NCBI GenBank assembly: GCA_016928995.1
Contig: JAFGJS010000070.1
Span: 1 to 64,000, forward strand
Reading direction: 5' to 3'
DNA length: 64,000 bases
Source: Candidatus Sumerlaeota bacterium
GTDB lineage: Bacteria; Sumerlaeota; Sumerlaeia; JAFGJS01
Of this stretch, positions 1 through 64,000 are shown in pieces. Numbering within the stretch: position 1 is the stretch's first letter; the number at the start of each line of letters is the position of its first letter. The position numbers and the translations under genes were made by a program. The notes beneath the pieces were generated by a model. That model was given only the letters and a program-made list of their open reading frames with translations. It made no database searches and had not been told where the DNA came from.

Positions 1-2411
1 CTAGCGGTTATCGAAAAAAACTGTTTGGAGGAATCATACCCAACATGGCCATTATCATCTCGTGAAATTACCCTGATAGCGCATTTTTGCGAGATGACAT
101 CTGGTGTTGTCCAATTCAACTCTCTATTATTTCCCGAATTACCTGGAACACGAATAAGCGGCACCAAATGACAGCTATTCCATTCATCAGTTGTATATTC
201 AACTTCAATCTTCGAGTCATTCCCTTGAGCAGAATAGAATTTTATGGTTGTAGACTGTTGAGGATTGTACGGCTCACCATCTTGCTGAGAAGACTGGATG
301 GTAAGGGGTCCGCGTTCAATGCTGTCAAGATAATATCCATTTAACACTTGCTCACGGGTAATATCAGGATAAGTCCGCGGAATTTGATTCATTTCCTCTT
401 GGGAGATTATTGATACATTTGCAAAATCCCAGCCGCCCAAATCAAAAGGTTCTTGGTTAAAAAACAGGCGTTTGCCGCCCTTAGATATTACGAATACCGC
501 TGGATCGCCTGTAACTTTTATTAACGATCCTTCTGGATATGGCGTAAGAATGGGAAAGGATTCTGTGAATTGATTTAAATAGGCTTGCGATACAATTCTT
601 GGATTGCCGTAATTATGGCCCACTTGCTCACCACTTATAATTATTCCTCGCAAAACATTTGGAGAAACAATATGGTGTCGAGTCCAAAAGGAACCATTGG
701 GCGGATTGGTATATTGCGACCCTACTGGTATTCCGGGCACATTGTCACGTTTGACAAGCCAAATACGGTCGCTATCAGCTGTTTTGACTACCTCTTCCTC
801 CTGAAATCGATATCCTAAGTCCCATCCTCTTGAATAATTTTCAATTTCGTGCTGAGTTACTGAGATTTCATGCCGTGGTCCCCATCTCTCCATCCAAGGC
901 GAGTGCCCATCCCAATCATACCAATCCCAATATATTTCGACGGTTGGAATATGACGGAGATAACCATTCTCAACAATATAACTTCTCCCAGAACAATTCA
1001 AAAGTGAACCATTGGGATGCCAACTTATTCCTTGCAATTCAAGATATGGAAGGCTTACAAACCAACCCGTTTCTCGCCAGTTAAATTGCCAAAATATCTC
1101 CACATTCACATCTTTTTTAATTGTGTCAGTATAGTATCGAATCGGACCGGAATGATCACTGTATGAATCTGAATCAGACGCATCCAGCTGTCTTTGAATA
1201 TCTTGATTGCGCCAGCAAAACTCTTGCCTTGTTCCATCAAATTCAGCGAGTCCCCAAAAATCTCTGTCGTAACGGGAGTAATAATTTTCCAGTAAAACAG
1301 GATAACGTCCATATTCCGTATCAAGACGGCTAATAATGCATTTACCTAAAGCGCTATCAGCATGCCCCTCTTTGGGCATATATGGATCAAGAAGTGTGAT
1401 TTGAAGCTCAACATCATCCGTCTTTTCCAGCAGATATTTTGCGGCTGTACGAGCGCACCAAGTTCCGGCGCTATGCGCTATAAATTGTACTTTTTTAAGA
1501 TTCGGACAGTTTTCTTTGAGGTATTCACCAAGATATTGCCCATGAACATGGGCTACTTCTGCTGCTTCTGTCCCATTTTTTGTCGGCCAAGTATCGATAG
1601 ATCGAGATTCATCCATTGAGTATCTTGATAGAGATCGACCTGGATTGTCTCCAAATGCAGGACCTGTATCAGCATCAACCGCCCAATTATATTCCACAAT
1701 TTTCCAATCGTCTTCTAAGTTGTTCTGAATTAACCAATCCGATATTTCTCTACTCAAATCTTGAAACTCTTTTCCATCTTTATATGGGTCGGCTAAGCTA
1801 TCGGGATTCCAACCGTGAATAAGAATGATCAATTTTCGATGGTTTTCATCGAGAGGATTTCCATCAGTATCTTTTGGTTTAATAAAATGCAATCGGCGGA
1901 AAAGATGATAATTCAATCCTTTCGGCGCATCAGTGATTTGCAAGTAGTCGTAAATAGGATGCCAATAAGACTTTCCGTCAATCCTCACATCTCTCCATGA
2001 CACATACTGACCATTACCTCTAAAACATTCTTCAGGATAAGATGAATCAATGAATATAGTTGATGGAATCCACATTAAGAATAATTCGGATTCCAATTTA
2101 CCTACTGCTTGGTCTATCGGATTGTCATCAGTTAAAGGAGAGTAGTATAAATTAGCGTCATCATCAAACCATCCTACATTAAAATGATCTTGCAATACTC
2201 CCCTTCGGCAATAATAGTACCGGTATTCATTTGAACGTCGTTCAATTTCGTTATATCTTTCGGTATACAAATCATCGTCTAATCCATAAGGCAATTCATC
2301 ATTTACCCAAGGTAAAGATATTTGCGTGATTTCAGAATAGGAAAAGCTAGGACATAGGAAAAGAATTAGGAAAACAAAAATCTGAAAACCATCGGTGAGT
2401 GAAGTTTTCAT
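1..2411 (-). CDS. Secreted lipase-like alpha/beta hydrolase (C-terminus beyond window)
   Basis: An uninterrupted reading frame of about 803 codons starts at ATG 2411 and is still open at base 1, so the gene is partial at its 3' end. AGGA precedes the start. Residues 1-27 form a signal peptide. An oxyanion-region motif ILIHGW lies near residue 200, a nucleophile elbow IAHSAG at Ser314, a probable Asp in LLDPY (342), and a probable His in SDHSGP (420) followed by IRYYTDTI. The Asp and His contexts resemble the pancreatic-lipase family (GLDP; H...YYTDSI). The elbow has Ala for the usual first Gly. The C-terminal half contains a GDPAVFVI...KRLFF stretch like cell-wall 'KRW' beta repeats, then an Ig/FN3-like region. 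I infer an extracellular esterase or lipase; the substrate is unknown. The gene is AT-rich compared with most of the window. Confidence 0.8.
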   Translation of the reverse strand, partial: MKTSLTDGFQIFVFLILFLCPSFSYSEITQISLPWVNDELPYGLDDDLYTERYNEIERRSNEYRYYYCRRGVLQDHFNVGWFDDDANLYYSPLTDDNPIDQAVGKLESELFLMWIPSTIFIDSSYPEECFRGNGQYVSWRDVRIDGKSYWHPIYDYLQITDAPKGLNYHLFRRLHFIKPKDTDGNPLDENHRKLIILIHGWNPDSLADPYKDGKEFQDLSREISDWLIQNNLEDDWKIVEYNWAVDADTGPAFGDNPGRSLSRYSMDESRSIDTWPTKNGTEAAEVAHVHGQYLGEYLKENCPNLKKVQFIAHSAGTWCARTAAKYLLEKTDDVELQITLLDPYMPKEGHADSALGKCIISRLDTEYGRYPVLLENYYSRYDRDFWGLAEFDGTRQEFCWRNQDIQRQLDASDSDSYSDHSGPIRYYTDTIKKDVNVEIFWQFNWRETGWFVSLPYLELQGISWHPNGSLLNCSGRSYIVENGYLRHIPTVEIYWDWYDWDGHSPWMERWGPRHEISVTQHEIENYSRGWDLGYRFQEEEVVKTADSDRIWLVKRDNVPGIPVGSQYTNPPNGSFWTRHHIVSPNVLRGIIISGEQVGHNYGNPRIVSQAYLNQFTESFPILTPYPEGSLIKVTGDPAVFVISKGGKRLFFNQEPFDLGGWDFANVSIISQEEMNQIPRTYPDITREQVLNGYYLDSIERGPLTIQSSQQDGEPYNPQQSTTIKFYSAQGNDSKIEVEYTTDEWNSCHLVPLIRVPGNSGNNRELNWTTPDVISQKCAIRVISRDDNGHVGYDSSKQFFSITA

Positions 2412-3044
2412 GGTCATTCCTAAATTAAGATTTGTTTACTGTGCCATAATTGCAACGTTGTCTTTTTCGATATTATGATGTACATGATGATATAAGGTAC
2501 GTCATTGTATATTATTGCTTCAAGCGCTAAATCGGAGACATCTTATATTATCGACAACACTGTTACGGCCTTGCATTTTGCTGAATCGTGCTATATCATA
2601 TATAATGAATCTTAGAACTTTTCTCGGCGCATTTTCCAGTTGAACAAAAAGAACTGACACGCAAGTCTCAGAATTATGATTTTCCCTAATCACATAAGGG
2701 AGCCTTTAATATGTCATCTACTGCAAAGGGACATTTTACGGATTTCCAAAATAAGAGACCCCGTTAATTAGCACTCCTGGTGATCTTCTCGCGCTGACTG
2801 GGAAATTTGTCAATTATTTTACGCGGCCAGGCATGAAGAACTTTCTGCATTTCATCGTCACGTACGCCTGACTGTGGGGTGTATGACGGAAACCATGAAT
2901 GCCACGCGCATTCACGAGCGCATGCAATGGACGACACTGTACCAGTGGATGAACCGTAGGATCTTTTCCAGAGGTGAGGTTTCACGCACGTTTTTCAAGA
3001 TGATCCACCGCAGCCAAATCGACGGTGATATAATCATCACCAGC
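2412..3044. other. Intergenic, AT-rich, no supported gene
   Basis: This stretch lies between the secreted hydrolase, which is transcribed away to the left, and the transposase remnant. It must hold the hydrolase promoter, but I see no convincing -35/-10 pair. Short frames on both strands at 2764-3128 have no family signature apart from the transposase segment that begins near 3045. Confidence 0.5.
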
Positions 3045-3352
3045 GCAGGCGTGTGGGCCGATTCCGCCTATCGCTCGGTGGAAAGTTTGGAGTGGCTCGC
3101 AGAACCCGGTTACCGCGAGCATCTGTAGCGCAAAGGCTCGCTTCGCAAGCAACTTACCGTCCGCGATAAGAAGGCAACCGCGCCCGTAGCCGGATTCGCT
3201 CGCACGTCGAACGTATCATCGACGTTATGGCGTAGCGAACTGGCAGCCTGCTCTTGCGAAACATCGTCCTTGCGCGGGCGCGCAGCAACATCGGTCTACG
3301 CAACCTAGCCTACAACTTATCCCGCTGCGCTCTGCTGACGCAAAACAGCTGA
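3045..3352 (+). pseudogene. Remnant of an IS5-type (DDE) transposase C-terminus
   Basis: Conceptual translation gives VWADSAYRS, GYREHL, RKGSLRKQL, RSRIRSHVER and RNIVLARARSNIGLRNLAYN in that order. This is the C-terminal half of IS5-family transposases, including the catalytic Glu region (SHVER). The frame is broken by TAG after GYREHL (near 3126), by a one-base frameshift near 3170-3180, and by TAG after DVMA (near 3233). Both stops can be explained by CAG to TAG. The N-terminal half and clear terminal inverted repeats were not found. It is a dead mobile element in the AT-rich flank. Confidence 0.75.
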
Positions 3353-3555
3353 AACTCGGTTAAGCCGCTCAGCCATCGGAAAATAGATTAACGCCGAAAA
3401 AAAATGCAAGAAACGGCACAAACGTCTCTATTCACGGGGGAAAAATCAAAGAACGACGAACTTTGCAGAACCACGAATCATCAAAATTGAAATCACCTAG
3501 CACAAAATTCAATTTTCAGAGGTTCACTTCAATATACAATATATATAATATAAAT

Positions 3556-3969
3556 ATGAACAAAAATAAATTTACATTTGAAGCAGCAATATACTTATTT
3601 AACATTGTTGTTTTAACATTGATTTATATTGCATTTATTATCTCGTCCTTCTATTTCTGGGTTTTAAAAGATTTTGTTGCTATTCCAATAGTTATTTCTA
3701 TGTTTTATATGATGATTTATGCAATAGGATTTATAAAGTGCCGCCTAAATAACATTATGTTTAATATCTCTTTTGTAGCGAGATGGCTATCTGCAATAAA
3801 TTTAATTGCTATTATTGACACTGTATCTAACCCAAGATTTTATGGTACTGGCTTTGGTGATGGGCGCTTTGATCTATACTTCATTTCTTTTCCGGTATGG
3901 GCAGTAACAACCACAATTTCTGTCGTATTTTTTTTAATTGGGATTTCAAAATATAAAAAGAATAATTAA
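3556..3969 (+). CDS. Small AT-rich membrane protein, unknown function
   Basis: The frame is open from 3463, but the ATG at 3556 (MNKNKFTF) gives a sensible start directly before the first hydrophobic segment. The product is about 137 residues with four hydrophobic stretches: IYLFNIVVLTLIYIAFIIS, a second around PIVISMFYMMIYAIGF, a third around WLSAINLIAII, and a C-terminal TTTISVVFFLIGI followed by a Lys-rich cytoplasmic tail. I do not recognise the family. It is strongly AT-rich and sits between a dead transposase and a bidirectional terminator, so recent transfer is likely. The long hydrophobic ORF in biased sequence supports it as a real gene. Confidence 0.55.
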   Translation: MNKNKFTFEAAIYLFNIVVLTLIYIAFIISSFYFWVLKDFVAIPIVISMFYMMIYAIGFIKCRLNNIMFNISFVARWLSAINLIAIIDTVSNPRFYGTGFGDGRFDLYFISFPVWAVTTTISVVFFLIGISKYKKNN

Positions 3970-4012
3970 CTGAATTTATAATGATCGCATCTGTCACATT
4001 ACCAGAAGAGAT

Positions 4013-4041
4013 AAAGCCAGCATTGCGAAAATGCTGGCTTT
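4013..4041. terminator. Bidirectional intrinsic terminator
   Basis: An 11-bp perfect stem (4013-4023 with 4031-4041) has a 7-base loop and AAA/TTT at its ends. It lies between convergent genes: the membrane protein ending at 3969 and the nuclease ending at 4061. Confidence 0.75.
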
Positions 4042-4060
4042 AGTTGATGCTTTGGGCGGT

Positions 4061-4858
4061 TCACCCCTGAACGAACAATCGTTCAACCTCCTGTTGATTC
4101 CTCAAACACACAGGCAAATAGTCGCACCACTTGCACCACATGCCGGGGCGTTTGTGGAATTGTCGCTCGGTGATCTGTTGGCCTATATATGCCGCCTTTT
4201 CTAGAAACTCAGTCAGTTGCTGGCCATCACGCTGGGTCCAATGCCATTCGATGGATGGCTGCTTGGTTTTGACCAAGACGCAGAGGGCGAGGTTTTCGGC
4301 TTCGGGCTGGGCGAGGCGGTAGGCGGTGAGTTGATCGCTGAGGACCACGTCGGATTCAGCGTAGGCAGAGGCGCTGGTTTTGAAGTCGATGACGGTGCGT
4401 TTGCCGTCTACTGTTGCCACGAGGTCGATGACGCCGATGAGGGAGGCTTCGAGATTGGTGATGATGAGTTCGAAGGGTTGTTCGACGGCTTCGACCTTTT
4501 CGATGTGCGTGAGTTCTTCGTCGATGAATTTGGACATCAGTTTTTCGCCTTTGGTCTTGAGCGAATCCCAACTGTCGCGACCCGAGTATTTGAGTTCGGC
4601 ATCTTGGATTTGTTCCCAAAGTTCGATGAAGTGCTTTGCCGGATCGGCTCCGTGGAGAAAAAGATTAGCCAATGCTTGATGGATGAATTGGCCGAAGACC
4701 AGATTGGCTGGCGGGATTTTGAGTCGCAGTTTTTCCTCGTAATAGAGCCTGTATTGCTCCGGACAGAGTTGGTAGCGGTTGATGCGCGAATAGGAAAGTT
4801 TGGGAGCGCCTGAATGGATCAGGCGCTCCTCTTTTTCTTGGATTGCGATTGCGGCCAT
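4061..4858 (-). CDS. RecB/Cas4-like PD-(D/E)XK nuclease with Fe-S cysteines
   Basis: About 265 residues from ATG 4858. GGAGG is supplied by the last codons of the upstream gene, whose stop lies 2 bases before. Numbered from this start, the N-terminal region has SYSRINRYQLCPEQY (first Cys ~32), then GQFIH with the RecB-family His, then GVIDL (Asp ~145), VIDFKT (Asp and Lys ~158-160) and QLTAYR, which are the PD-(D/E)XK core motifs. The C-terminus carries CKWCDYLPVC. One N-terminal Cys plus three C-terminal Cys match the 4Fe-4S arrangement of AddB/Cas4-type nucleases. No cas gene or CRISPR array is present. It probably works with the SWIM protein encoded just upstream and the divergent ATPase genes. 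Role inferred: DNA end processing. Confidence 0.85.
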   Translation of the reverse strand: MAAIAIQEKEERLIHSGAPKLSYSRINRYQLCPEQYRLYYEEKLRLKIPPANLVFGQFIHQALANLFLHGADPAKHFIELWEQIQDAELKYSGRDSWDSLKTKGEKLMSKFIDEELTHIEKVEAVEQPFELIITNLEASLIGVIDLVATVDGKRTVIDFKTSASAYAESDVVLSDQLTAYRLAQPEAENLALCVLVKTKQPSIEWHWTQRDGQQLTEFLEKAAYIGQQITERQFHKRPGMWCKWCDYLPVCLRNQQEVERLFVQG

Positions 4859-4860
4859 GA

Positions 4861-5805
4861 TCACCGCCTCCCATTGTTGCCGTTGAGCGGCAACAACTGA
4901 TCGACGTTGGTGAAGCGGCCATTGCGCGAAAGCACCACGCGACAAGGCACATTGAGTTGAGTGCCTTGCTCTAACTGGCGGGAGAGATGGCCGTAGCCCG
5001 CGTTCTGCAACTGTTCGCCGAGGCTTTTCATCGAGCCGAACAGTTTGTAGTTTTGGCCGTTGGCGCTGACAGAGATGAATGTGCGCCAGCCAAACCTGGT
5101 CTGCATTCCGCCGACTTCGAACAGATAGGCATCCACGGCTTGGCCGTTCTGGTTGTCGTTGCCATGTCCATTGTTGCTGCGTTGCTGTTGTTGGCCGTTG
5201 TAGTCGTTGCCATGATTCTGTGGATAGTTTCTGCCGTTTCCGTTTCTATTACGATTGTAATGGGCGTGACCATTGTTGCCATTGCCGTTGCCATCGTTTC
5301 TGCTGTCATTACTGTTTCCATTCTGTTGGCGGCCTTTGAATTCCTGGGCGATCTGCTCTTGCAGGCCTAGAAGAACGGAAGCCTCATCAATCATCCAGCC
5401 GTCCATTTGACCGTCTAGTGGCAACGACAGTTCCACCGACAACGAGTCGATGCGGCCGTCGGGACTGACGCTACGCTTGAGCGTCATCATGGACTGCGAA
5501 GAAGCGGGCGCGGGATACGATTCATTGCCGTTGGGCGGAAATGATGTATCCAACGCTGGCTCTTGTTCTTCATCCGGCAGCTGACTGCGTACGGAGCGGA
5601 TGTGGTAGCAGGCGAAGCCTAGTTGACTTTTCATCGCCTGAAACGGACCGCAGGTGCAGCGTGGATGCTGACGCGTACCGGAGACGATGTAGGACACGTC
5701 TGGGGCACTGGGCGAATAGACGCGGATGCCTTCCGCACAGGGCGAAGAGACCAGCACATCGGGCCGGGCCTCCTCGACGGGTTGATCCAGTTGAGCAGTG
5801 CTCAT
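4861..5805 (-). CDS. SWIM zinc-finger protein with Asn/Gly-rich linker
   Basis: 314 residues. C50-x-C52...C66-x-H68 is a SWIM-type zinc finger (CTCG...ACYH), expected to bind DNA or protein. Residues ~155-222 are a low-complexity stretch of Asn, Gly, Gln, His and Arg. The C-terminal ~90 residues (FGWRTFISVSANGQNYKLFG onward) form a compact domain I do not recognise. The start at ATG 5805 follows GGAGGAA. The gene is translationally coupled to the downstream nuclease (2-base gap). It is divergent from the ATPase gene at 6068, across a repeat-containing spacer. A role as a DNA-binding adaptor for the nuclease or the ATPases is inference. Confidence 0.75.
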   Translation of the reverse strand: MSTAQLDQPVEEARPDVLVSSPCAEGIRVYSPSAPDVSYIVSGTRQHPRCTCGPFQAMKSQLGFACYHIRSVRSQLPDEEQEPALDTSFPPNGNESYPAPASSQSMMTLKRSVSPDGRIDSLSVELSLPLDGQMDGWMIDEASVLLGLQEQIAQEFKGRQQNGNSNDSRNDGNGNGNNGHAHYNRNRNGNGRNYPQNHGNDYNGQQQQRSNNGHGNDNQNGQAVDAYLFEVGGMQTRFGWRTFISVSANGQNYKLFGSMKSLGEQLQNAGYGHLSRQLEQGTQLNVPCRVVLSRNGRFTNVDQLLPLNGNNGRR

Positions 5806-5853
5806 GAGTTGTTCCTCCTTGGGATTGTATTGAAAGATCGAGGCTCGAATGGG

Positions 5854-5948
5854 TTCTCACACAGAGGCACGGAGGCACAGAGAACCGATTTTTTTGTGTT
5901 GCACATATAACATCAATTCTTGGTGTGCTTTGCGGCTTTGTGTGAGAA
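5854..5948. repeat. Imperfect inverted repeat with 10-bp perfect ends
   Basis: TTCTCACACA (5854-5863) pairs exactly with TGTGTGAGAA (5939-5948). The interior contains tandem GAGGCACRGAG-like units and AGAACCGATTTTTTT. A related direct copy starts at 11207, immediately after the large ATPase gene. The element occupies the divergent promoter region. Confidence 0.7.
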
Positions 5949-6067
5949 TTGCTTCGAGGCTGTCTTCAGTTTAGCTTGTGGAGGAAATCGGCCAAGACGG
6001 CGCGAAGTGCCGTGGCAAGCATGCTTCAGCGCCTTGTTGTTTGTCTGTGAAGCGTTATGCTGAAGGA

Positions 6068-7318
6068 ATGGCTTCTCTACAAAACAATCCGATCACCTTT
6101 TTTGGCCAGACTGATTTTCGCGGCGAAAACCGGCGTTTTGGCATTTATCAAACGGACCGGCGTGCTCACATGTACATGATTGGGAAGACCGGCACGGGCA
6201 AGAGCACGCTGCTGGAGAATTTGATCCGGCAGGATATGGAAAATGGACGTGGGCTTGCGTTGCTCGATCCACATGGGGATTTGTGTGAGAAAATTTATGC
6301 TTTGGTTCCAGCCAAGCGCCAGAAGGATGTGATTTATTTCAACGCTGCTGACGCGAACGCACCGGGATTCAATCCATTGGAGCGTGTGCCGCCGGACAAG
6401 TTTGCGTTGGCGGCGTCGGGACTGCTGGAGGCTTTCCGAGCGATCTGGTTGGATTCCTGGGGGCCGCGTTTGGAACACATTCTACGCAACGCGATTCTGG
6501 CGTTGCTGGAAACACCTGGTTCGACATTGGCGGATATCCCCCGTCTGTTTAATGAAAAACCGTTTCGCGCGAAGACCGCGACGGCTTTGAGTAATCCGCA
6601 GGTGAAGAATTTCTGGTTGCGGGAGTATGAAGGTTATACCGCACGGTTACGTGCCGAAGCTATCGCCCCGATCCAGAACAAGGCCGGGGCGTTTCTGGCA
6701 CATCCGGTGCTCAATCGCATATTAACGCAACAGCACAGCGGCTTTCATGCACGCAATATCATGGATAAGGGACAAGTGCTGTTGATCAATCTAGCCAAAG
6801 GCAAGATTGGCTATGACGCCTCACGCCTGCTGGGCGCGCTACTGTTGTCGCGGCTGACGCTGGCCGGATTGAGCCGCGCCGATCAACTGGAAGTGGAGCG
6901 CCGCGACTTCTACATCTACTTAGACGAATTTCCAAGTTACGCCACGCTAGAACTGGCGATGATGCTGTCCGAACTGCGCAAGTACCGCGTGGGTTTGATA
7001 TTGGCCCACCAGTATCTCACGCAATTGGATCTGCCGCTTCGCGATGCGATTCTAGGTAACGCTGGAACGCTCATCGCCTTTCGTACTGGCGTGGCTGACG
7101 CTGAAATCTTGGCCAAGGAATTCTATCCAGTGTTCAAGATCAGCGACCTGACTAACCTTCCCAACTATCGCATCTATTTGAAGCTGATGATTGACGGCGC
7201 AATATCCGAGCCGTTTAGCGCCGCAACGCTGCCGCCTTTGCAACTGGCCTTGCCATCGAATGAAATCATTTCACCGCAAGAAAAAACTGTAGGGCAGGTC
7301 ACATTGCCCTTGCCATAA
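6068..7318 (+). CDS. HerA/VirD4-like DNA translocase ATPase (smaller)
   Basis: About 416 residues from ATG 6068; an upstream GTG at 5978 in frame is an alternative start with GGAGG close by. Walker A is IGKTGTGKST at ~residues 38-47, followed by LLDPHGDL, a signature of the HerA/VirD4/TraD superfamily. Walker B is YIYLDEFP (~282). Sensor-like ILAHQYLTQL and the TraG/TraM-recognition-type ending (RTGVADAEILAKEF) follow. The family moves DNA through hexameric rings in conjugation, chromosome segregation or HerA-NurA resection. No membrane segment is present. It shares its core organisation with the larger ATPase ending at 11206, with one membrane-protein gene between them. No relaxase gene lies nearby. 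Confidence 0.85.
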   Translation: MASLQNNPITFFGQTDFRGENRRFGIYQTDRRAHMYMIGKTGTGKSTLLENLIRQDMENGRGLALLDPHGDLCEKIYALVPAKRQKDVIYFNAADANAPGFNPLERVPPDKFALAASGLLEAFRAIWLDSWGPRLEHILRNAILALLETPGSTLADIPRLFNEKPFRAKTATALSNPQVKNFWLREYEGYTARLRAEAIAPIQNKAGAFLAHPVLNRILTQQHSGFHARNIMDKGQVLLINLAKGKIGYDASRLLGALLLSRLTLAGLSRADQLEVERRDFYIYLDEFPSYATLELAMMLSELRKYRVGLILAHQYLTQLDLPLRDAILGNAGTLIAFRTGVADAEILAKEFYPVFKISDLTNLPNYRIYLKLMIDGAISEPFSAATLPPLQLALPSNEIISPQEKTVGQVTLPLP

Positions 7319-7378
7319 CCTTCGTTAATAATCTATCCATCATCAACAACCATTTAAGCATCAAGAAGGAGGGAGTGC

Positions 7379-8029
7379 ATGAGTTTAATTGAACCGCTCA
7401 GCAATTGGAACACCATGATCCAGGGGATGCAGGGCACAGCGGAGGAATTCTATGAGCGTTTGACGCTTACGATTGAACACATGAAGTTGCCGAACGTGGA
7501 ACTGAGCACAGTGGATTGGCCGGAAGCGGGATGGACCTCGGCCAAGCGGAAGTACTTGCGAGTCCAGCGCGGACGCTATGTTTTTGACATCTGCGCCGCG
7601 CCGTTTGGCCCTAATCACTTATTCTATTCGTGGTGGTTCGGGATCAAAATGCCAGGGATGTTCGCTTCCACTTTGCTCTTTCTGATCTTGCTTGGCGCAT
7701 CGTGGGCGGGCTTGTTGTTTTGTGGAGTCAAACTCTATTTTGCGCTGCCAATCGCTCCGGCGATTCTGCTGCTCTTATCCATTATTTTGGTGCGCACGGA
7801 TAACGATCTGGCGCTTTACATCTGTTCGATTTTTCTCATTGGTCCGGTGCTTAAGTTTCTGTTGCTGCCTTTCACCTACTACCGTTGTGACACCGAGGCG
7901 ATGTTTCAAAAAGGAGTGCACACCGCAGTGCTGGAAACTGTGGATTATTTGACCGGCCAGAACAACTTGCCGCAGCTGCCGGACGATCAGCGCAAGCCTA
8001 TCATGCGCGATTTCTTCCGCCGGAGATAA
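7379..8029 (+). CDS. Membrane protein of the ATPase cassette, unknown family
   Basis: 216 residues; AAGGAGG lies 6-7 bases before the ATG. Residues 1-80 are soluble and Trp/Arg-containing. Two or three long hydrophobic segments follow (FASTLLFLILLGASWAGLLF; ALPIAPAILLLLSIILV; YICSIFLIGPVLKFLLLPF), then a ~50-residue soluble tail ending in FFRRR. I do not recognise the family. Its position between two HerA/VirD4-like ATPase genes, 6 bases before the second, suggests a membrane partner or anchor for the translocase. That is inference. Confidence 0.7.
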   Translation: MSLIEPLSNWNTMIQGMQGTAEEFYERLTLTIEHMKLPNVELSTVDWPEAGWTSAKRKYLRVQRGRYVFDICAAPFGPNHLFYSWWFGIKMPGMFASTLLFLILLGASWAGLLFCGVKLYFALPIAPAILLLLSIILVRTDNDLALYICSIFLIGPVLKFLLLPFTYYRCDTEAMFQKGVHTAVLETVDYLTGQNNLPQLPDDQRKPIMRDFFRRR

Positions 8030-8035
8030 TGCGCC

Positions 8036-8128
8036 ATGCATCCTGACTTGGCCGAACAGATCAGCGAGCAGTTTCAAGTCTGGGAGACGCGCGGCCGCGG
8101 CTGGTTGCTGTGGAATGATCCGGTGTAA
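8036..8128 (+). pseudogene. N-terminal 30 codons of the large ATPase, cut off by in-frame TAA
   Basis: ATG 8036 opens MHPDLAEQISEQFQVWE... and reads to a TAA at 8126-8128. The next codon, TTG 8129, continues in the same frame with LEPPFAPFDP and stays open for 1,025 codons. The sense across the stop (WNDPV-stop-LEPPFAPF) reads like one continuous N-terminus. A single substitution (for example CAA, GAA or TAT to TAA) would explain it. Alternatives are a sequencing error, re-initiation at the adjacent TTG, or readthrough. Confidence 0.6.
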
Positions 8129-11100
8129 TTGGAACCGCCGTTTGCGCCGTTTGATCCAGCGTTGCGGCAACCTGCGATGATTGACGATGGTCGCCAAGCG
8201 TCGTGGCTGACGCGGCTGCTGGATCACTTGGGGGGCGTGCAATCCTTCAGGGAGCCGGATGACGGTGATGAGATTCCGGTCTCGGATGTGCCGTCGCCGG
8301 TTTACGATACGGACGATGACATTGCCACGGAATGGCAAGTCTTGCTGCCTGACGGCGCAAACATATCGCTGCCCGTGGTCGAGCAACTGCTATTGGGATT
8401 GAGTTTTTGCTCCGCACCGCTGGCGTTTGAAATCATCGGCAATGAAAAGCAGATCGCGATGCAACTGGCCTGCCGCCGGAGCGACGAATCGCGTTTATTG
8501 CAACAGGCCAAGGCGCATGCGCCTGGCGCAGTCTGGTCTCCGCCGCCTCAGCCCTTGCCCGTGACTTGGCCGCCGCCTTATGAGCGTCCGTCGCTGGTGG
8601 TGGATTTCGGCTTATCCAACGCCTTCCTATTGCCTTTGCGCATCTGGTCCGACCTTAAAACCGATCCGCTAGTCGGCGTGGTTGGGGCGTTATCAAACCT
8701 AATGGAGGAGGAATGGGGCGCACTGCAAATTCTGTTCAGTCCCATTCATCAGCCTTGGGCCGCGAGCGCGTTACATGCGTTAAATTTTTTCGATGCGCCG
8801 GAGTTACTCTCGCAAGCCCGGCAGAAAATCAGCGCACCGCTGTTCGCCGTCTGTTTGCGCGTAGCCGTCTCCAGCCCGGACGAAAACCGCTGTTGGCGCA
8901 TCGCTCAGGACATCGCCGCGCCGCTGGAACAATTGAGCAATCCCACTGGCAATGAGTTGATCCCCTTGGACAATGATGGTTATGACGCTCATGATCATCT
9001 ACTCGATTTTCTGGAGCGCCGCAGCCGCCGCAGCGGGATGCTGCTCAATGTCCGCGAGCTGCTTTCCCTGCTGCACTTTCCGTCCGAGAGCGTCAAGAGC
9101 GCCAAACTGCTGCGGCTGGATCGCCGAAGCAAGGCCGTTCCAGAGATCGCATTAGATCATGCGTTGACGCTGGGCGTCAATCAACACAACGGACAAGAGC
9201 GCACGGTCACGCTCAGCGCCGATCAACGCACGCGGCATGTCTATGTGGTCGGTGCATCTGGCACCGGCAAATCGACCTTGTTGCTCAACATGATCCGGCA
9301 GGATATTGAAGGCGGGGAAGGTTTAGCCGTGCTTGATCCTCACGGCGACCTGATTGACCGAATACTCGAATTCATTCCCGAAGAGCGCTTCGATGATGTA
9401 GTGCTCTTCGATCCGTCTGACGGCGAATTCCCGGTCGGCTTCAATATCCTCGAAGCCCACACCGAACTGGAAAAGACCTTGCTCGCTTCGGATCTGGTGG
9501 CGGTCTTCCGGCGGCTCTCCACGGCCTGGGGCGACCAGATGAATTCCGTACTGGCCAACACCATTGTCGCCTTCCTGGAAAGCAGCGAAGGCGGCACGCT
9601 TTCCGATCTGCGGCGTTTTCTGGTCGAGCCAGCCTTTCGAAAAAAGTTTTTGGAAACCGTCAGCGACAAGGAGATTGTCTATTACTGGCAGACCGAATTC
9701 CCCATGCTTTCGGGCAAGCCGCAAGGCCCGCTACTCACGCGGCTCGATACTTTTCTGCGGCCGAAACTGATCCGCCATATCGTTTGCCAGCAAAAGACCA
9801 AACTTGATTTCGCCAGGGTGATGAATGGGCGAGGCATCTTTCTGGCCAAACTGGCCCAAGGGGCCATCGGCGAAGAAAATGCCCATTTACTTGGTGCGCT
9901 CTTGGTCGCCAAAATCCATCAGACCGCGCTCAGCCGTCAAGACATTGCCGAAGCGCAACGTCAGAATTTTTGGCTGTACATCGACGAGTTTCACCACTTC
10001 ATCACGCCGTCGATGTCTTCGATTCTTTCCGGCGTGCGCAAGTTCCGCATGGGCCTGATTCTCGCGCATCAGGAACTTCGGCAACTTGGCCAGGATTCCG
10101 AAGTAGTCAACTCGGTCTTGTCCAATCCCTACACCCGCATCTGTTTTCGCTTGGGCGACGCCGACGCCCGCAAACTAGCCGCCGGATTTTCCGCCTTTGA
10201 AGAAAAAGACCTGCTCAACCTCAGCACCGGACAAGCCATTGTGCGCATGGAGCGCGCCGAGTACGACTTCAACTTGACTGTGCCGATGCTGGAACCCATC
10301 GAACCGGAGTTGGCCGAAGAACGCACGAACGCCATCCGCGAACTCTCGCGCGATCATTACGCCACCGAACGTGAAGAGGTGGAAGCCGCCCTCAACCATC
10401 GCTGGGAAGAGTATGCCGCAGAGGAAGAAGAAAAGAAACGAAAAGCAGAAGAGGAGAAGCAGGCAAAGAAAAAAACCGCTGATGCGTCCAAAACGTTCAA
10501 AACAGTACAAGAAAGCCCAGCGGGCAGTAGTACAACGTCAGTGGAAACTGCATTGAAAGAAACCGTCGCTCTTACATCACAACTACCGTCATCATCCGCT
10601 CCCGCCACGGCGGCTACGCCGGAAGCCAAGCCGCCAACGCCGCCTGCCGCTTTGCGCAAGACCGCGCCGCCCGCCCCCGCGCTGGGCGGACGCGGCGGCC
10701 AGCAGCACAAGTACCTGCAAAACCTGATCACCCAACTGGCTCAAGGCATGGGCTGGCGCGCCGATCTCGAAAAGCCCGTGCTCGATGGAGCAGGCAGCGT
10801 CGATGTTGCGCTCGAAAAAACTGGCTGCATGGTCGCCTGCGAAATCTCTGTTACCACGCCCGTCGAACACGAAGTCGGCAATATCGAGAAGTGCCTCAAA
10901 GCTGACTTCGATCATATACTGGCAGTCTCAAATGAGCCTAAACACCTTAACAAAATCAAGCAAGCCGCCGCAGCCGCATTGCCCGAAGCCGAACTCGCCA
11001 AAGTCGCCTACTGCGCCCCCGAGGAAGTCATCGCCTGCCTTGAACAAATCGATGCTCGCCTAGCCAGCAAGGAACAAACCGTCCGCGGCTGGAAAGTCAA

Positions 11101-11206
11101 AGTCAACTACCAGCCCCAAACCGAACAAGAAAAAGCCGCCAAGAAAGAAGCCATCAGCCAAGTTCTCCTCAAGCGGTTGGCCGGAAAAATGAAAAAGAAA
11201 CGATGA
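8129..11206 (+). CDS. Large HerA/VirD4-like ATPase with C-terminal nuclease-like domain
   Basis: 1,025 residues from TTG 8129, but probably begun originally at ATG 8036. Residues ~1-340 form an N-terminal region of unknown fold. Residues ~345-735 are the ATPase: Walker A GASGTGKST (~374), LDPHGDLI, Walker B WLYIDEFHHF (~616), LILAHQELRQL, and a TraG-type ending. Residues ~760-795 are a Lys/Glu-rich probable coiled coil, followed by a Pro/Ala-rich linker to ~850. Residues ~855-980 (GGRGGQQHKYLQNLI; SVDVALEKTG; CEISVTT) look like a PD-(D/E)XK fold in which the usual Lys of ExK is Ser. It is therefore either an inactive or variant nuclease. It is the last gene of the rightward cassette, and a repeat starts at the base after its stop. 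Confidence 0.8.
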   Translation: MEPPFAPFDPALRQPAMIDDGRQASWLTRLLDHLGGVQSFREPDDGDEIPVSDVPSPVYDTDDDIATEWQVLLPDGANISLPVVEQLLLGLSFCSAPLAFEIIGNEKQIAMQLACRRSDESRLLQQAKAHAPGAVWSPPPQPLPVTWPPPYERPSLVVDFGLSNAFLLPLRIWSDLKTDPLVGVVGALSNLMEEEWGALQILFSPIHQPWAASALHALNFFDAPELLSQARQKISAPLFAVCLRVAVSSPDENRCWRIAQDIAAPLEQLSNPTGNELIPLDNDGYDAHDHLLDFLERRSRRSGMLLNVRELLSLLHFPSESVKSAKLLRLDRRSKAVPEIALDHALTLGVNQHNGQERTVTLSADQRTRHVYVVGASGTGKSTLLLNMIRQDIEGGEGLAVLDPHGDLIDRILEFIPEERFDDVVLFDPSDGEFPVGFNILEAHTELEKTLLASDLVAVFRRLSTAWGDQMNSVLANTIVAFLESSEGGTLSDLRRFLVEPAFRKKFLETVSDKEIVYYWQTEFPMLSGKPQGPLLTRLDTFLRPKLIRHIVCQQKTKLDFARVMNGRGIFLAKLAQGAIGEENAHLLGALLVAKIHQTALSRQDIAEAQRQNFWLYIDEFHHFITPSMSSILSGVRKFRMGLILAHQELRQLGQDSEVVNSVLSNPYTRICFRLGDADARKLAAGFSAFEEKDLLNLSTGQAIVRMERAEYDFNLTVPMLEPIEPELAEERTNAIRELSRDHYATEREEVEAALNHRWEEYAAEEEEKKRKAEEEKQAKKKTADASKTFKTVQESPAGSSTTSVETALKETVALTSQLPSSSAPATAATPEAKPPTPPAALRKTAPPAPALGGRGGQQHKYLQNLITQLAQGMGWRADLEKPVLDGAGSVDVALEKTGCMVACEISVTTPVEHEVGNIEKCLKADFDHILAVSNEPKHLNKIKQAAAAALPEAELAKVAYCAPEEVIACLEQIDARLASKEQTVRGWKVKVNYQPQTEQEKAAKKEAISQVLLKRLAGKMKKKR

Positions 11207-11345
11207 TTCTCACACGAAGCACGTAAAGAACCGATTTTTTGACGGGATCAACAGGATGGACGGGATAACAAAAGATCAATGACACCACCCCATTCATGCG
11301 TTCAAAACATCCTGTAAATTCTGTTTATCCTGTCTAAAACACGAC
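11207..11345. repeat. Dispersed repeat region after the ATPase gene
   Basis: TTCTCACAC (11207-11215) and AGAACCGATTTTTTG (about 11226-11240) repeat the start of the element at 5854 in the same orientation. They are followed by GGGATCAACAGGATGGACGG and, ~80 bases on, its approximate inverse ending TTTATCCTGTCT. The arms can fold back on each other. Such CACAGAG and ACAGGAT phrases are common intergenic repeats in many uncultured bacteria. Confidence 0.6.
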
Positions 11346-11456
11346 ACGCTCTGCTTTCGCTTGACACGGCAAGGCTAGTGACGGCAAGCTGATCTTAGAT
11401 TTGATAAAGGAGCGGTCGTATCGAGCAAACGGCATTAACCTGATACATTTCCGATA

Positions 11457-11639
11457 AAAGTCTGCGTTCAGACTTGAGCGTTCTCAACTGCAAACACCAC
11501 CACCGGCCCGTATGGGCTGTAAGATGCGGAACGCACAAGAGCTGGATTGCTCCCGCCTAGGGAGTGCGTCCTGCTTTGTGCTTGCATCTTGGGGTGTGGT
11601 GCCCCGCAGTTGGAGCGCGAGCGGATGCGCTCCCTTTTT
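11457..11639 (+). ncRNA. Candidate structured non-coding RNA ending in a terminator
   Basis: The sequence folds into nested helices. Hairpin AAGTCTG/CAGACTT (11458-11475) comes first. Closing helix P1 is CAACTGC (11485-11491) with GCAGTTG (11606-11612). P2 is CACCACCACC (11495-11504) with GGGGTGTGGTG (11591-11601). Hairpin GCCC-GTAT-GGGC spans 11506-11517. A long hairpin has ends AAGATGC (11521-11527) and GCATCTT (11584-11590), with inner helices GCACAA/TTGTGC and GCTCCC/GGGAGTG. A terminator follows at once. The competing pairing GGGG/CCCC (11591-11605) suggests possible switching. I do not recognise an RNA family. A frame runs through it from 11512, but no plausible protein start lies before 11680. 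It could be an independent sRNA or a leader/riboswitch for the next gene. Confidence 0.6.
11612..11639 (+). terminator. Intrinsic terminator of the structured RNA
   Basis: GGAGCGC (11612-11618) pairs with GCGCTCC (11627-11633), followed by CTTTTT. It lies 40 bases before the start of the beta-propeller gene, so it ends the RNA or attenuates that gene. Confidence 0.75.
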
Positions 11640-11679
11640 CATTTTAAACCACATATCTTCCCACGTGAAAGGAGATAAA

Positions 11680-14600
11680 ATGATGCGGGCACAATTGTGT
11701 GCAATTTCCAGCGTTATGCTTATGTGTTTATGCGTGGCATATTATTCTGCAAATGTCTTTGCGGAAAACATGAATGTCGAATTTGTCAGTCAAATTGGCG
11801 GCGATTGCACGGCAGTCACAATCCAAGGCGACTATGCCTATATCGGCGAGGGAGTGAAACTGACGATCCTTGATATTGCCAATCCCGCCAGTCCTCAAGT
11901 CATGAGCCGGATTCAATTATCAAGCATAAGTTCATCTGACTACATTAACGACATTGCCGTAAACGGTTCATTCGTATATTTAACATATGGTGAAAGAACC
12001 ATTTGCCAAGGTGATAAATGCGGCATGCAAATCATCGATATTTCAAATCCTGCCAACCCGGTTTTACGCGGAGAATATATTATCCCCTATATTTCAAGTG
12101 AACCTGTTCCTGCAACGGGAGTGGCAGTCTCAGGCATCTTTGCGTATGTGTCAACCAGCAGATATCGCGGAAGCCACGGCGGATTATTGATTATCGATAT
12201 ATCAAATCCAGACAATCCCGTTTTGCGCGGTTCATATTATGAAGGTACATATTATGGGAAGGCTGAAGATGTCGCGATTGTCGGCTCGCTGGCTTACATG
12301 GCGTTCAGCGGAACTCAATATGGGCTTAGAATCATCGATGTATCAGATCCGGAGAATCCGGTCCTGCAAGGTTTATACGCCTCTCTTGGCGGTGCGCACG
12401 AAGTGGTGATCGCCAACTCACTGGCTTATGTGGCATATGGGGATATATATTCCGATACTGGCGGCTTACAGATCATTGATGTGACCAATCCAGCCGATCT
12501 ATTGCCGGTTGGCTTACTCGATGCTCCCGGCAATGTTGTTGGCTGTGCGGCATCTGGTTCCATTGCATATGCAGTAGGATCATTTGGCTTTTTGACGATT
12601 GACATATCTAATCCAACCGCTCCCGCCATACAAGGCTCATATAGCACTGTCGATGACGCGCAAGATGTTGCGGTTTCAGGCGCAACGGCCTTTGTTGCGG
12701 AAGGGGAAGATGGGGTTGAGATCATCGATGTATCCAGAATAGCCAGTCCATATTTAATGAGCGCTTGCACTACTGCGGGGGAATCTTATGGCGTCGATAC
12801 CTCGGGAACTTTAGCGTATATTGCGGACGGTGAAAATGGTCTTCAGATTGTTGATTTTTCAATCCCCGCTCAACCCGCATTAAGAGGTTCATATGACACT
12901 TCCGGTTTTGCGCTGGATGTGGCGGTTTCCGGGCATATGGCTTATGTCGCGGACCGATGGAGCGGCTTGCAGGTCATTGATGTATACAATCCTGACCGGC
13001 CTGTTTTCCGGGGCACTTGCGACACTGGTGGACAAGTCCTGGGAGTGGCGGTTTGGGGTTCATATGCTCTTGTGGCAGATAGTGTAAAAGGACTGATAAC
13101 TATCAATGTGGCGGAGCCTGATCATCCAAGGAAAGAGGGAACTTATGGCTATGACGATGCTCATGATGTGGCGACATCGGGTTCAGTCGCATTTGTGGCG
13201 GATGGTGAAAACGGTCTTCGGATTGTGGATGTATACGATCCATATGAGCCAATCTGGGGTAATTGCGACACTCCTGGCGATGCCCAAGGAGTGGCCGTTT
13301 TCGGTTCTCTCGCTTTTATTGCCGATGGCAGTGAAGGATTGCAGGTTTTTGATGTATCCGATATTACCAATCCAACGCTGACAGGCTCTTGCCAAACACC
13401 CGGCAATGCCATCGCCGTTACGGCAAACGATCATTTCGCCTATGTGTCCGACAATGAAAACGGCTTGCAGATTGTCGATGTGTCTAATCCGGCCAATCCG
13501 GTATTGCGCGGATCATACACCATTCAGAGCGACTGTCAAAAGGTCGCTCACTCCGGCACATTGGCTTTTCTAACGGATGTTGAACTCGGAGTGCAGATCA
13601 TTGATGTATCCAATCCAGACAACTTAAATCAGCTATCTGTATATGAAACTTTTGACTACTCAAACTGTCTCGATATTTCTGGGTCATCGGCTTTTGTGTC
13701 AACAGGCTTAAACAATAATCCGAGTCCAGGCCCTGGTGGAATACAAATAATCGACATCTCAAATCCAGCAATCCCGGTTTCTACAGGATTTATCCCCACA
13801 CCCTATGTGCCGCAAGATGTAGAAATATCGGGAACACTTGCCTATATTGCCCATTACCGTTATCCCTACAATTCTGGCGGTTTTCAAATTTTCGATATAT
13901 CCAATCCCTATAATACTGAATTGTGTGGCGCGTATATCGGCTATGATTCATCGAAAGTCGTGGTTTCCGGTGCGCTGGCCTATTTGGCAACAGATTATTA
14001 TGGATTGTTGATCTTCGATGTAGCCAATCCGGCTAATCCAATATTGCTTGGTTCTTATGACACTAGAGCCAACGATGTGGTAATATCCGGTTCATACGCA
14101 CATGTGGCCGATTCATCTTACGGATTAAAAATCATCGACATTTCAAATCCAGCCGATCCTTTTTTGCGTGGTTCTTATCCTACTGACAACGCCAATGGCA
14201 TCGCCCTTAAAGATTCAATGGCATATATTGCTGATGGAAATGAACTGAAAATCATTGATGTATCATATCCAATCAGCCCGGTGCTTATAGGCATCTATGA
14301 CACTGCTGGAGAAGCGCAAGAGATTGCAATCTTGGGCTCGTTAGCCTTTATTCTTGATGGCGGTTGGTATGGAGGTCTGCGAGTGATCGACGTATCCAAT
14401 CCTGATGATCCGGTTCTGTGCGGATCTTATGATATTCCGTATAAAACAAGCATGAAGATGTCTGGTCTTGATATATATCTCACCGGGGATGAGTTGACAG
14501 TCTTGCGCTATGCGCCGACGAATTCACTGACAATCACGGGCAATACAGTGGTTGGTGGAACTCGCGTGGAATTCAGCGGTCTGGCGACAGTGTGGTCCGA

Positions 14601-14883
14601 TACCGCTGGCGATTATCAATATGAACTTATCCCTTATGGCTGGAGCGGCACGATCATTCCGTCCAAGCCGGATTATGTCTTTTTGCCAACGCAACGCTCC
14701 TATGCCAACGTTACGGCTGATTTAAGCGATCAAGATTTTACCGTCAGTCGCGCATTCTATGCCAAGGTACGCGATCATATTCTGGGTATTAAAACATTAA
14801 CAGGTGATGACCTGATTAACGCAGACGCCAACGGCGATGGCCTGGTGGACATGGCCGACATTCTTCAACTGAAAACGCCATAA
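11680..14883 (+). CDS. Secreted LVIVD-repeat beta-propeller protein with dockerin-like end
   Basis: About 1,067 residues. ATG 11680 is chosen because GAAAGGAG precedes it and a signal peptide (MMRAQLCAISSVMLMCLCVA) begins there. Most of the protein is some twenty repeats of the LVIVD type, each reading roughly GLQIIDVSNPANPVLRGSYD then a small-residue strand such as VAVSGSLAYVAD. These are predicted to form stacked beta-propellers on the cell surface. Residues near the C-terminus carry an Ig-like segment and then NADANGDGLVDMADILQL, a dockerin/EF-hand calcium motif in a single copy. The role is probably binding or adhesion. The gene is less GC-rich than its neighbours. It is cargo between the ATPase cassette and the recombinase. 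Confidence 0.85.
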   Translation: MMRAQLCAISSVMLMCLCVAYYSANVFAENMNVEFVSQIGGDCTAVTIQGDYAYIGEGVKLTILDIANPASPQVMSRIQLSSISSSDYINDIAVNGSFVYLTYGERTICQGDKCGMQIIDISNPANPVLRGEYIIPYISSEPVPATGVAVSGIFAYVSTSRYRGSHGGLLIIDISNPDNPVLRGSYYEGTYYGKAEDVAIVGSLAYMAFSGTQYGLRIIDVSDPENPVLQGLYASLGGAHEVVIANSLAYVAYGDIYSDTGGLQIIDVTNPADLLPVGLLDAPGNVVGCAASGSIAYAVGSFGFLTIDISNPTAPAIQGSYSTVDDAQDVAVSGATAFVAEGEDGVEIIDVSRIASPYLMSACTTAGESYGVDTSGTLAYIADGENGLQIVDFSIPAQPALRGSYDTSGFALDVAVSGHMAYVADRWSGLQVIDVYNPDRPVFRGTCDTGGQVLGVAVWGSYALVADSVKGLITINVAEPDHPRKEGTYGYDDAHDVATSGSVAFVADGENGLRIVDVYDPYEPIWGNCDTPGDAQGVAVFGSLAFIADGSEGLQVFDVSDITNPTLTGSCQTPGNAIAVTANDHFAYVSDNENGLQIVDVSNPANPVLRGSYTIQSDCQKVAHSGTLAFLTDVELGVQIIDVSNPDNLNQLSVYETFDYSNCLDISGSSAFVSTGLNNNPSPGPGGIQIIDISNPAIPVSTGFIPTPYVPQDVEISGTLAYIAHYRYPYNSGGFQIFDISNPYNTELCGAYIGYDSSKVVVSGALAYLATDYYGLLIFDVANPANPILLGSYDTRANDVVISGSYAHVADSSYGLKIIDISNPADPFLRGSYPTDNANGIALKDSMAYIADGNELKIIDVSYPISPVLIGIYDTAGEAQEIAILGSLAFILDGGWYGGLRVIDVSNPDDPVLCGSYDIPYKTSMKMSGLDIYLTGDELTVLRYAPTNSLTITGNTVVGGTRVEFSGLATVWSDTAGDYQYELIPYGWSGTIIPSKPDYVFLPTQRSYANVTADLSDQDFTVSRAFYAKVRDHILGIKTLTGDDLINADANGDGLVDMADILQLKTP

Positions 14884-14948
14884 TGCGTTTCAACCAGGAC
14901 CAAACCATAGCAACACTTCAACCACTTCACTTAATCGGAGCAACGACC

Positions 14949-15377
14949 ATGAATAAAACGACAAGTTTTTATATTCGCAAAAATAATTTGACCGCTTGGA
15001 CGGCAGTCCAATCCCGCCGCATGATTCTGCTGCTATTTCTCGCCTTGATCCCTGCTGGGTGCGCCAGATATGCCAACGTTTCACCGGACTCCCGGTTGGC
15101 CGATATCCGGGTCGGTATGGGAGAATCTGAAATGCAACGAGCGATTGGCCGCTCATGGGACGACGCCGATATTCTCACATATCCGGGCAATATTCTGATT
15201 TCCCTGCCTTTTAAACTGCTCTTCTTGGATTTGTTCATCCAGCCGCCGCTGACCGGCTCCTGTTACTACTACCGAGGCGAAGGCCGGGTTTATGTCCGGC
15301 AGGGCTGGTTCTGGTTCAGCCGGGGACACCGGGTGTACCGGGTGGTGGGCGACCGGCGGGAAGACGGCTATTTATGA
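14949..15377 (+). CDS. Small lipoprotein, unknown function
   Basis: ATG 14949 is preceded by CGGAG; the frame itself opens at 14883. About 142 residues: a hydrophobic segment MILLLFLALIPAGC with a lipobox at Cys, then LADIRVGMGESEMQRAIGRS, which resembles the short helix-turn region of SmpA/BamE-like lipoproteins. Two Trp/Tyr-rich segments follow (YYYRGEGRVYVRQGWFWF) and an RVYRVVGDRREDGY end. Outer-membrane or periplasmic attachment is likely. It follows the propeller gene by 65 bases and may share its transcript. Confidence 0.6.
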   Translation: MNKTTSFYIRKNNLTAWTAVQSRRMILLLFLALIPAGCARYANVSPDSRLADIRVGMGESEMQRAIGRSWDDADILTYPGNILISLPFKLLFLDLFIQPPLTGSCYYYRGEGRVYVRQGWFWFSRGHRVYRVVGDRREDGYL

Positions 15378-15497
15378 CGACGCCAGCTCTGAGGCAATAA
15401 TGCGGCCATAATCCGGTTGATCGGCATGCGCTTTTGCGGTATATCAGCCGAATCTCGAATCGATTTTCAGCGGTCATTGAGCGAGAAGGAATCTTTC

Positions 15498-17045
15498 ATG
15501 AAAAAGCCAAATCAACAGCCGCCCCCCGACAATCATGCCAAGCGGGTTGGAATCTGGATTCGCGTCTCAACCGAAGACCAGGCGCGGGGTGACAGTCCGC
15601 AACATCATGAGACGCGCGCCCGGCAATACGCCGAGCTGAAAAACTGGCAGATTGTCACGGTCTATCATCTCGAAGCGGTCAGCGGCAAGTCGGTCGTGGA
15701 GCATCCGGAAGCTCGCCGCATGCTTGCCGACATCAAAGAAGGGCGCATTTCCGGTCTCATCTTTTCGAAATTGGCCCGCTTGGCCCGTAATACCAAGGAA
15801 CTGCTGGAAATCGCCGAGGTCTTCGAGCGCTACGATGCCGACCTGATCAGCCTGCATGAATCCATCGACACTTCCAGCCCCGCCGGGCGACTGTTCTACA
15901 CCATGTTCGCGGCAATGGCCCAATGGGAGCGCGAGGAGATCGCCGACCGGGTGGCCGCCACCGTTCCGGTTCGCGCCCAACTGGGCAAATCCACCGGCGG
16001 ACAGGCTCCGTTCGGTTATCAATGGAAAGATAACCAACTGATCCCCGATCCGGCCGAGGCTCCGATCCGCCGCAAAATCTTTGAACTCTATAAGGAGCAC
16101 CGCCGTAAAAAGACCGTGGCCCAATTGCTCAACGAGGCGGGTTACCGCACTCGCCAAGGAGCGAAGTTCACCGATTCGACCGTCCACCGGCTGCTTACCG
16201 ATCCAATCGCCAAGGGCCAGCGCCGGGTCAACTACACCAAAAACTCCGGCGATGGACATTGGAAACTCAAGCCGGAATCCGAATGGGTCTATGTCAATGT
16301 CGAACCGGTGGTGGACGAGGAACTGTGGAACGTCTGCAACCAGATTTTGAACGACCAACGTGTCAAGCGCCGGCCGGTTGGCAAAAAGCCTGCTCACTTG
16401 TTCGCGGGCATGGCCGTCTGCCATTGCGGGCAGAAAATGTACGTGCCGTCCAACAGTCCGAAATACATCTGCAAAAAATGCCGCAACAAAATCCCGGCTG
16501 ACGATCTGGAGGCGATCTACTTCGAACAACTCAAAGCGTTCTTCCTCTCGCCGGAAGAAACCGCCGATTATCTGGAGTCTGCCGATCAGGTGCTCAAGGA
16601 GAAAGAGGAACTGATTCGCGCGTTGGAGCAGGAGCGTGAAACCGCCGCCAAAGAGATGGATCGCGTTTACCAACTTTACATCGACGGAACCATCAGCAGC
16701 CAAGGATTTGGTCAGCGCTACCGTCCACTTGAAGAGCAGGTCAACCAACTTGACGACCAGATTGCCAAACTCCAGGGCGAGGCCGATTGCTTACGAATCA
16801 GCTACCAATCCAGCGATCAAATCCTGACCGAAGCCCGCGATTTATACTCCCATTGGCAAGACCTTGATTTTGACGACAAACGACACATTATTGAAAACAT
16901 CACCGAATCCATCGTGATCGGCGATGGCGACATCACCATAGACCTTTGTTATCTCCCATCTTATCAAGACATGGCAAAAGGGCAACGAATCGTGTCGGAA
17001 GCAGCGGATCCATGCCCATTAGCGTGTCGCCGATGGCCACGTTAA
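15498..17045 (+). CDS. Large serine recombinase (site-specific integrase)
   Basis: ATG 15498 follows GAGAAGGA. The resolvase catalytic domain holds IWIRVSTEDQ with the nucleophilic Ser, FSKLARLARN, and the arm EREEIADRV. A recombinase domain follows (TGGQAPFGY... DSTVHRLLTDPIAKG), then a zinc ribbon (CHCG...CKKC) and a coiled coil, which is the layout of large serine integrases. Family members commonly end shortly after a YLPS..DM.KGQR segment. Here the frame continues ~15 codons more, reading antisense into a truncated surface-protein gene. The native end is therefore probably near 16985, and the remaining codons come from the insertion target. It is the likely integrase of the island to its left. 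Confidence 0.9.
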   Translation: MKKPNQQPPPDNHAKRVGIWIRVSTEDQARGDSPQHHETRARQYAELKNWQIVTVYHLEAVSGKSVVEHPEARRMLADIKEGRISGLIFSKLARLARNTKELLEIAEVFERYDADLISLHESIDTSSPAGRLFYTMFAAMAQWEREEIADRVAATVPVRAQLGKSTGGQAPFGYQWKDNQLIPDPAEAPIRRKIFELYKEHRRKKTVAQLLNEAGYRTRQGAKFTDSTVHRLLTDPIAKGQRRVNYTKNSGDGHWKLKPESEWVYVNVEPVVDEELWNVCNQILNDQRVKRRPVGKKPAHLFAGMAVCHCGQKMYVPSNSPKYICKKCRNKIPADDLEAIYFEQLKAFFLSPEETADYLESADQVLKEKEELIRALEQERETAAKEMDRVYQLYIDGTISSQGFGQRYRPLEEQVNQLDDQIAKLQGEADCLRISYQSSDQILTEARDLYSHWQDLDFDDKRHIIENITESIVIGDGDITIDLCYLPSYQDMAKGQRIVSEAADPCPLACRRWPR

Positions 17046-17325
17046 AAAAACCGTCAACTACTTGCGATTCGATGTAGCCTGTCGGCTCGCTGCCGGCTAC
17101 GCTGGCGCTGTCGTTGGACCAATATGTGGTCTGACCGGTCTGGTTCACCAGCGCGAACTTGAAGTACCCCGTGCCATTGAACGGCGCGCCGTCGTGCTTC
17201 ACCCGGCCGTTGTAATTGAACTCCACCTCCTGCGTCGCTTGGGCGAAATTCGCCAGCAGCAGGATCAGCGCCGCCCACGTGATGAAAAACAGCGCCTTTG
17301 CGTTCCGTTTGATGCTTGCATCCAT
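16985..17325 (-). pseudogene. Surface-protein gene truncated by the island
   Basis: GGAGAATGGAAAA precedes ATG 17325. A signal peptide (AALILLLANFAQA) is followed by VEFNYNGRVKHDGAPFNGTG, YFKFALVNQTGQTTYWSN and FFNVAIGDTLMGMDPLLPTRF. This is the N-terminal module of a family of large secreted proteins that usually continues for hundreds of residues. Here the frame passes into sequence complementary to the recombinase end and stops at 16933. Only the first ~110 residues look native. Confidence 0.7.
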
Positions 17326-17507
17326 TTTTCCATTCTCCTCATTGATATATCGGGGTGAATGTACCCCGTCAGCCGGTATTTTTCAATCTCTATATATAAG
17401 GAGCGCCCTGGCGGGAAAATCATGATAAAAAATTGCGATTTTTTTTGAGTGTTTGATGCGCCATGCGCCGGAATCATGATGCTGCTATACGGTTCAGGCG
17501 AGCAAGA

Positions 17508-17540
17508 TAAAAAAAGGCCCCGCAATTTAAGATGCGGGGC
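17508..17540 (-). terminator. Intrinsic terminator downstream of fliE
   Basis: GCCCCGCA (17517-17524) pairs with TGCGGGGC (17533-17540), and an A run at 17508-17515 gives a U tract on the minus strand. It lies ~135 bases past the fliE stop. The rest of 17326-17673 holds the promoter side of the truncated surface gene and nothing else I can support. Confidence 0.8.
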
Positions 17541-17673
17541 GCCTGAAAATGAGGAGTGTAACGTTAGAGTTACGGAATGGTCTTGCTTTGCTGCTTTATA
17601 TATCGGTTTTTATCGATCAGACTTTAGTAAAAAAATTTCTTTTTTCATGAAAATTCGCAAATCGCTCTATTTA

Positions 17674-18003
17674 TTAAAGTTGTGTTCGCATGACTTCCTT
17701 GTAGGCGTCCACGAGCTTGTTGCGGACTTCCATCATCATCTTGAACGATACGCTGGCTTTCTGCAGTTGAATCACCGTGTTATGAACATCGCGGCTTTCA
17801 CCTGTCGCCAGTTTCTCCAGCGACTGAGACGCCTCGTTTTGCAGACGGTTCACCTCGTTGATCGAATCGGTCATGAGGTCCGCGAATGTCTTGCCGTCTT
17901 CGGTCTTTTGCGGTTGCAGATCGCGGTTTGCCGCGCCGCTCTGGGTTGGACCCAGCGGCCGCAGCACGGATTGCAATTGTCCTTGAATCGGTATTTCAGC
18001 CAT
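17674..18003 (-). CDS. fliE: Flagellar hook-basal body protein FliE
   Basis: 109 residues, the usual length. The C-terminal half has the FliE pattern FADLMTDSINEVNRLQ, KASVSFKMMMEVRNKLVDAY and KEVMRTQL. FliE joins the MS ring (FliF) to the proximal rod. It is the last gene of flgB-flgC-fliE and is followed by an intrinsic terminator. No fliF or fliG follows, so the rest of the basal body must be encoded elsewhere. Confidence 0.95.
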   Translation of the reverse strand: MAEIPIQGQLQSVLRPLGPTQSGAANRDLQPQKTEDGKTFADLMTDSINEVNRLQNEASQSLEKLATGESRDVHNTVIQLQKASVSFKMMMEVRNKLVDAYKEVMRTQL

Positions 18004-18050
18004 GATTGTCGTTCTCCGCGGTCAAAGTGTCAGCCGGACCGAGCGGCTAT

Positions 18051-18527
18051 TTATACCTGGGCGATTTGCACCGCCCGTTCGATCATCTGCAGCGTGCTCT
18101 GGATCGTCGCCAGATTCGCCTCGTAGTTGCGCGATGCGGCGGTCATATCCGCCATTTCCTGAATCACGCTGATATTGGGCAGCGCCACCATGCCGTTTAC
18201 ATCGGCGTCCGGATGACCGGGCATGTGCGCGAATCGCGGCTGAGTGTCGTAATCGATCTGGGAAGCCGCTTTGACGCCGCGCATCAGGCCGTCCACGCGA
18301 ATCGTGTCTCCATTTACATCGGCGTCATCGCCCAGGACTTGAGACATGACTGCGTTAAAATCCGGCAGAGGGGCGGCCTCCATGAGCACCTCGCGCCGCC
18401 GGTAAGGGCCGCCCTCCGCCGTACGCGTTGAATCCACGTTGGCCAGATTGCTGGCGATCGCCGTCATCCGCAGGCGCTGCGCGTTCAATCCAGACGCGGC
18501 AATATCAATCGGCGTGAAAAGATCCAT
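18051..18527 (-). CDS. flgC: Flagellar proximal rod protein FlgC
   Basis: 158 residues. The N-terminus (FTPIDIAASGLNAQRLRMTA and IASNLANVDSTRT) and the C-terminal MTAASRNYEANLATIQ are the conserved rod/hook helices. The protein is exported by the flagellar type III system and assembles into the proximal rod. Its ATG overlaps the flgB stop by one base (TGATG), indicating translational coupling; fliE follows after 47 bases. Confidence 0.97.
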   Translation of the reverse strand: MDLFTPIDIAASGLNAQRLRMTAIASNLANVDSTRTAEGGPYRRREVLMEAAPLPDFNAVMSQVLGDDADVNGDTIRVDGLMRGVKAASQIDYDTQPRFAHMPGHPDADVNGMVALPNISVIQEMADMTAASRNYEANLATIQSTLQMIERAVQIAQV

Positions 18528-18961
18528 CAGCCTTGACTCCCACTCGTGATCGCATCGCTCAGTCCCTTGAACCGCCGGGCCAGCAACTGAGCCACAATGC
18601 CGTACATCATGCGGTTTTCCTGCATCTTGGCGATTTCATTCTCCATTGAAACCGTGTTCGAATCGCGTCCAACCAGTTCCGCATCGTCCGTCTTGATTTC
18701 CAAATCGTCGAGGTTCATACCGCCGCCGATTTTTTCCGCTGCGCTGTCATCCGCATTGAAAATTTCCATGCCGCTCTCGCTGTCTTCGACCCGTTGGATG
18801 ATGTTTTGCATGGTCTGTCCAAACTCCACATCCACAGCGCGATAGCCCGGCGTTTCGCTGTTCGCCAGATTCGCGGCGATCATGCCGTGACGGATCTGGC
18901 GCACGTCCAGCGATCGTTCCAGCACCTCGAAAGTTCGTCCAAATAGCGCATTCTCGATCAT
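18527..18961 (-). CDS. flgB: Flagellar proximal rod protein FlgB
   Basis: 144 residues from ATG 18961, which follows AGGAAAG; the frame opens further upstream, but this start matches the family (MIENALFGRTFEVLERSLDV). The rod signature GMIAANLANSETPGYRAVDV and C-terminal NRMMYGIVAQLLARRF are clear. It is the first gene of the rod operon, and a sigma-54-type promoter lies ~45 bases upstream. Confidence 0.96.
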   Translation of the reverse strand: MIENALFGRTFEVLERSLDVRQIRHGMIAANLANSETPGYRAVDVEFGQTMQNIIQRVEDSESGMEIFNADDSAAEKIGGGMNLDDLEIKTDDAELVGRDSNTVSMENEIAKMQENRMMYGIVAQLLARRFKGLSDAITSGSQG

Positions 18962-19006
18962 TTTACGGCAACTCTTTCCTGAACTTGTCTCGATCACATG
19001 AATGAT

Positions 19007-19022
19007 GCAAAATTTCGGCCAA
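19007..19022 (-). promoter_or_regulatory. Sigma-54 promoter of flgB-flgC-fliE
   Basis: On the minus strand the sequence is TTGGCCGAAATTTTGCAT, giving GG (-24) and GC (-12) with exactly 10 bases between, as sigma-54 requires. Transcription would start about 35 bases before flgB. The adjacent NtrC-type activator gene supports it. A GGCC-GGATT-GGCC palindrome overlaps the -24 side. Confidence 0.75.
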
Positions 19023-19056
19023 TCCGGCCATTTTATGCTCAATCGTCCTGTGGTCT

Positions 19057-19326
19057 TTACAGCAGGTTCAGCAACTCATCCAAATCGGGCTTTTTAGCCT
19101 GGATTTTGTGCTTTTTCGCGCCGTTATTGCGCATCGCAGCGCGTATTGCATGCGATTTGCTGAAATGACGCGAATTTTTCGGTGAATGCTTTGTGATGAT
19201 GCGCGCCTCTGGTTCTGCGAGGCTTACCTCCGGCTCAGCTTCCAGGATTTCCTCAAGCTCATCCTCGAGCAGTTCTTCGGGAACCAGGCAAATCTTGCCG
19301 GTTTGTTCTTTCGTGCTGATCGCCAT
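19057..19326 (-). CDS. Small charged protein between the regulator and flgB
   Basis: 89 residues; AAGGAG lies 9 bases before the ATG. The N-terminal half is very acidic (EELLEDELEEILEAEPEVSL). The C-terminal half is basic (SKSHAIRAAMRNNGAKKHKI) and ends DLDELLNLL. I see no signal peptide, membrane segment or known family. It lies 26 bases downstream of the sigma-54 activator gene and upstream of the flgB promoter, so it is probably co-transcribed with the two-component genes. A link to flagellar control is inference only. Confidence 0.6.
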   Translation of the reverse strand: MAISTKEQTGKICLVPEELLEDELEEILEAEPEVSLAEPEARIITKHSPKNSRHFSKSHAIRAAMRNNGAKKHKIQAKKPDLDELLNLL

Positions 19327-19352
19327 GATGTGCGCTCCTTGTTGGATGGAAA

Positions 19353-20822
19353 TCAGGCGTTGGCGCCTGCCAGACCATACTGTGTAAGTTTGTTGCGAAT
19401 CGTCCGGACGCTGACACCCAGCATGTCCGCCGCCCGGGTGCGATTGCCGTTGACCTTCTCTAACGTCGCCAAGATCAATTGTTTTTCCATTTCCTCCAGC
19501 GTCATCGACGGGCCTTGGATGAAACTTTCCGCCACTGGCGAGGCCGCGCTGTTGCTCGCATACGCAACGGCAGTTTCGCCCGCTGGCGCGTCTTCCACGC
19601 CTGTCGAGCCGAGGTAAATTTTTTCCGGTGCAATGACCTCATCCTTACATAGTAGCACGGCGCGTTCCAAAAAGTTTTCCAACTCGCGCACATTGCCGCG
19701 CCAGGCTTGACTGAGCAGATATTGCTCCATCGCCGCGCCCAGCCGTTTGAGCGGCCGGCGGTTTTGCTTGCAGTGCCGTTCCAGGAAGTAGTTCGCCAAC
19801 GGCAGAATATCGCCCTTGCGCTGACGCAAGGCCGGAATTTCCAATGTGATGACGTTCAGACGGTAATACAGGTCTTCGCGAAAGTCGCCTTGTTCCACCG
19901 ACTCCTCCAGCCGGCGGTTGGTCGTGGCCAGCACGCGGATGTCGAGTTGCATCGGCTGCTCGCCGCCCACCGGCATGATTTCGCGCTCCTGCAATACGCG
20001 CAGCAGCTTCGCCTGCAAGCTGAGCGGCATCTCGCTGATTTCATCCAGCAGGATTGTGCCGTGATTGGCGCGCTCGAAATGGCCGCGCCGGTCGATGGTG
20101 GCGCCGGTGAACGAGCCTTTGACATGGCCGAAGAGCTCGCTTTCCAGCAGCGTTTCCGGAACAGCGGCGCAGTTGATCGCAACGAAGGGACGATCCTGCC
20201 GGGCGCTGTGAAGATGCAGGTAGCGGGCAATGATCTCCTTGCCCACTCCGCTTTCGCCACGAATCAGGATCGTCGCGTCGCTGTTCGCCACGTCATCCGC
20301 GATCGCCAGCAAACGCTTCATTTTTGAGTCGACCGCGATCAAGTGTAATGGAAGCGAAGCCTTCCGTGAGACGCTTGAATCCCTGGACTTGTACGCATGA
20401 TCTTCGTGCGCCCCTTCCAGGGAGGACTCTGCGAAGCCCCTGTGCTCCGCTTCCAGCACCCAGCGCGCCGCCTGTTCGGCGGTCTCGCTGGAAAAAGGTT
20501 TAAGCAAGTAATCCCGCGCTCCGGCTTTCATCATCCCCACGGCATCCTCGATGGCGCCAAAGGCGGTCATGATAATCATCGGCGGCGGGTTATCCAATTC
20601 GCGCGTGCGGCGCAGCAATTCCTCGCCGTTCATTTCCGGCATCCGCACGTCGCTCATCACCAGATCGAATTTGCAGCCGTCCGTCTGGGAATCTTGCAAG
20701 GCTTTCCAGGCAGAGGCGCCGTCTTCGGCGAGTTCCACAGAATAACCCGCGCGCGTCAGCACTTGTTTGAGCGCCTGCCGCATGCCTTCTTCGTCATCTA
20801 CGATTAAAATCCGTTCCGCCAT
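19353..20822 (-). CDS. NtrC-family sigma-54 response regulator (FlrC/FleR-like)
   Basis: 489 residues from ATG 20822 (MAERILIVDDEEGMRQ). Residues 1-130 are a receiver with Asp in MSDVRMP and the Lys in LLKPFS. The AAA+ domain has GESGVGKE, the sigma-54 contact loop GSFTGA, GTILLDEIS and the arginine-containing REDLYYRLNV. The C-terminus is a Fis-type HTH (RTRAADMLGVSVRTIRNKL). Location next to flgB with its sigma-54 promoter indicates control of flagellar rod genes. The kinase gene lies just upstream on the same strand. Confidence 0.93.
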   Translation of the reverse strand: MAERILIVDDEEGMRQALKQVLTRAGYSVELAEDGASAWKALQDSQTDGCKFDLVMSDVRMPEMNGEELLRRTRELDNPPPMIIMTAFGAIEDAVGMMKAGARDYLLKPFSSETAEQAARWVLEAEHRGFAESSLEGAHEDHAYKSRDSSVSRKASLPLHLIAVDSKMKRLLAIADDVANSDATILIRGESGVGKEIIARYLHLHSARQDRPFVAINCAAVPETLLESELFGHVKGSFTGATIDRRGHFERANHGTILLDEISEMPLSLQAKLLRVLQEREIMPVGGEQPMQLDIRVLATTNRRLEESVEQGDFREDLYYRLNVITLEIPALRQRKGDILPLANYFLERHCKQNRRPLKRLGAAMEQYLLSQAWRGNVRELENFLERAVLLCKDEVIAPEKIYLGSTGVEDAPAGETAVAYASNSAASPVAESFIQGPSMTLEEMEKQLILATLEKVNGNRTRAADMLGVSVRTIRNKLTQYGLAGANA

Positions 20823-21013
20823 GATTGCATCCATTTTGTTGCTGGATTTCGGGGCGCCGGTTTGTTTCGCAAGCTGCCATTTTTCCGGCGACCATTTCTG
20901 AATGCAATAATTAAGCACAGACCGTGCCAATCCAGTCCGTCAAGGATCTGGCGGTTGCGATAAATAGAGATTTTTCCGATAGGAAGGGGAGGAAAGAGGG
21001 AGGCGTCCGGCGC

Positions 21014-22324
21014 TTATTTTTTCGCCGGAATAATGACCTTAAACTCAGACCCTCCAGTGCTTCGAGGCTTATATTCGATCCGTCCCTGGTGGGCTGTGAC
21101 GATACGGTGCACAATGGCCAGTCCGAGGCCGGTTCCCTTGGGGCGTGTAGTGAAAAAAGGATCGTAGATCTTATGCTGTAAATTTGACGGTATGCCGCAG
21201 CCATCGTCAAGAATTTGGATGATGGCATCGGATTCGCAAGCGCTCAGCGTCACTTCCAAGCGGCCTTCCGGCTGCATCGCTTCGATGGCGTTCCGGACTA
21301 AATTCGTTAACACTTGCTTGAGCAGATCAGGGTCGCCCAGCACAACCAGCGGCTTTCTGGGCGCTTTGCGGATGACTCGAATCTTCTTTTCCTTGATGTT
21401 AGACTCCAGAAACAGCATGGCGTCATCCAGCAGTTGTCCGGCGTCGATCTCTCGCGCCTCGATTTCCTGTCCACGCGCAAAAAGCAGGATGTTCGAGACG
21501 ACCTGGTCGATATGACGCACGGCGGTGAGGATGTGCCCGGCGGAATCGCGTAAGTCGCCTTCGGGCAGTTCGCGGCGCAGCATGGAGGAGAACAACTCGA
21601 TGCTGCCCAGCGGATTGCGCACTTCATGCGCCACGTTGATCGCCACTTCACCCATCGCGCTGAGCCGCGTCGTGAGTTGGGCCTGTTTTTCCAGACGCTT
21701 GAGTTCCGTGATGTCATGGATCACCAGGATCGCGCCGGAAAACGGCTCCAGCCCTCCCAAATTAGACGGGATCACCTGCACGTCGAGCGCCAGTTGGTTG
21801 CCGCTGTTTTTGAGCATCAGTTCGAAACTGCGGCGGCGCGATAGCCCTTCGCGCAAGGCGGCGTCAATCGGTTCGGCCTTGCTCAACTCGGGAATCAGCA
21901 ATCCCAGCAGGCGCGGCAGTTCGAGCTCCTGCGGCAGCCCGAAGATCTCCCGCGCGGCGCGATTGACCGTGTGGCAATTCGTCAGGTGGTCCATGGCGAT
22001 GACGCCAGCGCTGATCGATTCGAGCAGCATGGCCAGGTAGTCGCGCACGGCCTCCTTTTCCTCCATCTTCGCCTGCAACTCCCGATTTTTCCGTTCCAGT
22101 TCCAGGTTGAGTTCCTGGATGCGAGCCTCCAGCCGCGCGTAATAATCCTGAAACGTCATCGCGGCTTGAGTAAAGGCCTCAAACGCCTGCTCCAGACGGA
22201 GGATGCGTTCTTCGCCGGTTTCACCCGGGCCGCCTTCCAGTGCGCGCGCCACGGCCTCCATCGCCTGCTCCGCGCTGTGGCCGGGATCGAGATTCTGTTG
22301 TTCGTTGGGATTTGCTTCGGCCAT
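21014..22324 (-). CDS. PAS-containing histidine kinase (FlrB/FleS-like)
   Basis: About 436 residues from ATG 22324; an in-frame TTG at 22372 is an alternative. There is no membrane segment. The order is an N-terminal coiled coil (YARLEARIQELNLELERKNR), a PAS domain (ESISAGVIAMDHLTNCHTVN), HisKA with NVAHEVRNPLGSIELF (phospho-His), and HATPase with NLVRNAIEAM, DDGCGIP and GTGLGLAIVH. A soluble PAS kinase next to an NtrC regulator is the FleS/FlrB flagellar arrangement. The regulator gene follows after ~190 bases. Confidence 0.92.
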   Translation of the reverse strand: MAEANPNEQQNLDPGHSAEQAMEAVARALEGGPGETGEERILRLEQAFEAFTQAAMTFQDYYARLEARIQELNLELERKNRELQAKMEEKEAVRDYLAMLLESISAGVIAMDHLTNCHTVNRAAREIFGLPQELELPRLLGLLIPELSKAEPIDAALREGLSRRRSFELMLKNSGNQLALDVQVIPSNLGGLEPFSGAILVIHDITELKRLEKQAQLTTRLSAMGEVAINVAHEVRNPLGSIELFSSMLRRELPEGDLRDSAGHILTAVRHIDQVVSNILLFARGQEIEAREIDAGQLLDDAMLFLESNIKEKKIRVIRKAPRKPLVVLGDPDLLKQVLTNLVRNAIEAMQPEGRLEVTLSACESDAIIQILDDGCGIPSNLQHKIYDPFFTTRPKGTGLGLAIVHRIVTAHQGRIEYKPRSTGGSEFKVIIPAKK

Positions 22325-22392
22325 GCCTGATTCGCTTTCATTGTGATCAAGGAGTCGTTTTAGTTTGCGCAAAGCCGTGGGTGCGGCACAAT

Positions 22393-22429
22393 CAAAAAAA
22401 ACGCTGGCGGAAAATTCATTCCGTCAGCG
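22393..22429 (-). terminator. Intrinsic terminator of the permease gene
   Basis: CGCTGGCGGAA (22402-22412) pairs with TTCCGTCAGCG (22419-22429), with one G-U type mismatch. The A run at 22394-22401 gives a strong U tract on the minus strand, 30 bases after the permease stop. Confidence 0.9.
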
Positions 22430-22459
22430 CTTGTATTGATGCGTTTGATTTTCTTCCTT

Positions 22460-23755
22460 TTATTTTCCGGATCCGGCGGCGCAGCAGGCTTTGCTGGCCG
22501 TAACGCCGGAGAAGATCTTTTTAGCGAGCGGCTTGAGCATGATCCAGAGCAGTACGGCGATCAGCAGCGCGCCGCCGGCTTGCATGAAGAATCCGAGATG
22601 CGCTTCATGGCCTGCGTGCAGGTTGACCTTTTCCGCATACGATGCCAAGGGATAAAACCAGCGCCAGATGGCGTCCGTCAGCAGACCCAGCGCGAGCGAG
22701 CAGAAGGCGATGCTGGAGAGGTAAATCGCCAGTCCGCGTCCACCGAGCATCTTGCGCACGACGCTCATCGTGGCCACATTGGTCGCCGGTCCGGCCAGCA
22801 GCATGACCAGCGCGGTGCCGGGCGACATGCCTCCGGCGATGAACATCGCCGCGACCGGCGTGCTGGCTGTGGCGCAGATATAAATCGGTATGCCGACAAA
22901 CATCACTGCGATCATGCCTGGCAAACCGCCGCCAGCAAAGCGTCCGAAGAAATCGTCCGGCATGAACGCGGCGATCACGCCCGTGGCCAGCAAGCCCCAG
23001 AAGAAGTACTTGCCGAAATCCGGCAACAGCGTCCCAAAGGCGTAGCGCTGGCTGCTCCATAAGCGTCGAAGCATGGTCTCGTTGGCTTTGTCAGGTTTTG
23101 ATGAATGCGCTCCACAACACGATGTTGTTTTTTCCGGACTCGGTTGAGCTGAGGAGCAACAATCGGATACCGGACTCGGCGCTTGAGCTGCTTTGCTGTT
23201 GCAACACGCGGAAGCTTCCTCGGTTTTCGATTCAGCTTTTTTCGTGGTATCACCACAGCAGGAAGCCTTTTCTTGAGTAACGGATTCCTGATGGGCATGA
23301 CAATCCGCGGGTTCGGCGTTTGGCGCCGTTTCATCGCTGGATTCTCCGCCGAAAAAAACAACCGCCAATCCTCCGGTCAGCGCGGTGACAAACGCCGCCA
23401 CAACGCGCATCACTGTCAGCACAGGATCCAGCAGCGCCCATGAGACAGCGATGGAATCGACACCGCTTTCCGGTGTGGAAATCATAAACGATGTGATGGC
23501 GCCTTTGCTTGCTCCATCCTTGCGCAAACCAGCCGCGACCGGGATCACTGAACATGAGCACAACGGCAACGGCACGCCGACCAGCGCCGCGCGAAACACA
23601 GAACTGATTGAATAGCCTCCGAGAAATCGCCGGATGCGCTTGGGATTGATAAACACATGGATCAGACCCGCCACGGCTACGCCGCCCAGCAGATACCACC
23701 CGGACGCCGCGCAAATCCAATAGATCTCGAGAAAGATTTGATTGATCGTATGCAT
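22460..23755 (-). CDS. SO_0444-type Cu/Zn efflux permease with CC-rich loop
   Basis: 431 residues. Multiple membrane helices include the family motif GVPLPLCSCSVIPVAAGLRK near residue 60 and AGPATNVATMSVVRKM in the C-terminal half (PF03773-type permease; ArsP relatives). A central cytoplasmic loop, ~150-230, holds four CC pairs (ASCCG, ACCN, DCCS, SCCG) plus His residues, and a fifth pair lies in the C-terminal KACCAAG. This is probably a metal-capturing linker. The family is associated with copper/zinc efflux. It is monocistronic with its own terminator; no metalloregulator gene is adjacent. Confidence 0.85.
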   Translation of the reverse strand: MHTINQIFLEIYWICAASGWYLLGGVAVAGLIHVFINPKRIRRFLGGYSISSVFRAALVGVPLPLCSCSVIPVAAGLRKDGASKGAITSFMISTPESGVDSIAVSWALLDPVLTVMRVVAAFVTALTGGLAVVFFGGESSDETAPNAEPADCHAHQESVTQEKASCCGDTTKKAESKTEEASACCNSKAAQAPSPVSDCCSSAQPSPEKTTSCCGAHSSKPDKANETMLRRLWSSQRYAFGTLLPDFGKYFFWGLLATGVIAAFMPDDFFGRFAGGGLPGMIAVMFVGIPIYICATASTPVAAMFIAGGMSPGTALVMLLAGPATNVATMSVVRKMLGGRGLAIYLSSIAFCSLALGLLTDAIWRWFYPLASYAEKVNLHAGHEAHLGFFMQAGGALLIAVLLWIMLKPLAKKIFSGVTASKACCAAGSGK

Positions 23756-24085
23756 AAACTGCCTTTCTTTACGTTCAAGATGATTTAAATAAGTATTATG
23801 GCCTGAACGTTGACTACATTAAGTAAGCATTATAGCAGTATGGGAAGAATATTCAATAAGAAAATTCGGACATTTCAAGTCCGATAATGATATTTCATTA
23901 TTAGCTTGGAGTATGGCTCTGTCGCTCTTCCTTTTATCCAGAACTAAAGCCATTATCCACTGGCGCTTTCATATAAATCTAAAATATTGAAAATATTAAG
24001 ATTGGGTGTACCCGTTGAAGGACATGGATGAATCTGTATCTTTTCTTTTATAGCAATTTGGGCGCGATCTGAACCAGTGGAATTA
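23756..24085. other. Intergenic gap, no gene seen
   Basis: AT-rich spacer holding the promoter region of the permease gene. A short minus-strand frame (23953-24159) overlaps the end of the next gene and has no family signature. I see no RNA gene or strong hairpin. Confidence 0.5.
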
Positions 24086-25627
24086 TTACTGCTGGTATTG
24101 CACTCCAGAGCGGGACGCCGGTTCTGATGAACCGGATTTCCACGGCGAGTCTGCTCCAAAAAACTGCTTTTTATAGGAGACGATGGCTGAAGTGAATTGC
24201 TTTTCCTTAACCGGAATGGGCGACTTGATCAGTTCGGGAACCTGCAATACCCAGAGCAATGTATCGTAGTATTCCGGATCTTTCTGTGGCAGCACGAATG
24301 GCTTATGCGCCTCGCCGATCGCGTCGACATAGCTGAAGAAGGGCCGCGAAAATCGTCCGTCGATGCGCCGGCTGCTGAATGCGATCCAGCGGCTGTTGCT
24401 GCTCCAGCTGTGCCACGAATCGTTTCGTTCGCTGCTGATGGAAAGCCTGCGATGCGCGCCGGTTTCGATGTCCAGCATGTGCAGATCGCAATTGACCTTG
24501 TCCACGGGGAAATCGCTGTATTCCACGACGTTGAAGAGCAGAAACCGGCCGTCGGGCGAGAAGCGCGGCTGGTTGATGCTGCCGCCCGCATCGTCAGCGG
24601 TCAGCACGGTCTCCAGCTCGCCCCAGGCGCCGCTTTCGAGATCGTAGCCAATTCTCATCAGGTCGCATCGCACTTCGCGATAGCGCTCCGGCGGCAGCTG
24701 CGGCGCACTGCAGAAATACAGGTAGCGGCCGTCGCGGGACCATTCGGGGAAATTCTCCATCCGGTCCGGGCGGCTGATCTGACTGTTGCTGATGACTTCC
24801 TCCGTGTCCAAGCGATACAGATCCAGATCGCAGGCCTGGTCGAACACGTCGCGGACTTCCGGAGCGGTCGTATGCAGCATCATCGTGTATTTATTGTCGG
24901 TGATGGCGATGAGCTTGCCGCTGGGATGCCACGCGGCGAAATTGACTTTGCCGGAGGTTTGAGCGGATTTTGGATGCTTCGGGGAGACTTTGCCGTTTTC
25001 GGCCAGCAGCATCGGTGTGCCATATTCGCTGGAGCGCGTCTGCAACACCATATGGTTGGGATCGTTGTTGAGAAAAGTATGGCAATTGATGCATCCATAG
25101 CCGAACGAGCGATTATGCAGGACGACCGATTCGTCGTAGTTTTCCAGATTCCGTTGATACAGGCCCATGTCCCGCCAGATCAGGCAAAGGCTGATTTGAC
25201 GGTATGCCAGGTAACTATCGATTGCTTCTTCCGCGATTGTGTTCTCAATCGTATCAAACTGCGTCCAGTATCCCTGCTCGTCCTTCACGCGAATATCGAC
25301 TTGAAGTTTTTCACCGCGATTGGCCGCCAGCAGTTTTTTCCAGCGTCGCAACGGGATTTCGATACTGGGCTTGCGGCTGTGGATTTCAATCGGATCGCCC
25401 GTTGTTGAGGAGATGCTCACTTCATATTTCACGCCGCTTTCCTCGATGAAGAAATTCAGCGGCGCGATGTTCGGCGGGATGACGACGTCGCAGTAGTCTG
25501 GGCGGATCTTCGCGGGCCGGCCGATGGATTGCGTTTCGCTCTCGCGCTGGGCGTAAATCCACGCCGATAGCGGCAACGCGGCGAGCGAGAGGATGACGAG
25601 AGCGAGATATTTGATGGATTTGCTCAT
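24086..25627 (-). CDS. TolB-like propeller protein with CxxCH motif
   Basis: 513 residues with an N-terminal membrane anchor or signal (ALVILSLAALPLSAWIYA). Residues ~30-150 form a beta-rich domain. SFGYGCINCHTF (near 177) contains a CxxCH c-type heme motif, followed by NDPNHMVLQTRS. From ~210 to 480 there are WD40-like/TolB repeats (FAAWHPSGKLIAITDN; FPEWSRDGRYLYF; QPRFSPDGRFLLFN). The same combination is known in Bacteroidota proteins labelled 'cytochrome c biosynthesis'; its function is not established. Its ATG overlaps the stop of the upstream membrane-protein gene (ATGA), so the two are translationally coupled. Confidence 0.8.
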   Translation of the reverse strand: MSKSIKYLALVILSLAALPLSAWIYAQRESETQSIGRPAKIRPDYCDVVIPPNIAPLNFFIEESGVKYEVSISSTTGDPIEIHSRKPSIEIPLRRWKKLLAANRGEKLQVDIRVKDEQGYWTQFDTIENTIAEEAIDSYLAYRQISLCLIWRDMGLYQRNLENYDESVVLHNRSFGYGCINCHTFLNNDPNHMVLQTRSSEYGTPMLLAENGKVSPKHPKSAQTSGKVNFAAWHPSGKLIAITDNKYTMMLHTTAPEVRDVFDQACDLDLYRLDTEEVISNSQISRPDRMENFPEWSRDGRYLYFCSAPQLPPERYREVRCDLMRIGYDLESGAWGELETVLTADDAGGSINQPRFSPDGRFLLFNVVEYSDFPVDKVNCDLHMLDIETGAHRRLSISSERNDSWHSWSSNSRWIAFSSRRIDGRFSRPFFSYVDAIGEAHKPFVLPQKDPEYYDTLLWVLQVPELIKSPIPVKEKQFTSAIVSYKKQFFGADSPWKSGSSEPASRSGVQYQQ

Positions 25628-27528
25628 TGCTTCACACCCGAGATGCCGTAGATGCTATAAAAGAAATAGCTATCGCCGAATTTTTCCGCGAATTCATGAT
25701 AGGCCGCCTGTGGATTATAGCCGTTGCGGGCGAAGATCTCGTTGCACGCCTGAAATTGCGCGATGGATTCCTGTGAAATCGTATAGCCCTGCACGACCGG
25801 CTTTGAATTGGTTTTGAAGGCATGGATGACCAACGCTTCCTCCAACGCGCGCGGAATCGCCGGATAATCGAAATCCGCCAAGCGCCTGATGTTCCTGGCG
25901 ATCGCATCCGTCTGGTTGGTCAGCAGGTAATGCGCCATAAGATATTCAAACGCCATGCGGTTATGCTTGTTTTTCTGGAGCAACGCCTCCAGGGAACATT
26001 CGCCGATGCTGTCATCATCGAGCAATAATGCGCGCGTCTGTTGAATCTGCTGGTCCGTGGTGAAATCAGGATCTTGCTCCAGCTGATCCAGCAACGCTTG
26101 CGCCTCATCCCGGTATAAACGATCCTTGCGCAGCGTGCGCAGGAACGTGCGCGCGGCGTCCGGGCGTTTCTTGACGATATTGATCAGCGCCAATCGCATT
26201 ATGCCCCTTGGATTGTATTGTAACGCGCTCAAGGCGTCCAGGGCGCAGTGCTCGGCGTCATTGACGCGGCCCAGTTCATAGTAACATTCGCTGAGTTCCG
26301 TATTTCGTTCGATTTTGCCGAGAGGACGATAAGGGCTGGGCGTCATATCGGTGTCATAGAGTTCCCAGCCAGCCTTCTGAGGAAAGGCGAACATGTCGTC
26401 GAGCAATCGCCCGCTGTGATGGAGCGCGCGGTCGACATTATGACAGTAAGAGGCATCGACGTCTTTCGAGGCGACATCGCGCGCTTCGTGCAGCAGCTCG
26501 GGCCACATTTCATGCTGAGCATAATAGCTGATGCGCAGACGTTTACGCTCGGTTTGATCAGTCGCGAACAGGGCGCCGCCGAAAACAATGATCAGTAGAA
26601 GCGGAGCGATCAGCATGAGCCATGGTTGGCTTGTGTCTGTAGGATTTTGATCGGCGTCCTCTTCGTCTTCCGGTTGAGGTTTGGTTTTATCCCGGTTGAT
26701 GCGCCATAATGCGCCGCTCAATCCAGCGAGAGGAAGATAAGCATACAGGAATAGATACAAAACGAGACCGTCATAGCCGATGATTGACAGGACGATCGTG
26801 TGCGTGTTGGCGATGGTTGGATTATACGGCAGCACACAACGATAAGCCTCGATGAAAGCGAGATCGAAGATCAACACGCCGGCCGCGGCTGGGATCAGCA
26901 GCCCTGCCGCCAACTGCGCAACGGAGTTTATCCAATCACGCCGGCGGAGCGCTTCGTAGATCACGAAAAGCGCTACGAACAGCAAATACGCAAAGACCGC
27001 GGCATAATAAATCACAACGGATAGCGACAAGAATATGATGATGCGATACGCCCTGCGCTGAATCGGCGCGCGGGTATAACAAAACAACAGCAGCAGCGCC
27101 GACGCGATGGATAGGTTCTCCATCAGGTAATGGTCGCAACGGCTGTATTGCAGCAGCACGACAATCGCCGGAATAAAACGAAGAATTCGCAATCGTCCGC
27201 CGCTCATCACGCTGATAAACTGGCCGGCGCCCCAACACAGCAGCCATGCCGTCGCAGTGATGATCAGCGCTCCCGCCCATGAATCGCTATAGGCATGGAG
27301 CAGAAAGGCCGCGAGGCGCGTGATCGCCTTGCCGGGGAAATCCGGCAGGATGCCAAAGGTGTCCACGCCGGGAACGTACGGGGGCAATCGCCAATAAGGA
27401 AAAAGGCTGTAATGGATCAACTTGGGATCGAGATAGAGGCAGCCAAAAAGGAAGAACAGCGCCCAGAAGAACAGGCTGGGGATCGCCCGACTGGTTCGGC
27501 GGCACATTTCTCGCAGCGCACGCTGCAT
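25624..27528 (-). CDS. Large multi-pass membrane protein with TPR-like C-terminus
   Basis: 634 residues. About ten hydrophobic segments fill residues 15-330 (SLFFWALFFLFGCLYL; ALIITATAWLLCW; LMLIAPLLLIIVFGG). The C-terminal ~300 residues are soluble and helical, with repeats such as ELGRVNDAEHCALDAL that look like TPR units. It resembles Bacteroidota proteins of unknown function (DUF6057-like, from memory) that are likewise encoded next to a TolB-like CxxCH protein. The two probably form one envelope complex; this is inferred from coupling only. Confidence 0.7.
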   Translation of the reverse strand: MQRALREMCRRTSRAIPSLFFWALFFLFGCLYLDPKLIHYSLFPYWRLPPYVPGVDTFGILPDFPGKAITRLAAFLLHAYSDSWAGALIITATAWLLCWGAGQFISVMSGGRLRILRFIPAIVVLLQYSRCDHYLMENLSIASALLLLFCYTRAPIQRRAYRIIIFLSLSVVIYYAAVFAYLLFVALFVIYEALRRRDWINSVAQLAAGLLIPAAAGVLIFDLAFIEAYRCVLPYNPTIANTHTIVLSIIGYDGLVLYLFLYAYLPLAGLSGALWRINRDKTKPQPEDEEDADQNPTDTSQPWLMLIAPLLLIIVFGGALFATDQTERKRLRISYYAQHEMWPELLHEARDVASKDVDASYCHNVDRALHHSGRLLDDMFAFPQKAGWELYDTDMTPSPYRPLGKIERNTELSECYYELGRVNDAEHCALDALSALQYNPRGIMRLALINIVKKRPDAARTFLRTLRKDRLYRDEAQALLDQLEQDPDFTTDQQIQQTRALLLDDDSIGECSLEALLQKNKHNRMAFEYLMAHYLLTNQTDAIARNIRRLADFDYPAIPRALEEALVIHAFKTNSKPVVQGYTISQESIAQFQACNEIFARNGYNPQAAYHEFAEKFGDSYFFYSIYGISGVKQ

Positions 27529-27903
27529 TCTTTTTTGCTCCTTGGCGATTTGCCGCTGACTGGCATGACTGCTTTTTGCTTAAGGCCGAGCTGCTTCAAT
27601 GGCAAAAAAGCACCGAGCCGTTCAGCTCGCTAAGCATGGCCATTCACGAAGATTTCAATTTGACGCGGTAAAACTGGATCGCCGGATGACGCGGCTAAGT
27701 GTGATTTCGGATGGAGCTCTTCCTATAAGACAGACACAAACTAAACATTTCAAGATATAGATCCGGCCCACACACAAGTATCCCGCTGCCGCCCCGCTAT
27801 GCCAATAAAACGGATTCCATCGTTAGAATGGATCTTGTGGTATCGACGAATTTTCTGTCAAGTCACAATCAAACCTGGATTCTGGGCTGCGCTATCCGTG
27901 ATG
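27529..27903. other. Intergenic gap, no gene seen
   Basis: Spacer between the end of pheT and the start of the membrane-protein gene at 27528, which must hold the latter's promoter and the end of the long ribosomal/pheST transcript. I see no tRNA, convincing terminator or coding frame. Confidence 0.5.
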
Positions 27904-30285
27904 CTACGCCTGCCGGAGAGCGGCGCCAATTTCTTTTTCGAGGCGTTCGATGATCGTCGCCTGGATCGCGTTGGCTTCTTCGTCGGTCAACGTGCGCTGA
28001 GGGGAGCGCAGCACCAGGCGCATGGCCACGCTTTTTTTGCCCTGCGGCACGCCTTTGCCTTCGTAAACATCGAAGGTCTCCAGGTTCTCCAGCAGCTCGC
28101 CGGCCGCCTCGCGCATGATGCGGCTCGCTTCGCCCGCGGGCGTGGCATGGTCCAGCAGCAGCGCGAAGTCGCGTTCAATTGAGGGAAAACGGCCGAATTC
28201 CTCGAAGATCACGCGGCGATCCGTCAACTTCGCGAGCAATTCGATTTTCGCTTGCAGGATGAACACTACGCGGCGCAGATCCCATTCCTCAGCCATGGCC
28301 GGATGCAGCTGGCCGAAGGTGCAGAGCGTTTCGCCGTTGTCATAGATTTCCGCCGACTGTCCCGGATGCAGATGTCCAGCCTGAGCCGGGCGGATGTTAT
28401 GCGTCGGCAATCCCAAGTCTTCCAACAGGTGCTCCGCGATGCCCTTAATGGCGTAGAAATCAAACTCCCGCTCCGGGCGTTTCCAGTATGTCGTCGCTTT
28501 GCCGCTCAGCGCCGCGATCAGCCGCCATTCCTCTTGCGGGTCCTGATCGCCGTCCGGCCCTTGCCAGAATACCTTGCCGATTTCGAAGATGCTGAAGTCA
28601 TACTGACCGTGATGATGGTTGCGTTGGATGTTTTTCAGCATGCCTGGCAGCAGGCTAGGCCGCATCACGGCCTGTTCCACGGAGAGCGGATTGAGAATTT
28701 TGATCAGCGGTCTCTTCGTGCCGCCGGTTTTCTCTACGTCGTTTTCAGAGATGAAGGAATAGTTTATCGCCTCGTAGAAGCCGCAGTCGCACAGCAAGTC
28801 GCGGATATGGTCCGCCGTCCGGACATCGACGGTTTCGAGGTAAGGACTGCACTCCAGCAACGGCAGGCTGACAGGAATCTTGTTATAGCCATAGATGCGC
28901 GCGATTTCCTCGATCAGGTCGTGCTCGCCTTCGATATCCACGCGGAAGCTCGGCGCTTGCACCATCAGTTGCGTTTGATCCGCGCGACGGATTTCGCAGC
29001 CCAGCAGCATGAGGATGTCGGCGATTTCACGCGACTTGAGTTTCAGGCCGAGGAGCGAGTTGACATGGTCGATTTTCAACGTGATGATCGACCGGTCATC
29101 GAAGGTGGTGGCAGAGACGTCGAGATAGCCGCGCGCCACTTCGGAGCCGCAGATTTCCCGGATCAGCTGCGTCGCGCGATTCAGCGCCAGCGTGATTTTC
29201 TCGCGATCCGTGCCGCGTTCGAAACGATAGGAGGATTCGGTTTGCAGCTCCAGGCGCTTGGAAGTTTTTCGAATGAATGTCGGCGTGAAGTAAGCGCTCT
29301 CCAGCAGCACATTGGTCGTGGCGTTGGAAATTTCGCTGTTTTTGCCGCCCATGACGCCGCCCAGCGCGACCGGTCCCTGAGGCGTGCAAATCAAGATGTC
29401 TTCATTGGATAGCGTCCGCTCCACGTCGTCCAGCGTGGTGAAGCGTTCGCCCTCTTCCGCCATGCGCACGATGATTTTCTGGTTCGGCAGTTTGTCCAGG
29501 TCAAAGGCGTGCAGCGGATGACCGAGTTCCATCATCACGTAATTCGTCACATCCACGACATTATTGATCGAGCGGATGCCCACGGCCTCCACGGCCATGC
29601 GCAGCCAGGCCGGGCTGGAAGCGACCTTCACGTTGCGGATCAGCCGGGCGGTGTAGCGCGGACAGGCTTCCTTGTTCAGCACCATGATGTTGACTTCCTG
29701 CTCGATGCGCTCCATCGTCTCCGGCACGCGAGGCTGCAGGGGAGCGACTTTGTGCCCCTTGAGCGCGGCAAGGTCGCGCGCGACGCCGAAGATGCTCAGG
29801 CAATCCGGGCGGTTGGGCGTGATCTTGGCGTCCAGCATGTAATCCACGCCTTCGCCGACTTTCCACTCCTCCGGCAGAATCAGAATACCGGAGGCGTCGT
29901 GGCCGTAATTGAGTTCAGGGCCGGAGCAGAGCATGCCCTTCGATTCCACGCCGCGTAGCTGAGCGTTCTTGATCGCCATGCCGTTCGGCAGCACGGCGCC
30001 GTCCAGCGCCACGGCGACTTTGTCTCTGGGGTGCATGTTCTTCGCGCCGCAGACGATTTGCAGCGGATCGCCTTGGCCGACATCCACCTGGCAGACGGTG
30101 AGCTTGTCCGCGTCAGGATGCGGCGATGTGGATTTCAGTTGCCCTACGACGATCTTGCCGTTCAGCATGCCCAAATCCCACGCCTGCTCGATCTCGATGC
30201 CGCCGAAGGTGAGCGTGTCGATGATGTCCGGAATCTCGATCGGGAAGTTCAAGTACTGTTTAAGCCATCGGATGCTGATGATCAT
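27904..30285 (-). CDS. pheT: Phenylalanine-tRNA ligase beta subunit
   Basis: 793 residues, the usual length. MIISIRWLKQYLNFPIEIPD opens the protein. An OB-fold tRNA-binding domain (KLTVCQVDVG, SKGMLCSGPEL) spans ~40-150. B3/B4 (NVVDVTNYVMMELGHPLHAF) covers ~210-380 with the editing region, followed by B5 and a C-terminal FDX-ACB anticodon-binding domain (FPSIERDFALLLD). It forms the alpha2-beta2 enzyme with PheS, whose gene ends 83 bases upstream on the same strand. Confidence 0.98.
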   Translation of the reverse strand: MIISIRWLKQYLNFPIEIPDIIDTLTFGGIEIEQAWDLGMLNGKIVVGQLKSTSPHPDADKLTVCQVDVGQGDPLQIVCGAKNMHPRDKVAVALDGAVLPNGMAIKNAQLRGVESKGMLCSGPELNYGHDASGILILPEEWKVGEGVDYMLDAKITPNRPDCLSIFGVARDLAALKGHKVAPLQPRVPETMERIEQEVNIMVLNKEACPRYTARLIRNVKVASSPAWLRMAVEAVGIRSINNVVDVTNYVMMELGHPLHAFDLDKLPNQKIIVRMAEEGERFTTLDDVERTLSNEDILICTPQGPVALGGVMGGKNSEISNATTNVLLESAYFTPTFIRKTSKRLELQTESSYRFERGTDREKITLALNRATQLIREICGSEVARGYLDVSATTFDDRSIITLKIDHVNSLLGLKLKSREIADILMLLGCEIRRADQTQLMVQAPSFRVDIEGEHDLIEEIARIYGYNKIPVSLPLLECSPYLETVDVRTADHIRDLLCDCGFYEAINYSFISENDVEKTGGTKRPLIKILNPLSVEQAVMRPSLLPGMLKNIQRNHHHGQYDFSIFEIGKVFWQGPDGDQDPQEEWRLIAALSGKATTYWKRPEREFDFYAIKGIAEHLLEDLGLPTHNIRPAQAGHLHPGQSAEIYDNGETLCTFGQLHPAMAEEWDLRRVVFILQAKIELLAKLTDRRVIFEEFGRFPSIERDFALLLDHATPAGEASRIMREAAGELLENLETFDVYEGKGVPQGKKSVAMRLVLRSPQRTLTDEEANAIQATIIERLEKEIGAALRQA

Positions 30286-30368
30286 GATATTGCTTTCTCA
30301 CGAGATGAAATTTCTATTGTTCACGCCTTGCGCCAAAATATGAAACCTGCTCTCAATCGCAGATTACA

Positions 30369-31406
30369 TTAAAACTGCTGCAGAAACCGGATGTCGTTGT
30401 CGTAAAACAGCCGGATGTCGTTGATCTGGTACTTGATCATGGCGAAACGCTCGATGCCGAGACCGAAGGCGTAGCCGCAGTATTTCTCCGGATCATAGTT
30501 CACGTTCTTCAGCACGTTCGGATGCACCATGCCGCATCCCATCACTTCGATGTATCCCGACTGTGAGCAGATGCGGCAGCCCTGCGTTTTGCAGAAGGGG
30601 CAGCCCATGTCCACCTCGGCGCTGGGCTCGGTGAATGGGAAGAACGACGGACGGAAGCGCAAGGGAATCTCCGGACCGAAAAAGCGGTGAATCAGGGCTT
30701 CGAGCGTCCCTTTAAGATCGCCGAAACTGATGTATTCGCTGACCAGCAGTCCCTCGATCTGATGGAACATCGGGCTATGCGTCACGTCGGCGTCCACGCG
30801 ATACACGGCGCCTGGGGCGATGATGGCCACGGGCGGCTGCTGATTCAGCATCGTGCGGATTTGCACCGGCGAGGTGTGCGTGCGCAGCAGCATCTGCCCC
30901 GGCAGATAGAACGTGTCGTGCATGTCGCGCGCCGGGTGGTGCGGGGGGATGTTCAGCGCGGTGAAGTTATGAAAATCGGTTTCGATGTCCGGTCCTCGCG
31001 CCACTTCGAAGCCCATGCTGATGAAGATGTCGCGGATTTCGCGCGCCACTTGCGTCAGGGGATGCAACCGGCCGGCGTTGATTTTTTCTCCGGGCAGCGT
31101 AATGTCCAACCGTTCCTGCTCGAGTTGCTGGTTCAATTCGGCGGCGCCGACCTGGCCCTGGCGCTGCTGAAGCGCCTGGACCACGGCGGCTTTGACTTCG
31201 TTGGCCGCCGCGCCGAGTATCGGCCGGTCTTTGGCGTCGAGCTGACCCAGCTGCCGCAGAATCTGACTGATCGCGCCCTTCTTGCCCATGTATTTTTGAT
31301 GGATATCCTGAGCCGCTTCGGCCGTGGCCGCCTGTTCGATGTCGCGCAACGCGGCTTCGCGGATTTGATCCAGCTGGCTTTTAAGTTCAGCTATGCTTGT
31401 GGTCAT
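30369..31406 (-). CDS. pheS: Phenylalanine-tRNA ligase alpha subunit
   Basis: 345 residues. The N-terminal coiled coil (~1-90) ends in KYMGKKGAISQILRQLG. Class II motifs follow: HPLTQVAREIRDIFISMGFE, FHQIEGLLVSE (motif 2 region), FRPSFFPFTEPSAEVDM, and motif 3 GLGIERFAMIKY. A CPFCKTQGCRICSQSG insertion may bind zinc. It charges tRNA-Phe with PheT. A terminator-like hairpin separates it from rplT. Confidence 0.98.
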   Translation of the reverse strand: MTTSIAELKSQLDQIREAALRDIEQAATAEAAQDIHQKYMGKKGAISQILRQLGQLDAKDRPILGAAANEVKAAVVQALQQRQGQVGAAELNQQLEQERLDITLPGEKINAGRLHPLTQVAREIRDIFISMGFEVARGPDIETDFHNFTALNIPPHHPARDMHDTFYLPGQMLLRTHTSPVQIRTMLNQQPPVAIIAPGAVYRVDADVTHSPMFHQIEGLLVSEYISFGDLKGTLEALIHRFFGPEIPLRFRPSFFPFTEPSAEVDMGCPFCKTQGCRICSQSGYIEVMGCGMVHPNVLKNVNYDPEKYCGYAFGLGIERFAMIKYQINDIRLFYDNDIRFLQQF

Positions 31407-31449
31407 CGTTTGGTCCCGCCGTTATGATCGATTCTGAAAAGTCTGCTCA

Positions 31450-31498
31450 TAAAAACAGCCGCAAGTCTCGAGAAGAAAAATCAAGAGGCTTGCGGCTG
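31450..31498 (-). terminator. Terminator or attenuator between rplT and pheS
   Basis: A 13-bp stem with one mismatch (CAGCCGCAAG-T-CTC, 31456-31469, with GAG-G-CTTGCGGCTG, 31485-31498) precedes an A run at 31450-31455, giving TTTTT on the minus strand. It lies 45 bases before pheS. No Phe-rich leader peptide frame fits between rplT and the hairpin, unlike the classical E. coli pheM system. Confidence 0.8.
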
Positions 31499-31538
31499 CT
31501 TTAATCAATCTTTAATTGAATTATCTCGCTAGCAAAAT

Positions 31539-31904
31539 TTAGCTCGCTTCAGCCAGGGCCTCTTTGGCGACGTTGATAAACTCGCCAAAGGCCTCGCTGT
31601 CGTTGACGGCCAGTTCCGCCAGGAGTTTGCGGTCGACTTCGACGCCGGCCTGTTTCAATCCGTTAATCAGCCGATTGTAAGACATGCCGCGCATGCGGGA
31701 TGCGGCGTTGATGCGCGCGATCCACAGCTGGCGGAAATGGCGTTTTCGCTGACGGCGGTCGCGATAGGCGTATCGCAAGCCTCGTTTCACGGTTTCTTTC
31801 GCGGTTTTATACAGGCGGCGCCTTGCGCCGTATGCGCCGCTGGCGGCTTCCAGAATTTTTTTCCTGCGACGGCGAGTCGCCGGGCCGTTTGTTGCTCGTG
31901 GCAT
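31539..31904 (-). CDS. rplT: Ribosomal protein bL20
   Basis: 121 residues. The family pattern is plain: MPRATNGPATRRRRKKILEA, GLRYAYRDRRQRKRHFRQLW, INAASRMRGMSYNRLI and LAELAVNDSEAF. An early 23S rRNA-binding assembly protein, and in other bacteria an autoregulator of this operon. It follows rpmI by 49 bases. Confidence 0.98.
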   Translation of the reverse strand: MPRATNGPATRRRRKKILEAASGAYGARRRLYKTAKETVKRGLRYAYRDRRQRKRHFRQLWIARINAASRMRGMSYNRLINGLKQAGVEVDRKLLAELAVNDSEAFGEFINVAKEALAEAS

Positions 31905-31953
31905 GGTTCAGTGTCTCCTTGATTCTTCATTCCATTCCGGCTCAGGCCGTGGT

Positions 31954-32151
31954 TTACAGATTGGGCAAAAGTTTTTCGATGCGCTTCTGATCCGATGGAT
32001 CAAGGAGCGTGGGTTTGCCCAGGTTGCGTTTGCGCTTGGCGTCTTTCTTGGTCAAGATGTGACGATGATACGCCTTGTTGCGCCTCAGTTTGCCGGAGCC
32101 TGTGCGGCGGAAACGCTTGGCCGCGGCGCGATTGGTTCTGATCTTTGGCAT
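31954..32151 (-). CDS. rpmI: Ribosomal protein bL35
   Basis: 65 residues: [40 protein letters not shown] and a C-terminal IEKLLPNL. The size and basic composition are typical. Encoded between infC and rplT, the standard bacterial order. Confidence 0.97.
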
Positions 32152-32198
32152 GATTGCCGCCCCTTCTTCCTTAATTATGATGATCTGCTTATTCTCTT

Positions 32199-32861
32199 TT
32201 ATTCTTCTTCCGTGCCGCTGTTCTCGTCCTCGTCGTCATGAGCATCATTTGTCTCGTCCTGCTGTTCGGCCTTGATGTCATGCTTATGGCGATGATCCAC
32301 CTGCGCCGGTTTCTTGCTGCGGTCTTTCTGCACCAGCGCCATAATTTCCTTTGTGGGCGCGAAGATCTGATTCATGAACTGGCCGATGGTGCTCAGCCGC
32401 GTCTCCGGCTGACCGGTTCCTTCGATGTATTCCGTCACGCGCTCCGCGATCTCGCGTCCGATTTCGCGGTATTGATTCTCGCGGCCGCGGAATTGGATCG
32501 TCAATTTGCACTTGTGGCCTTGCTTCAGGAACTTCTTCATGAGATCGGCTTTGAATTCGAAATCATGATCGTCGATGCGCGGGCGCATTTTGATCTCTTT
32601 GAGCTCCTGCTGTTTGTTCTTTTTGCGCTGGTCGCGCAATTTCTTGCGCTGCTCATAGAGAAATTTTTTGTAGTCCTGAATCCGGCAGACTGGCGGATTG
32701 CTGTTTGGCGCGACCTCCACCAAATCCAGTTCGAGCTCCTGCGCGCGTTGCAGCGCCTGTTCTAGCGGCATCACGCCAGCTTGCGAGCCATCCGCTTCGA
32801 TCAGGCGAATATCGCGAGCGCGAATCATATCATTGATGCGGACTCGTTGTTGTCGATTAAT
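32199..32861 (-). CDS. infC: Translation initiation factor IF-3, AUU start
   Basis: 220 residues. The first ATG (32828) is 42 bases from any ribosome site. In contrast, ATT at 32859-32861 lies 9 bases after GGAGG and opens [20 protein letters not shown], the conserved IF-3 N-terminus; a stop codon lies just upstream. The N-domain ([20 protein letters not shown]) and C-domain ([27 protein letters not shown]) are canonical. About 40 acidic residues extend beyond the usual end. AUU at infC is the classical autoregulatory start discriminated against by IF-3 itself. Confidence 0.95.
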
Positions 32862-32902
32862 CTGTATTTACCTCCGTTTTCAATTCGGCGCGCCGGGCGC
32901 GT

Positions 32903-32942
32903 AAAAACAAAAGCAGGGCGCGCTTATGCGAAGCCGCCCTGC
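32903..32942 (-). terminator. Terminator-like hairpin in the infC leader
   Basis: GCAGGGCG (32913-32920) pairs with CGCCCTGC (32935-32942). The A-rich tract 32903-32912 gives TTTTGTTTTT on the minus strand, ~28 bases before the infC ribosome site. It may attenuate the infC operon or end transcripts from the SGNH genes 300 bases upstream. Confidence 0.7.
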
Positions 32943-33073
32943 CGATTCTCAATTGCATTCACCTGATCCGCAAGGCAGAGCGCGAGGCCCGGCGTTTGCG
33001 GTATGCGATTGAGCAACCCCGAGCCGATGATCTGAAATCTCGCTGGGGTGAGAAGCGGCTGTTTTGGCTTCTG

Positions 33074-33118
33074 CTTGGCGCATCAATTCTTAAGGTGTTG
33101 AATTAAAAATGCGCCAAG
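33074..33118. repeat. Long hairpin in the gap between SGNH genes and infC
   Basis: CTTGGCGCAT (33074-33083) pairs perfectly with ATGCGCCAAG (33109-33118), with a secondary AATTC/GAATT pairing inside. No U tract follows on either strand, so it is not an obvious terminator. The rest of 32943-33241 shows no gene. Confidence 0.6.
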
Positions 33119-33241
33119 GGATATGGTCAAGCTTTATTTCAACCTCAAGCCTTCTAAAATCAGGCAGCTGTTTCGAAGCGTGACAGTGGTCGCGGATTGC
33201 GCCCTTCAACGGCGTAACTTGTGAAAAAAGAGCGCGAAGCG

Positions 33242-34063
33242 TCATTCATAGAACTGCCAATCGTTGATGCGCAACTGGCCCTCGTTCGCTTCTGATTCCT
33301 TTATCGACCGCAATGCCGCATATACCTTGCGGTAAATTACGCGGTGGCCTTCCGTATTGGGATGGACGTCATAATAATCCATGTGTACATATGGCGGATC
33401 CAACGGAGCGTCGCCGAAATCCTTTCCATATGCGTGATGGAACCATTCCGGATGAATGTCCAGCAGATGACATTCCTTCAGCGCCGCCACCTCCGCTACG
33501 ATGGCATTCATCGTTTGGACTCCGGAAGAATAATGGCGGAGAAAATACAGCGGATGTCCTGGAGGAATCGACTCGCTCACGCCATCCAGCAGGTCATACT
33601 GGTTCAGCACCAGGATTTCCGGCGTCGCTGGCAAGGCTTGGAGAAGGTCGATGATCGTGCTAAGATCCTGGCGGAAGGCTTCCTGATCGGATGTTGAAAA
33701 GACTTCATCCGCGTCTTGTATGTAAGCATAGAGATCATTGATTCCCAAATAGACGACAGCGAGATCCGGAATTTCTTGCAGCACTTGTTGCATCGCGGGA
33801 TAAGCAGCGTCCGCCCATTCCGAGGCTTTGGAGCCAGGCACGGCATGGTTGTGCCGCGCAATTCCCGGCCAAAGGTTTTGAATCGCCGGCTCCTCCTCAA
33901 AATCGCCGTACAGCATCGCCACCCAGCCTTTGTCTTGAATCGCCGGAATCTGCGGATTCGCCCCATCGCTGATGCTGTCGCCCACGATATCGATGGAGGT
34001 GAATCCTCTGGCGCCCAGGGGCAGCGATGAGAGGATGAGCAAGATCATCAGCGTATATCGCAT
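33242..34063 (-). CDS. Secreted SGNH/GDSL hydrolase (copy 1)
   Basis: 273 residues from ATG 34063, which shares its A with the TAA of the upstream gene (TAATG coupling). A signal peptide (MILLILSSLPLGARG) precedes block I IDIVGDSISDG (nucleophile Ser). Block III is VVYLGINDLYAY, and the catalytic Asp-x-x-His block is YYDVHPNTEGH. The substrate is unknown; the family includes esterases and carbohydrate deacetylases. It is clearly paralogous along its whole length to the C-terminal half of the gene just upstream. Confidence 0.85.
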   Translation of the reverse strand: MRYTLMILLILSSLPLGARGFTSIDIVGDSISDGANPQIPAIQDKGWVAMLYGDFEEEPAIQNLWPGIARHNHAVPGSKASEWADAAYPAMQQVLQEIPDLAVVYLGINDLYAYIQDADEVFSTSDQEAFRQDLSTIIDLLQALPATPEILVLNQYDLLDGVSESIPPGHPLYFLRHYSSGVQTMNAIVAEVAALKECHLLDIHPEWFHHAYGKDFGDAPLDPPYVHMDYYDVHPNTEGHRVIYRKVYAALRSIKESEANEGQLRINDWQFYE

Positions 34064-35313
34064 TAGAAAAAATACCACCATGCCATCTGTTTTTCGTATT
34101 TCAGACTCAAGAGCCGTTCATATACTGTGCGATAAATCGCGAGATGGCCTTCCGTGACGGGATGGACATCATACAGGTCAGGCATAATATATAACGAGTC
34201 AAGCGGTTCGTAATCTCCGATGTCGCGTCCATAGCAGTGGTGAAAAAAGACCTGAAAAAGATCAATGAACATGCATCCTTGTTGCGCCGCCACATCCTCG
34301 ATGATCGAGTTCATGGCCAGTATCTCAGGGGACCATAAGTGATAATAGTAAAATGAACTGGTGGCGGGGATGGATTCGCTGAGACCGTCCGCCATGTCGT
34401 ACAGGTTGATGACCAAGATATCCGGCGAGGATGGCATCGCCTGCAGGCGGTCGATGATCGTGTTGAGATTCTGCCGGTACAAAGCCTGTTCTGATGTCGT
34501 GACAATGTCATCGGTCAGAAAATCGGATAAATCGTTGAAGCCCAGCAAGACCGCCACCAAATCCGGTTCTCCCGAGAGCAAATCATCCATCGGCGCAGAT
34601 CCCGTCGTCGCCCAATCGCTTGTCGTGGTTCCGGAAACGGCATAATTGTTGGTGACGATTCTAGGCCAGAGGCGCTGAATGGCCGGTTCTGATTGATATT
34701 CGCCAAACAGTATATGCACCCAGCCCGGACCCGTGTCGGGATAGAACTCCGGATTGCCCCCTTCGCTGATGCTGTCGCCTACGACATCGAAGGATGTGTA
34801 TTCCCGCGCTTGAGCGGCGGATGCGGCCACGATGAAGAAGAACATCAGCCAGCGGCGCGTCTGGCGGCAGTAGGTCCGGTAGGCGTCGCCAAATCGCTCT
34901 TCGAGCATGCCTTCTTCCATGCGGATCACGAACCGGTCCATCAACCAGACGAACATTGGAATTGCCAAGAGCGGCGTCAGCGTCCCCAGCATGAGCGCGG
35001 CGCCCAGCAGGATCAGGGCCATGCCGAGGTAAATCGGATTGCGTGTGAAGCGATAGACGCCGGTGGTGATCAGCGTCTGCGAATCGCGATAAGGAAAGAC
35101 CGTCGTCCGCGCCAGCAGCAGCCGCAGCACGCTCTGCAGATCGAGCGCGGAGCCGATCGCCAAGAACGCCAATCCCAGCCAGTTCAAGGGGCTTGGCAGC
35201 CGGGGCGTTTCCGGCGCAAATTGATGCAATGCGGCCATCATGGTCCATGCGCCGAAGAAAAACACTGGCGGATTTTTCCAGATCGACATGCGCCGCGGCT
35301 TTTCCCCACCCAT
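34063..35313 (-). CDS. Isoprenylcysteine-methyltransferase-like/SGNH hydrolase fusion
   Basis: The frame opens at 35436; ATG 35313, preceded by GGGAG, is the best start (about 416 residues). Residues ~10-165 contain four hydrophobic segments and the ICMT/PEMT signature TTGVYRFTRNPIYLGMALIL plus EEGMLEERFGDAYRTYCRQT, a membrane methyltransferase domain. This runs without a stop into MFFFIVAASAAQA, which looks like an intact signal peptide, then FDVVGDSISEGG, VLLGFNDLSDF and YDVHPVTEGH of an SGNH hydrolase. Loss of a stop between two genes, or a genuine fusion placing the hydrolase outside the membrane, would both fit. Confidence 0.75.
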   Translation of the reverse strand: MGGEKPRRMSIWKNPPVFFFGAWTMMAALHQFAPETPRLPSPLNWLGLAFLAIGSALDLQSVLRLLLARTTVFPYRDSQTLITTGVYRFTRNPIYLGMALILLGAALMLGTLTPLLAIPMFVWLMDRFVIRMEEGMLEERFGDAYRTYCRQTRRWLMFFFIVAASAAQAREYTSFDVVGDSISEGGNPEFYPDTGPGWVHILFGEYQSEPAIQRLWPRIVTNNYAVSGTTTSDWATTGSAPMDDLLSGEPDLVAVLLGFNDLSDFLTDDIVTTSEQALYRQNLNTIIDRLQAMPSSPDILVINLYDMADGLSESIPATSSFYYYHLWSPEILAMNSIIEDVAAQQGCMFIDLFQVFFHHCYGRDIGDYEPLDSLYIMPDLYDVHPVTEGHLAIYRTVYERLLSLKYEKQMAWWYFF

Positions 35314-35501
35314 TCGATGCTCCCAGGAAGCGATCACGTTCATGGTGAATTTTCGCTGATCATCCAACCGTGGTGCAATCATGAAAATTCTGAAATCGTT
35401 CGGCTCATGGAATTCTATAAAAAACCCTTGAGTCATTCGTGTCGCGTTGCTATTTCTTAAATCTACGAATTGATGTTCCCCAAAGAGTTGGCCGTCATCC
35501 T

Positions 35502-36302
35502 ATGTCGCTCCGATCGGAAATCTGGAATGAACCTTTAACGGTGCTGGGTCGCTCCGCCGTTAATGTGACGCAGGCGCTGGGCGCTGTGTTTTTATTTATG
35601 TTTGAGGCTCTGGCGAAAATCTTTGTGCCGCCGTTCCGGTTCTATTACATCTTGCAGCAAATTCATTTCATCGGTATGAAATCGCTGTTCGTTGTCGGAT
35701 TAACCGGGCTTTTCACGGGCATGGTGCTGGGATTGCAGGGCTATTACACGCTGGTCCAATACGGCTCGGAATCCGTGCTTGGCGCGGCGGTGACGCTTTC
35801 TCTGCTGCGCGAACTGGGTCCGGTGCTGACGGCGTTGATGATCACCGGCCGCACGGGCTCTTCGATGGCGGCGGAGATCGGCATCATGCGCATCTCGGAG
35901 CAGATCGACGCGCTCGACACGATGGACATCGATCCGGTTCATTTTCTGATCGTGCCGCGCTATATCGCGGCCTTGATCAGCTTCCCGCTGCTGACGGCGA
36001 TTTTTGACTGCATCGGCATCATGGGCGGATACATTTCCGGCGTGATCCTGATGCAGATCAACGCGGGCACGTATATGAATCACATGGTCAGCGGCGTGGT
36101 GATGAACGACGTGACCAGCGGTTTCCTCAAAGCCTTTGTCTTTGCCCTGATCGTGACCACAATCAGTTGCTATCAGGGTTTTTATGCACATAAACGCGGA
36201 TTCGGCGCCAAGGGCGTGAGCGCCGCCACGACTTCCGCCGTGGTGGTATCGAGCGTTTTGATTCTCGTCACCGATTACATCATGACGTCGTTTTTGATTT
36301 GA
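35502..36302 (+). CDS. mlaE: MlaE phospholipid ABC transporter permease
   Basis: 266 residues from ATG 35502 (MSLRSEIWNEPL); the frame itself opens at 35439. Five or six membrane segments and the MlaE core: GLFTGMVLGLQGYYTL, LLRELGPVLTALMITGRTGS and AEIGIMRISEQIDALDTMDI. It forms the inner-membrane MlaFED complex, moving phospholipids between the inner and outer membranes. First gene of a five-gene operon; mlaF starts 13 bases downstream. Confidence 0.95.
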   Translation: MSLRSEIWNEPLTVLGRSAVNVTQALGAVFLFMFEALAKIFVPPFRFYYILQQIHFIGMKSLFVVGLTGLFTGMVLGLQGYYTLVQYGSESVLGAAVTLSLLRELGPVLTALMITGRTGSSMAAEIGIMRISEQIDALDTMDIDPVHFLIVPRYIAALISFPLLTAIFDCIGIMGGYISGVILMQINAGTYMNHMVSGVVMNDVTSGFLKAFVFALIVTTISCYQGFYAHKRGFGAKGVSAATTSAVVVSSVLILVTDYIMTSFLI

Positions 36303-36315
36303 AGGCGGAGCGCGT

Positions 36316-37080
36316 ATGAGCGAACAGCCGTTGCTGGAATATATCGATGTCTATAAGTCCTTCGGGGACAATCACGTGCTGCGCGGCGTGGATTTGACCG
36401 TGGAGCGCGGATCCGTGACCACGATCATCGGCCGCAGCGGCATCGGCAAAAGCGTGCTGCTCAAGCACGCCGTGGGGCTGCTTCAACCGGATCGCGGCGA
36501 GATCCGATTCGAGGGGCGCAATATGCTGGAACTGCATCAAGCCGAACGGAAGGAATTGAAGAAAAAATTCAGTTACATGTTCCAGCAAATGGCGCTGTTC
36601 AGTTCCATGACCACGTATGAAAACATCGCGTTGCCGCTGGTGGAAGGCACGAAACTCAAGAGAGATCAAATTCATCAGCGTGTGATGGATATCATTGACA
36701 AACTGGATATCGGCGATGTGGCGGAGATGTATCCCTCGCAGCTTTCCGGCGGCATGAGCAAACGCGTGGCGCTGGCGCGGGCGCTGATCGACGAACCCGA
36801 GGTGGTGTTCTTCGACGAGCCGACCACCGGTCTCGATCCGATCCGCAAATCCACGGTGCACCATATGATCGCGCGTTACCAGAAGATGTTTCAATTCACC
36901 GCTGTGATGGTGAGCCACGACATCCCGGAGGTCTTTGAGGTTTCGAACAAGGTGGCGCTGCTGGAAAATGGCCGGATTGTCTTCTCCGGCACGCCGGAGG
37001 AAATTATGAGCTGCGAGAATGAAGTCGTTTGCCGCTTTATTAACGGCCGTGAGGAATCGCCGGTCCATGCCGCTGGATGA
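36316..37080 (+). CDS. mlaF: MlaF phospholipid ABC transporter ATPase
   Basis: 254 residues; GGAG precedes the ATG. Walker A is GRSGIGKSVLLKH, the Q-loop is FQQMALFSSMTTYEN, the signature is LSGGMSKRVALARAL, Walker B is VVFFDEPTTGLDP and the switch His is MVSHDIPE. The serine replacing Cys/Gly in the Walker A region and the 'GGMSKR' signature are typical of the Mla/Ttg2A subfamily. Partner of MlaE. Confidence 0.96.
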   Translation: MSEQPLLEYIDVYKSFGDNHVLRGVDLTVERGSVTTIIGRSGIGKSVLLKHAVGLLQPDRGEIRFEGRNMLELHQAERKELKKKFSYMFQQMALFSSMTTYENIALPLVEGTKLKRDQIHQRVMDIIDKLDIGDVAEMYPSQLSGGMSKRVALARALIDEPEVVFFDEPTTGLDPIRKSTVHHMIARYQKMFQFTAVMVSHDIPEVFEVSNKVALLENGRIVFSGTPEEIMSCENEVVCRFINGREESPVHAAG

Positions 37081-37133
37081 GTTTTGTTCAATCCATGAAA
37101 ACAATGAGTCTGGAGATACGAGGAACCTGAGTC

Positions 37134-37583
37134 ATGAATAAACGATCACTGGAAACATCCGTGGGCGTCTTTGTGCTGATCGGTCTCATCTGCATCGGAT
37201 ACTTGACGATCAAACTGGGCAAAATGGAGATGCTGGGAAGCGACTACTATCTGCTTCAGGCGCGCTTCGCCCATGTTTCAGGATTGAAGAAAGGCGCGGT
37301 GGTGGACATCGCTGGCGTGCAGGTCGGCACGGTGGAGTCGATCAGACTCGATACGCGCGATTTAACGGCGCTGGTGACGATGAAAATCGAAAACGACATC
37401 CCAGTGGACATCGACGCCATCGCCTCGATTAAAACCGCTGGCTTGATTGGCGATCGTTACCTGAGGATTGATCCGGGCGGCTCGGATGAGATGCTGAAGA
37501 ACGGAGACATGATCATCGAAACGCAACCAGCCATGGATTTGGAGGATCTGGTTTCGAAATATATTTTCGGCAGCGCGGAATAA
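37134..37583 (+). CDS. mlaD: MlaD MCE-domain substrate-binding protein
   Basis: 149 residues, as in E. coli-type short MlaD. One N-terminal membrane helix (VGVFVLIGLICIGYLTI) is followed by an MCE domain (YYLLQARFAHVSGLKKGAVV, VDIAGVQVGTVESI, KTAGLIGDRYLRI). It forms a hexameric periplasmic ring on MlaE. AGGA precedes the ATG. Confidence 0.95.
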   Translation: MNKRSLETSVGVFVLIGLICIGYLTIKLGKMEMLGSDYYLLQARFAHVSGLKKGAVVDIAGVQVGTVESIRLDTRDLTALVTMKIENDIPVDIDAIASIKTAGLIGDRYLRIDPGGSDEMLKNGDMIIETQPAMDLEDLVSKYIFGSAE

Positions 37584-37657
37584 ACAAATTGCGAATTGAA
37601 AATTATATGTCGAGCAGCGGTATAAAAACAAAGAGCATTCACGAAGGAGAATGTAAG

Positions 37658-38344
37658 ATGATACGAAATACGGTCATTATCGTCATCGCGACATTGATGC
37701 TTGCTTCAATAAAGCCCTCGTTCGCCGATGATGGGTCCGCTGAGGGATCCGCGAAACTAGTGGTGGAGCAAACCATCGACAAAGTGCTGAAGGTTATCGC
37801 TGAACCCGACTTCAAAACCGAAGGCGCCGCAGGCGAAAAGCATAATCAGGTGCTTGCGATTCTGCTGGATATTGTGGACATGGATCGCATCGGCGCGCTG
37901 ACGCTGGCGCAACACCGGCGCGATTTCAACGATGAGCAATTCAAGGAATTCACTGAGCTGCTTTCTCAACTGCTCTTCAGGACTTACATTGCGCATCTGG
38001 AGAAATACAGCAACGAGAAGGTCGTGATTGATAAAGCCGAAGAACAGGAGAACGGCCGGGCTAAAGTCGCCACGAAGACCGTTTCCGGCGATGCGGAAAT
38101 CCCCGTGGAATTCAGCCTGTTCAAGAACGAAGATGGCGAATGGAAACTATACGACGTGACCATCGAAGGCGTCAGTCTGATCAAGAATTTTCGTTCGCAG
38201 TTCAAGAGTATGTTGATGAATAAAAAGCCGGAGCAGTTCATTCAGGAACTGCGTCAGAAGGTCCAGGAGCAAGCGCAGTCCGATCAAAAGGATAGCGGCG
38301 GGAAGGATTCCGCAGCCGGGGCTCATCCGGAAGAATCCGAGTGA
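37658..38344 (+). CDS. mlaC: MlaC periplasmic phospholipid shuttle
   Basis: 228 residues from ATG 37658 (GAAGGAG upstream), starting with a signal peptide ending SFADDG. The domain has LDIVDMDRIGALTLAQHRRD, FKEFTELLSQLLFRTYIAHL and EWKLYDVTIEGVSLIKNFRS, the MlaC/Ttg2D pattern. A charged ~25-residue tail (QSDQKDSGGKDSAAG) extends past the usual end. It carries lipid between MlaFED and the outer-membrane MlaA. Confidence 0.93.
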   Translation: MIRNTVIIVIATLMLASIKPSFADDGSAEGSAKLVVEQTIDKVLKVIAEPDFKTEGAAGEKHNQVLAILLDIVDMDRIGALTLAQHRRDFNDEQFKEFTELLSQLLFRTYIAHLEKYSNEKVVIDKAEEQENGRAKVATKTVSGDAEIPVEFSLFKNEDGEWKLYDVTIEGVSLIKNFRSQFKSMLMNKKPEQFIQELRQKVQEQAQSDQKDSGGKDSAAGAHPEESE

Positions 38345-39282
38345 TTACAGCAGCGCCAGTTGTCATGATTAATCGCCAATACATTCCTGCGCCGGCGGCG
38401 ATAGACGTCCGTTTATTTGCGATTATGCTAGCCTTGATCGCTATCGTGCTGCTTTCGGGTTGTTCGCGCGCCAAACCACGCGTCTCAATGGAAGCACAAG
38501 CGGAAAACGCCCATTTTGCGGATGATCCACTGTTGGCCGGACTCGAAGGCGAATTTGCCGATGAGGATGGCGATTCGTCCGAAACATCCATCGCCGATCC
38601 GTTGCAGCTCTGGAACCGCGGCTGGTTTGTCGTGAATGACAAACTTTATTTCTGGCTGTTCAAACCGGCGTCCAAGGTTTATGGCTTTATTCTCTATCCA
38701 CGCTTTGTCCGCGTGGGGATCTCGAATTTTTTCGACAACCTGGGCTTTTTACGCCGTTGTGTGAATTGCCTGTTGCAAGGGCAACTGCGTAACAGCGGCA
38801 AGGAAGTCGTGCGATTCGTGCTCAACAGCACGGTCGGCGTGCTGGGGCTCTGGGATCCTGCCACAAAATGGGGACTGCCCCAGCAGGAAGAGGATTTCGA
38901 TCAAACGCTGGGAGTCTGGCGCATTGGCATGGGGTGCTATTTGACCTGGCCGCTTTACGGTCCGTCTTCGCCGCGCGGGACGATTGGGCTTTTGCTCGAC
39001 GCCGCGATGAATCCGACCACATTCGTCCCTGGTCTGGGCATGCTGGTTGTAATCAATGAAACCTCGCTGGGTGACAATCCCTATGAACAACTGCGTAATA
39101 TTTCGCTGGAACCATACATCGCCGTGCGCGAGGCGTATGTGGCGAATCTCAAGAAAAAGATCGAAGACCGTGGGCAAAAGGGGAGTGATGCCAAGCAGCC
39201 TGCGGAAGATGATGACGTTTGGATTGACGATGAAATCCTCGATCAATATAAACCTGCCGCCACAGAGTCCGATGCTCCTTGA
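38341..39282 (+). CDS. mlaA: MlaA (VacJ) outer-membrane lipoprotein
   Basis: 313 residues if begun at the GTG 38341, which overlaps the mlaC stop by 4 bases (GTGA); ATG 38365 is an alternative. A lipoprotein signal (IVLLSGC) is followed by an acidic linker and the MlaA core: SIADPLQLWNRGWFVVNDKL, FFDNLGFLRRCVNCLLQGQL, DFDQTLGVWRIGMGCYLTWP and YGPSSPRGTIGLLLDAAMNP. Mla genes are often split; here MlaA is in the same operon as MlaEFDC. An acidic tail of ~40 residues is unusual. Confidence 0.93.
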   Translation: MITAAPVVMINRQYIPAPAAIDVRLFAIMLALIAIVLLSGCSRAKPRVSMEAQAENAHFADDPLLAGLEGEFADEDGDSSETSIADPLQLWNRGWFVVNDKLYFWLFKPASKVYGFILYPRFVRVGISNFFDNLGFLRRCVNCLLQGQLRNSGKEVVRFVLNSTVGVLGLWDPATKWGLPQQEEDFDQTLGVWRIGMGCYLTWPLYGPSSPRGTIGLLLDAAMNPTTFVPGLGMLVVINETSLGDNPYEQLRNISLEPYIAVREAYVANLKKKIEDRGQKGSDAKQPAEDDDVWIDDEILDQYKPAATESDAP

Positions 39283-39304
39283 TGCAGCATGACAGGCCGA
39301 ATGC

Positions 39305-40555
39305 TCAATCCGCATAAGACGTGGAGCCTGTGGCCGGCTCCAAGCCGGAACAGCGCTCCATAGCTTCATAGAAATCGATGATCTGTCGCACATAGGCGCG
39401 TTTTTCCGTATATTTCAACGGCATGAAGGAGCGCTTGAAGCCGTATATGATGCAATGCCGCAGCTGCTCCTGCGTGAGGCCGACATGGTCAATGGCCAGG
39501 CGCAGCTCGCGGCTGACGCTGGTGCTGGAGACCAGCCGGTTGTCCGTGCAAAAGGTCGTGCTGAGTTTTGCGTCGAGCATTTTCCGCACGGGGTGGTTGG
39601 TGAGTTCCGGGATCGCCGGATTCGTTTGCAGGTTGCTCGTCAGGCAAATTTCCAGCGTGACGCGGCGGTCCGCAACGTAATCCGCCAGCGCCTTGACGTA
39701 GCGCTCCGGGTCCGTGATGCGCGGCGACTCCAGCTTGTCCACATGAAACAGAAACAGGCCGTGGCCGATGCGGTCGGCGTGCAGCAGCGTGATCGCCTCG
39801 AAGATGCTTTCCGGCCCGTACGCCTCGCCGGCATGCACGGTTTTATGCATGAAATTCTGATGCGCGAAATCGTAAGCCTTCCGGTGATCGTGCGCCGGAT
39901 AGCCGTCTTCGCGTCCGGCCAGATCAAAGCCCACAACCGGCACGCCGTTGTTGTCGCGGATCTGCACCGCCGCCCGGGCGAGTTCCATCGAGGCCATTGC
40001 GATGACATGGCGCTCCGGCGAGTAACTGTGCGCGCGGAACAGGCTGTCGTAATAGCGCGAAAAACTGCCGGAGCAAAAGCGCATGGCGCAGACAATGATG
40101 CCGTATAAAAAGCGCGGCTCGCGGCCTGACTGCACCGGCTCTGTCGCGTTGAACTCATCGCATGCCCGTTTCAGTCCGCGATCTACCGCCATCAGGATCG
40201 CCGGCATTTGCAGCTCGCGGCTGACATGCAACTGCGGCGCGAATCGCGGTTCGATGTAACGTACGCCTTCGCTGAAGGAATCCACAGCCAATTCATAGGA
40301 GACGCGCTCCAGCGCTTCAGGATCCTGCAGCACTGCGCAGGTGTATTTAAAACCGTGAAGATACTCCGCCAGGTTATTGTAGTGTTCTTTAAACACCAAC
40401 TCGCGCAGGCCGTCGCCGGTGTACGACGGCAGTTCCACATTGCGTTCCTTGGCCAATTCGATCAGCGTGGATGGCCGCAGCGAACCGTCAATATGCACGT
40501 GCAGATCCGTCTTCGGGATCGCCCGTAAAAAATCATCGGTAAGTTTTTGCGTCAT
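39305..40555 (-). CDS. add: Adenosine deaminase family protein
   Basis: 416 residues. Zinc ligands and catalytic sites: DLHVHIDGSL near the N-terminus, VHAGEAYGPESI (His and the catalytic Glu region), HADRIGHGLFLF, and the Asp of TFCTDNRLVSST. It is somewhat longer than usual (~340), mainly through inserts between residues 60 and 190. It hydrolyses adenosine or a related aminopurine; exact specificity is not visible. Its ATG overlaps the stop of the upstream gene (ATGA). Confidence 0.85.
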   Translation of the reverse strand: MTQKLTDDFLRAIPKTDLHVHIDGSLRPSTLIELAKERNVELPSYTGDGLRELVFKEHYNNLAEYLHGFKYTCAVLQDPEALERVSYELAVDSFSEGVRYIEPRFAPQLHVSRELQMPAILMAVDRGLKRACDEFNATEPVQSGREPRFLYGIIVCAMRFCSGSFSRYYDSLFRAHSYSPERHVIAMASMELARAAVQIRDNNGVPVVGFDLAGREDGYPAHDHRKAYDFAHQNFMHKTVHAGEAYGPESIFEAITLLHADRIGHGLFLFHVDKLESPRITDPERYVKALADYVADRRVTLEICLTSNLQTNPAIPELTNHPVRKMLDAKLSTTFCTDNRLVSSTSVSRELRLAIDHVGLTQEQLRHCIIYGFKRSFMPLKYTEKRAYVRQIIDFYEAMERCSGLEPATGSTSYAD

Positions 40556-42003
40556 TGCGTTCTCGTATCAATAATCAGATTGACATCCCATTGCATGTCT
40601 TCTTTTAACTGAATCGGCTCGGATTGTTCGATTCTCAAAGGGCAAAACAATTCCTTGCGGCGGTCGATCAACAGCATCGCGCAGTTTTCAAGAAAGTCGC
40701 GCGGTTCGCCGCATCCGCCGGCTGGTTTCAGCGACACGCCGTCTTCCAGGCGCAAGCTCGATGGCTGTTCTTGCGTCAGGGCGCTCAGAAGCAAAGATCG
40801 TTTTTCCATGCGCGATTGTATTGCGCCGTCTTGTCTGCGTTCGAACAGCAACACATGGCGTTCCAGCCGCGCGTCTTTGTCCAGCGTCCACATCCCCTCA
40901 GGCATGCGCCGGAACTCGAATTCGCCGTCGGCGTCGCTGCGATAGCAGATCCGCATGTACTTCCACTCGAATTGCGGGCGCAATACGAAACGGAAATCCG
41001 GTAGTGGTTCTCCTTCCAGGAGCGTTCTGCCGTGCAAGGTTCGTTCGCCCATACCTTCGCCGATAATGACGCCGGTTTTGCGTTCGCCCGGTTTGAGTTC
41101 GAAGGGCCATTCCACATCGCACTTGCCGGTTGTCACATCCGGCACAGGCACAATCGCCACATAGTATCCCGGATCGAGCATCACGTTTTCCAATTTTCCC
41201 GGATGTTCCGCAACAATGGCGCTTTCCTCACCGGGTAGAGCATCCAAGCGGCGGAACACAACGACGGTTTTGGCTTGCGCGGATTCCGGGAAGAACTCGC
41301 CGTCCAGCATGCCGCAAGGTTTCAATGAAATCACCAGTCGTCCTTGATCATCAGTGATGAATGCATTGCGTTCCTTAGGTTGGATCCATCGCCGTTCATG
41401 CGTTTGCAGCGAGCCATCGTAACGGAAGGCAAGACAACCGGGCGCAAGTATTGACTCGATGAATTGCGCTTCTCCGTTGGCGTCGCTTAATACATACTGA
41501 AATCCGTTCATTCTCGGATGCGACTCCAGCCGATGCAGATCACGCTTCAAAATTGGACGGTCATTCGGTCCAGGCATATATCGTGTCCACACAATCGGCA
41601 CGCCTTCCAATGGTTTGTCGCTCAGCGCATCCATAATACGCAGTGTTAATGGTTCGCCGCGATGCAGCCGGAACACATGCAGAGCAGACGCTTGATCATC
41701 CGGCTGAAAGACATGCGCCGCAGTTGCAGGCGCATAACCTTCGGCCTCCACCTTAACACTGACCAGCCCAGACTCAGGCAGCCGCACACGAAAGCGCCCC
41801 TTGGTCACATTCACCGTGCGGCCGGATTCGTCGCGCAATTCAAACGGCGGCAGCTGCCCATAGGCCAGCCGGAATTCATCAATTGGCTCGCTGGTCGCTT
41901 CATCCACCACCTCGCCGCGAAATTCGTACTCCGTCCACGACGCCTGAACCGCCAGGCAAAATATAAGGAGAAACATGCCGAGTGATGTCCAATGATTTTT
42001 CAT
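40552..42003 (-). CDS. Secreted protein with carboxypeptidase-regulatory-like domains
   Basis: 483 residues with a signal peptide (GMFLLIFCLAVQASW). Residues ~27-115 look like a CarboxypepD-regulatory/Ig beta domain (FRGEVVDEATSEPIDEFRLA; VSVKVEAEGYAPATA). A second unit (LRIMDALSDKPLEGVPIVWT) and a third (GRTLLEGEPLPDFRFVLRP) follow. No catalytic residues are seen. The function is unknown; possibly it binds another surface molecule. The gene is translationally coupled to the adenosine deaminase downstream. Confidence 0.7.
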   Translation of the reverse strand: MKNHWTSLGMFLLIFCLAVQASWTEYEFRGEVVDEATSEPIDEFRLAYGQLPPFELRDESGRTVNVTKGRFRVRLPESGLVSVKVEAEGYAPATAAHVFQPDDQASALHVFRLHRGEPLTLRIMDALSDKPLEGVPIVWTRYMPGPNDRPILKRDLHRLESHPRMNGFQYVLSDANGEAQFIESILAPGCLAFRYDGSLQTHERRWIQPKERNAFITDDQGRLVISLKPCGMLDGEFFPESAQAKTVVVFRRLDALPGEESAIVAEHPGKLENVMLDPGYYVAIVPVPDVTTGKCDVEWPFELKPGERKTGVIIGEGMGERTLHGRTLLEGEPLPDFRFVLRPQFEWKYMRICYRSDADGEFEFRRMPEGMWTLDKDARLERHVLLFERRQDGAIQSRMEKRSLLLSALTQEQPSSLRLEDGVSLKPAGGCGEPRDFLENCAMLLIDRRKELFCPLRIEQSEPIQLKEDMQWDVNLIIDTRTQ

Positions 42004-42061
42004 GGTTTTCCGTCCAGGTTTTCTCAGGATTCACTCAAGACAAACGCTAAATAATTTTGAA

Positions 42062-42128
42062 CCACAACGACACGAAGGCACGACAAGATAAACAACTGTA
42101 AACAAAGCATAATGTTGTGCCGTTGTGG
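42062..42128. repeat. Imperfect inverted repeat (CACGAAGGCACGA family)
   Basis: CCACAACG (42062-42069) pairs with CGTTGTGG (42121-42128). Inside are CACGAAGGCACGAC and TGTGC arms related to the elements at 5854 and 62043. It lies upstream of the secreted protein gene. Confidence 0.6.
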
Positions 42129-42307
42129 CGTAATGGTGAAATATATTGCGGTTCCTTGCGCAACATCAGTGATTAAGCCTGAAATTCGATCTTCTGCCAA
42201 TAAAAAAGCAACGGACGAGAGTTCGTCTGTTGCTCATTATATCAATAACTGATATTACTCAGGGCGTTGTTTGGATATTATCCGGCGGCTGTTTCCCTGT
42301 TCCCGAC

Positions 42308-42398
42308 GCCCGCTGAAGCGGGCAATCTGGTAATGCAATGGCGTTTTGCCCCCGAATGAATTCGGGGTCTAACTCGTTTCACGCCGGCCAAAGCTGGC
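42308..42398. repeat. Cluster of three short hairpins
   Basis: GCCCGCTGAAGCGGGC (42308-42323), CCCCGAATGAATTCGGGG (about 42350-42367) and GCCGGCCAAAGCTGGC (about 42383-42398) each form a near-perfect hairpin with a 2-4 base loop, spaced ~35 bases apart. They lie downstream of the OFA transporter gene. None has a long U tract. The rest of 42004-42463 shows no gene. Confidence 0.55.
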
Positions 42399-42463
42399 AA
42401 TGGGAGGTCGGATTGACGCAGTGCGTAACATCAGTCAATAAGAAATGCAATCTGAAGTTCCAA

Positions 42464-43906
42464 TCAACTGGAACTGGCCGTTGACGCGCCGTCTGCTGTT
42501 GATTCGGCTTCCTGAACCACGGGTTGGCGAAGCGTCAGGGCCAGCACGCCTGCAAAGATGCAGGCGATGCCGGCGATCATGAACGGCGTCAACCAGTAAC
42601 TGACATCGTCGCCAGGAGCGACGGGGGGAACCGTCAACTCCGAAGCTTTTGCCAAGACCACCTCTTTGCCATATTCTTCGATGAGTTTGGTCATGTTCGC
42701 GGCGTCCTTGTAGTATCCGGCAATCTGCGGTCCGATGATGCCGGCCACGCCGTAGGCGAGAAACACCCAGCCGTAGTTCGTGCCGACGTTTTTGTTGCCG
42801 AAGTAATCCGCGGTGGCCGCGGGGAACAGCGCGAAGTTGCCGCCGAAGTTAAAGCCGATGATGCAGGCGCAAAGAATCAAGCCGATTGGCGTTGCGCCGA
42901 GTTTGAAAAATAACAGCATCATTACGCCTTGAAACAGGCACATCGCAGCGATGGATAGCTTGCGTCCAAGCTTGTCGGAGATCGTGCCCCAGGCGATGCG
43001 GCCCAATCCATTCAGGATCGCATAGAGCGCCATGGCCGTTCCAGCTTTGAAACCCGCTTCTTCTACGTTGCTGAAAGCGCCGCTAGCCACCAATGCATCG
43101 ACGCCGAATAGCTTAATACAGCCAATCACCATCAGACCGGCCATTGCGGAACAAGCAAAGATCGCAAACAGTTCATAGAATTGCAGGGTTGCCAGCATCT
43201 GCCGGTCGTTCATCTCAATTGAACCCGATGCTGCAGCGCCAGCTTTGGGCGCCGGTGGATTCCAGCCAGCGGGCTTATAACCCTGCGGTGGATTCACCAT
43301 CACGATGCTGCCTAGCAGCACGCAAACAAGGAAGACGATGCCGTATATGATAAATACGCTCTGTACGCCCGGCAGTCCGAAAAGATGTGTATTCAGTAAG
43401 TCGCCCCAGCTTCCCGCCAATTTCACCCAGAGCGTTGCACCAAAACCAAAGCCGGCGACGGCAAAGCCAGTGATCATGCCTTTTTTATCAGGGAACCACT
43501 TAACGCACACGGCGATGGGCACGACGTAAGCCAGACCGATGCCGGCGCCGCCCAGGATTCCGATGCAAAGAAATTGCATAATGAAAGAACCGCCTAGAAA
43601 TCCGCCCAAGATATACCCTGCGCCCAAAACAATGCCGCCGAGCATGGCCACCGGTCGCGGACCGATTTTAGCCTGCCATTTTCCCGCCATCACCATCACT
43701 ACGGCGAACGTCGCCAGACCGATGGAAAAAATCCATTGAGTTTGCGCTGCGGTAAAACCATACCCTCCCTTTTCCACGGCAGTTTTCAGGTCCACCGTGA
43801 ACACGCTCCACGCGTAAATCGCGCCCAGGCACAGTTGGATGAGTATCGCCCCCACAACCACGATCCAACGGTTCATTGTTTTTTGTTCTTCTGCTGCATT
43901 TGACAT
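42464..43906 (-). CDS. OFA-family MFS transporter (oxalate/formate antiporter type)
   Basis: 480 residues with twelve membrane segments. The OFA signature is visible: NRWIVVVGAILIQLCLGAIY followed by AWSVF, then GAGIGLAYVVPIAVCVKWFP and DKKGMITGFAVAGFGFGA. A long cytoplasmic loop (PPQGYKPAGWNPPAPKAG) sits mid-protein and the tail is Ser/Ala-rich. Members exchange small organic acids such as oxalate, formate or lactate; the substrate here cannot be told. It is monocistronic, with no oxalate-degradation genes nearby. Confidence 0.88.
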   Translation of the reverse strand: MSNAAEEQKTMNRWIVVVGAILIQLCLGAIYAWSVFTVDLKTAVEKGGYGFTAAQTQWIFSIGLATFAVVMVMAGKWQAKIGPRPVAMLGGIVLGAGYILGGFLGGSFIMQFLCIGILGGAGIGLAYVVPIAVCVKWFPDKKGMITGFAVAGFGFGATLWVKLAGSWGDLLNTHLFGLPGVQSVFIIYGIVFLVCVLLGSIVMVNPPQGYKPAGWNPPAPKAGAAASGSIEMNDRQMLATLQFYELFAIFACSAMAGLMVIGCIKLFGVDALVASGAFSNVEEAGFKAGTAMALYAILNGLGRIAWGTISDKLGRKLSIAAMCLFQGVMMLLFFKLGATPIGLILCACIIGFNFGGNFALFPAATADYFGNKNVGTNYGWVFLAYGVAGIIGPQIAGYYKDAANMTKLIEEYGKEVVLAKASELTVPPVAPGDDVSYWLTPFMIAGIACIFAGVLALTLRQPVVQEAESTADGASTASSS

Positions 43907-44110
43907 GTTTTAAATACGCCTCCTATAATGAATAGAATGGCCCAGCTTGCAGGATCGCCGTGATTGTACCCGGATCAAATAACATGGCAAGCTATTTTAA
44001 GCGCATCACAATCCTGATGCGTGCGCTGAGTGTGCGCGGCCTTTTTCAATACTGACGCGATGATTGGCGGCAATGAATGGGAAGATTCGGAGATTGAGAT
44101 CAGCTTAATT

Positions 44111-45241
44111 TTAGACGGGAAGCTGGATTGAGATTGTCGTGCCTGATGATTCATCGGATTCGAAGGCGATGCCGCCGTTCTGCGTTTCGGCCATGAGGCG
44201 CGCGGAATACGTGCCTAATCCAGTGCCGCCTTGTTTGCCGGAGGTGACATACTTTTCGAAAAAATGATCGCGGATATTTTCGGGCACAGCGCCCTGGTTG
44301 TGGATTTTGATCGTGCAAGACGGCGGATCCGTTTCGCATTCGATGGTGACCGCTGAATTGTTCGGCGCCGCTTCGATGGCGTTTTTGATCAGATTGGAAA
44401 ACATCGAATAGCAAAGCAGCTCTTCCGCCAGCGCATAGAATTCATCATTGTCACTCGCCGGTTCGCCTTGGATCAGGATTTTCATTGTTGCTGTTTTGGC
44501 GCTCGTCAGCGATTCCAATTCCATAAAGATTTTATGAAAGATTGGGATGATATTCACCGGTTGCGGATCCAGGATATATGTCTTGCGCTCCATTTTATAT
44601 AAATCCAGCGACAGGTTGACCATATTCAGCAGTTGGTAACACGCATTCTCCGCGATATTGAGCATCTTGATTTGCTGATCAGTGATGTTGTCCTGCGATT
44701 TCAGGAATTGCGGGACGAACAGCATCGATGTGAGCGGCGTTTTCATGTCGTGCTGCGTGATTCGATCCACATCTTCCTTGAGCTGCGCCGCCTCCAATAG
44801 TTTTTTGTTCTGATCGGCAAGTTGCTGCCGGGCGTGTTTTAATTGCAGGTGAGTGCGGATCCGGGCCAGCGCAATGGGCATCTTGATCGGCTTGGTGATA
44901 TAATCGACGGCGCCCAGATCCAATCCTTTGGCCTCATCCGTTTCGTCGGTCAGCGCCGTGACGAAAATCACGGGGATGTCCTTCCAATCGCCGTTTTCCC
45001 GCAACTTTGCGAGCACTTCGTAGCCGTTCATCTCCGGCATCATGACATCGAGCAGGATGATGTCCGGAGCATGCAGTTCGACCGCACGGAGCGCTTGAGC
45101 GCCGCTGGTGGCGGGGATCACCTGATAGCCTTCGGCGCGCAGATTGGAGCCCAGCAGCTGGATGTTTTTCGGCGCGTCGTCCACGATGAGCACTTTGAAT
45201 TTTTCAAGTCCGGAAGCCGGTTTTTGCTTGTCCTCGCTCAT
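44111..45241 (-). CDS. Receiver-histidine kinase fusion protein
   Basis: 376 residues: an N-terminal receiver (KVLIVDDAPKN; LLDVMMPEMNGYEVL with phospho-Asp; VDYITKPI Lys), a coiled linker (QLADQNKKLLEAAQ), a HisKA-like helix with ITQHDMKTPLTSM (phospho-His), and HATPase (MFSNLIKNAIEA, GGTGLGTYSARLM). No membrane segment. The ATG overlaps the stop of the large hybrid kinase upstream (ATGA), so it is probably the next step in its phosphorelay. No DNA-binding output domain is encoded in the pair. Confidence 0.9.
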   Translation of the reverse strand: MSEDKQKPASGLEKFKVLIVDDAPKNIQLLGSNLRAEGYQVIPATSGAQALRAVELHAPDIILLDVMMPEMNGYEVLAKLRENGDWKDIPVIFVTALTDETDEAKGLDLGAVDYITKPIKMPIALARIRTHLQLKHARQQLADQNKKLLEAAQLKEDVDRITQHDMKTPLTSMLFVPQFLKSQDNITDQQIKMLNIAENACYQLLNMVNLSLDLYKMERKTYILDPQPVNIIPIFHKIFMELESLTSAKTATMKILIQGEPASDNDEFYALAEELLCYSMFSNLIKNAIEAAPNNSAVTIECETDPPSCTIKIHNQGAVPENIRDHFFEKYVTSGKQGGTGLGTYSARLMAETQNGGIAFESDESSGTTISIQLPV

Positions 45242-48200
45242 GATTTCATCACCTTGCTCTCGATATATTCGATGACCTTGGGGTATGATTTCATGGAGGC
45301 GGTCAGACCTTCGATGTCGAAACTATCAATTTGACGCTCTAAACTCTGTGCGAATTTCAAGAGCGGGCCGGCATGGTAAGATCGGGCCCAATCCTCAAGT
45401 TGGGCGGCGAATTTTTCAGCTTCATCCATATTCGGAGCTTCGCACAAGACTTGCCATTGATGATAGCTTTCGCCATTGAGCTGTTCAAGCAATTGGCTCC
45501 ATTTTTCCGATGATTTCAGGATGGGCTTCCCGGTTTCTTCATGGTCGAATAATGTGGTCACATTCGACAAGTCTCTGGCGGAGGTTTTTTCCGGCTTGGA
45601 TGCTTTGAGCGGAAGGAATTGTTTCAGCGCGCGAGCCAAGGCGCTTCTTGACACGGGTTTGCTCAAATGCATGTCGCAGATTTCCGAGAAGCGTTTTTGC
45701 TCGTCTTTCATCGATGACGCTGTCAGCGCCAGAACCGGAACGGTGGAAATCGCCTTGATCGCTTCCGCGGCATCGATCCCGCCCATCACCGGCATCCGGA
45801 TGTCCATCAACACCAGATCCGGCCGGTGGTCCGCATACATTTCGATGGCGTGTTTGCCGTTTTCCGCCAGCAATAGCGTGTGTCCCGTTCCGTCAAAATA
45901 ACCTTGGAGCAACGTCCGATTCAGTTCTTCGTCGTCAGCGTATAGAATCGTCGACGGCTCAATTTGTTCGAGGCTGTGGAATTCGTCCATTCCCTGCTGT
46001 TCATCCGGCGCCGCCGTCAATAGAACTTCAGGGAATTCGAACCGGAAGCAGCTGCCTTTTCCGTGTTCGCTTTCCAATGTGACTTTGCCGTGCATCATTT
46101 CCGTCAGCCGTTTGGTGATGGCGAGTCCCAGGCCGCTGCCGCCGTACTTGCGGGTGCTTTGACCGCTCGCTTGGATAAAGGAGTCAAAAATTTTCTCCTG
46201 TTGGCTTTGGGGGATGCCAATGCCCGTGTCTTCCACTTCGATGACGAGATGCATGCGGTCGGACTGGTCTAAATCGACGTGGCCGCCGGCGCGAAGAGTC
46301 ACGGATCCCGCGTGGGTGAATTTCAGCGCATTGCCGACGATGTTGAACAGGATCTGTCGCAGCCGCACTTCGTCCAGATAGATATAATCCGGCATGTCCG
46401 GATCGATTTCCAGTTCGAGTCGCAAGGCTTTCTCTTTGGCTTTTGGCGTGAAGACGGTTTGTATTTCCGCGAGCAATTGCGACAGCGAGAATGACTCGTA
46501 TTGCAGCTCTAATTTCCCCGCTTCGACTTTTGAAAGATCCAGGATGTCATTGATCAAGGTCAGCAGCGCGTTGCCGCTGGATCGGATCGCATCGAGGTAC
46601 GATTGCTCCTTGGGAGATAATTGACTGCTCTTCAGCAGATCGCTGAAACCAAGGATGGCGTTCATCGGCGTGCGGATTTCATGGCTCATGTTCGCGAGAA
46701 ATTCGCTCTTGGCCTGGTTCGCCACTTCGGCTTGATGGCGCGCCTCGTGCAGTTCCGCTTCCGCATTTTTCTGTTGTGTGATGTCTTCCTTGACCGCCAC
46801 GAAGTGAGTGATTTCGCCATCTTCATTGCGCACGGGGGAAATCGTCGCCATTTCCCAATAGAGCGATCCATCCTTGCGCCGGTTGCAGAATTCGCCGCGC
46901 CATTCATTCCCGGAACGAATCGTCTTCCATAAATTCTCATAGAATTCGGCGTTATGCTCGCCAGATTTGAGAATGCGTGGGTTCTTGCCTATGGCTTCTT
47001 TCGTGGTGTACCCCGTCAATTGCGTGAAGCATGGATTAACATATTCGATGCGGCCGGATAGATCCGTGATAACCACGGAACTTGAACTTTGCTCGACTGC
47101 GCGGGAAAGCTGCCGCAATTCCGCCTCGGCATGGCGTTGTTCGCTGATGTCGAAGATGGCGCCATCCAGCCAATCGGCCCTTCCTGCGCCCGCAGTGCTG
47201 AGTTGGCCTTTTTCATGAACCCAGACTTCATGCCCGTCGCGATGCAGCAGGCGATATTCCATGGTGTAAGGCTGCTTGGCGCGAACGGCCTTTTGGACTT
47301 TATCTGCGACCATTTTGCGGTCGCGAGGATGGATGACGCTGTCGAACGTGCGCACGCGGTTGTTGATGAAATCGGAAGGAGGATAGCCCGTCAAAGTTTC
47401 AATCGCTTCGCTGATATACAACATGGTCCAGTTTTCATCCAGCAGGCAGCGATAGGTGACACCCGGGATATTGGAGACCAGCGTGCGGAACTGCTGCTCG
47501 CTTTCCTCGACGCGCTTGATTAATGGATTCGTGACCCACACGAGAAAGAATCCACCGATGAGATTCAAAATCGCGGCGATGAAAACGGCGATGCCACCGG
47601 CATACAGGAACGGCTTTTTAATTTCCTGGATGTCCACTTTAGCGACGATTCCGAGTTTCAACTCTTTGATCGGTTCATAAGCGGCGAGCACTTCAGCTCC
47701 GCGGTAATCCAGGCCGACGATTGTGCCGGCTTTTCCGGATAGAGCGTTGCGCATCGGCTCGGCCAACGGACTGTCCTTGAACGGGATGCTGTCAGGCATG
47801 TCTGCGCTTTGGTGGCGGCGTTTCAGGATAAAAACCATTTGGTCGTCTTTGAGTTGAGCGAGCGTGAATTCGCCGGTGTCGCCCAGACCGGAGAAATACT
47901 GATTCGCGTCGATCACCTGGCTGATTGTGGCTGCTTCCGCATCGGAATTTCGGTTGTTCTGGTTGTTCGTCTGCCGGGTGTTTGCGCGGTTGAAGCGCGC
48001 CATTGCTTCGATTAATCGCGCTTGAATGCCGGCGGTCTCAATCAGGCTCTGCCGTTTTTGTTCAAAGGCTGTTTTATAGAGGATGTAATTCGCCGCCATG
48101 ATGACCGACAACGCGATAAAGGTCATTGTCATGATGGAATAGATGAGTATTTTCCGGCGATTATGCATGGATTTTTTATGCGGCGTGAAATCCATGCTTA

Positions 48201-49230
48201 AGCCCATTTTTTCGATATCTTGATCCGGCAAGCTGCGTGAAATGCGTCCGGATAAACGCCAGACGACGCCGATGATGAGAATCAGCGAGAGAGTCAGGAT
48301 TCCGGCGGCTCGGAACATCAGCGAGTGCACCGGGGCAAGCGCCTTGGTTCGGGATAGGCGTGCGGCGAATCCCCAGCCTGTCGATGGAATCGGCGCATAA
48401 TAAACCCATTGGATTTCATCCGTGCCCCACCCCGGCACTTCCTTCACTCCCGAAGCTCCGGAAGTCAATTGTTGCGCAAGCGCAGCAAAAGCGGGATCGC
48501 CGGAGTCCACGGCTTCCGTGAGAATAGAGGCTTTCATGATTCGTGAAGCGTCGGGGTGATAGACGTACTGCCCCTCCGATGTGACGATGACAAAATCAAG
48601 CTTTGCATCCATCTTGGAACTCAGAATTTGCTGCAGCGGCTCCAATTCGATATCGACGGTCGTCACGCCCCAAAGTTTTTTATCTTTCAGGAACGGCACG
48701 GAATACGTGCACATCAGGATATTGCCGGCGCCTTCATCGAAGTAGGGATCTGTCCAGATGGAATCAAGCGTGGAGCGCGGTGCGGAGTACCATTCCCATT
48801 CCAGCAAAGTATAATCATACGCATCCGCGCCGATGTCCATTTGCGCCAAACCATCTCCTTTGCGGTAAACGTATGGGCAGAACAAACGTCTGTCGGAGCG
48901 ATACGAATAGGGCTCGAAAGCCACGGCTGAGCCATAGATGGATTCGTTTTTTTCGATGTTCGAGCGAAGCATCTGATAGATTGAATCGCTCCAGATGTTG
49001 GGATTGTTTTCCAGGAACGACGCGGTGTTTTTCGCAATCTGAGCCGCTTCCCGGAATTGACTGTCGAGCAGCGTGGCGTAATACAGCGCTTTGTCAGTCA
49101 TTTGACTTTCGAGATTGCGTTGAGCTTCATTCTGCAGTCTCAACAGGCCTAAGCCCAAAATCAGAAAGTAAACGGCCGCGATTGGCAGCGCGGCGCCGAA
49201 AGTAATCTTCTGGCGGAATGAAAGGCGCAT
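45238..49230 (-). CDS. Hybrid histidine kinase with two extracytoplasmic sensors
   Basis: 1,330 residues. TM1 is near 11-31, a dCache-like sensor spans ~35-300 ([20 protein letters not shown]), and TM2 lies near 310. After a short cytoplasmic piece ([10 protein letters not shown]...HNRRK), TM3 lies near 360, a second periplasmic sensor runs to ~530, and TM4 near 545. Two PAS/PAC domains follow (~575-690 and ~700-820), HisKA with [19 protein letters not shown], HATPase ([19 protein letters not shown]), a receiver ([14 protein letters not shown]) and a C-terminal helical region that could be a degenerate Hpt. Ligands are unknown. Confidence 0.92.
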
Positions 49231-49421
49231 GGTGAGAACCTTCTCGCAGTGAGAACCTTACCGCATAGAACATGCAACGATTCACATTCTATTCAATAAC
49301 GCTGCGAAAGAGCAATCAAAATCAGTCCATTGAATGATGTGCGCCGGATAAAAGAGGGCTCTTCATGTGCGTTGTGTTGGAGATTTGATTTTCATACGGT
49401 GTTTGGCGTTGGAGGAATCGA

Positions 49422-50549
49422 TCATGCCGGCGGCGATGATTCCTCTGTGGTTTCGGAGTTTAGGTCTGGCTGCGCGTTTTCACTGGAGGGATAGCGATCC
49501 TGCCATAAATCCTCGCGGCTGGTATATAATACCGGTCCTTTATCGATATGAAGAGAATCGTCCCATGGTTGTTTTTCCTGCTGTTCTTTATTGGGGAAGA
49601 GCTCCAGCGAACGTGGATCATCGTAGCCGTCATTGCCGATTGCGCGAAAAGCATCCGCCGCAAAGCCGTTGATGCGGTCCACGACATCCGGCGCGATGCC
49701 GAAGCACAGCCGGTAAGTCAGGAAGGTGCAAAAAACGCCATACAGGATTGTTGAGATCGTCGCTGGCAAACGCAAGGGGCTGACGGCGGATAGGATGTAT
49801 TGCAGCATTTCCAGCCAGGCGATGAAACTGAGCATGAAGAGCACGCCCCAGACGAAAAAAATCAGATTGCCCAATTGCGCGCTATGCGTCAGCGATTGCC
49901 GTTTGAGCCAAGGCTTGCTCATATGCTCCGCTTGCGCTTCCACGGTGATGATGATCAAATAATACGCGAGCATGAAATAGACCAGGCAGCAGAAGCCGAT
50001 CGCGATCAGGGAATTGATATGGAGCAGGATTGATGAAAAAAAATGGAAACCCGGCGCGGCAGATTGGAAGGGCGAAATAAGTCCAGAGAAGAAAGAGAGG
50101 ACTAATCCGGATAGGACGCCGCAACAGCATACGCCCAAAAAGAGCAGGCAGGAGCGGGCAAGGTTCAATAAGGAATCGCCGGCATAGGCCCAGATGATGT
50201 CGCCCGGCGCGATGTTCGTCAGATAAATTTCCTGCAGCGGACCGCGTTGCCAATCCAGCGTCATCCGGCGGGAGATCGTCGCGGCTTGATAGAGGAATAG
50301 TCCGTCGAATATACGCGAGATAAGAAACGCCAGCAGGAATCCCAGGAATCCCCAGAGGTGATAAGCGATCAGCACGCCGCAGACCAGCAGGGCAAAGTAG
50401 AGAGCGAGCAAACCGCATCGAATCAGTTGGAACGGCAGATCCGGGCGATTGAGTTTCGCGATCCGCCGCCGCCATGGATTTTCCAGCACGGCTCGCATCA
50501 GGCGCAAAGGCTCGTCGAGTTCAAAGGGCAGGTTGGGGATTCGATCCAC
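49422..50549 (-). CDS. Six-helix membrane protein, possibly ABC-2-like
   Basis: About 375 residues from GTG 50549, which follows AGAGG; a TTG at 50618 would add 23 residues. Six or seven hydrophobic segments are seen (CGLLALYFALLVCGVLIAYH; SCLLFLGVCCCGVLSGLVL; LIAIGFCCLVYFMLAYYLII; LIFFVWGVLFMLSFIAWLEM). A short soluble segment EIYLTNIAPGDIIWAYAGD between helices resembles loops of ABC-2-type permeases that lack a recognised ATPase partner here. The C-terminal ~75 residues are charged and soluble. I do not know the function. Confidence 0.65.
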   Translation of the reverse strand: MDRIPNLPFELDEPLRLMRAVLENPWRRRIAKLNRPDLPFQLIRCGLLALYFALLVCGVLIAYHLWGFLGFLLAFLISRIFDGLFLYQAATISRRMTLDWQRGPLQEIYLTNIAPGDIIWAYAGDSLLNLARSCLLFLGVCCCGVLSGLVLSFFSGLISPFQSAAPGFHFFSSILLHINSLIAIGFCCLVYFMLAYYLIIITVEAQAEHMSKPWLKRQSLTHSAQLGNLIFFVWGVLFMLSFIAWLEMLQYILSAVSPLRLPATISTILYGVFCTFLTYRLCFGIAPDVVDRINGFAADAFRAIGNDGYDDPRSLELFPNKEQQEKQPWDDSLHIDKGPVLYTSREDLWQDRYPSSENAQPDLNSETTEESSPPA

Positions 50550-50708
50550 CGTTGCGCCTCTTTCCGGTGATGCGATGCATCTGCATTTGCGGCAGTGCGG
50601 CTCCGGTTGCCCGGGCAAATTTTCCCGCCGTCCATACTCATTTCAACTATGCCAGACAATTCATGGTCAATCAAGCGTCAAAGCATCAGACCCTGTTCAC
50701 CGGCGCCA

Positions 50709-50747
50709 AAAAAAGAACAGGGCGGAAGCATTTGCCTCCGCCCTGTT
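50709..50747 (-). terminator. Intrinsic terminator of the glycosidase gene
   Basis: AACAGGGCGGA (50716-50726) pairs with TCCGCCCTGTT (50737-50747). The A run just left gives TTCTTTTTTT on the minus strand, 30 bases after the glycosidase stop. Confidence 0.92.
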
Positions 50748-50777
50748 GTTGTTTACGGAATTCCTGCTGATGCGCGG

Positions 50778-53700
50778 TTATTCGCTGAATGCCGCCAGAC
50801 TATATGGCTTCAGCATAACGGGACCGAGCAATCCTGAGACTTGCAGGGAATGATGGCCGTTTTCGAATTTCGTGATGTTGGTTTTGGTGAAGCGTTCGAT
50901 TGGCGGAAGTTTCAGGTCTCCGAGCAGACGATTCACCCATAAATTAGCCACGCGAATGCGTATGGTGTTTTCACCGGTTTGCAGGGCTCCGGTCACTTCC
51001 AGCCGGAAAGGCTCGTGCCATGCGCCGCCGATCGCCGTCCCGTTGATTTCCACATCGGCGATCTCACGCACGTCGCCCAGGTCCAGCACGATGCGGCGAT
51101 TTTCCAGGAAACCGCCGTCCACGGTGAAGTTCGTTTCATATATCGCGATTCCCGAATAGTACCGGATTTCTTCGATCTCGGATAACGACCAGGACATCAG
51201 CTCAGTATAGGTTTGCGGGTTCGGCCAGCCCCATTTCTCCGGGAATGTCACGGTCCACGGACCGTTGATTTGCATTGGCTCGCTGACTTGGTCAACCGTT
51301 GCGGTCAATTGTTTCCCGTTAACACTCAGTTCCCATTTTCCGGGAGACAATGCGGCGAGTTTTAATTGGCCGTTTTCTTGAAGCACTTGAGCTTCTTCCC
51401 AGCCGCCGGCAATCGTCGACTGATCTTGCGCTGGGATGACCTGTTGCCCGTTCAGCGATAATGCATAGCCATGCGCCGCAGCGCCGGAGGCTGGATTGCG
51501 GAAAACGACGAACACGGATTCTTCCGGTCCCAGATGCATCGGGATGTTGGTTTGACCGCCTTCTTCCCACCAGATGCCTACGGAACTGATTTTTCCCGTC
51601 TTGGGATCCCAGAGTTCCGGGACTTTTCCGTTGATCCGGAATTTGGCCACGACATCGTCATAGCGGTCGGGAGGAGTGATCCGCGGGCGGTAGGTGTCAT
51701 CCTGGATGTTCTTATATGCCCAGCGGTTAATGACGAAATAGATCTCCGCTTCATCGGTGCGGCGATGGATGAAATCCAGCAGAGTGTTCGGCTGGGTGTA
51801 GGTGTAGGTGAAGTCCGGCGCGACTCCTGCGGCGTTCAAGAGCTGATTCGCGCTCGTGCCCCAAGCGATATAGCCCTTGCCGATGTTATAGCGTCCTTCC
51901 GCCGCTGGTTGCTCGCCCCAGATCCGATCCGCCAGTTGACGGAATTCTTCATCGGCTTGCGGTCCGCCGCATAGATCCGAACGGCGCGGTTTTGCGCCCA
52001 GCACGAGCGCTCCATTATCGATTAATTGGGCGACATGTTTCAGCGCCGTCAGCGAAAGCGTTCCATATTTGGGCAGCGCCAGCATCAGGTACGAGGCGCC
52101 ATCCGGCAGTGCGATGCGGCCGTTTTCGACCCGTGTGCGCGTGAGCAGCACTTCCTCATTGCATACGTCGTAGTCGAAACCGGGCAGCGCTCCGGCCGGG
52201 TCGTCGCGTTTCAAGCGGACGAAACTGGGGACGTTATCGCCGTAAAAATAAAGCACATCGGAAACCGGCAGGCCTTGTTGCAGGATGTACTGACAGCGAT
52301 TCATATATCCAATGAACCACCCGGATAAATCCCACCATGTGACGTTGGGATTGAAATGCGTGCCGGCGAAATACTCCTGTCCCGGCAAGCCCATGCTCGC
52401 CGGAGAGCATGTGAAGGTGTGCAGCACCACGCGATTCAGGCCTTCGCAATAGACGCGGTCGAGCACGTTTTTCAGATCGCGCGGCGAACGCTCCCAGTGC
52501 GGACCGATGGTCGTGAAGGCTTCCGCTTGATTGATGCGCAAACCGTAGATATGCGCGGCGCTGGCGGATTGCTTGATGAACAGGCGGGAATCATCCGCGA
52601 CTCGATGCTCATTGTTCCGCGCCCAGAATTCACCCATCGGGACGGCGCTGCGCCCAAGGTTTTTCAATGCGTCCAGCGGCGCGCAATGCGGACCGCCCGA
52701 TTCAGGATGGATGCCCATGCCATACTCGTTGGCCAGCTGAGCGAACACGAGATAATGATTGTCCGCGATGCAGTCGGCGATCGTGCGGCGAAAATCGTTC
52801 AGGAAGCGATTGGTGACGTCACGGCTGTCGATGACATAACCCGCCAGCGCAGGCATGTATTTCATCATGTCATAGCCGCGCCGGGCGTTGAATTCCGATG
52901 GGAACGCAGGCGTCCAGTTGACCGGTCCGAGTTCCCAACTATCAGTATGGCAGTATTTCCATGTGTGGCCTTTATGATCGCCAGCGGCGTCCAGGATCGG
53001 CTGCATCACCTTGTACCAATAACTTTCCAGCGCGGAACGATCCAGATAATCGATGCTAAGCCCCTGCCAGCTGTCGCTGGACGTGGAGACGCGCGAGCCG
53101 GTTATGGTATAACCAAAGCGTAGAATCAGCCATGAACCGGCGGGCAATTCGCAAGTTAACCGTCCCGAATCCACATTGAAAGCGCCGGTAAGATCGACGA
53201 TGTCATCCGAATTGCAGGGCGTTCCGTTCATGTCGTCCGATTCATAATTCTGCAAGAAGGAAGCGTCGATAGCGGTGAATCCGCCAGGATATTCATAATA
53301 GGCTTTTTTCTCAAAATTGTTGATTTTTTGCTTGGCTTGCCCCGGCGCGCTGTATCCCAGCAGCGATTGGCCGCCGGATAAAATGTCGAGTTCCGTAACT
53401 TGCGCATTGCGCGGCTGGTCGGGGAAGCGCTGGTCATATGCGTCCGTGATTAAGATTCGTAATTTTTGCGAGCTTGTATTGGGGAAAGATACGCGTTGTG
53501 TTTGTCCATCGGGAATGTCGGCGTGAGCAGCCGTTTGATATACGCCGTTCTGTTCCGTTTGCACTTCGATTCTTTTGGGACTATAGCCCGGACGGCCTGT
53601 GATTGAAACGGCGTCCATCGCCTGCATGGTTGGAAACACCAATTCGATCCATTCCGGATGGCCGGCGGATGGTCCTTGGCCTGGTTCCTCACTGCCCGAA

Positions 53701-54383
53701 ACCCACATCGTATCGGAATTGCCGTCAAGAATCATATCAGGCGGATAGGACGGTTGAGCTGAGGATGATCGAATTTCGGGCCGGTGGACGGCCGCGTTGC
53801 CGGAATCGGCATTCAGGGGAAAGGCGACAACCGCGAAATCCCGGTAAAAATTGTCGCGGTTCGGAGGCTGTGGCAAAGTCATGTCGATATTGCCCAGGCT
53901 CTGGACTTGCGACTCACTCCAAGTTATTTTTTTAGCAGCTTCCTCGGGCGTGACCATCGGGCCGCCCAAGTTCCAGCCGCTTTGGATCATGAGGCCGCAT
54001 TCAAGGCCCAGGCGCTCCGATTCATCCAGCGTATAGCGGAATAAATCGATCCACTCTGGCGATCCGAAACGCGGTCCTGCGGGAACGCGCCGGTTGCCGC
54101 GCTGATCCGCGCCGCCGGCGTCGATCAGGTTGTAGCCGCCGATGCCTTTGTCTTTCATTTCACGCAAGTCGCGGGCGATCGATTCCCGGTCGACGTTGCC
54201 GTTCAGCCACCACCACCAAACGCGAGTATGCGACTCATTGGGCTGTTGTTGAAAGCCTTCTTCCAGCGGAACGACAGGCGCGAGCGATGTTCGCCATTCC
54301 GGCATGGGTTCGGGTGGAGTTTCCGCTCTCAGCACAAACAAGGAGCACAGTCCCATCAGACCGGCCGCAATCATTCTACGCAT
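50778..54383 (-). CDS. GH106-like alpha-L-rhamnosidase, secreted
   Basis: About 1,201 residues from ATG 54383 (AAAGGA upstream), with a signal peptide ending LRAETPP. The N-terminus has VWWWWLNGNVDRESIARDLR and EMKDKGIGGYNLIDAG, the catalytic-barrel opening of GH106. GLECGLMIQSGWNLGGPMVT and a long barrel with an inserted carbohydrate-binding-like domain (~230-350, ITGRPGYSPKRIEVQTEQ) follow. C-terminal beta-sandwich domains include LDLGDVREIADVEINGTAIG. Such enzymes remove terminal rhamnose from plant or algal polysaccharides. No polysaccharide locus surrounds it. Confidence 0.85.
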   Translation of the reverse strand: MRRMIAAGLMGLCSLFVLRAETPPEPMPEWRTSLAPVVPLEEGFQQQPNESHTRVWWWWLNGNVDRESIARDLREMKDKGIGGYNLIDAGGADQRGNRRVPAGPRFGSPEWIDLFRYTLDESERLGLECGLMIQSGWNLGGPMVTPEEAAKKITWSESQVQSLGNIDMTLPQPPNRDNFYRDFAVVAFPLNADSGNAAVHRPEIRSSSAQPSYPPDMILDGNSDTMWVSGSEEPGQGPSAGHPEWIELVFPTMQAMDAVSITGRPGYSPKRIEVQTEQNGVYQTAAHADIPDGQTQRVSFPNTSSQKLRILITDAYDQRFPDQPRNAQVTELDILSGGQSLLGYSAPGQAKQKINNFEKKAYYEYPGGFTAIDASFLQNYESDDMNGTPCNSDDIVDLTGAFNVDSGRLTCELPAGSWLILRFGYTITGSRVSTSSDSWQGLSIDYLDRSALESYWYKVMQPILDAAGDHKGHTWKYCHTDSWELGPVNWTPAFPSEFNARRGYDMMKYMPALAGYVIDSRDVTNRFLNDFRRTIADCIADNHYLVFAQLANEYGMGIHPESGGPHCAPLDALKNLGRSAVPMGEFWARNNEHRVADDSRLFIKQSASAAHIYGLRINQAEAFTTIGPHWERSPRDLKNVLDRVYCEGLNRVVLHTFTCSPASMGLPGQEYFAGTHFNPNVTWWDLSGWFIGYMNRCQYILQQGLPVSDVLYFYGDNVPSFVRLKRDDPAGALPGFDYDVCNEEVLLTRTRVENGRIALPDGASYLMLALPKYGTLSLTALKHVAQLIDNGALVLGAKPRRSDLCGGPQADEEFRQLADRIWGEQPAAEGRYNIGKGYIAWGTSANQLLNAAGVAPDFTYTYTQPNTLLDFIHRRTDEAEIYFVINRWAYKNIQDDTYRPRITPPDRYDDVVAKFRINGKVPELWDPKTGKISSVGIWWEEGGQTNIPMHLGPEESVFVVFRNPASGAAAHGYALSLNGQQVIPAQDQSTIAGGWEEAQVLQENGQLKLAALSPGKWELSVNGKQLTATVDQVSEPMQINGPWTVTFPEKWGWPNPQTYTELMSWSLSEIEEIRYYSGIAIYETNFTVDGGFLENRRIVLDLGDVREIADVEINGTAIGGAWHEPFRLEVTGALQTGENTIRIRVANLWVNRLLGDLKLPPIERFTKTNITKFENGHHSLQVSGLLGPVMLKPYSLAAFSE

Positions 54384-54484
54384 GATACAAACATCCTTTC
54401 TTCTCTTTTGCTCTATAAATTCTATCTTCCCTTCAATTTCCACCGCACACAGCGCTGTATATTTTTCGAGCGCTCCGAAAATTT

Positions 54485-55399
54485 TCAGATCGTTTGTTCT
54501 GCCTGCCAGCGATCAACGGCTTTACGGAAGGCATGAATATATTCCGGGGTTGTGCCGCAGCAACCGCCGACAATGCGCGCCCCCATGTGGATTAAAAATG
54601 AGATTCCATCAGCCATGTCGCGCGGACTAAGCGGATAGTTTAATTTCCCCCCCCTGCCGACTTTGGGCTGACCGGCGTTGGGACGAGCCATCAGCGGCTT
54701 TTTGCAGGACGCGGCAAATTGCTCAATGATGGCCTGAGCCTGCTCGATATCGATATTCCGTCCGCAGTTCATGCCGATGATATCCACTTTGCGTTCAACC
54801 ATGAATTGAGCGGCGTCGTCCGGCGTGGCGCCATCGGCCGTTCGAACGGCGCCATCGGTGAATTCGAATGCGATTGAGCCGATGATGCATGGAGCTCCGG
54901 CTTGCCGGGCGGCTTCAACGCCGATCTCGAGCTCGTCGAGCGTCACTTGCGTTTCAAGGATGATCGCGTCCACGCTGGAGGCTGTGAGAATCTCGGCTTG
55001 TTCACGCAAAGCGGAAGCCGCATCGGCTTTTTTAGCGGAGCCGCGCGGCTCAATTCCTTCCGGAAGAGGGCCGATGCTGCCCAGAACGAATCCTTCTTTT
55101 TTTTCGGATTCGAAAGCCTCGCGCGCGATCTGGACGGCGGCTTGGTTCAGTTCCATTGTTTTATCCTCAAGGCCATGGCGAGCCAGCGCAAGCCGGCATC
55201 CGCCGAAGGTGTTGGTCGTGAGGCAATCGGCGCCCGCTTGAACATATTGGCGTTGAACATTGAGAACGCTTTCGCGGCGCTCAAGATTCCAACTCTCACC
55301 GCATTCATCTTTTTTAAGGCCTGCCAGCAGTAACTGTGTGCCAAGGGCGCCATCACTGAGCAAAGGCCGTCGTTTCAAGGCGTATAGAAGACTGCTCAT
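54485..55399 (-). CDS. Homocysteine/betaine S-methyltransferase family protein
   Basis: 304 residues from ATG 55399 (GGAAAGGAT upstream). LLSDGALGTQLLLAGLKKDE, DCLTTNTFGGCRLALARHG and GSIGPLPEG are the methyltransferase barrel motifs. Zinc ligands are Cys in IIGMNCGRN and the pair in VGGCCGTTPEY. It transfers a methyl group to homocysteine (or selenohomocysteine) to make methionine. It lacks the cobalamin domains of MetH. No SAM or cobalamin riboswitch was seen upstream. Confidence 0.9.
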   Translation of the reverse strand: MSSLLYALKRRPLLSDGALGTQLLLAGLKKDECGESWNLERRESVLNVQRQYVQAGADCLTTNTFGGCRLALARHGLEDKTMELNQAAVQIAREAFESEKKEGFVLGSIGPLPEGIEPRGSAKKADAASALREQAEILTASSVDAIILETQVTLDELEIGVEAARQAGAPCIIGSIAFEFTDGAVRTADGATPDDAAQFMVERKVDIIGMNCGRNIDIEQAQAIIEQFAASCKKPLMARPNAGQPKVGRGGKLNYPLSPRDMADGISFLIHMGARIVGGCCGTTPEYIHAFRKAVDRWQAEQTI

Positions 55400-55721
55400 C
55401 CAATATATCCTTTCCGCCAGTACATCCTGCGCCCCCGATCCACCATGCGAACCAAATATCGAACAAAAACGCAGCATCTCAAATAAATCAAGGATATCTA
55501 TTCATAGATCAATGCCTTTTGCAAGGATTTCTCGAACCCTGCATTCGCTGGAGTTGAACTGATTTCATTCGTGTTTCTATTGATCGTTTTGACACTCCGA
55601 GGCAAACCGTTCGAGCCGGCCATCGCAGTTGAACCGGATGGTGTGATGCATGAAAAGTATTGCGGCGCGCAGAGTTGAGTTTTACGATATATAGACTAAG
55701 ACGCAATAAACGGGCGACTGG
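55400..55721. other. Divergent intergenic region, no gene seen
   Basis: This region separates the divergent homocysteine methyltransferase and MoxR genes and must hold both promoters. I found no riboswitch-like fold, tRNA or coding frame. Confidence 0.5.
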
Positions 55722-56672
55722 ATGCAAACACAAGCGGCGCGGAAAATCATCGACAACATGGAGCAATGCCTGATCGGCAAGCGGGAGGCTGTGACGCAGA
55801 TTGTGGCGGCTATGCTTTGCCGGGGGCATGCGCTGCTGGAAGACGTGCCGGGCGTGGGCAAGACTGTCCTGGCCCGGGCGCTGGCCAAGTCCATCGAGGC
55901 TAAATTCACCCGGCTGCAAATGACTCCGGATCTTCTTCCGTCGGACATCACCGGCGTTCCGGTGTTCGATCCGGCCAAACGTGAATTTGAATTCCGGCCA
56001 GGTCCGGTGTTTACGCAGATTCTACTGGCGGATGAACTGAATCGCGCCACTCCGCGTTCGCAATCGGCGCTGCTGGAGAGCATGGAAGAGGGGCAGGTGA
56101 CGATGGACGGCGAGACGCATCCGTTGCCGCGGCCGTTTTTCGTCATCGCCACGCAAAACCCCATCGAGCAACACGGCGTGTATCACTTGCCTGAGGCTCA
56201 GCTCGACCGGTTTCTCATTCAGATCTCACTTGGATATCCCTCGCTGCAGGAAGAGATGGACGTGCTCAGCCGTCAGAAAAAATCGCATCCGCTGGATGCG
56301 CTGGAGCCTGTGTGCCAGGCGGAGGAATTGCTCGAGGCGTCGGACGCTGTGCGCGAAATCTACGTCGAGGAGTCTGTGCAGGAGTACATCGTCCGGCTTT
56401 GCCGCGCCACGCGCGAGCACCCCGACCTGACTCTTGGCGGCAGTCCGCGCGCCTCGCTGGCTCTGCGGCGGATGTCCCAGGCCTGGACGCTGATCCACGA
56501 AGAAAGATTTGTCCTGCCGGACGTCGTGAAAAAACTCTTCTTGCCCGTTTTACGCCATCGCGTGCTGCTCACGCCGCAAGCCCGGCTCAGCGGCGTCAAG
56601 GCCGACGACGTGCTGATCAAGATTCTCAATTCCGTGCATGCGCCGGTGATGGATGAAATGGGAGCATCCTGA
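55722..56672 (+). CDS. MoxR-family AAA+ ATPase
   Basis: 316 residues. Walker A is EDVPGVGKTVLARAL, Walker B ILLADELNRATPRSQSALLE, followed by MEEGQVT, sensor VIATQNPIEQHGVYHLPEAQ and the C-terminal lid (LGGSPRASLALRRMSQAW). MoxR proteins are chaperones for maturing complexes, normally beside DUF58 and von Willebrand A proteins. Neither is seen downstream in this window, which is unusual. The ATG at 55722 follows a weak ribosome site. Confidence 0.92.
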   Translation: MQTQAARKIIDNMEQCLIGKREAVTQIVAAMLCRGHALLEDVPGVGKTVLARALAKSIEAKFTRLQMTPDLLPSDITGVPVFDPAKREFEFRPGPVFTQILLADELNRATPRSQSALLESMEEGQVTMDGETHPLPRPFFVIATQNPIEQHGVYHLPEAQLDRFLIQISLGYPSLQEEMDVLSRQKKSHPLDALEPVCQAEELLEASDAVREIYVEESVQEYIVRLCRATREHPDLTLGGSPRASLALRRMSQAWTLIHEERFVLPDVVKKLFLPVLRHRVLLTPQARLSGVKADDVLIKILNSVHAPVMDEMGAS

Positions 56673-56782
56673 TCATCCCTGTTCCGCAATTTCATATGGA
56701 AAATCATTCTTGATTCCGAGTGTTTTTTTGACGAAAAAAGAGTGGATGCTGGATTATTTTTTTATTGTTCGGGGATGTATCG

Positions 56783-58438
56783 ATGCGCGCTTCCATCATT
56801 CAGTTTTTGGCTTTCATGATGCTGGCGCTGTGCTGGAGCGCCTGCCATCGCGCGACGCAGCCAACGTCTCTCGAAGCGAAGGCCGCTCGAGAATTCGAGC
56901 GTATCCGCAACCAGCCGAAGTGGGATAATTATCGCCAACGAAAATGGCTGATGTATGAGGCATTCATCAGGGAATATCCGGAAACTCCCAGCGCCTTCGA
57001 GGCGCGCATGGTCAACGCCGAGCTCTATTTCGACTGGATGCCCCCGCAGAGTTATCTGGACACTTTCGCCTTCGGCGATTTCTTCCCAGTCCCACAGGAT
57101 GCCGCTTTACGCGAGGCATATTATCAGCGGGTGCATCCCTTGCTTTATAAAAAATTGGTTCAAGCCGGATCGATCGAGCGCTTCATCCAGTTTATTCAGA
57201 AATATCCGCAAAGCCCGCAATATAAGCAGTGCGTGTCGGATTTGGAGCGGCTGCTTTTAGCGCCTCCGTTGTCCTATCGTTCCTTGGATCGCATTGAATG
57301 GGCTTGCAAGGAATGCCCTGTGCTGGATGCGGAACGGCTTCGTTCCCCGGTCCATGACACATTATACGCGGGATTGAATTCGCTCTCGGATCATGAGGTG
57401 TTCCTTTCCTATTTTCCGGAAACGCCGCATCGTGCGGAAATCGAAAGCAAAATCGACGATCTCAGCTATGAATTGGCTTGCGACGGCATTGAACAAACCG
57501 AACATGGCGAATATGGCATCCTTGAACGGTTTGAAATCTATCTGGAAAAATTCCCCGAAGGACGCCATGCGCAGGAGGCGCGGCAAAAACTTGAGGCATA
57601 TCGCGCGATCCAACCGGTCATCGAAGGAGAACGCGCCAAGGAAGAGCGCCATGCGAACCTGCTCAAACGCTGGCAGGAATTGCTTAACCGGCTGACCACC
57701 GCCGATACTGACGCCGGAGAGGATCAAGCCACTCACGAGAAGGCTTATGACGCCTTGCGTGACTGTTCGATTTTGATCTACATGGGAAATTTCGCCGGTT
57801 CAGGATTCATTCTCAAAAAGAACAAGGCGCTGGTCACGAATACGCACGTGGCGAATCAAATTTATCCCCGCAACCGGAAGCAGATGCGGCCTGACATTCG
57901 CTTTATCGCTAAATTCGGATACATTGGAGTGAAAGATCCGATCACGAATTTTCGCTCATGGAACGCAGACTTGGCTGTTTTTGAAACGAAGACGCGTTTC
58001 CTGAATGATCCTGAAGAGCCGATACCAAGCGATTTCGGCATTGATGCATTTGTGAATTTCGATGCGCTTTCTGTTGGCGAGGAGCTATACACACTGGGAA
58101 ACCGGCTCGGGATGGGGTGGAATTTCTCATCGGGCCGTGTTGTCTCATTGCTGGATAAAAACACGCATGATGGCTTTCAGACGATATATGGAATCTGTAA
58201 AGCGCTGGGCAAGTTCGATGAAACCAGCAAGGGAGTTCTGATGTATGATCGTTTGATTCTCGCCGAAGGCTCCATCGCATACTTTGGCAATAGCGGCGGA
58301 CCCGTAGTGGATCGTCATGGACGCCTGGCTGGAGTCTGCGTCGCGATTGCGCAGGGCTTCGCCGTCATCATCCCCATGGAGGAAATCTTCTCGGTCATCA
58401 ATCAATCAGTTCCCGCGACAACCCGTGTGGCGGAATGA
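56783..58438 (+). CDS. Lipoprotein with TPR-like helices and trypsin-like protease domain
   Basis: 551 residues from ATG 56783 (MRASIIQFLAFMMLALCWSA followed by Cys, a lipobox). Residues ~25-300 are helical with repeated short motifs (FIREYPETPSAFEARMV; IQKYPQSPQYKQCV; LEKFPEGRHAQEARQ) like TPR/tol-pal-type repeats. Residues ~335-545 are a chymotrypsin-fold protease: GSGFILKKNKALVTNTHVAN (His), WNADLAVFETK (Asp), FGNSGGPVVDRHGRLAGV (Ser). DegP-type PDZ domains are absent. Probably an envelope protease; the substrate is unknown. It follows the MoxR gene by ~110 bases. Confidence 0.85.
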   Translation: MRASIIQFLAFMMLALCWSACHRATQPTSLEAKAAREFERIRNQPKWDNYRQRKWLMYEAFIREYPETPSAFEARMVNAELYFDWMPPQSYLDTFAFGDFFPVPQDAALREAYYQRVHPLLYKKLVQAGSIERFIQFIQKYPQSPQYKQCVSDLERLLLAPPLSYRSLDRIEWACKECPVLDAERLRSPVHDTLYAGLNSLSDHEVFLSYFPETPHRAEIESKIDDLSYELACDGIEQTEHGEYGILERFEIYLEKFPEGRHAQEARQKLEAYRAIQPVIEGERAKEERHANLLKRWQELLNRLTTADTDAGEDQATHEKAYDALRDCSILIYMGNFAGSGFILKKNKALVTNTHVANQIYPRNRKQMRPDIRFIAKFGYIGVKDPITNFRSWNADLAVFETKTRFLNDPEEPIPSDFGIDAFVNFDALSVGEELYTLGNRLGMGWNFSSGRVVSLLDKNTHDGFQTIYGICKALGKFDETSKGVLMYDRLILAEGSIAYFGNSGGPVVDRHGRLAGVCVAIAQGFAVIIPMEEIFSVINQSVPATTRVAE

Positions 58439-58678
58439 TGAAATTTTATCTTAGCATCAAGTCCATATATTTCGTATCGAGTTTGTGAAAAAAAGATCGA
58501 AAAAAACCTGTTTTTGTAGGGTTTTATGCATTTTTCGTTTGACAAATCTCACTCAACCGCTGCATCTTAAGTTAATTATTAACAGACATCGTGCGCCAAA
58601 GGTCGTGCCTTTGGCATAGCGCTCAATGCTCGCGATCGTTGTTTTCAGCTGTTGATCCTGTTCCCGCGGAGCGCGATT
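58439..58678. promoter_or_regulatory. Probable promoter region of the ftsW-murC cluster
   Basis: The gap before ftsW contains TTGACA at 58539-58544, a perfect -35 hexamer, but the -10 region 17 bases later (GCATCT) is poor. No gene or strong terminator is seen. Confidence 0.35.
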
Positions 58679-59914
58679 ATGTTGGAATTGTGGCGAAATT
58701 GCCGCTATACTTCAGTCATCTTCTTCCTTGTCCTGCTGCTTGTCGGACTCGGTTTCACGATGGTCTATAGTTCCAGCGCGGTCTGGGACGCCACCCGTTC
58801 GAATCAACTCATCCAAAAGCAATATCAAGCCGAAGACGCAGTCTTTACGTCGTTTCACAGCAAATCCACTTCAATCAAGCAGCTCCTTTGGATTGCGCTG
58901 GGGGTGATGGTCTTGTGTCTGTTTTACTCGATCAATTACGAGTGGATCGCCAGTCATTATTGGCTGATTTACGGCCTGGCGATTGTTTTTTTGATTTTAG
59001 TGTTGATTCCAGGAATCGGCGTCAAAGTCTATGGCGCCCGGCGCTGGCTTGCGCTCGGACCGTTGAGCTTTCAGCCGTCCGAATTCGCCAAACTCGCGTT
59101 GATTATTTTTCTCAGTAAATACATTTTTGATCGCGCCAATCAGGTCAACGATCCATTCAAGGTGTTTTTGCCCTGTCTGTTTTTCTCCACGATCATTATG
59201 GCGCTGATCGTGGCGGAACGTGATTTTGGCGCGATGGCGGTTGTCTGCGCTTTGACCATGGCCATGCTCTTTTTCGGCGGCGTGCGCTTGCGATATCTTG
59301 CCGCTCCGCTGCCGTTTCTGCTGGTTGTGCTCGCGATCTTGATCATTCTTTGGCCTTATCGGGTCGAGCGCGTGTTCGCGGTGCTGGATCCTTTGTCGAA
59401 CTGGCACTTGAAACAGTCGTTGATTTCCGTCGGTTCTGGCGGAATCGAAGGCAAAGGACTCGGCATGGGCTTGCAGAAATATCGCTTTCTGGCCGAGGCG
59501 CATACGGATTTTATTTTCGCGATGATCGGCGAGGAACTCGGGCTTTGGGGCACAATCTTGACCTTGTTGATTGTATGCGCTCTTGTGACTTGGTGCTTAT
59601 GGGTGGCTTACCGCACGACGGATTTTCAAGGCGCGCTTTTGGCGAGCGGCATTTCCTGCATGTTGGGCATCCCGGCGTTGCTGCACATCGCGGTGACTAT
59701 CGGCCTGGTTCCGCCCAAAGGGCTGGCGTTGCCGTTTGTGAGCTATGGCGGCACGTCCATGCTGATCAATATGGCCGCGATCGGGATTTTGATGAATGTG
59801 GCGCGCAACGTCGATGAAACCACCAGCAAAAGAGCCGTCGTGGCGCGACGGCGCAAGTTATTGCGGCGGGAATCAGGACGGCGTGACCGTGAAAAAAGAG
59901 CGGCTTGGGCCTGA
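58679..59914 (+). CDS. ftsW: FtsW/RodA-family peptidoglycan glycosyltransferase
   Basis: 411 residues from ATG 58679 (GGAG 8 bases before). About ten membrane segments. Motifs are VYGARRWLALGPLSFQPSEF, LIVAERDFGAMAVVCALTMA, the polymerase loop GLGMGLQKYRFLAEAHTDFI and the terminal LPFVSYGGTSMLINMAAIG. The extended loop after TM1 (NQLIQKQYQAEDAVFTSFHS) is longer than in E. coli. Linkage to murG and murC indicates septal FtsW rather than RodA. Its TGA overlaps the next ATG. Confidence 0.92.
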   Translation: MLELWRNCRYTSVIFFLVLLLVGLGFTMVYSSSAVWDATRSNQLIQKQYQAEDAVFTSFHSKSTSIKQLLWIALGVMVLCLFYSINYEWIASHYWLIYGLAIVFLILVLIPGIGVKVYGARRWLALGPLSFQPSEFAKLALIIFLSKYIFDRANQVNDPFKVFLPCLFFSTIIMALIVAERDFGAMAVVCALTMAMLFFGGVRLRYLAAPLPFLLVVLAILIILWPYRVERVFAVLDPLSNWHLKQSLISVGSGGIEGKGLGMGLQKYRFLAEAHTDFIFAMIGEELGLWGTILTLLIVCALVTWCLWVAYRTTDFQGALLASGISCMLGIPALLHIAVTIGLVPPKGLALPFVSYGGTSMLINMAAIGILMNVARNVDETTSKRAVVARRRKLLRRESGRRDREKRAAWA

Positions 59915-60816
59915 TGATGCAACAGACTTCAAATAACAATGAAGGCATGCCAAATTTTCTTGGGATCGGCGGGTGGGGATGCGGAACGACCTGGCTGTTC
60001 ATTAACTTTCGGCGACATCCCGAAATTTGGATGCCGCCGAGGAAGGAACTGCATTATTTTGACCGTTCGCCCGTTTATCCCTCGCCCAGCCTCCTGGCTG
60101 AAGATAAACTGATTCGGCGCTTATTCGGCCGAGAGAAGCATCATCGGCAATTTCGAGCCGACTTGACGCATGCGATGGGTAAAAGTCTTGTGTATTGCAG
60201 GCCGAACTGGTTTCTCTGGAACATGAGATACTTCTTTGGGCGATGCAGCGACGAGTGGTACCGTTCGTTGTTCGCTCAGGGAAAAGGCAAAGTCACCGGA
60301 GAAATCACTCCGCAGTATTCCATCCTGGATGAGAGCATTGTTGCGCAGATCCACTCGATCATGCCTCAAACGAAGATCATATTGTTGCTGCGGAATCCGA
60401 TTCAGCGAACATGGTCCTTGCTGCGGAAAAAAGGATGCGCCCAATTGCCTCCAGACAGGATTATGCGAATATTTTACTCCGGCAAGGATACGCGCGACGA
60501 CTTCCTCAGCACGCTGGCACATTGGCGCGCTTATTTTTCCGAGGAACAAATCTTCATCGGTTTTTTTGATGAAATCTCGGAAAATCCTGAAGGACTGTTA
60601 AAACGGATCTATCAATTTCTGGGCGTGCCGGAAGACGATGAACAGGGGTTGTCCTACGCGCGTGAAAAAGTCAATGTGGCGCCCGCTCATGAAATGCCGC
60701 GTGAACTCGAAACGTTGTTGGCGAAAGACTACCTTGATAGCCTGAAACAACTCAGCGAGATGCTCGGTGGTTATGCCACGAAATGGCTGACGGAGGCGGA
60801 GGCTGTGTTGCGTTAA
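59914..60816 (+). CDS. Sulfotransferase-family protein
   Basis: 300 residues from ATG 59914, which overlaps the ftsW stop (TGATG). The 5'-phosphosulfate loop is FLGIGGWGCGTTWLFINF, and the 3'-phosphate motif is LLLRNPIQRTWSLLR. FYQFLG-type ending (IYQFLGVPEDDE) is typical of PAPS-dependent sulfotransferases. It would transfer sulfate from PAPS to a sugar or lipid. It lies inside the division/cell-wall cluster between ftsW and murG, which is not a standard position. Confidence 0.88.
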   Translation: MMQQTSNNNEGMPNFLGIGGWGCGTTWLFINFRRHPEIWMPPRKELHYFDRSPVYPSPSLLAEDKLIRRLFGREKHHRQFRADLTHAMGKSLVYCRPNWFLWNMRYFFGRCSDEWYRSLFAQGKGKVTGEITPQYSILDESIVAQIHSIMPQTKIILLLRNPIQRTWSLLRKKGCAQLPPDRIMRIFYSGKDTRDDFLSTLAHWRAYFSEEQIFIGFFDEISENPEGLLKRIYQFLGVPEDDEQGLSYAREKVNVAPAHEMPRELETLLAKDYLDSLKQLSEMLGGYATKWLTEAEAVLR

Positions 60817-60895
60817 GTTTTTTTTCGGGTATTTGTTTTAAGCCATTCGGCGATAAGTGATAGCCTGCTGAAATGATGAGCGCTAAGGATGAATC

Positions 60896-62041
60896 ATGAA
60901 GCCGCGACAGCCTATCTTGGCTTTCGCCGCCGGCGGAACAGGCGGACATATCGCTCCGGCCATCGCCACGGCTCAGGCTGTGCGCCGCTTGCGGCCGGAT
61001 GTCGAGACGCGTTTCTTCAGCGGCTGCCGCGAGAACGAACTCGCCTTCTATCACAGTCAGCAGATTGAGCCGCTCGTTCTGCCGGTCGGCCGGTTCGGCT
61101 ACGGGATTCGCGGCAAGTTGCGGCTGGCGCGGGAACTCTGGCAGGCGCGAGCAATCGCCTTGCGCGCGATGAAGCCGGAGCCGCCGGATTGCCTGCTCAG
61201 CATGGGGGGGTATGTCTCCTTCGCCACGGTGCTGGCGGCGAGAAAACTGAGCGTTCCCATCGTGCTGCATGAGCAGAACGCCCTGCTGGGTCAGGCGCAC
61301 CGCATGTCGCGGCGCTGGGCCGATTTATTGGCGTGCTCGTATCTTGAAACCATGGATCAGGGCCGCGGCATCCCAACGGAGCGCACGGGAAATCCCGTGC
61401 GTGAGGGGATTGCCGCTGGATCGCGCGACGAGGCTATTCGGGAGTTCGATTTAGCGCAATCCGGCGCAATAAGCGGATGCTCGCGATGTGTTCTAATTTG
61501 TGGAGGCAGTCAGGGCGCGCGCGGAGTGAATCGCCTGATCTTAAAGGCCTTTAAGTCTTTGGACCGCAATGCCGAAAAGAGTGATCTGCGCCTGACGATT
61601 CTTTGGCAATGCGGCTCCGGAGCGGAGGACGATTTGCGCGAGGCGCTTCGCGAACTATCGCTCAGCCGCATCGACGTGCGCCTGTTGCCGTTCATTCAGC
61701 GGATGGAACTGGCTTACGCCGCGGCGGATTTGATTCTTGCGCGCGCAGGCGCCAGCAGCCTCGCCGAAATCACAGTGTGCGGCAAACCGGCGATTTTCTT
61801 TCCGCTGCCCACGGCGAAAGAGGATCACCAGACTTTAAACGCCAAGGCTGCCGTGGACGCCGGCGCCGCGCTGCTGATACGTGAGGAGAGCGCGAGTCCA
61901 GAAGAACTGGCCGGCACGATCGGCGCGATTTTGAGCGACGACGAACGGCTTGCCGCGATGGCGACCGCCAGCCGCAACATCGGCCGCCCGGACGCCGCCG
62001 AAACGCTGGCAAAAATTTTATTACGATATGTAAGAGAATAA
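60896..62041 (+). CDS. murG: MurG, lipid II-forming GlcNAc transferase
   Basis: 381 residues. AAGGATG lies near the ATG. The N-domain has FAAGGTGGHIAPAIATAQAV; the C-domain has LICGGSQGARGVN, YAAADLILARAGASSLAEIT and FFPLPTAKEDHQTLNAKAAV. It adds GlcNAc from UDP-GlcNAc to lipid I at the inner membrane. The sulfotransferase gene precedes it by 80 bases, and murC follows after a 167-base repeat spacer. Confidence 0.95.
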   Translation: MKPRQPILAFAAGGTGGHIAPAIATAQAVRRLRPDVETRFFSGCRENELAFYHSQQIEPLVLPVGRFGYGIRGKLRLARELWQARAIALRAMKPEPPDCLLSMGGYVSFATVLAARKLSVPIVLHEQNALLGQAHRMSRRWADLLACSYLETMDQGRGIPTERTGNPVREGIAAGSRDEAIREFDLAQSGAISGCSRCVLICGGSQGARGVNRLILKAFKSLDRNAEKSDLRLTILWQCGSGAEDDLREALRELSLSRIDVRLLPFIQRMELAYAAADLILARAGASSLAEITVCGKPAIFFPLPTAKEDHQTLNAKAAVDAGAALLIREESASPEELAGTIGAILSDDERLAAMATASRNIGRPDAAETLAKILLRYVRE

Positions 62042-62042
62042 A

Positions 62043-62190
62043 AATCACGAAGGCGTAGAAGAGATATTTTAGATTTTTGATTTTAGAATTTTGATTGATT
62101 CGGATCGCAACGCATACGGAAAGAATTCAACAGTCCAGTCAAAAATCTAAAATCTAAATTAACTTTGTGCCTTCGTGCCTATGTGGTAAA
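62043..62190. repeat. Inverted-repeat element between murG and murC
   Basis: ATTTTAGATTTTTGA (62066-62080) has a perfect 15-base inverse at 62139-62153. The outer arms ATCACGAAGGCG (62044-62055) and GTGCCTTCGTG (near 62166-62176) belong to the same dispersed family as 42062. As RNA it would form a large hairpin within the murG-murC transcript. Confidence 0.7.
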
Positions 62191-62208
62191 TTCGTATTGA
62201 GGTGAAAC

Positions 62209-63606
62209 GTGCTCCCGAAAGATTCGAAAAAACTGCATTTTGTCGGCATTGGCGGCTGCGGCATGAGCGGCATCGCCTGGGTGCTGCTGAATAAAGGCTA
62301 CTCCATCAGCGGCAGCGACCTGAGCGAGAACGCGATGACGCGGCGTCTCGCGGCGAACGGTGCGCGCATCGCCCTGGGTCATCGCGCGGAAAACGTGGGC
62401 GACGCCGAGACGCTCGTGATCAGCTCCGCCATCCGCGAAGACAATCCAGAACTGATGGCGGCCCGGGAGCGCGGTTTGCAGATCGTTCATCGCGCCGACG
62501 CGCTCGATCAGATTTTGCGCGACGGCCGTTCCGTGGCCGTGGCCGGGACGCACGGCAAAACCACCACGACCTCCATGCTCGTGCTGGCGGCGGAGTGCTG
62601 CGGACTCGATCCCACGGCGCTGATCGGCGGCGAACTGCACGACATCGGCGGCAACGCCAAGGCGGGACGGTCGGATTTGGTCATCGCCGAGGCGGACGAA
62701 AGCGACGGATCGTTCCTCAAGTATGCGCCCGACTGGGCTGTCGTGACGAACATGGAAGCCGATCATCTGGATCATTACAAAACGCCCGAGGCGGTGGTCG
62801 AGGCTTACGAGCGTTTCATCAGCCAGACGCGCAATCGCGTGGCGTTGTGCGTGGACGATCCGCGCGCGCGAAAAGCCATCGAGCGCACTGGAGCGGCGGC
62901 GATCACCTACAGCATCCACTCGCCGGAAGCGGATTTTTACGCCCGTGACATTGAGTGGAGCGGCGCCGGCGTGGCTTACGATCTGCATATCGACGGCGAG
63001 GAAATCATGAACGTGCAGCTCGGCGTGCCGGGCGTGCATAACGTTGCGAACTCGCTGGCGACGCTGGCGATCTGCCGTGAGATCGGCGCGGATTTAACGA
63101 CGGCCGCACAGGGACTGGCGCGCTATCATGGCGCTCAGCGCCGTTTTCAGATCAAGGGCCGCACGCACGGCGTCACCATCGTGGACGACTACGCGCACCA
63201 TCCGACCGAGGTCAAGGCCACACTCGGTTCCGCGCGCAACTGGCAGGCCGTGCATCAGGGCCGCCGCATCGTGGGCATCTTCCAGCCGCATCGCTATTCG
63301 CGCACCCAGGCGCTTAGCGCGGACTTCGGCCCGGTTTTCAGCGACGCCGCCGAGGTGATTATCACGGACGTTTACGCCGCCGGAGAGCTGCCCATCGAAG
63401 GCGTGAACGGCGAGTTGGTTTATCAATGCGTGCTTCGCGCCGGACATCCCAACGTGAAGTACATCCCCAGCAAGGCGGAAATCTCGGACTACGTCGCCGG
63501 CCGCGTCGAAGCAGGCGACCTCGTCATGACCCTCGGCGCCGGCGACATCTGGAAAGTCGGCGAACAGCTCCTCGAACGCCTCAACACCCCAGTCCAAACC
63601 GCGTAG
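62209..63606 (+). CDS. murC: MurC, UDP-N-acetylmuramate-L-alanine ligase
   Basis: 465 residues with a GTG start preceded by GAGGTG. The N-domain has LHFVGIGGCGMSGIAWVLLN and GSDLSENAMT. The ATP site is VAGTHGKTTTTSMLV, followed by EADESDGSFLKY and NMEADHLDHY; the C-domain has VDDYAHHPTEVKATL and FQPHRYSRTQ. It adds L-Ala to UDP-MurNAc. It ends the cell-wall cluster here: no murB, ddl or ftsQ follows. Confidence 0.97.
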   Translation: MLPKDSKKLHFVGIGGCGMSGIAWVLLNKGYSISGSDLSENAMTRRLAANGARIALGHRAENVGDAETLVISSAIREDNPELMAARERGLQIVHRADALDQILRDGRSVAVAGTHGKTTTTSMLVLAAECCGLDPTALIGGELHDIGGNAKAGRSDLVIAEADESDGSFLKYAPDWAVVTNMEADHLDHYKTPEAVVEAYERFISQTRNRVALCVDDPRARKAIERTGAAAITYSIHSPEADFYARDIEWSGAGVAYDLHIDGEEIMNVQLGVPGVHNVANSLATLAICREIGADLTTAAQGLARYHGAQRRFQIKGRTHGVTIVDDYAHHPTEVKATLGSARNWQAVHQGRRIVGIFQPHRYSRTQALSADFGPVFSDAAEVIITDVYAAGELPIEGVNGELVYQCVLRAGHPNVKYIPSKAEISDYVAGRVEAGDLVMTLGAGDIWKVGEQLLERLNTPVQTA

Positions 63607-63673
63607 GAATAGCAAAAATTATGACCAATAAATTGAATTCGAAGAGATGATAAGTATAGGTGAACAGATAATA

Positions 63674-64000
63674 CTAATGATCAAAATTTTCAGAGTTGTC
63701 GCTCGAGTTTTTGATTGCTCTATATGTCATCCGAACTCCCCAATCATCAGGAGGAGTGATACTAATATCTTGATCTACATGAGTGTCCAATGGGATTCCA
63801 GCCCATTCAGGACATATTTTTAGTTCTGGAAATCCTATAATTCTAAATACATGATCCTTTAATTCAATACCCATATTTATAACTTTATCGACTCTAAAAC
63901 CATTGATTTCTTCAGAATCAGGTTCTGAGAAGATTATCCCTTGCGCCTCGATCCAAAGAACCATTCCTCTTCCATCAATATTACCGCAAACAGGCAAATG
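63674..64000 (-). CDS. C-terminal part of an unknown AT-rich gene
   Basis: An open frame reads in from the right edge to a stop at 63674, giving 108 residues including IEAQGIIFSEPDSEEINGFR, VDKVINMGIELKDHVFRIIG and DWGVRMTYRAIKNSSDNSEN. The real start lies beyond the window; a TTG at 63997 is the only start-like codon near the edge. I do not recognise the family. The low GC content matches the first 4 kb rather than the adjacent murC. Confidence 0.5.
   Translation of the reverse strand, partial: HLPVCGNIDGRGMVLWIEAQGIIFSEPDSEEINGFRVDKVINMGIELKDHVFRIIGFPELKICPEWAGIPLDTHVDQDISITPPDDWGVRMTYRAIKNSSDNSENFDH

Follow-up and report, generated by a model that had tools for sequence, protein, structure and literature searches.

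Genes at the locus

We analysed a window of 64,000 nucleotides from a Candidatus Sumerlaeota contig, in which a sequence-only reading had picked out five open reading frames, in two divergent operons, between positions 4061 and 11206. All five were present, and the features at and around them are listed below.

1–4060: contig end, A+T-rich (GC 0.40 vs 0.53), with a hydrolase, a transposase fragment and a small membrane protein
4061–4945, minus strand: Cas4/RecB-like PD-(D/E)XK nuclease (Pfam PDDEXK_1, E 1.7e-28)
4861–5805, minus strand: SWIM-motif protein with one CxCx(n)CxH motif; overlaps the nuclease gene
6068–7318, plus strand: small ATPase, a motor-only VirD4/VirB4-superfamily translocase (TrwB_AAD_bind, 2.3e-11)
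7379–8029, plus strand: membrane protein with about three hydrophobic segments, directly upstream of the big ATPase
8036–8128, plus strand: detached N-terminal piece of the big ATPase, closed by an in-frame TAA (8126–8128)
8129–11206, plus strand: big ATPase (TrwB_AAD_bind, 9e-13), with domains at about residues 58–330, 330–740 and 857–980
11512–14883, plus strand: cargo, a secreted LVIVD-repeat protein with a dockerin-like end (16 LVIVD stretches, E 5.7e-150)
14883–15377, plus strand: cargo, a small lipoprotein-like protein (open reading frame; no Pfam family)
15417–17045, plus strand: CcrB-like large serine recombinase (LSR), the element's integrase (Resolvase 5e-31, Recombinase 2.9e-20)
16971–17010: attachment junction, element arm ATGGCAAAAGGGCAAC and then host gene, with the junction at about 16987
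16987–17325, minus strand: N-terminal half of the split target gene, which continues on contig C140

The nuclease carries four cysteines in an Fe-S pattern (Cys61 alone, then Cys271/274/280), and motif inspection found a GVIDLV..DFKT stretch. No Pfam family matched the SWIM protein. Both ATPases have Walker A and B motifs which, with their TrwB_AAD_bind matches, uphold their earlier assignment to the HerA/VirD4 superfamily. The big ATPase frame opens right after the TAA, and its apparent original start is the ATG at 8036: a nearly invariant motif, WExRGRGW, lies in the 30 codons ahead of the stop, and homologues read through the TAA position. Since a conserved N-terminus is encoded before it, we attribute the TAA to a nonsense mutation or a sequencing error. 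Because of this stop, the window copy may be decaying or no longer active.

An integrative element in a split gene

The unit had been proposed to end at 11206, with the serine recombinase left unlinked. It runs on through two cargo genes to that recombinase, which matched a CcrB model at 2.2e-44, yet far under the cut-off for the CcrB family. The LVIVD-repeat gene occupies the slot between ATPase and LSR, which in relatives is empty or holds other cargo. Homology of the target gene to five intact paralogues breaks off at residue 113; its C-terminal half lies at C140:1186-1494, on a contig of the same genome that also carries the second attachment junction, with the matching arm ATGGCAAAAAGGCAAC. 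This arm recurs in the ends of comM-integrated elements. With a site-specific recombinase and matching ends that split a target gene, the five genes sit inside an integrative mobile element, beside its own serine recombinase. Since the second attachment end is on another contig, and given its low GC content, the region from 1 to 4060 is probably more element or cargo DNA reaching the contig end.

The recombinase and attachment sites thus define an integrative mobile element, as opposed to a defence or repair system that stands alone. The original proposal of a new transfer, processing or defence system therefore survives in part, with DNA transfer as the leading possibility and free-standing defence or repair set aside.

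A core shared by at least ten phyla

Searching genome contigs with the single big-ATPase sequence found no relatives, whereas a three-sequence alignment gave 240, of which 80 were examined; gene families were counted over 82 loci. The relatives examined come from at least ten phyla, with sequences of one phylum nested within another, which supports mobility. Their conserved core has the order small ATPase, membrane protein, big ATPase, LSR. The membrane protein family, with its YVFDICAAPFG..SWW motif, was found in 64 loci and lies less than 150 nt upstream of the big ATPase in 55/80, and 48 loci share the LSR family. The short ATPase was found in 23/82 loci, a count confined to the fetched flanks, which are short. 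When a Desulforudis genome is compared with one of Moranbacteria, similarity is confined to the 6.5-kb ATPase-membrane-ATPase-LSR block (76% DNA identity) and is absent from its flanks.

The other Sumerlaeota element, G013, has the full core. Its small ATPase is 63% identical to the window copy (50% in G080), its nuclease 50% and its SWIM protein 45%, with the C-terminal domain of the latter kept. No relatives of the nuclease or SWIM protein were found in loci outside these two elements. Judged by these comparisons, the two genes are a Sumerlaeota-specific accessory outside the conserved core, so the view of five proteins forming one compact system gives way to a block running from small ATPase to LSR.

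Eight complete copies of 20–76 kb split comM at one site (between MNP and CPCG), and family members are often integrated in this gene. In cultured hosts, complete copies measure 20.1 kb (Flavipsychrobacter stenotrophus RB1R16) and 42.5 kb (Limnovirga soli KCS-6). ComM helps recombine foreign DNA in natural transformation. In Acinetobacter, this gene is known to be targeted by mobile elements of other kinds, which often bring defence genes with them (PMC11472951), so its repeated targeting may be a general strategy. The complete elements carry RuvC-like and TOPRIM-primase genes, and some relatives carry the antirestriction gene ArdC, which fits transfer because antirestriction is expected of DNA entering cells. 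We rejected a viral origin: only two IMG/VR contigs were found, no capsid or packaging gene was recognised, and two-ATPase phages are distant. Searches of the open-access literature (comM with serine recombinase; VirB4 in Verrucomicrobia) returned no description of the family, which apparently represents undescribed, widespread integrative mobile elements with conjugation-type motors.

Among the cargo of the elements are genes for CBASS, Bil and restriction-modification, and this abundance of defence genes could point to a stand-alone anti-phage system of the HerA-nuclease type, as could a PADLOC match to mad8 of MADS (4.6e-17) and the resemblance of the HerA-Sir2 and HerA-DUF4297 motors to the big ATPase. 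We regard such a system as very improbable: the core travels together with a recombinase and attachment sites belonging to the element, while defence genes vary as cargo, its PADLOC matches are at superfamily level only, and the HerA antiphage model fell far below its cut-off. MADS itself (the mad1-8 gene set) was rejected, as it gave only superfamily-level mad8 and coiled-coil mad3 matches. We therefore keep defence as a cargo role and reject it as the core function.

Architecture of the big ATPase

Structure comparison matched the motor to TrwB with Z 24.2 over 367 aligned residues and to HerA-type translocases, including HerA-Sir2 and HerA-DUF4297, with Z 15–19. A HerA model scored 13 bits where its cut-off is 970, and Pfam found no NurA family among the neighbouring genes. 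The motor fold is closer to TrwB/VirB4 than to HerA and, with the Walker motifs, places the protein in the VirB4/VirD4 superfamily. The N-terminal domain alone matched TrwK/VirB4 (Z 16.4, 242 aligned, rmsd 3.4; the next matches had Z of at most 10), a likeness of fold only, at 12% sequence identity. This VirB4-type domain led us to reject a plain coupling protein.

In the C-terminal domain, all 68 homologues keep H860, E881, D892 and E915, and 66 of them keep E905; the domain is PD-(D/E)XK-like but lacks the lysine normally seen in the (D/E)XK motif. A profile search against the PDB returned a single match, at chance level. A fused MOBC relaxase was rejected here, there being no profile similarity to Replic_Relax (hhalign probability 2.5). 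The big ATPase is thus a VirB4-type N-terminal domain, a TrwB/VirB4-type motor and a PD-(D/E)XK-like C-terminal domain; together with the Fe-S nuclease, the last accounts for the two nuclease-like modules noted earlier. The adjacent membrane protein matched neither the VirB3 nor the PrgI family.

Relaxase and mating-pore genes

The sequence-only reading had reported no relaxase or pilus gene, and we recognised none: Replic_Relax, Relaxase and MobA_MobL (PF13814, PF03432, PF03389) were absent from the complete elements tested, and no pore, pilin or VirB6-like gene was recognised in complete elements. For pore genes, the G013 and L095 elements were scanned gene by gene with Pfam, and G107 and G103 were read and partly scanned. 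An ICE would carry VirB4 and mating-pore genes within the element; no pore family was recognised in the scanned elements. The VirB4 family scored above its cut-off in 0/13 host genomes, and 10/13 had no VirB4 other than the elements' own motors. As first suggested, the locus seems to match neither HerA-NurA nor classical ICEs exactly, and its five-gene order was not found in known ICEs beside relaxase or pore genes. Two observations qualify this. A MOBC-type Replic_Relax gene lies near the core in 7/82 loci, confirmed by whole-genome matches, and an Embleya plasmid encodes a distant homologue of the big ATPase next to PrgI, ATP-binding (VirB4-like) and replication-relaxation genes. The homologues in this plasmid and in phage G (gp154-156) matched at E 5e-89 and 3e-60, including part of the N-terminal domain, and have nothing beyond the motor (lengths 812 and 825 aa). 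These actinobacterial plasmid (PrgI-VirB4-VirD4-Replic_Relax) and phage G loci share paired ATPases with our elements and differ in having PrgI and/or a separate VirB4-like ATPase, with no serine recombinase in the neighbourhood shown.

The Embleya locus, with the nonsense codon in the window, might suggest an ordinary ICE that has lost its T4SS genes. This is hardly credible, because most of the 80 loci, from at least ten phyla, and eight complete elements keep a full-length, conserved version of the same core without pore genes, and independent decay to one same remnant is unlikely.

In an integrative and mobilisable element (IME), the ATPases would serve as coupling proteins, docking it to the mating pore of another conjugative element, and the relaxase would be its own Replic_Relax/MOBC or an unrecognised nuclease; we consider this reading rather unlikely. 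The Replic_Relax loci would suit it, as would streptococcal IMEs of class 8, which join a serine integrase, VirD4 and Replic_Relax/MOBC in a compact module (PMC5357655) and, like our elements, have no mating pore and insert within genes. However, none of the three relaxase families searched occurs in the complete elements tested, most hosts have no VirB4, and a VirB4-type N-terminal domain is not characteristic of coupling proteins. Unlike class 8, our elements also have a big ATPase with a PD-(D/E)XK-like tail, a second ATPase, a membrane protein, a comM target and a range of many phyla.

SCC and the Dehalococcoides ssrA islands (PMC3146451) likewise combine a CcrB-like recombinase, a defined gene target and variable cargo with no conjugation apparatus, but lack the two-ATPase and membrane module, target rlmH and ssrA, and have other core genes. 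The SCCmec elements are reported to carry their own primase-helicase (PMC7581432). This, the RuvC-like and primase genes, and the motor's likeness to HerA-type translocases would suit motors and nucleases that work on the excised circle within the cell (replication, branch resolution, segregation or DNA-end loading) with no role in transfer. We consider such a role unlikely, and somewhat more so than an IME: a conserved membrane protein lies directly upstream of the big ATPase, the N-terminal domain is VirB4-type, and the conserved core families include no helicase or loader.

A proposed role in DNA transfer

We favour, at a probability of roughly 55%, a DNA-motor core whose T4SS-type motors pump the excised element's DNA between cells. 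It is supported by the VirB4-type N-terminal domain, the TrwB-like motor, the conserved PD-(D/E)XK residues and the Embleya homologue beside PrgI/VirB4-like genes. Counting against it are the lack of a recognised relaxase or pore, the few hosts with VirB4, the membrane protein unmatched to VirB3/PrgI, the limited count of the small ATPase, the missing (D/E)XK lysine and the interrupted window gene.

The excised element would circularise, and the membrane protein would anchor the big ATPase at the inner membrane, as VirB3 does VirB4. The big and motor-only ATPases could then act as a pump driving element DNA across the envelope into another cell, while the PD-(D/E)XK-like tail, standing in for a classical relaxase, would process the DNA at a nick, an end or a branch. 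Repair or conversion of the DNA may fall to the RuvC-like and primase genes found in complete elements, and the recombinase would re-insert the element, in either orientation, in the new host. The Sumerlaeota nuclease and SWIM protein may be an extra DNA-processing pair.

Only tentatively do we go further and suggest a stripped-down T4SS inner-membrane motor (a VirB4-like ATPase bearing a nuclease domain, together with a motor-only ATPase and a single membrane protein) as a new, widespread transfer system without a classical relaxase or known outer mating pore. The big ATPase shares its motor and N-terminal folds with the T4SS ATPases VirB4 (TrwK) and VirD4 (TrwB), and differs in its extra nuclease-like domain and motor-only paralogue and in the absence of recognised VirB6, 8, 9 and 10 genes. 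HerA-NurA and antiphage HerA systems also pair a HerA-type superfamily motor with a nuclease; here the motor is nearest TrwB/VirB4, and the nuclease-like domain is fused and lies in an integrative element.

Actinomycete ICEs transfer dsDNA through a DNA-pumping ATPase of the TraB/FtsK type, with neither relaxase nor T4SS pore. They offer an analogy only, as our elements have VirB4/VirD4-type and not FtsK-type motors and occur in many phyla, most of them two-membraned.

The family spans phyla of which many are known solely from metagenomes, interrupts comM and carries defence genes. If its motors do transfer DNA, defence genes would spread by a route that current conjugation scans may miss, because these look for relaxases and pores. 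Complete copies in two cultured hosts, Flavipsychrobacter stenotrophus and Limnovirga soli, make the transfer question testable.

Genes of the locus and a premature stop in the big ATPase

Checking the open reading frames of the window confirmed, at their coordinates, the five genes proposed in the sequence-only reading. Domain matches identified a large serine recombinase on the same strand as the ATPases, and comparison with paralogues identified the N-terminal half of an interrupted gene.

4061-4945 (-), Fe-S nuclease: Cas4/RecB-like PD-(D/E)XK with a four-cysteine pattern
4861-5805 (-), SWIM-motif protein
6068-7318 (+), small ATPase of the VirD4 superfamily
7379-8029 (+), membrane protein
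8129-11206 (+), big ATPase: 1025 aa, nuclease-like C-terminal domain
15417-17045 (+), large serine recombinase
16987-17325 (-), N-terminal half of the interrupted target gene

Two genes fill the stretch from the big ATPase to the recombinase; one encodes an LVIVD-repeat protein and the other a small lipoprotein-like product. In the A+T-rich left part, a fragment at 2874-3128 resembles an IS transposase remnant. Based on the translated window and homologues, the big ATPase apparently started at the ATG at 8036. Its first 30 conserved codons (8036-8128), which encode a near-invariant WExRGRGW motif, are separated by an in-frame TAA (8126-8128) from the remaining frame, which is open throughout. 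Either this TAA is a nonsense mutation, in which case this copy of the element may be inactive, or it reflects an assembly or base-call error.

Predicted structure of the big ATPase

An AlphaFold model (mean pLDDT 82) of the big ATPase contains a motor that resembles TrwB/VirD4 (Z 24.2) and VirB4 (Z 23.0) more closely than HerA (Z 19.1). Modelled separately (pLDDT 91), the N-terminal domain matched residues 32-423 of TrwK/VirB4 (Z 16.4 over 242 residues, rmsd 3.4), followed by ESX-3 (Z 10.2) and unrelated oxidases (about 7). We consider these folds established as predictions. The membrane protein may anchor the big ATPase as VirB3 anchors VirB4. The C-terminal domain shows the E..D(12)E arrangement of residues known from PD-(D/E)XK folds, and its endonuclease matches are weak; we only infer that it would cut DNA, because the active-site lysine is not at its usual position.

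The locus is part of an integrative element

The 3' end of the recombinase gene overlaps a minus-strand gene that resembles five paralogues, all intact and encoded elsewhere in this genome, only as far as residue 113. The absent C-terminal half lies on another contig of that genome, the 3.3-kb C140, where it is preceded by a helix-turn-helix gene and ATGGCAAAAAGGCAAC. The recombinase-side end in the window carries ATGGCAAAAGGGCAAC, and therefore both element ends bear the same inverted arm. By reading, C140 also carries an insertion-sequence-like transposase gene. The recombinase and the five-gene locus are thus part of an integrative element. Since the window is nearly all of its contig (64,811 bp), the element extends past the left contig end and its assembly is incomplete.

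The intact paralogues (about 450 aa; contigs C122, C124, C88, C109 and C129) share a conserved N-terminus and have a variable C-terminal part; the genome therefore has several copies of the integration sequence. A frequent target of relatives is comM. The host's own comM (286-1815 of locus L020, contig C161) is intact and encodes a protein without the CPCG cysteine segment at which comM of relatives is interrupted (MNPTQSGY versus MNPCPCGY), which may be why a different gene was targeted here.

Relatives in comM

Another Sumerlaeota genome of the same class, G013, carries all five genes and the recombinase in an element of about 36.5 kb that splits comM; one piece of the gene is at C1:84985-86043 and its C-terminal half lies around C1:122786-123079. 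A three-sequence profile search of a one-genome-per-species collection found 240 big-ATPase relatives, 80 of which were retained for examination. The membrane protein lies directly upstream in 55 of the 80 loci. A recombinase lies downstream in 38, at most 150 nt away in 12 of these; many of the other loci are truncated. The cut in comM falls at MNP|CPCG in many loci. Besides G013, seven copies are bounded by both comM halves on one contig (20.1, 37.1, 42.0, 42.5, 42.9, 59.4 and 75.6 kb), including:

Flavipsychrobacter stenotrophus, 20.1 kb
Limnovirga soli, 42.5 kb
Bryobacteraceae, 42.9 kb

The 75.6-kb interval (loci L087 and L111, JAFDYQ010000001.1) holds two cores, which are either tandem or nested elements; in Mucilaginibacter, comM is in three pieces. 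The arms AAAAGGCAACGCA and TGCGTTGCCTTTT recur at element ends with slight variation. The recombinase adjoins the N-terminal half of comM in G013, a second genome (G103) and locus L050, and the C-terminal half in a further genome (G107); at locus L089 the N-terminal half is next to the end with the helix-turn-helix gene rather than the recombinase end. Both insertion orientations fit a palindromic attP. A second, distinct serine recombinase, a candidate partner recombinase or inner element, recurs in complete elements near RuvC-like and helix-turn-helix genes:

L014, 4320-5954
L095, 19131-20765
L126-L128

Cargo sits either in the slot flanked by the big ATPase and the recombinase or on the far side. 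It includes CBASS genes (SAVED-HNH, cyclases) and Bil genes, and models for Pycsar cyclase, Shedu, TIR and type I RM were also matched. The Limnovirga soli comM element carries a complete-looking Bil (ubiquitin-like) defence operon (L126, 5668-8514), and the G013 element a CBASS-like trio of HNH-SAVED effector, cyclase and E2-like protein with SEC-C (L014, 6764-9497).

A four-gene core travels as a unit

Contigs binned as Desulforudis and Moranbacteria share a 6.5-kb block of 76% DNA identity that covers exactly the small ATPase, membrane protein, big ATPase and recombinase, with no similarity between the compared contigs in its flanks. One contig is possibly misbinned; the block boundary stands regardless. 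The five-gene unit of the sequence-only reading was not supported: across the related loci, only the two Sumerlaeota elements had the SWIM and Fe-S nuclease genes. A distant genome (G080) has a 26% identical nuclease near its own small ATPase. The big-ATPase tree spans at least 10 phyla, with single Pseudomonadota and Wolfebacteria rows nested in other groups. In the jumbo Bacillus phage G, gp154-gp156 (L132, 3306-7806) encode a small hydrophobic protein, then a VirB-like ATPase and a big-ATPase homologue, a putative conjugation-like motor set.

Possible role of the motors

Gene-by-gene scans covered the G013 and Flavipsychrobacter elements, and the Limnovirga and Bryobacteraceae elements were read and partly scanned. 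These four contain serine recombinases, RuvC-like and helix-turn-helix genes, ArdC or primase, the ATPases and cargo. Searches for three relaxase families (PF13814, PF03432 and PF03389) returned no match within element boundaries; PF13814 was matched in six related genomes. In 10 of 13 hosts, either VirB4 was missing or its sole representatives were the motors of the elements themselves. Seven relatives, mostly Verrucomicrobia and Acidobacteria, have a Replic_Relax/MOBC gene near the core, in which they resemble streptococcal IME class 8, known to combine a serine integrase, a VirD4-type ATPase and Replic_Relax/MOBC (PMC5357655). We propose that the motors would pump element DNA across the envelope. 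There are two main doubts: the element may, like an IME, use a borrowed mating pore, or the motors may act only inside the cell.

We found no description in the open-access papers searched of the VirB4-nuclease fusion, of a core of two ATPases and a membrane protein without recognised relaxase or pore, or of the comM preference across phyla, any of which may be described elsewhere. Integrative elements with a serine recombinase and a VirD4-type ATPase are an already known kind; for the family described here, the integrative element, its target and its conserved core are established.

Follow-up and report, generated by a model that had tools for sequence, protein, structure and literature searches.

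What is the RNA that lies between a pair of ATPase genes and a propeller-protein gene on mobile DNA of a Candidatus Sumerlaeota bacterium, and what might it do there? The 64,000-nucleotide stretch that we analyzed (contig JAFGJS010000070.1, here denoted the window) had been predicted, from its letters, to encode at this place a strongly folded RNA with at least five perfectly nested helices and an intrinsic terminator at its end. Folding of the plus strand at 11457-11639 gave a minimum free energy of -94.8 kcal/mol, compared with -66.4 +/- 4.5 kcal/mol for dinucleotide shuffles (z -6.3), and 0 of 200 shuffles folded as well. The window RNA forms six nested helices and ends in a 7-bp GC-rich hairpin, in which 11612-11618 pairs with 11627-11633, followed by CTTTTT. 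The outer 3' bases of the closing helix P1 (11612-11618) double as the 5' arm of the terminator, and since P1 and the terminator compete for these bases, not everything nests simultaneously. The features of the RNA and of its surroundings are listed in Table 1.

Table 1. Coordinates in the window of the RNA, its parts and the features around it.
Feature	Position	Strand	Basis or remark
Upstream box GGTCGTATCGAGCA	11414-11427	+	read from the sequence; putative promoter role
RNA, most likely ~160-190 nt, to the terminator end	11457-11639	+	fold z, homologues, covariation
Conserved 5' tract, two copies of GCGTTC, preceding and within the closing helix	11464-11483	+	alignments
Closing helix P1 (11478-11491 with 11606-11618)	11478-11618	+	fold, covariation, arm swap
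Internal loop J1/2 (AAA 11492-11494 facing CCCC 11602-11605)	11492-11605	+	member alignment
Helix P2 (11495-11504 with 11593-11601)	11495-11601	+	fold, covariation
Small side hairpin P3	11505-11518	+	fold, covariation
Helix P4 (11520-11529 with 11582-11591)	11520-11591	+	covariation, arm swap
Apical hairpin P5/P6	11530-11581	+	alignment, covariation
Possible alternative GGGG/CCCC hairpin, excludes P2	11591-11605	+	separate fold of the 3' 47 nt; MAFFT alignment
Intrinsic terminator GGAGCGC-GAGCGGAT-GCGCTCC-CTTTTT	11612-11639	+	terminator detection, alignment
Cargo insert: inverted repeat, RNA, propeller gene, 164-aa lipoprotein-like ORF	11207-15392	+	without counterpart in the G013 island
Downstream gene: signal peptide, 16 LVIVD propeller repeats, weak C-terminal dockerin match	11680-14883	+	
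Large serine recombinase after the insert, Resolvase and Recombinase domains	15417-17045	+	

The window RNA matched none of the 4227 families of Rfam 15 at the gathering cut-off, which we took as the threshold of membership. A permissive search (E<=5) produced no plus-strand match and one sub-threshold match on the minus strand, with 22.8 bits against a cut-off of 40.6. The three related RNAs described below gave chance-level scores only in the same permissive search, and the known Rfam classes were accordingly rejected for all four sequences. ARAGORN was negative on the window RNA, which rejects a tRNA or tmRNA identity, and a literature search returned no paper naming Sumerlaeota together with noncoding RNA. 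As far as Rfam 15 and the searched literature go, the RNA is undescribed.

A DNA similarity search covering the genome itself, 193 relatives, phages and plasmids found no second copy. A covariance model built from the single window sequence and its fold (R1) was searched on 40 genomes of the phylum and found two relatives, with E values of 4e-9 and 2e-7; a three-sequence covariance model (R2) recovered both and added a more divergent second copy (E 0.06) in a genome that already held one. The family thus has four members in 3 of the 40 Candidatus Sumerlaeota genomes: the window copy, G001a (genome G001, contig 168), G001b (G001, contig 170) and G020 (contig 298), with pairwise identities of 48-65%. 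G001b scored 91 bits with a further model, R3, which was trained with G001b included. It carries the landmarks of the other members (ACGCNCAAG, CAAAC, GCYCYG and the terminator), folds unconvincingly alone (z -1.1) and may be a decaying copy.

Wider searches added no member to these four. None was found in 346 further genomes, and nothing else with stricter filters in 386 genomes from the phylum and outside it. A pattern scan of ~85,000 genome assemblies yielded 37 matches, among which only two Sumerlaeota loci scored, neither of them new. Pattern matches on viral contigs were judged, from their sequences, to be coding regions or unrelated, R2 scored none of them, and a stricter pattern on these contigs returned nothing. 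The pattern matches in other Sumerlaeota genomes were not members either, and the list obtained with the 14-mer GTCTGGTGCTGTGC was uninformative. We rejected a weak match in genome G009 (E 4), which lacks both the terminator and the apical hairpin and looks coding.

The model-guided alignment of the four members, the only sequences on which the covariation rests, showed 93.5% of the cells paired over 57 pairs, with 29 of the 57 changed on both sides yet still paired. None of 500 shuffles reached any of these measures, and sliding the partners abolished the pairing signal. Because such an alignment leans towards the structure, we also carried out an independent arm-swap test, in which helix arms were excised at a fixed distance from anchors of conserved sequence and swapped among the members. 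Among the 24 arrangements, each arm's own partner was the best for P1, P2, P3 and P4; P5/P6 ranked third of 24, being too conserved to discriminate. The anchoring of this test answers the behavior of a structure-blind MAFFT alignment, which supports only the apical hairpin and the GGGG/CCCC hairpin, since indels shift P1-P4. Seven pairs of P4 changed on both sides across the members. The original prediction had named two results that would speak against it, homologues lacking compensatory changes and a match to a known family; the compensated pairs and the Rfam searches gave the opposite on both counts. We conclude that this is almost certainly a true structured RNA family.

The alignment also bears on the strand and on the loops. 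G-U cells outnumbered A-C cells (32 versus 6), indicating that the plus strand is the RNA strand; the sequences thus give indirect support to transcription from that strand. Invariance was more frequent in unpaired columns (12 of 22) than in paired ones (28 of 93), as expected if the loops bind something. The CAAAC side of J1/2 is invariant in all four members, as are ACGCNCAAG (11531-11539) and GTGCT (11578-11582) in the apical hairpin, and each member ends with a GC-rich hairpin and a T run. Pairing of GGGG (11591-11594) with CCCC (11602-11605), which had been put forward as a possible switch, can form in all four members. These bases are nearly invariant, leaving almost no variation to judge by, and the pairing conflicts with the covarying P2.

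The RNA had also been considered as a component of the island in which it lies. This island encodes a PD-(D/E)XK nuclease, two TraD/HerA-like ATPases and a large serine recombinase. In genome G013 a syntenic island retains all four of these genes, with an ATPase gene directly abutting the recombinase gene and no RNA, whereas 4.2 kb separate the two genes in the window. The RNA therefore came with, or as part of, the cargo insert, and the other three copies lie beside unrelated genes. Judged from this gene order, the RNA is no working part of the island machinery, and we dropped the island ATPases as definers of its system after the comparison with G013. The module itself (4061-11206 and 15417-17045), comprising the nuclease, a 314-aa protein, the two ATPases and the recombinase, is 37-63% identical to that of G013; the ATPases give weak matches to the MADS component mad8, the recombinase has CcrB as its best NCBIfam match, well under the cut-off of that family, and the whole is possibly an uncharacterised mobile or defence module. 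The 164-aa lipoprotein-like ORF of the insert (14883-15377, plus strand) has a 52% identical relative on contig 74 of genome G006, with neither the RNA nor a propeller gene nearby.

Neighbor genes are unrelated between the four loci. G001a lies ~1.5 kb from a phage-type integrase. G001b stands directly 3' of a prophage endolysin gene and downstream of tail genes; the prophage on its contig (L207, L219), which encodes tail fibre J and the endolysin, is close to an operon that looks cas-like as read from the ORFs, and very large repeat-rich exported proteins are encoded downstream of the RNA. The G020 RNA adjoins a divergent gene for a DUF4011-type helicase with candidate defence proteins among its relatives; this DUF4011/AAA helicase (L208:2295-4552) matches PDC-S37 and Hhe of PADLOC. 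Judged by their N-termini, the products of the four genes that follow the RNA on its own strand are exported or membrane proteins; these downstream genes are unrelated to each other. From these contexts the RNA appears to move with cargo genes and not with one mobile element. The four copies constitute a new family of structured RNAs on Sumerlaeota mobile DNA, for which the mechanism that follows is a proposal.

The original prediction had listed a regulator or riboswitch-like leader among its options, and this option is plausible: P1 overlaps the terminator, the two states have nearly equal energies in two members, and in two members the gap to the next gene is too small for a promoter. The P1 outer strand and the terminator share bases in G020 and G001a as well as in the window copy. 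Whole-RNA energies of the two states were -87.5 versus -86.7 kcal/mol in the window copy, a difference of 0.8, and -98.2 (P1 state) versus -98.9 kcal/mol (terminator state) in G020, a difference of 0.7. The P1 state of G001a is favored by 8.6 kcal/mol over the terminator state as modelled, and neither state of G001b folds convincingly in the energy modelling. The T run is followed by the Shine-Dalgarno sequence after 29 nt in the window (propeller gene, 11669-11674) and after ~7-8 nt in G001a, gaps in which a conventional promoter would not fit. Transcription of these two genes must therefore either run through the terminator or start at a promoter that overlaps the RNA. Our best reading, which we hold tentatively, is a mobile, riboswitch-like attenuator leader that acts in cis by choosing between termination and read-through, with putative ligand and function. 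Stabilisation of the core P2-P6, with its invariant CAAAC/GCYC loop and ACGCNCAAG apical element, by a ligand or protein would leave P1 fully paired; the terminator would then be blocked and the exported cargo gene transcribed. With the core unstabilised, the terminator would prevail.

The gaps between the RNA terminator and the next gene are wider in G020 (~95 nt) and G001b (~350 nt, holding a promoter-like TTGACT-17-TAAGAC). They leave room for a promoter, and these two copies therefore need not be leaders, which keeps an autonomous small RNA a close second. Under this alternative, which we consider quite possible, a trans-acting (or protein-bound) RNA, transcribed from a promoter of its own and ended by a constitutive terminator, would be carried on mobile elements, and its exposed conserved tracts (the GCGTT repeats, ACGCNCAAG and the GCYC loop) would contact a target RNA or protein. 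All four members have their own terminator, their neighbor genes are unrelated and G001b is far from the next gene, as a small RNA would predict. Upstream of G001a, a box sharing 13 of 14 bases with that of the window (GGTCGTATCGAGCA; 46 nt from GCGTTCA in G001a, ~50 nt in the window) stands directly 5' of a perfect extended -10 (TGCTATAAT), ~30 nt before the RNA; these elements would suit a leader and a small RNA alike. A small RNA would leave the propeller and lipoprotein genes, with their gaps of 29 and ~7-8 nt, without an evident promoter, and would explain neither the overlap of P1 with the terminator nor the exported-protein gene after each copy.

The remaining alternatives appear weaker. 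The RNA could serve as a boundary of cargo units, ending the transcription of an invaded operon and protecting or starting a separate cargo gene, with the core stabilising the RNA. The window copy in the 5' part of the insert, behind an operon, and G001b directly behind the endolysin gene fit such an insulator, which we nevertheless find unlikely, as a plain terminator would be enough, six covarying helices with invariant loops imply more, and the G020 RNA and its upstream neighbor are divergently oriented. A hairpin acting at the DNA level, as an attC-like site for cassette recombination, would accord with the edge of the cargo insert, the mobile DNA and the unrelated neighbors. Such a site is highly improbable given the excess of G-U over A-C cells, which signals selection on one RNA strand, and the T run after the hairpin in all four members; by reading, moreover, the hairpin base differs between members and they share no core site of the GTTRRRY type. 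An integron attC site in particular was rejected, the members being without the GTTRRRY consensus at the hairpin base. Similar length and a rod-like shape with a terminator are common to several RNA classes, so that the Rfam models could have missed a known class, such as 6S RNA or an established riboswitch, in a strongly diverged form. There is little to recommend this explanation when no member has a meaningful Rfam match even at E<=5, and when an occurrence in 3 of 40 genomes, on mobile DNA, is unlike that of a housekeeping RNA.

The attenuator leader resembles transcription-attenuating riboswitches of the ON type and other attenuator leaders in its conserved folded core, in the overlap of the 3' strand of the closing helix with the terminator and, for two members, in the short gap to the downstream gene. 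It differs from ON-type riboswitches in having no Rfam match and no assigned ligand, and in preceding unrelated exported-protein genes on mobile DNA, with two members that are not tight leaders. Comparative genomics has brought to light other orphan structured RNAs, including manA and wcaG, motifs that occur in phages too (Weinberg et al. 2010, PMC2864571). Like these, the Sumerlaeota RNA was found by covariation, has no assigned function and is shared between hosts and phages; its sequence and fold are different, it matched no Rfam motif and it is so far confined to Candidatus Sumerlaeota. RNA genes on prophages are also exemplified by IsrK of Gifsy-1, one RNA that can function as an sRNA and can also form part of an mRNA (PMC4825925). 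The Sumerlaeota fold is much more elaborate, and no relation in sequence or structure is apparent.

The family adds a covariation-supported RNA, absent from Rfam, to a phylum whose RNA biology is apparently unstudied. That it occurs on diverse types of mobile DNA, always followed by an exported-protein gene, suggests a possible role as an RNA gate that mobile elements bring along for their cargo. A bolder version, in which a novel class of mobile RNA switch senses a ligand or protein, travels with cargo between prophages and recombinase islands and gates the expression of exported proteins, seems to us less likely than not. The four-member alignment offers direct targets for ligand and reporter tests.

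Two observations concern the immediate surroundings of the window RNA. Just 5' of it lies an imperfect inverted repeat (11250-11334; ACAGGATGGACGGGATAA ... TTCTGTTTATCCTGTC), and 33 nt of this region match, at 91%, a place on a Thiodictyon plasmid where no gene is listed. The propeller reading frame extends without a stop codon back to an ATG inside the RNA (11512-14883, plus strand), across the 3' two thirds of the RNA, and a comparable open frame runs through G001a; as the sequence is GC-rich and the indels of the RNA ignore codons, the open frame is probably due to chance.
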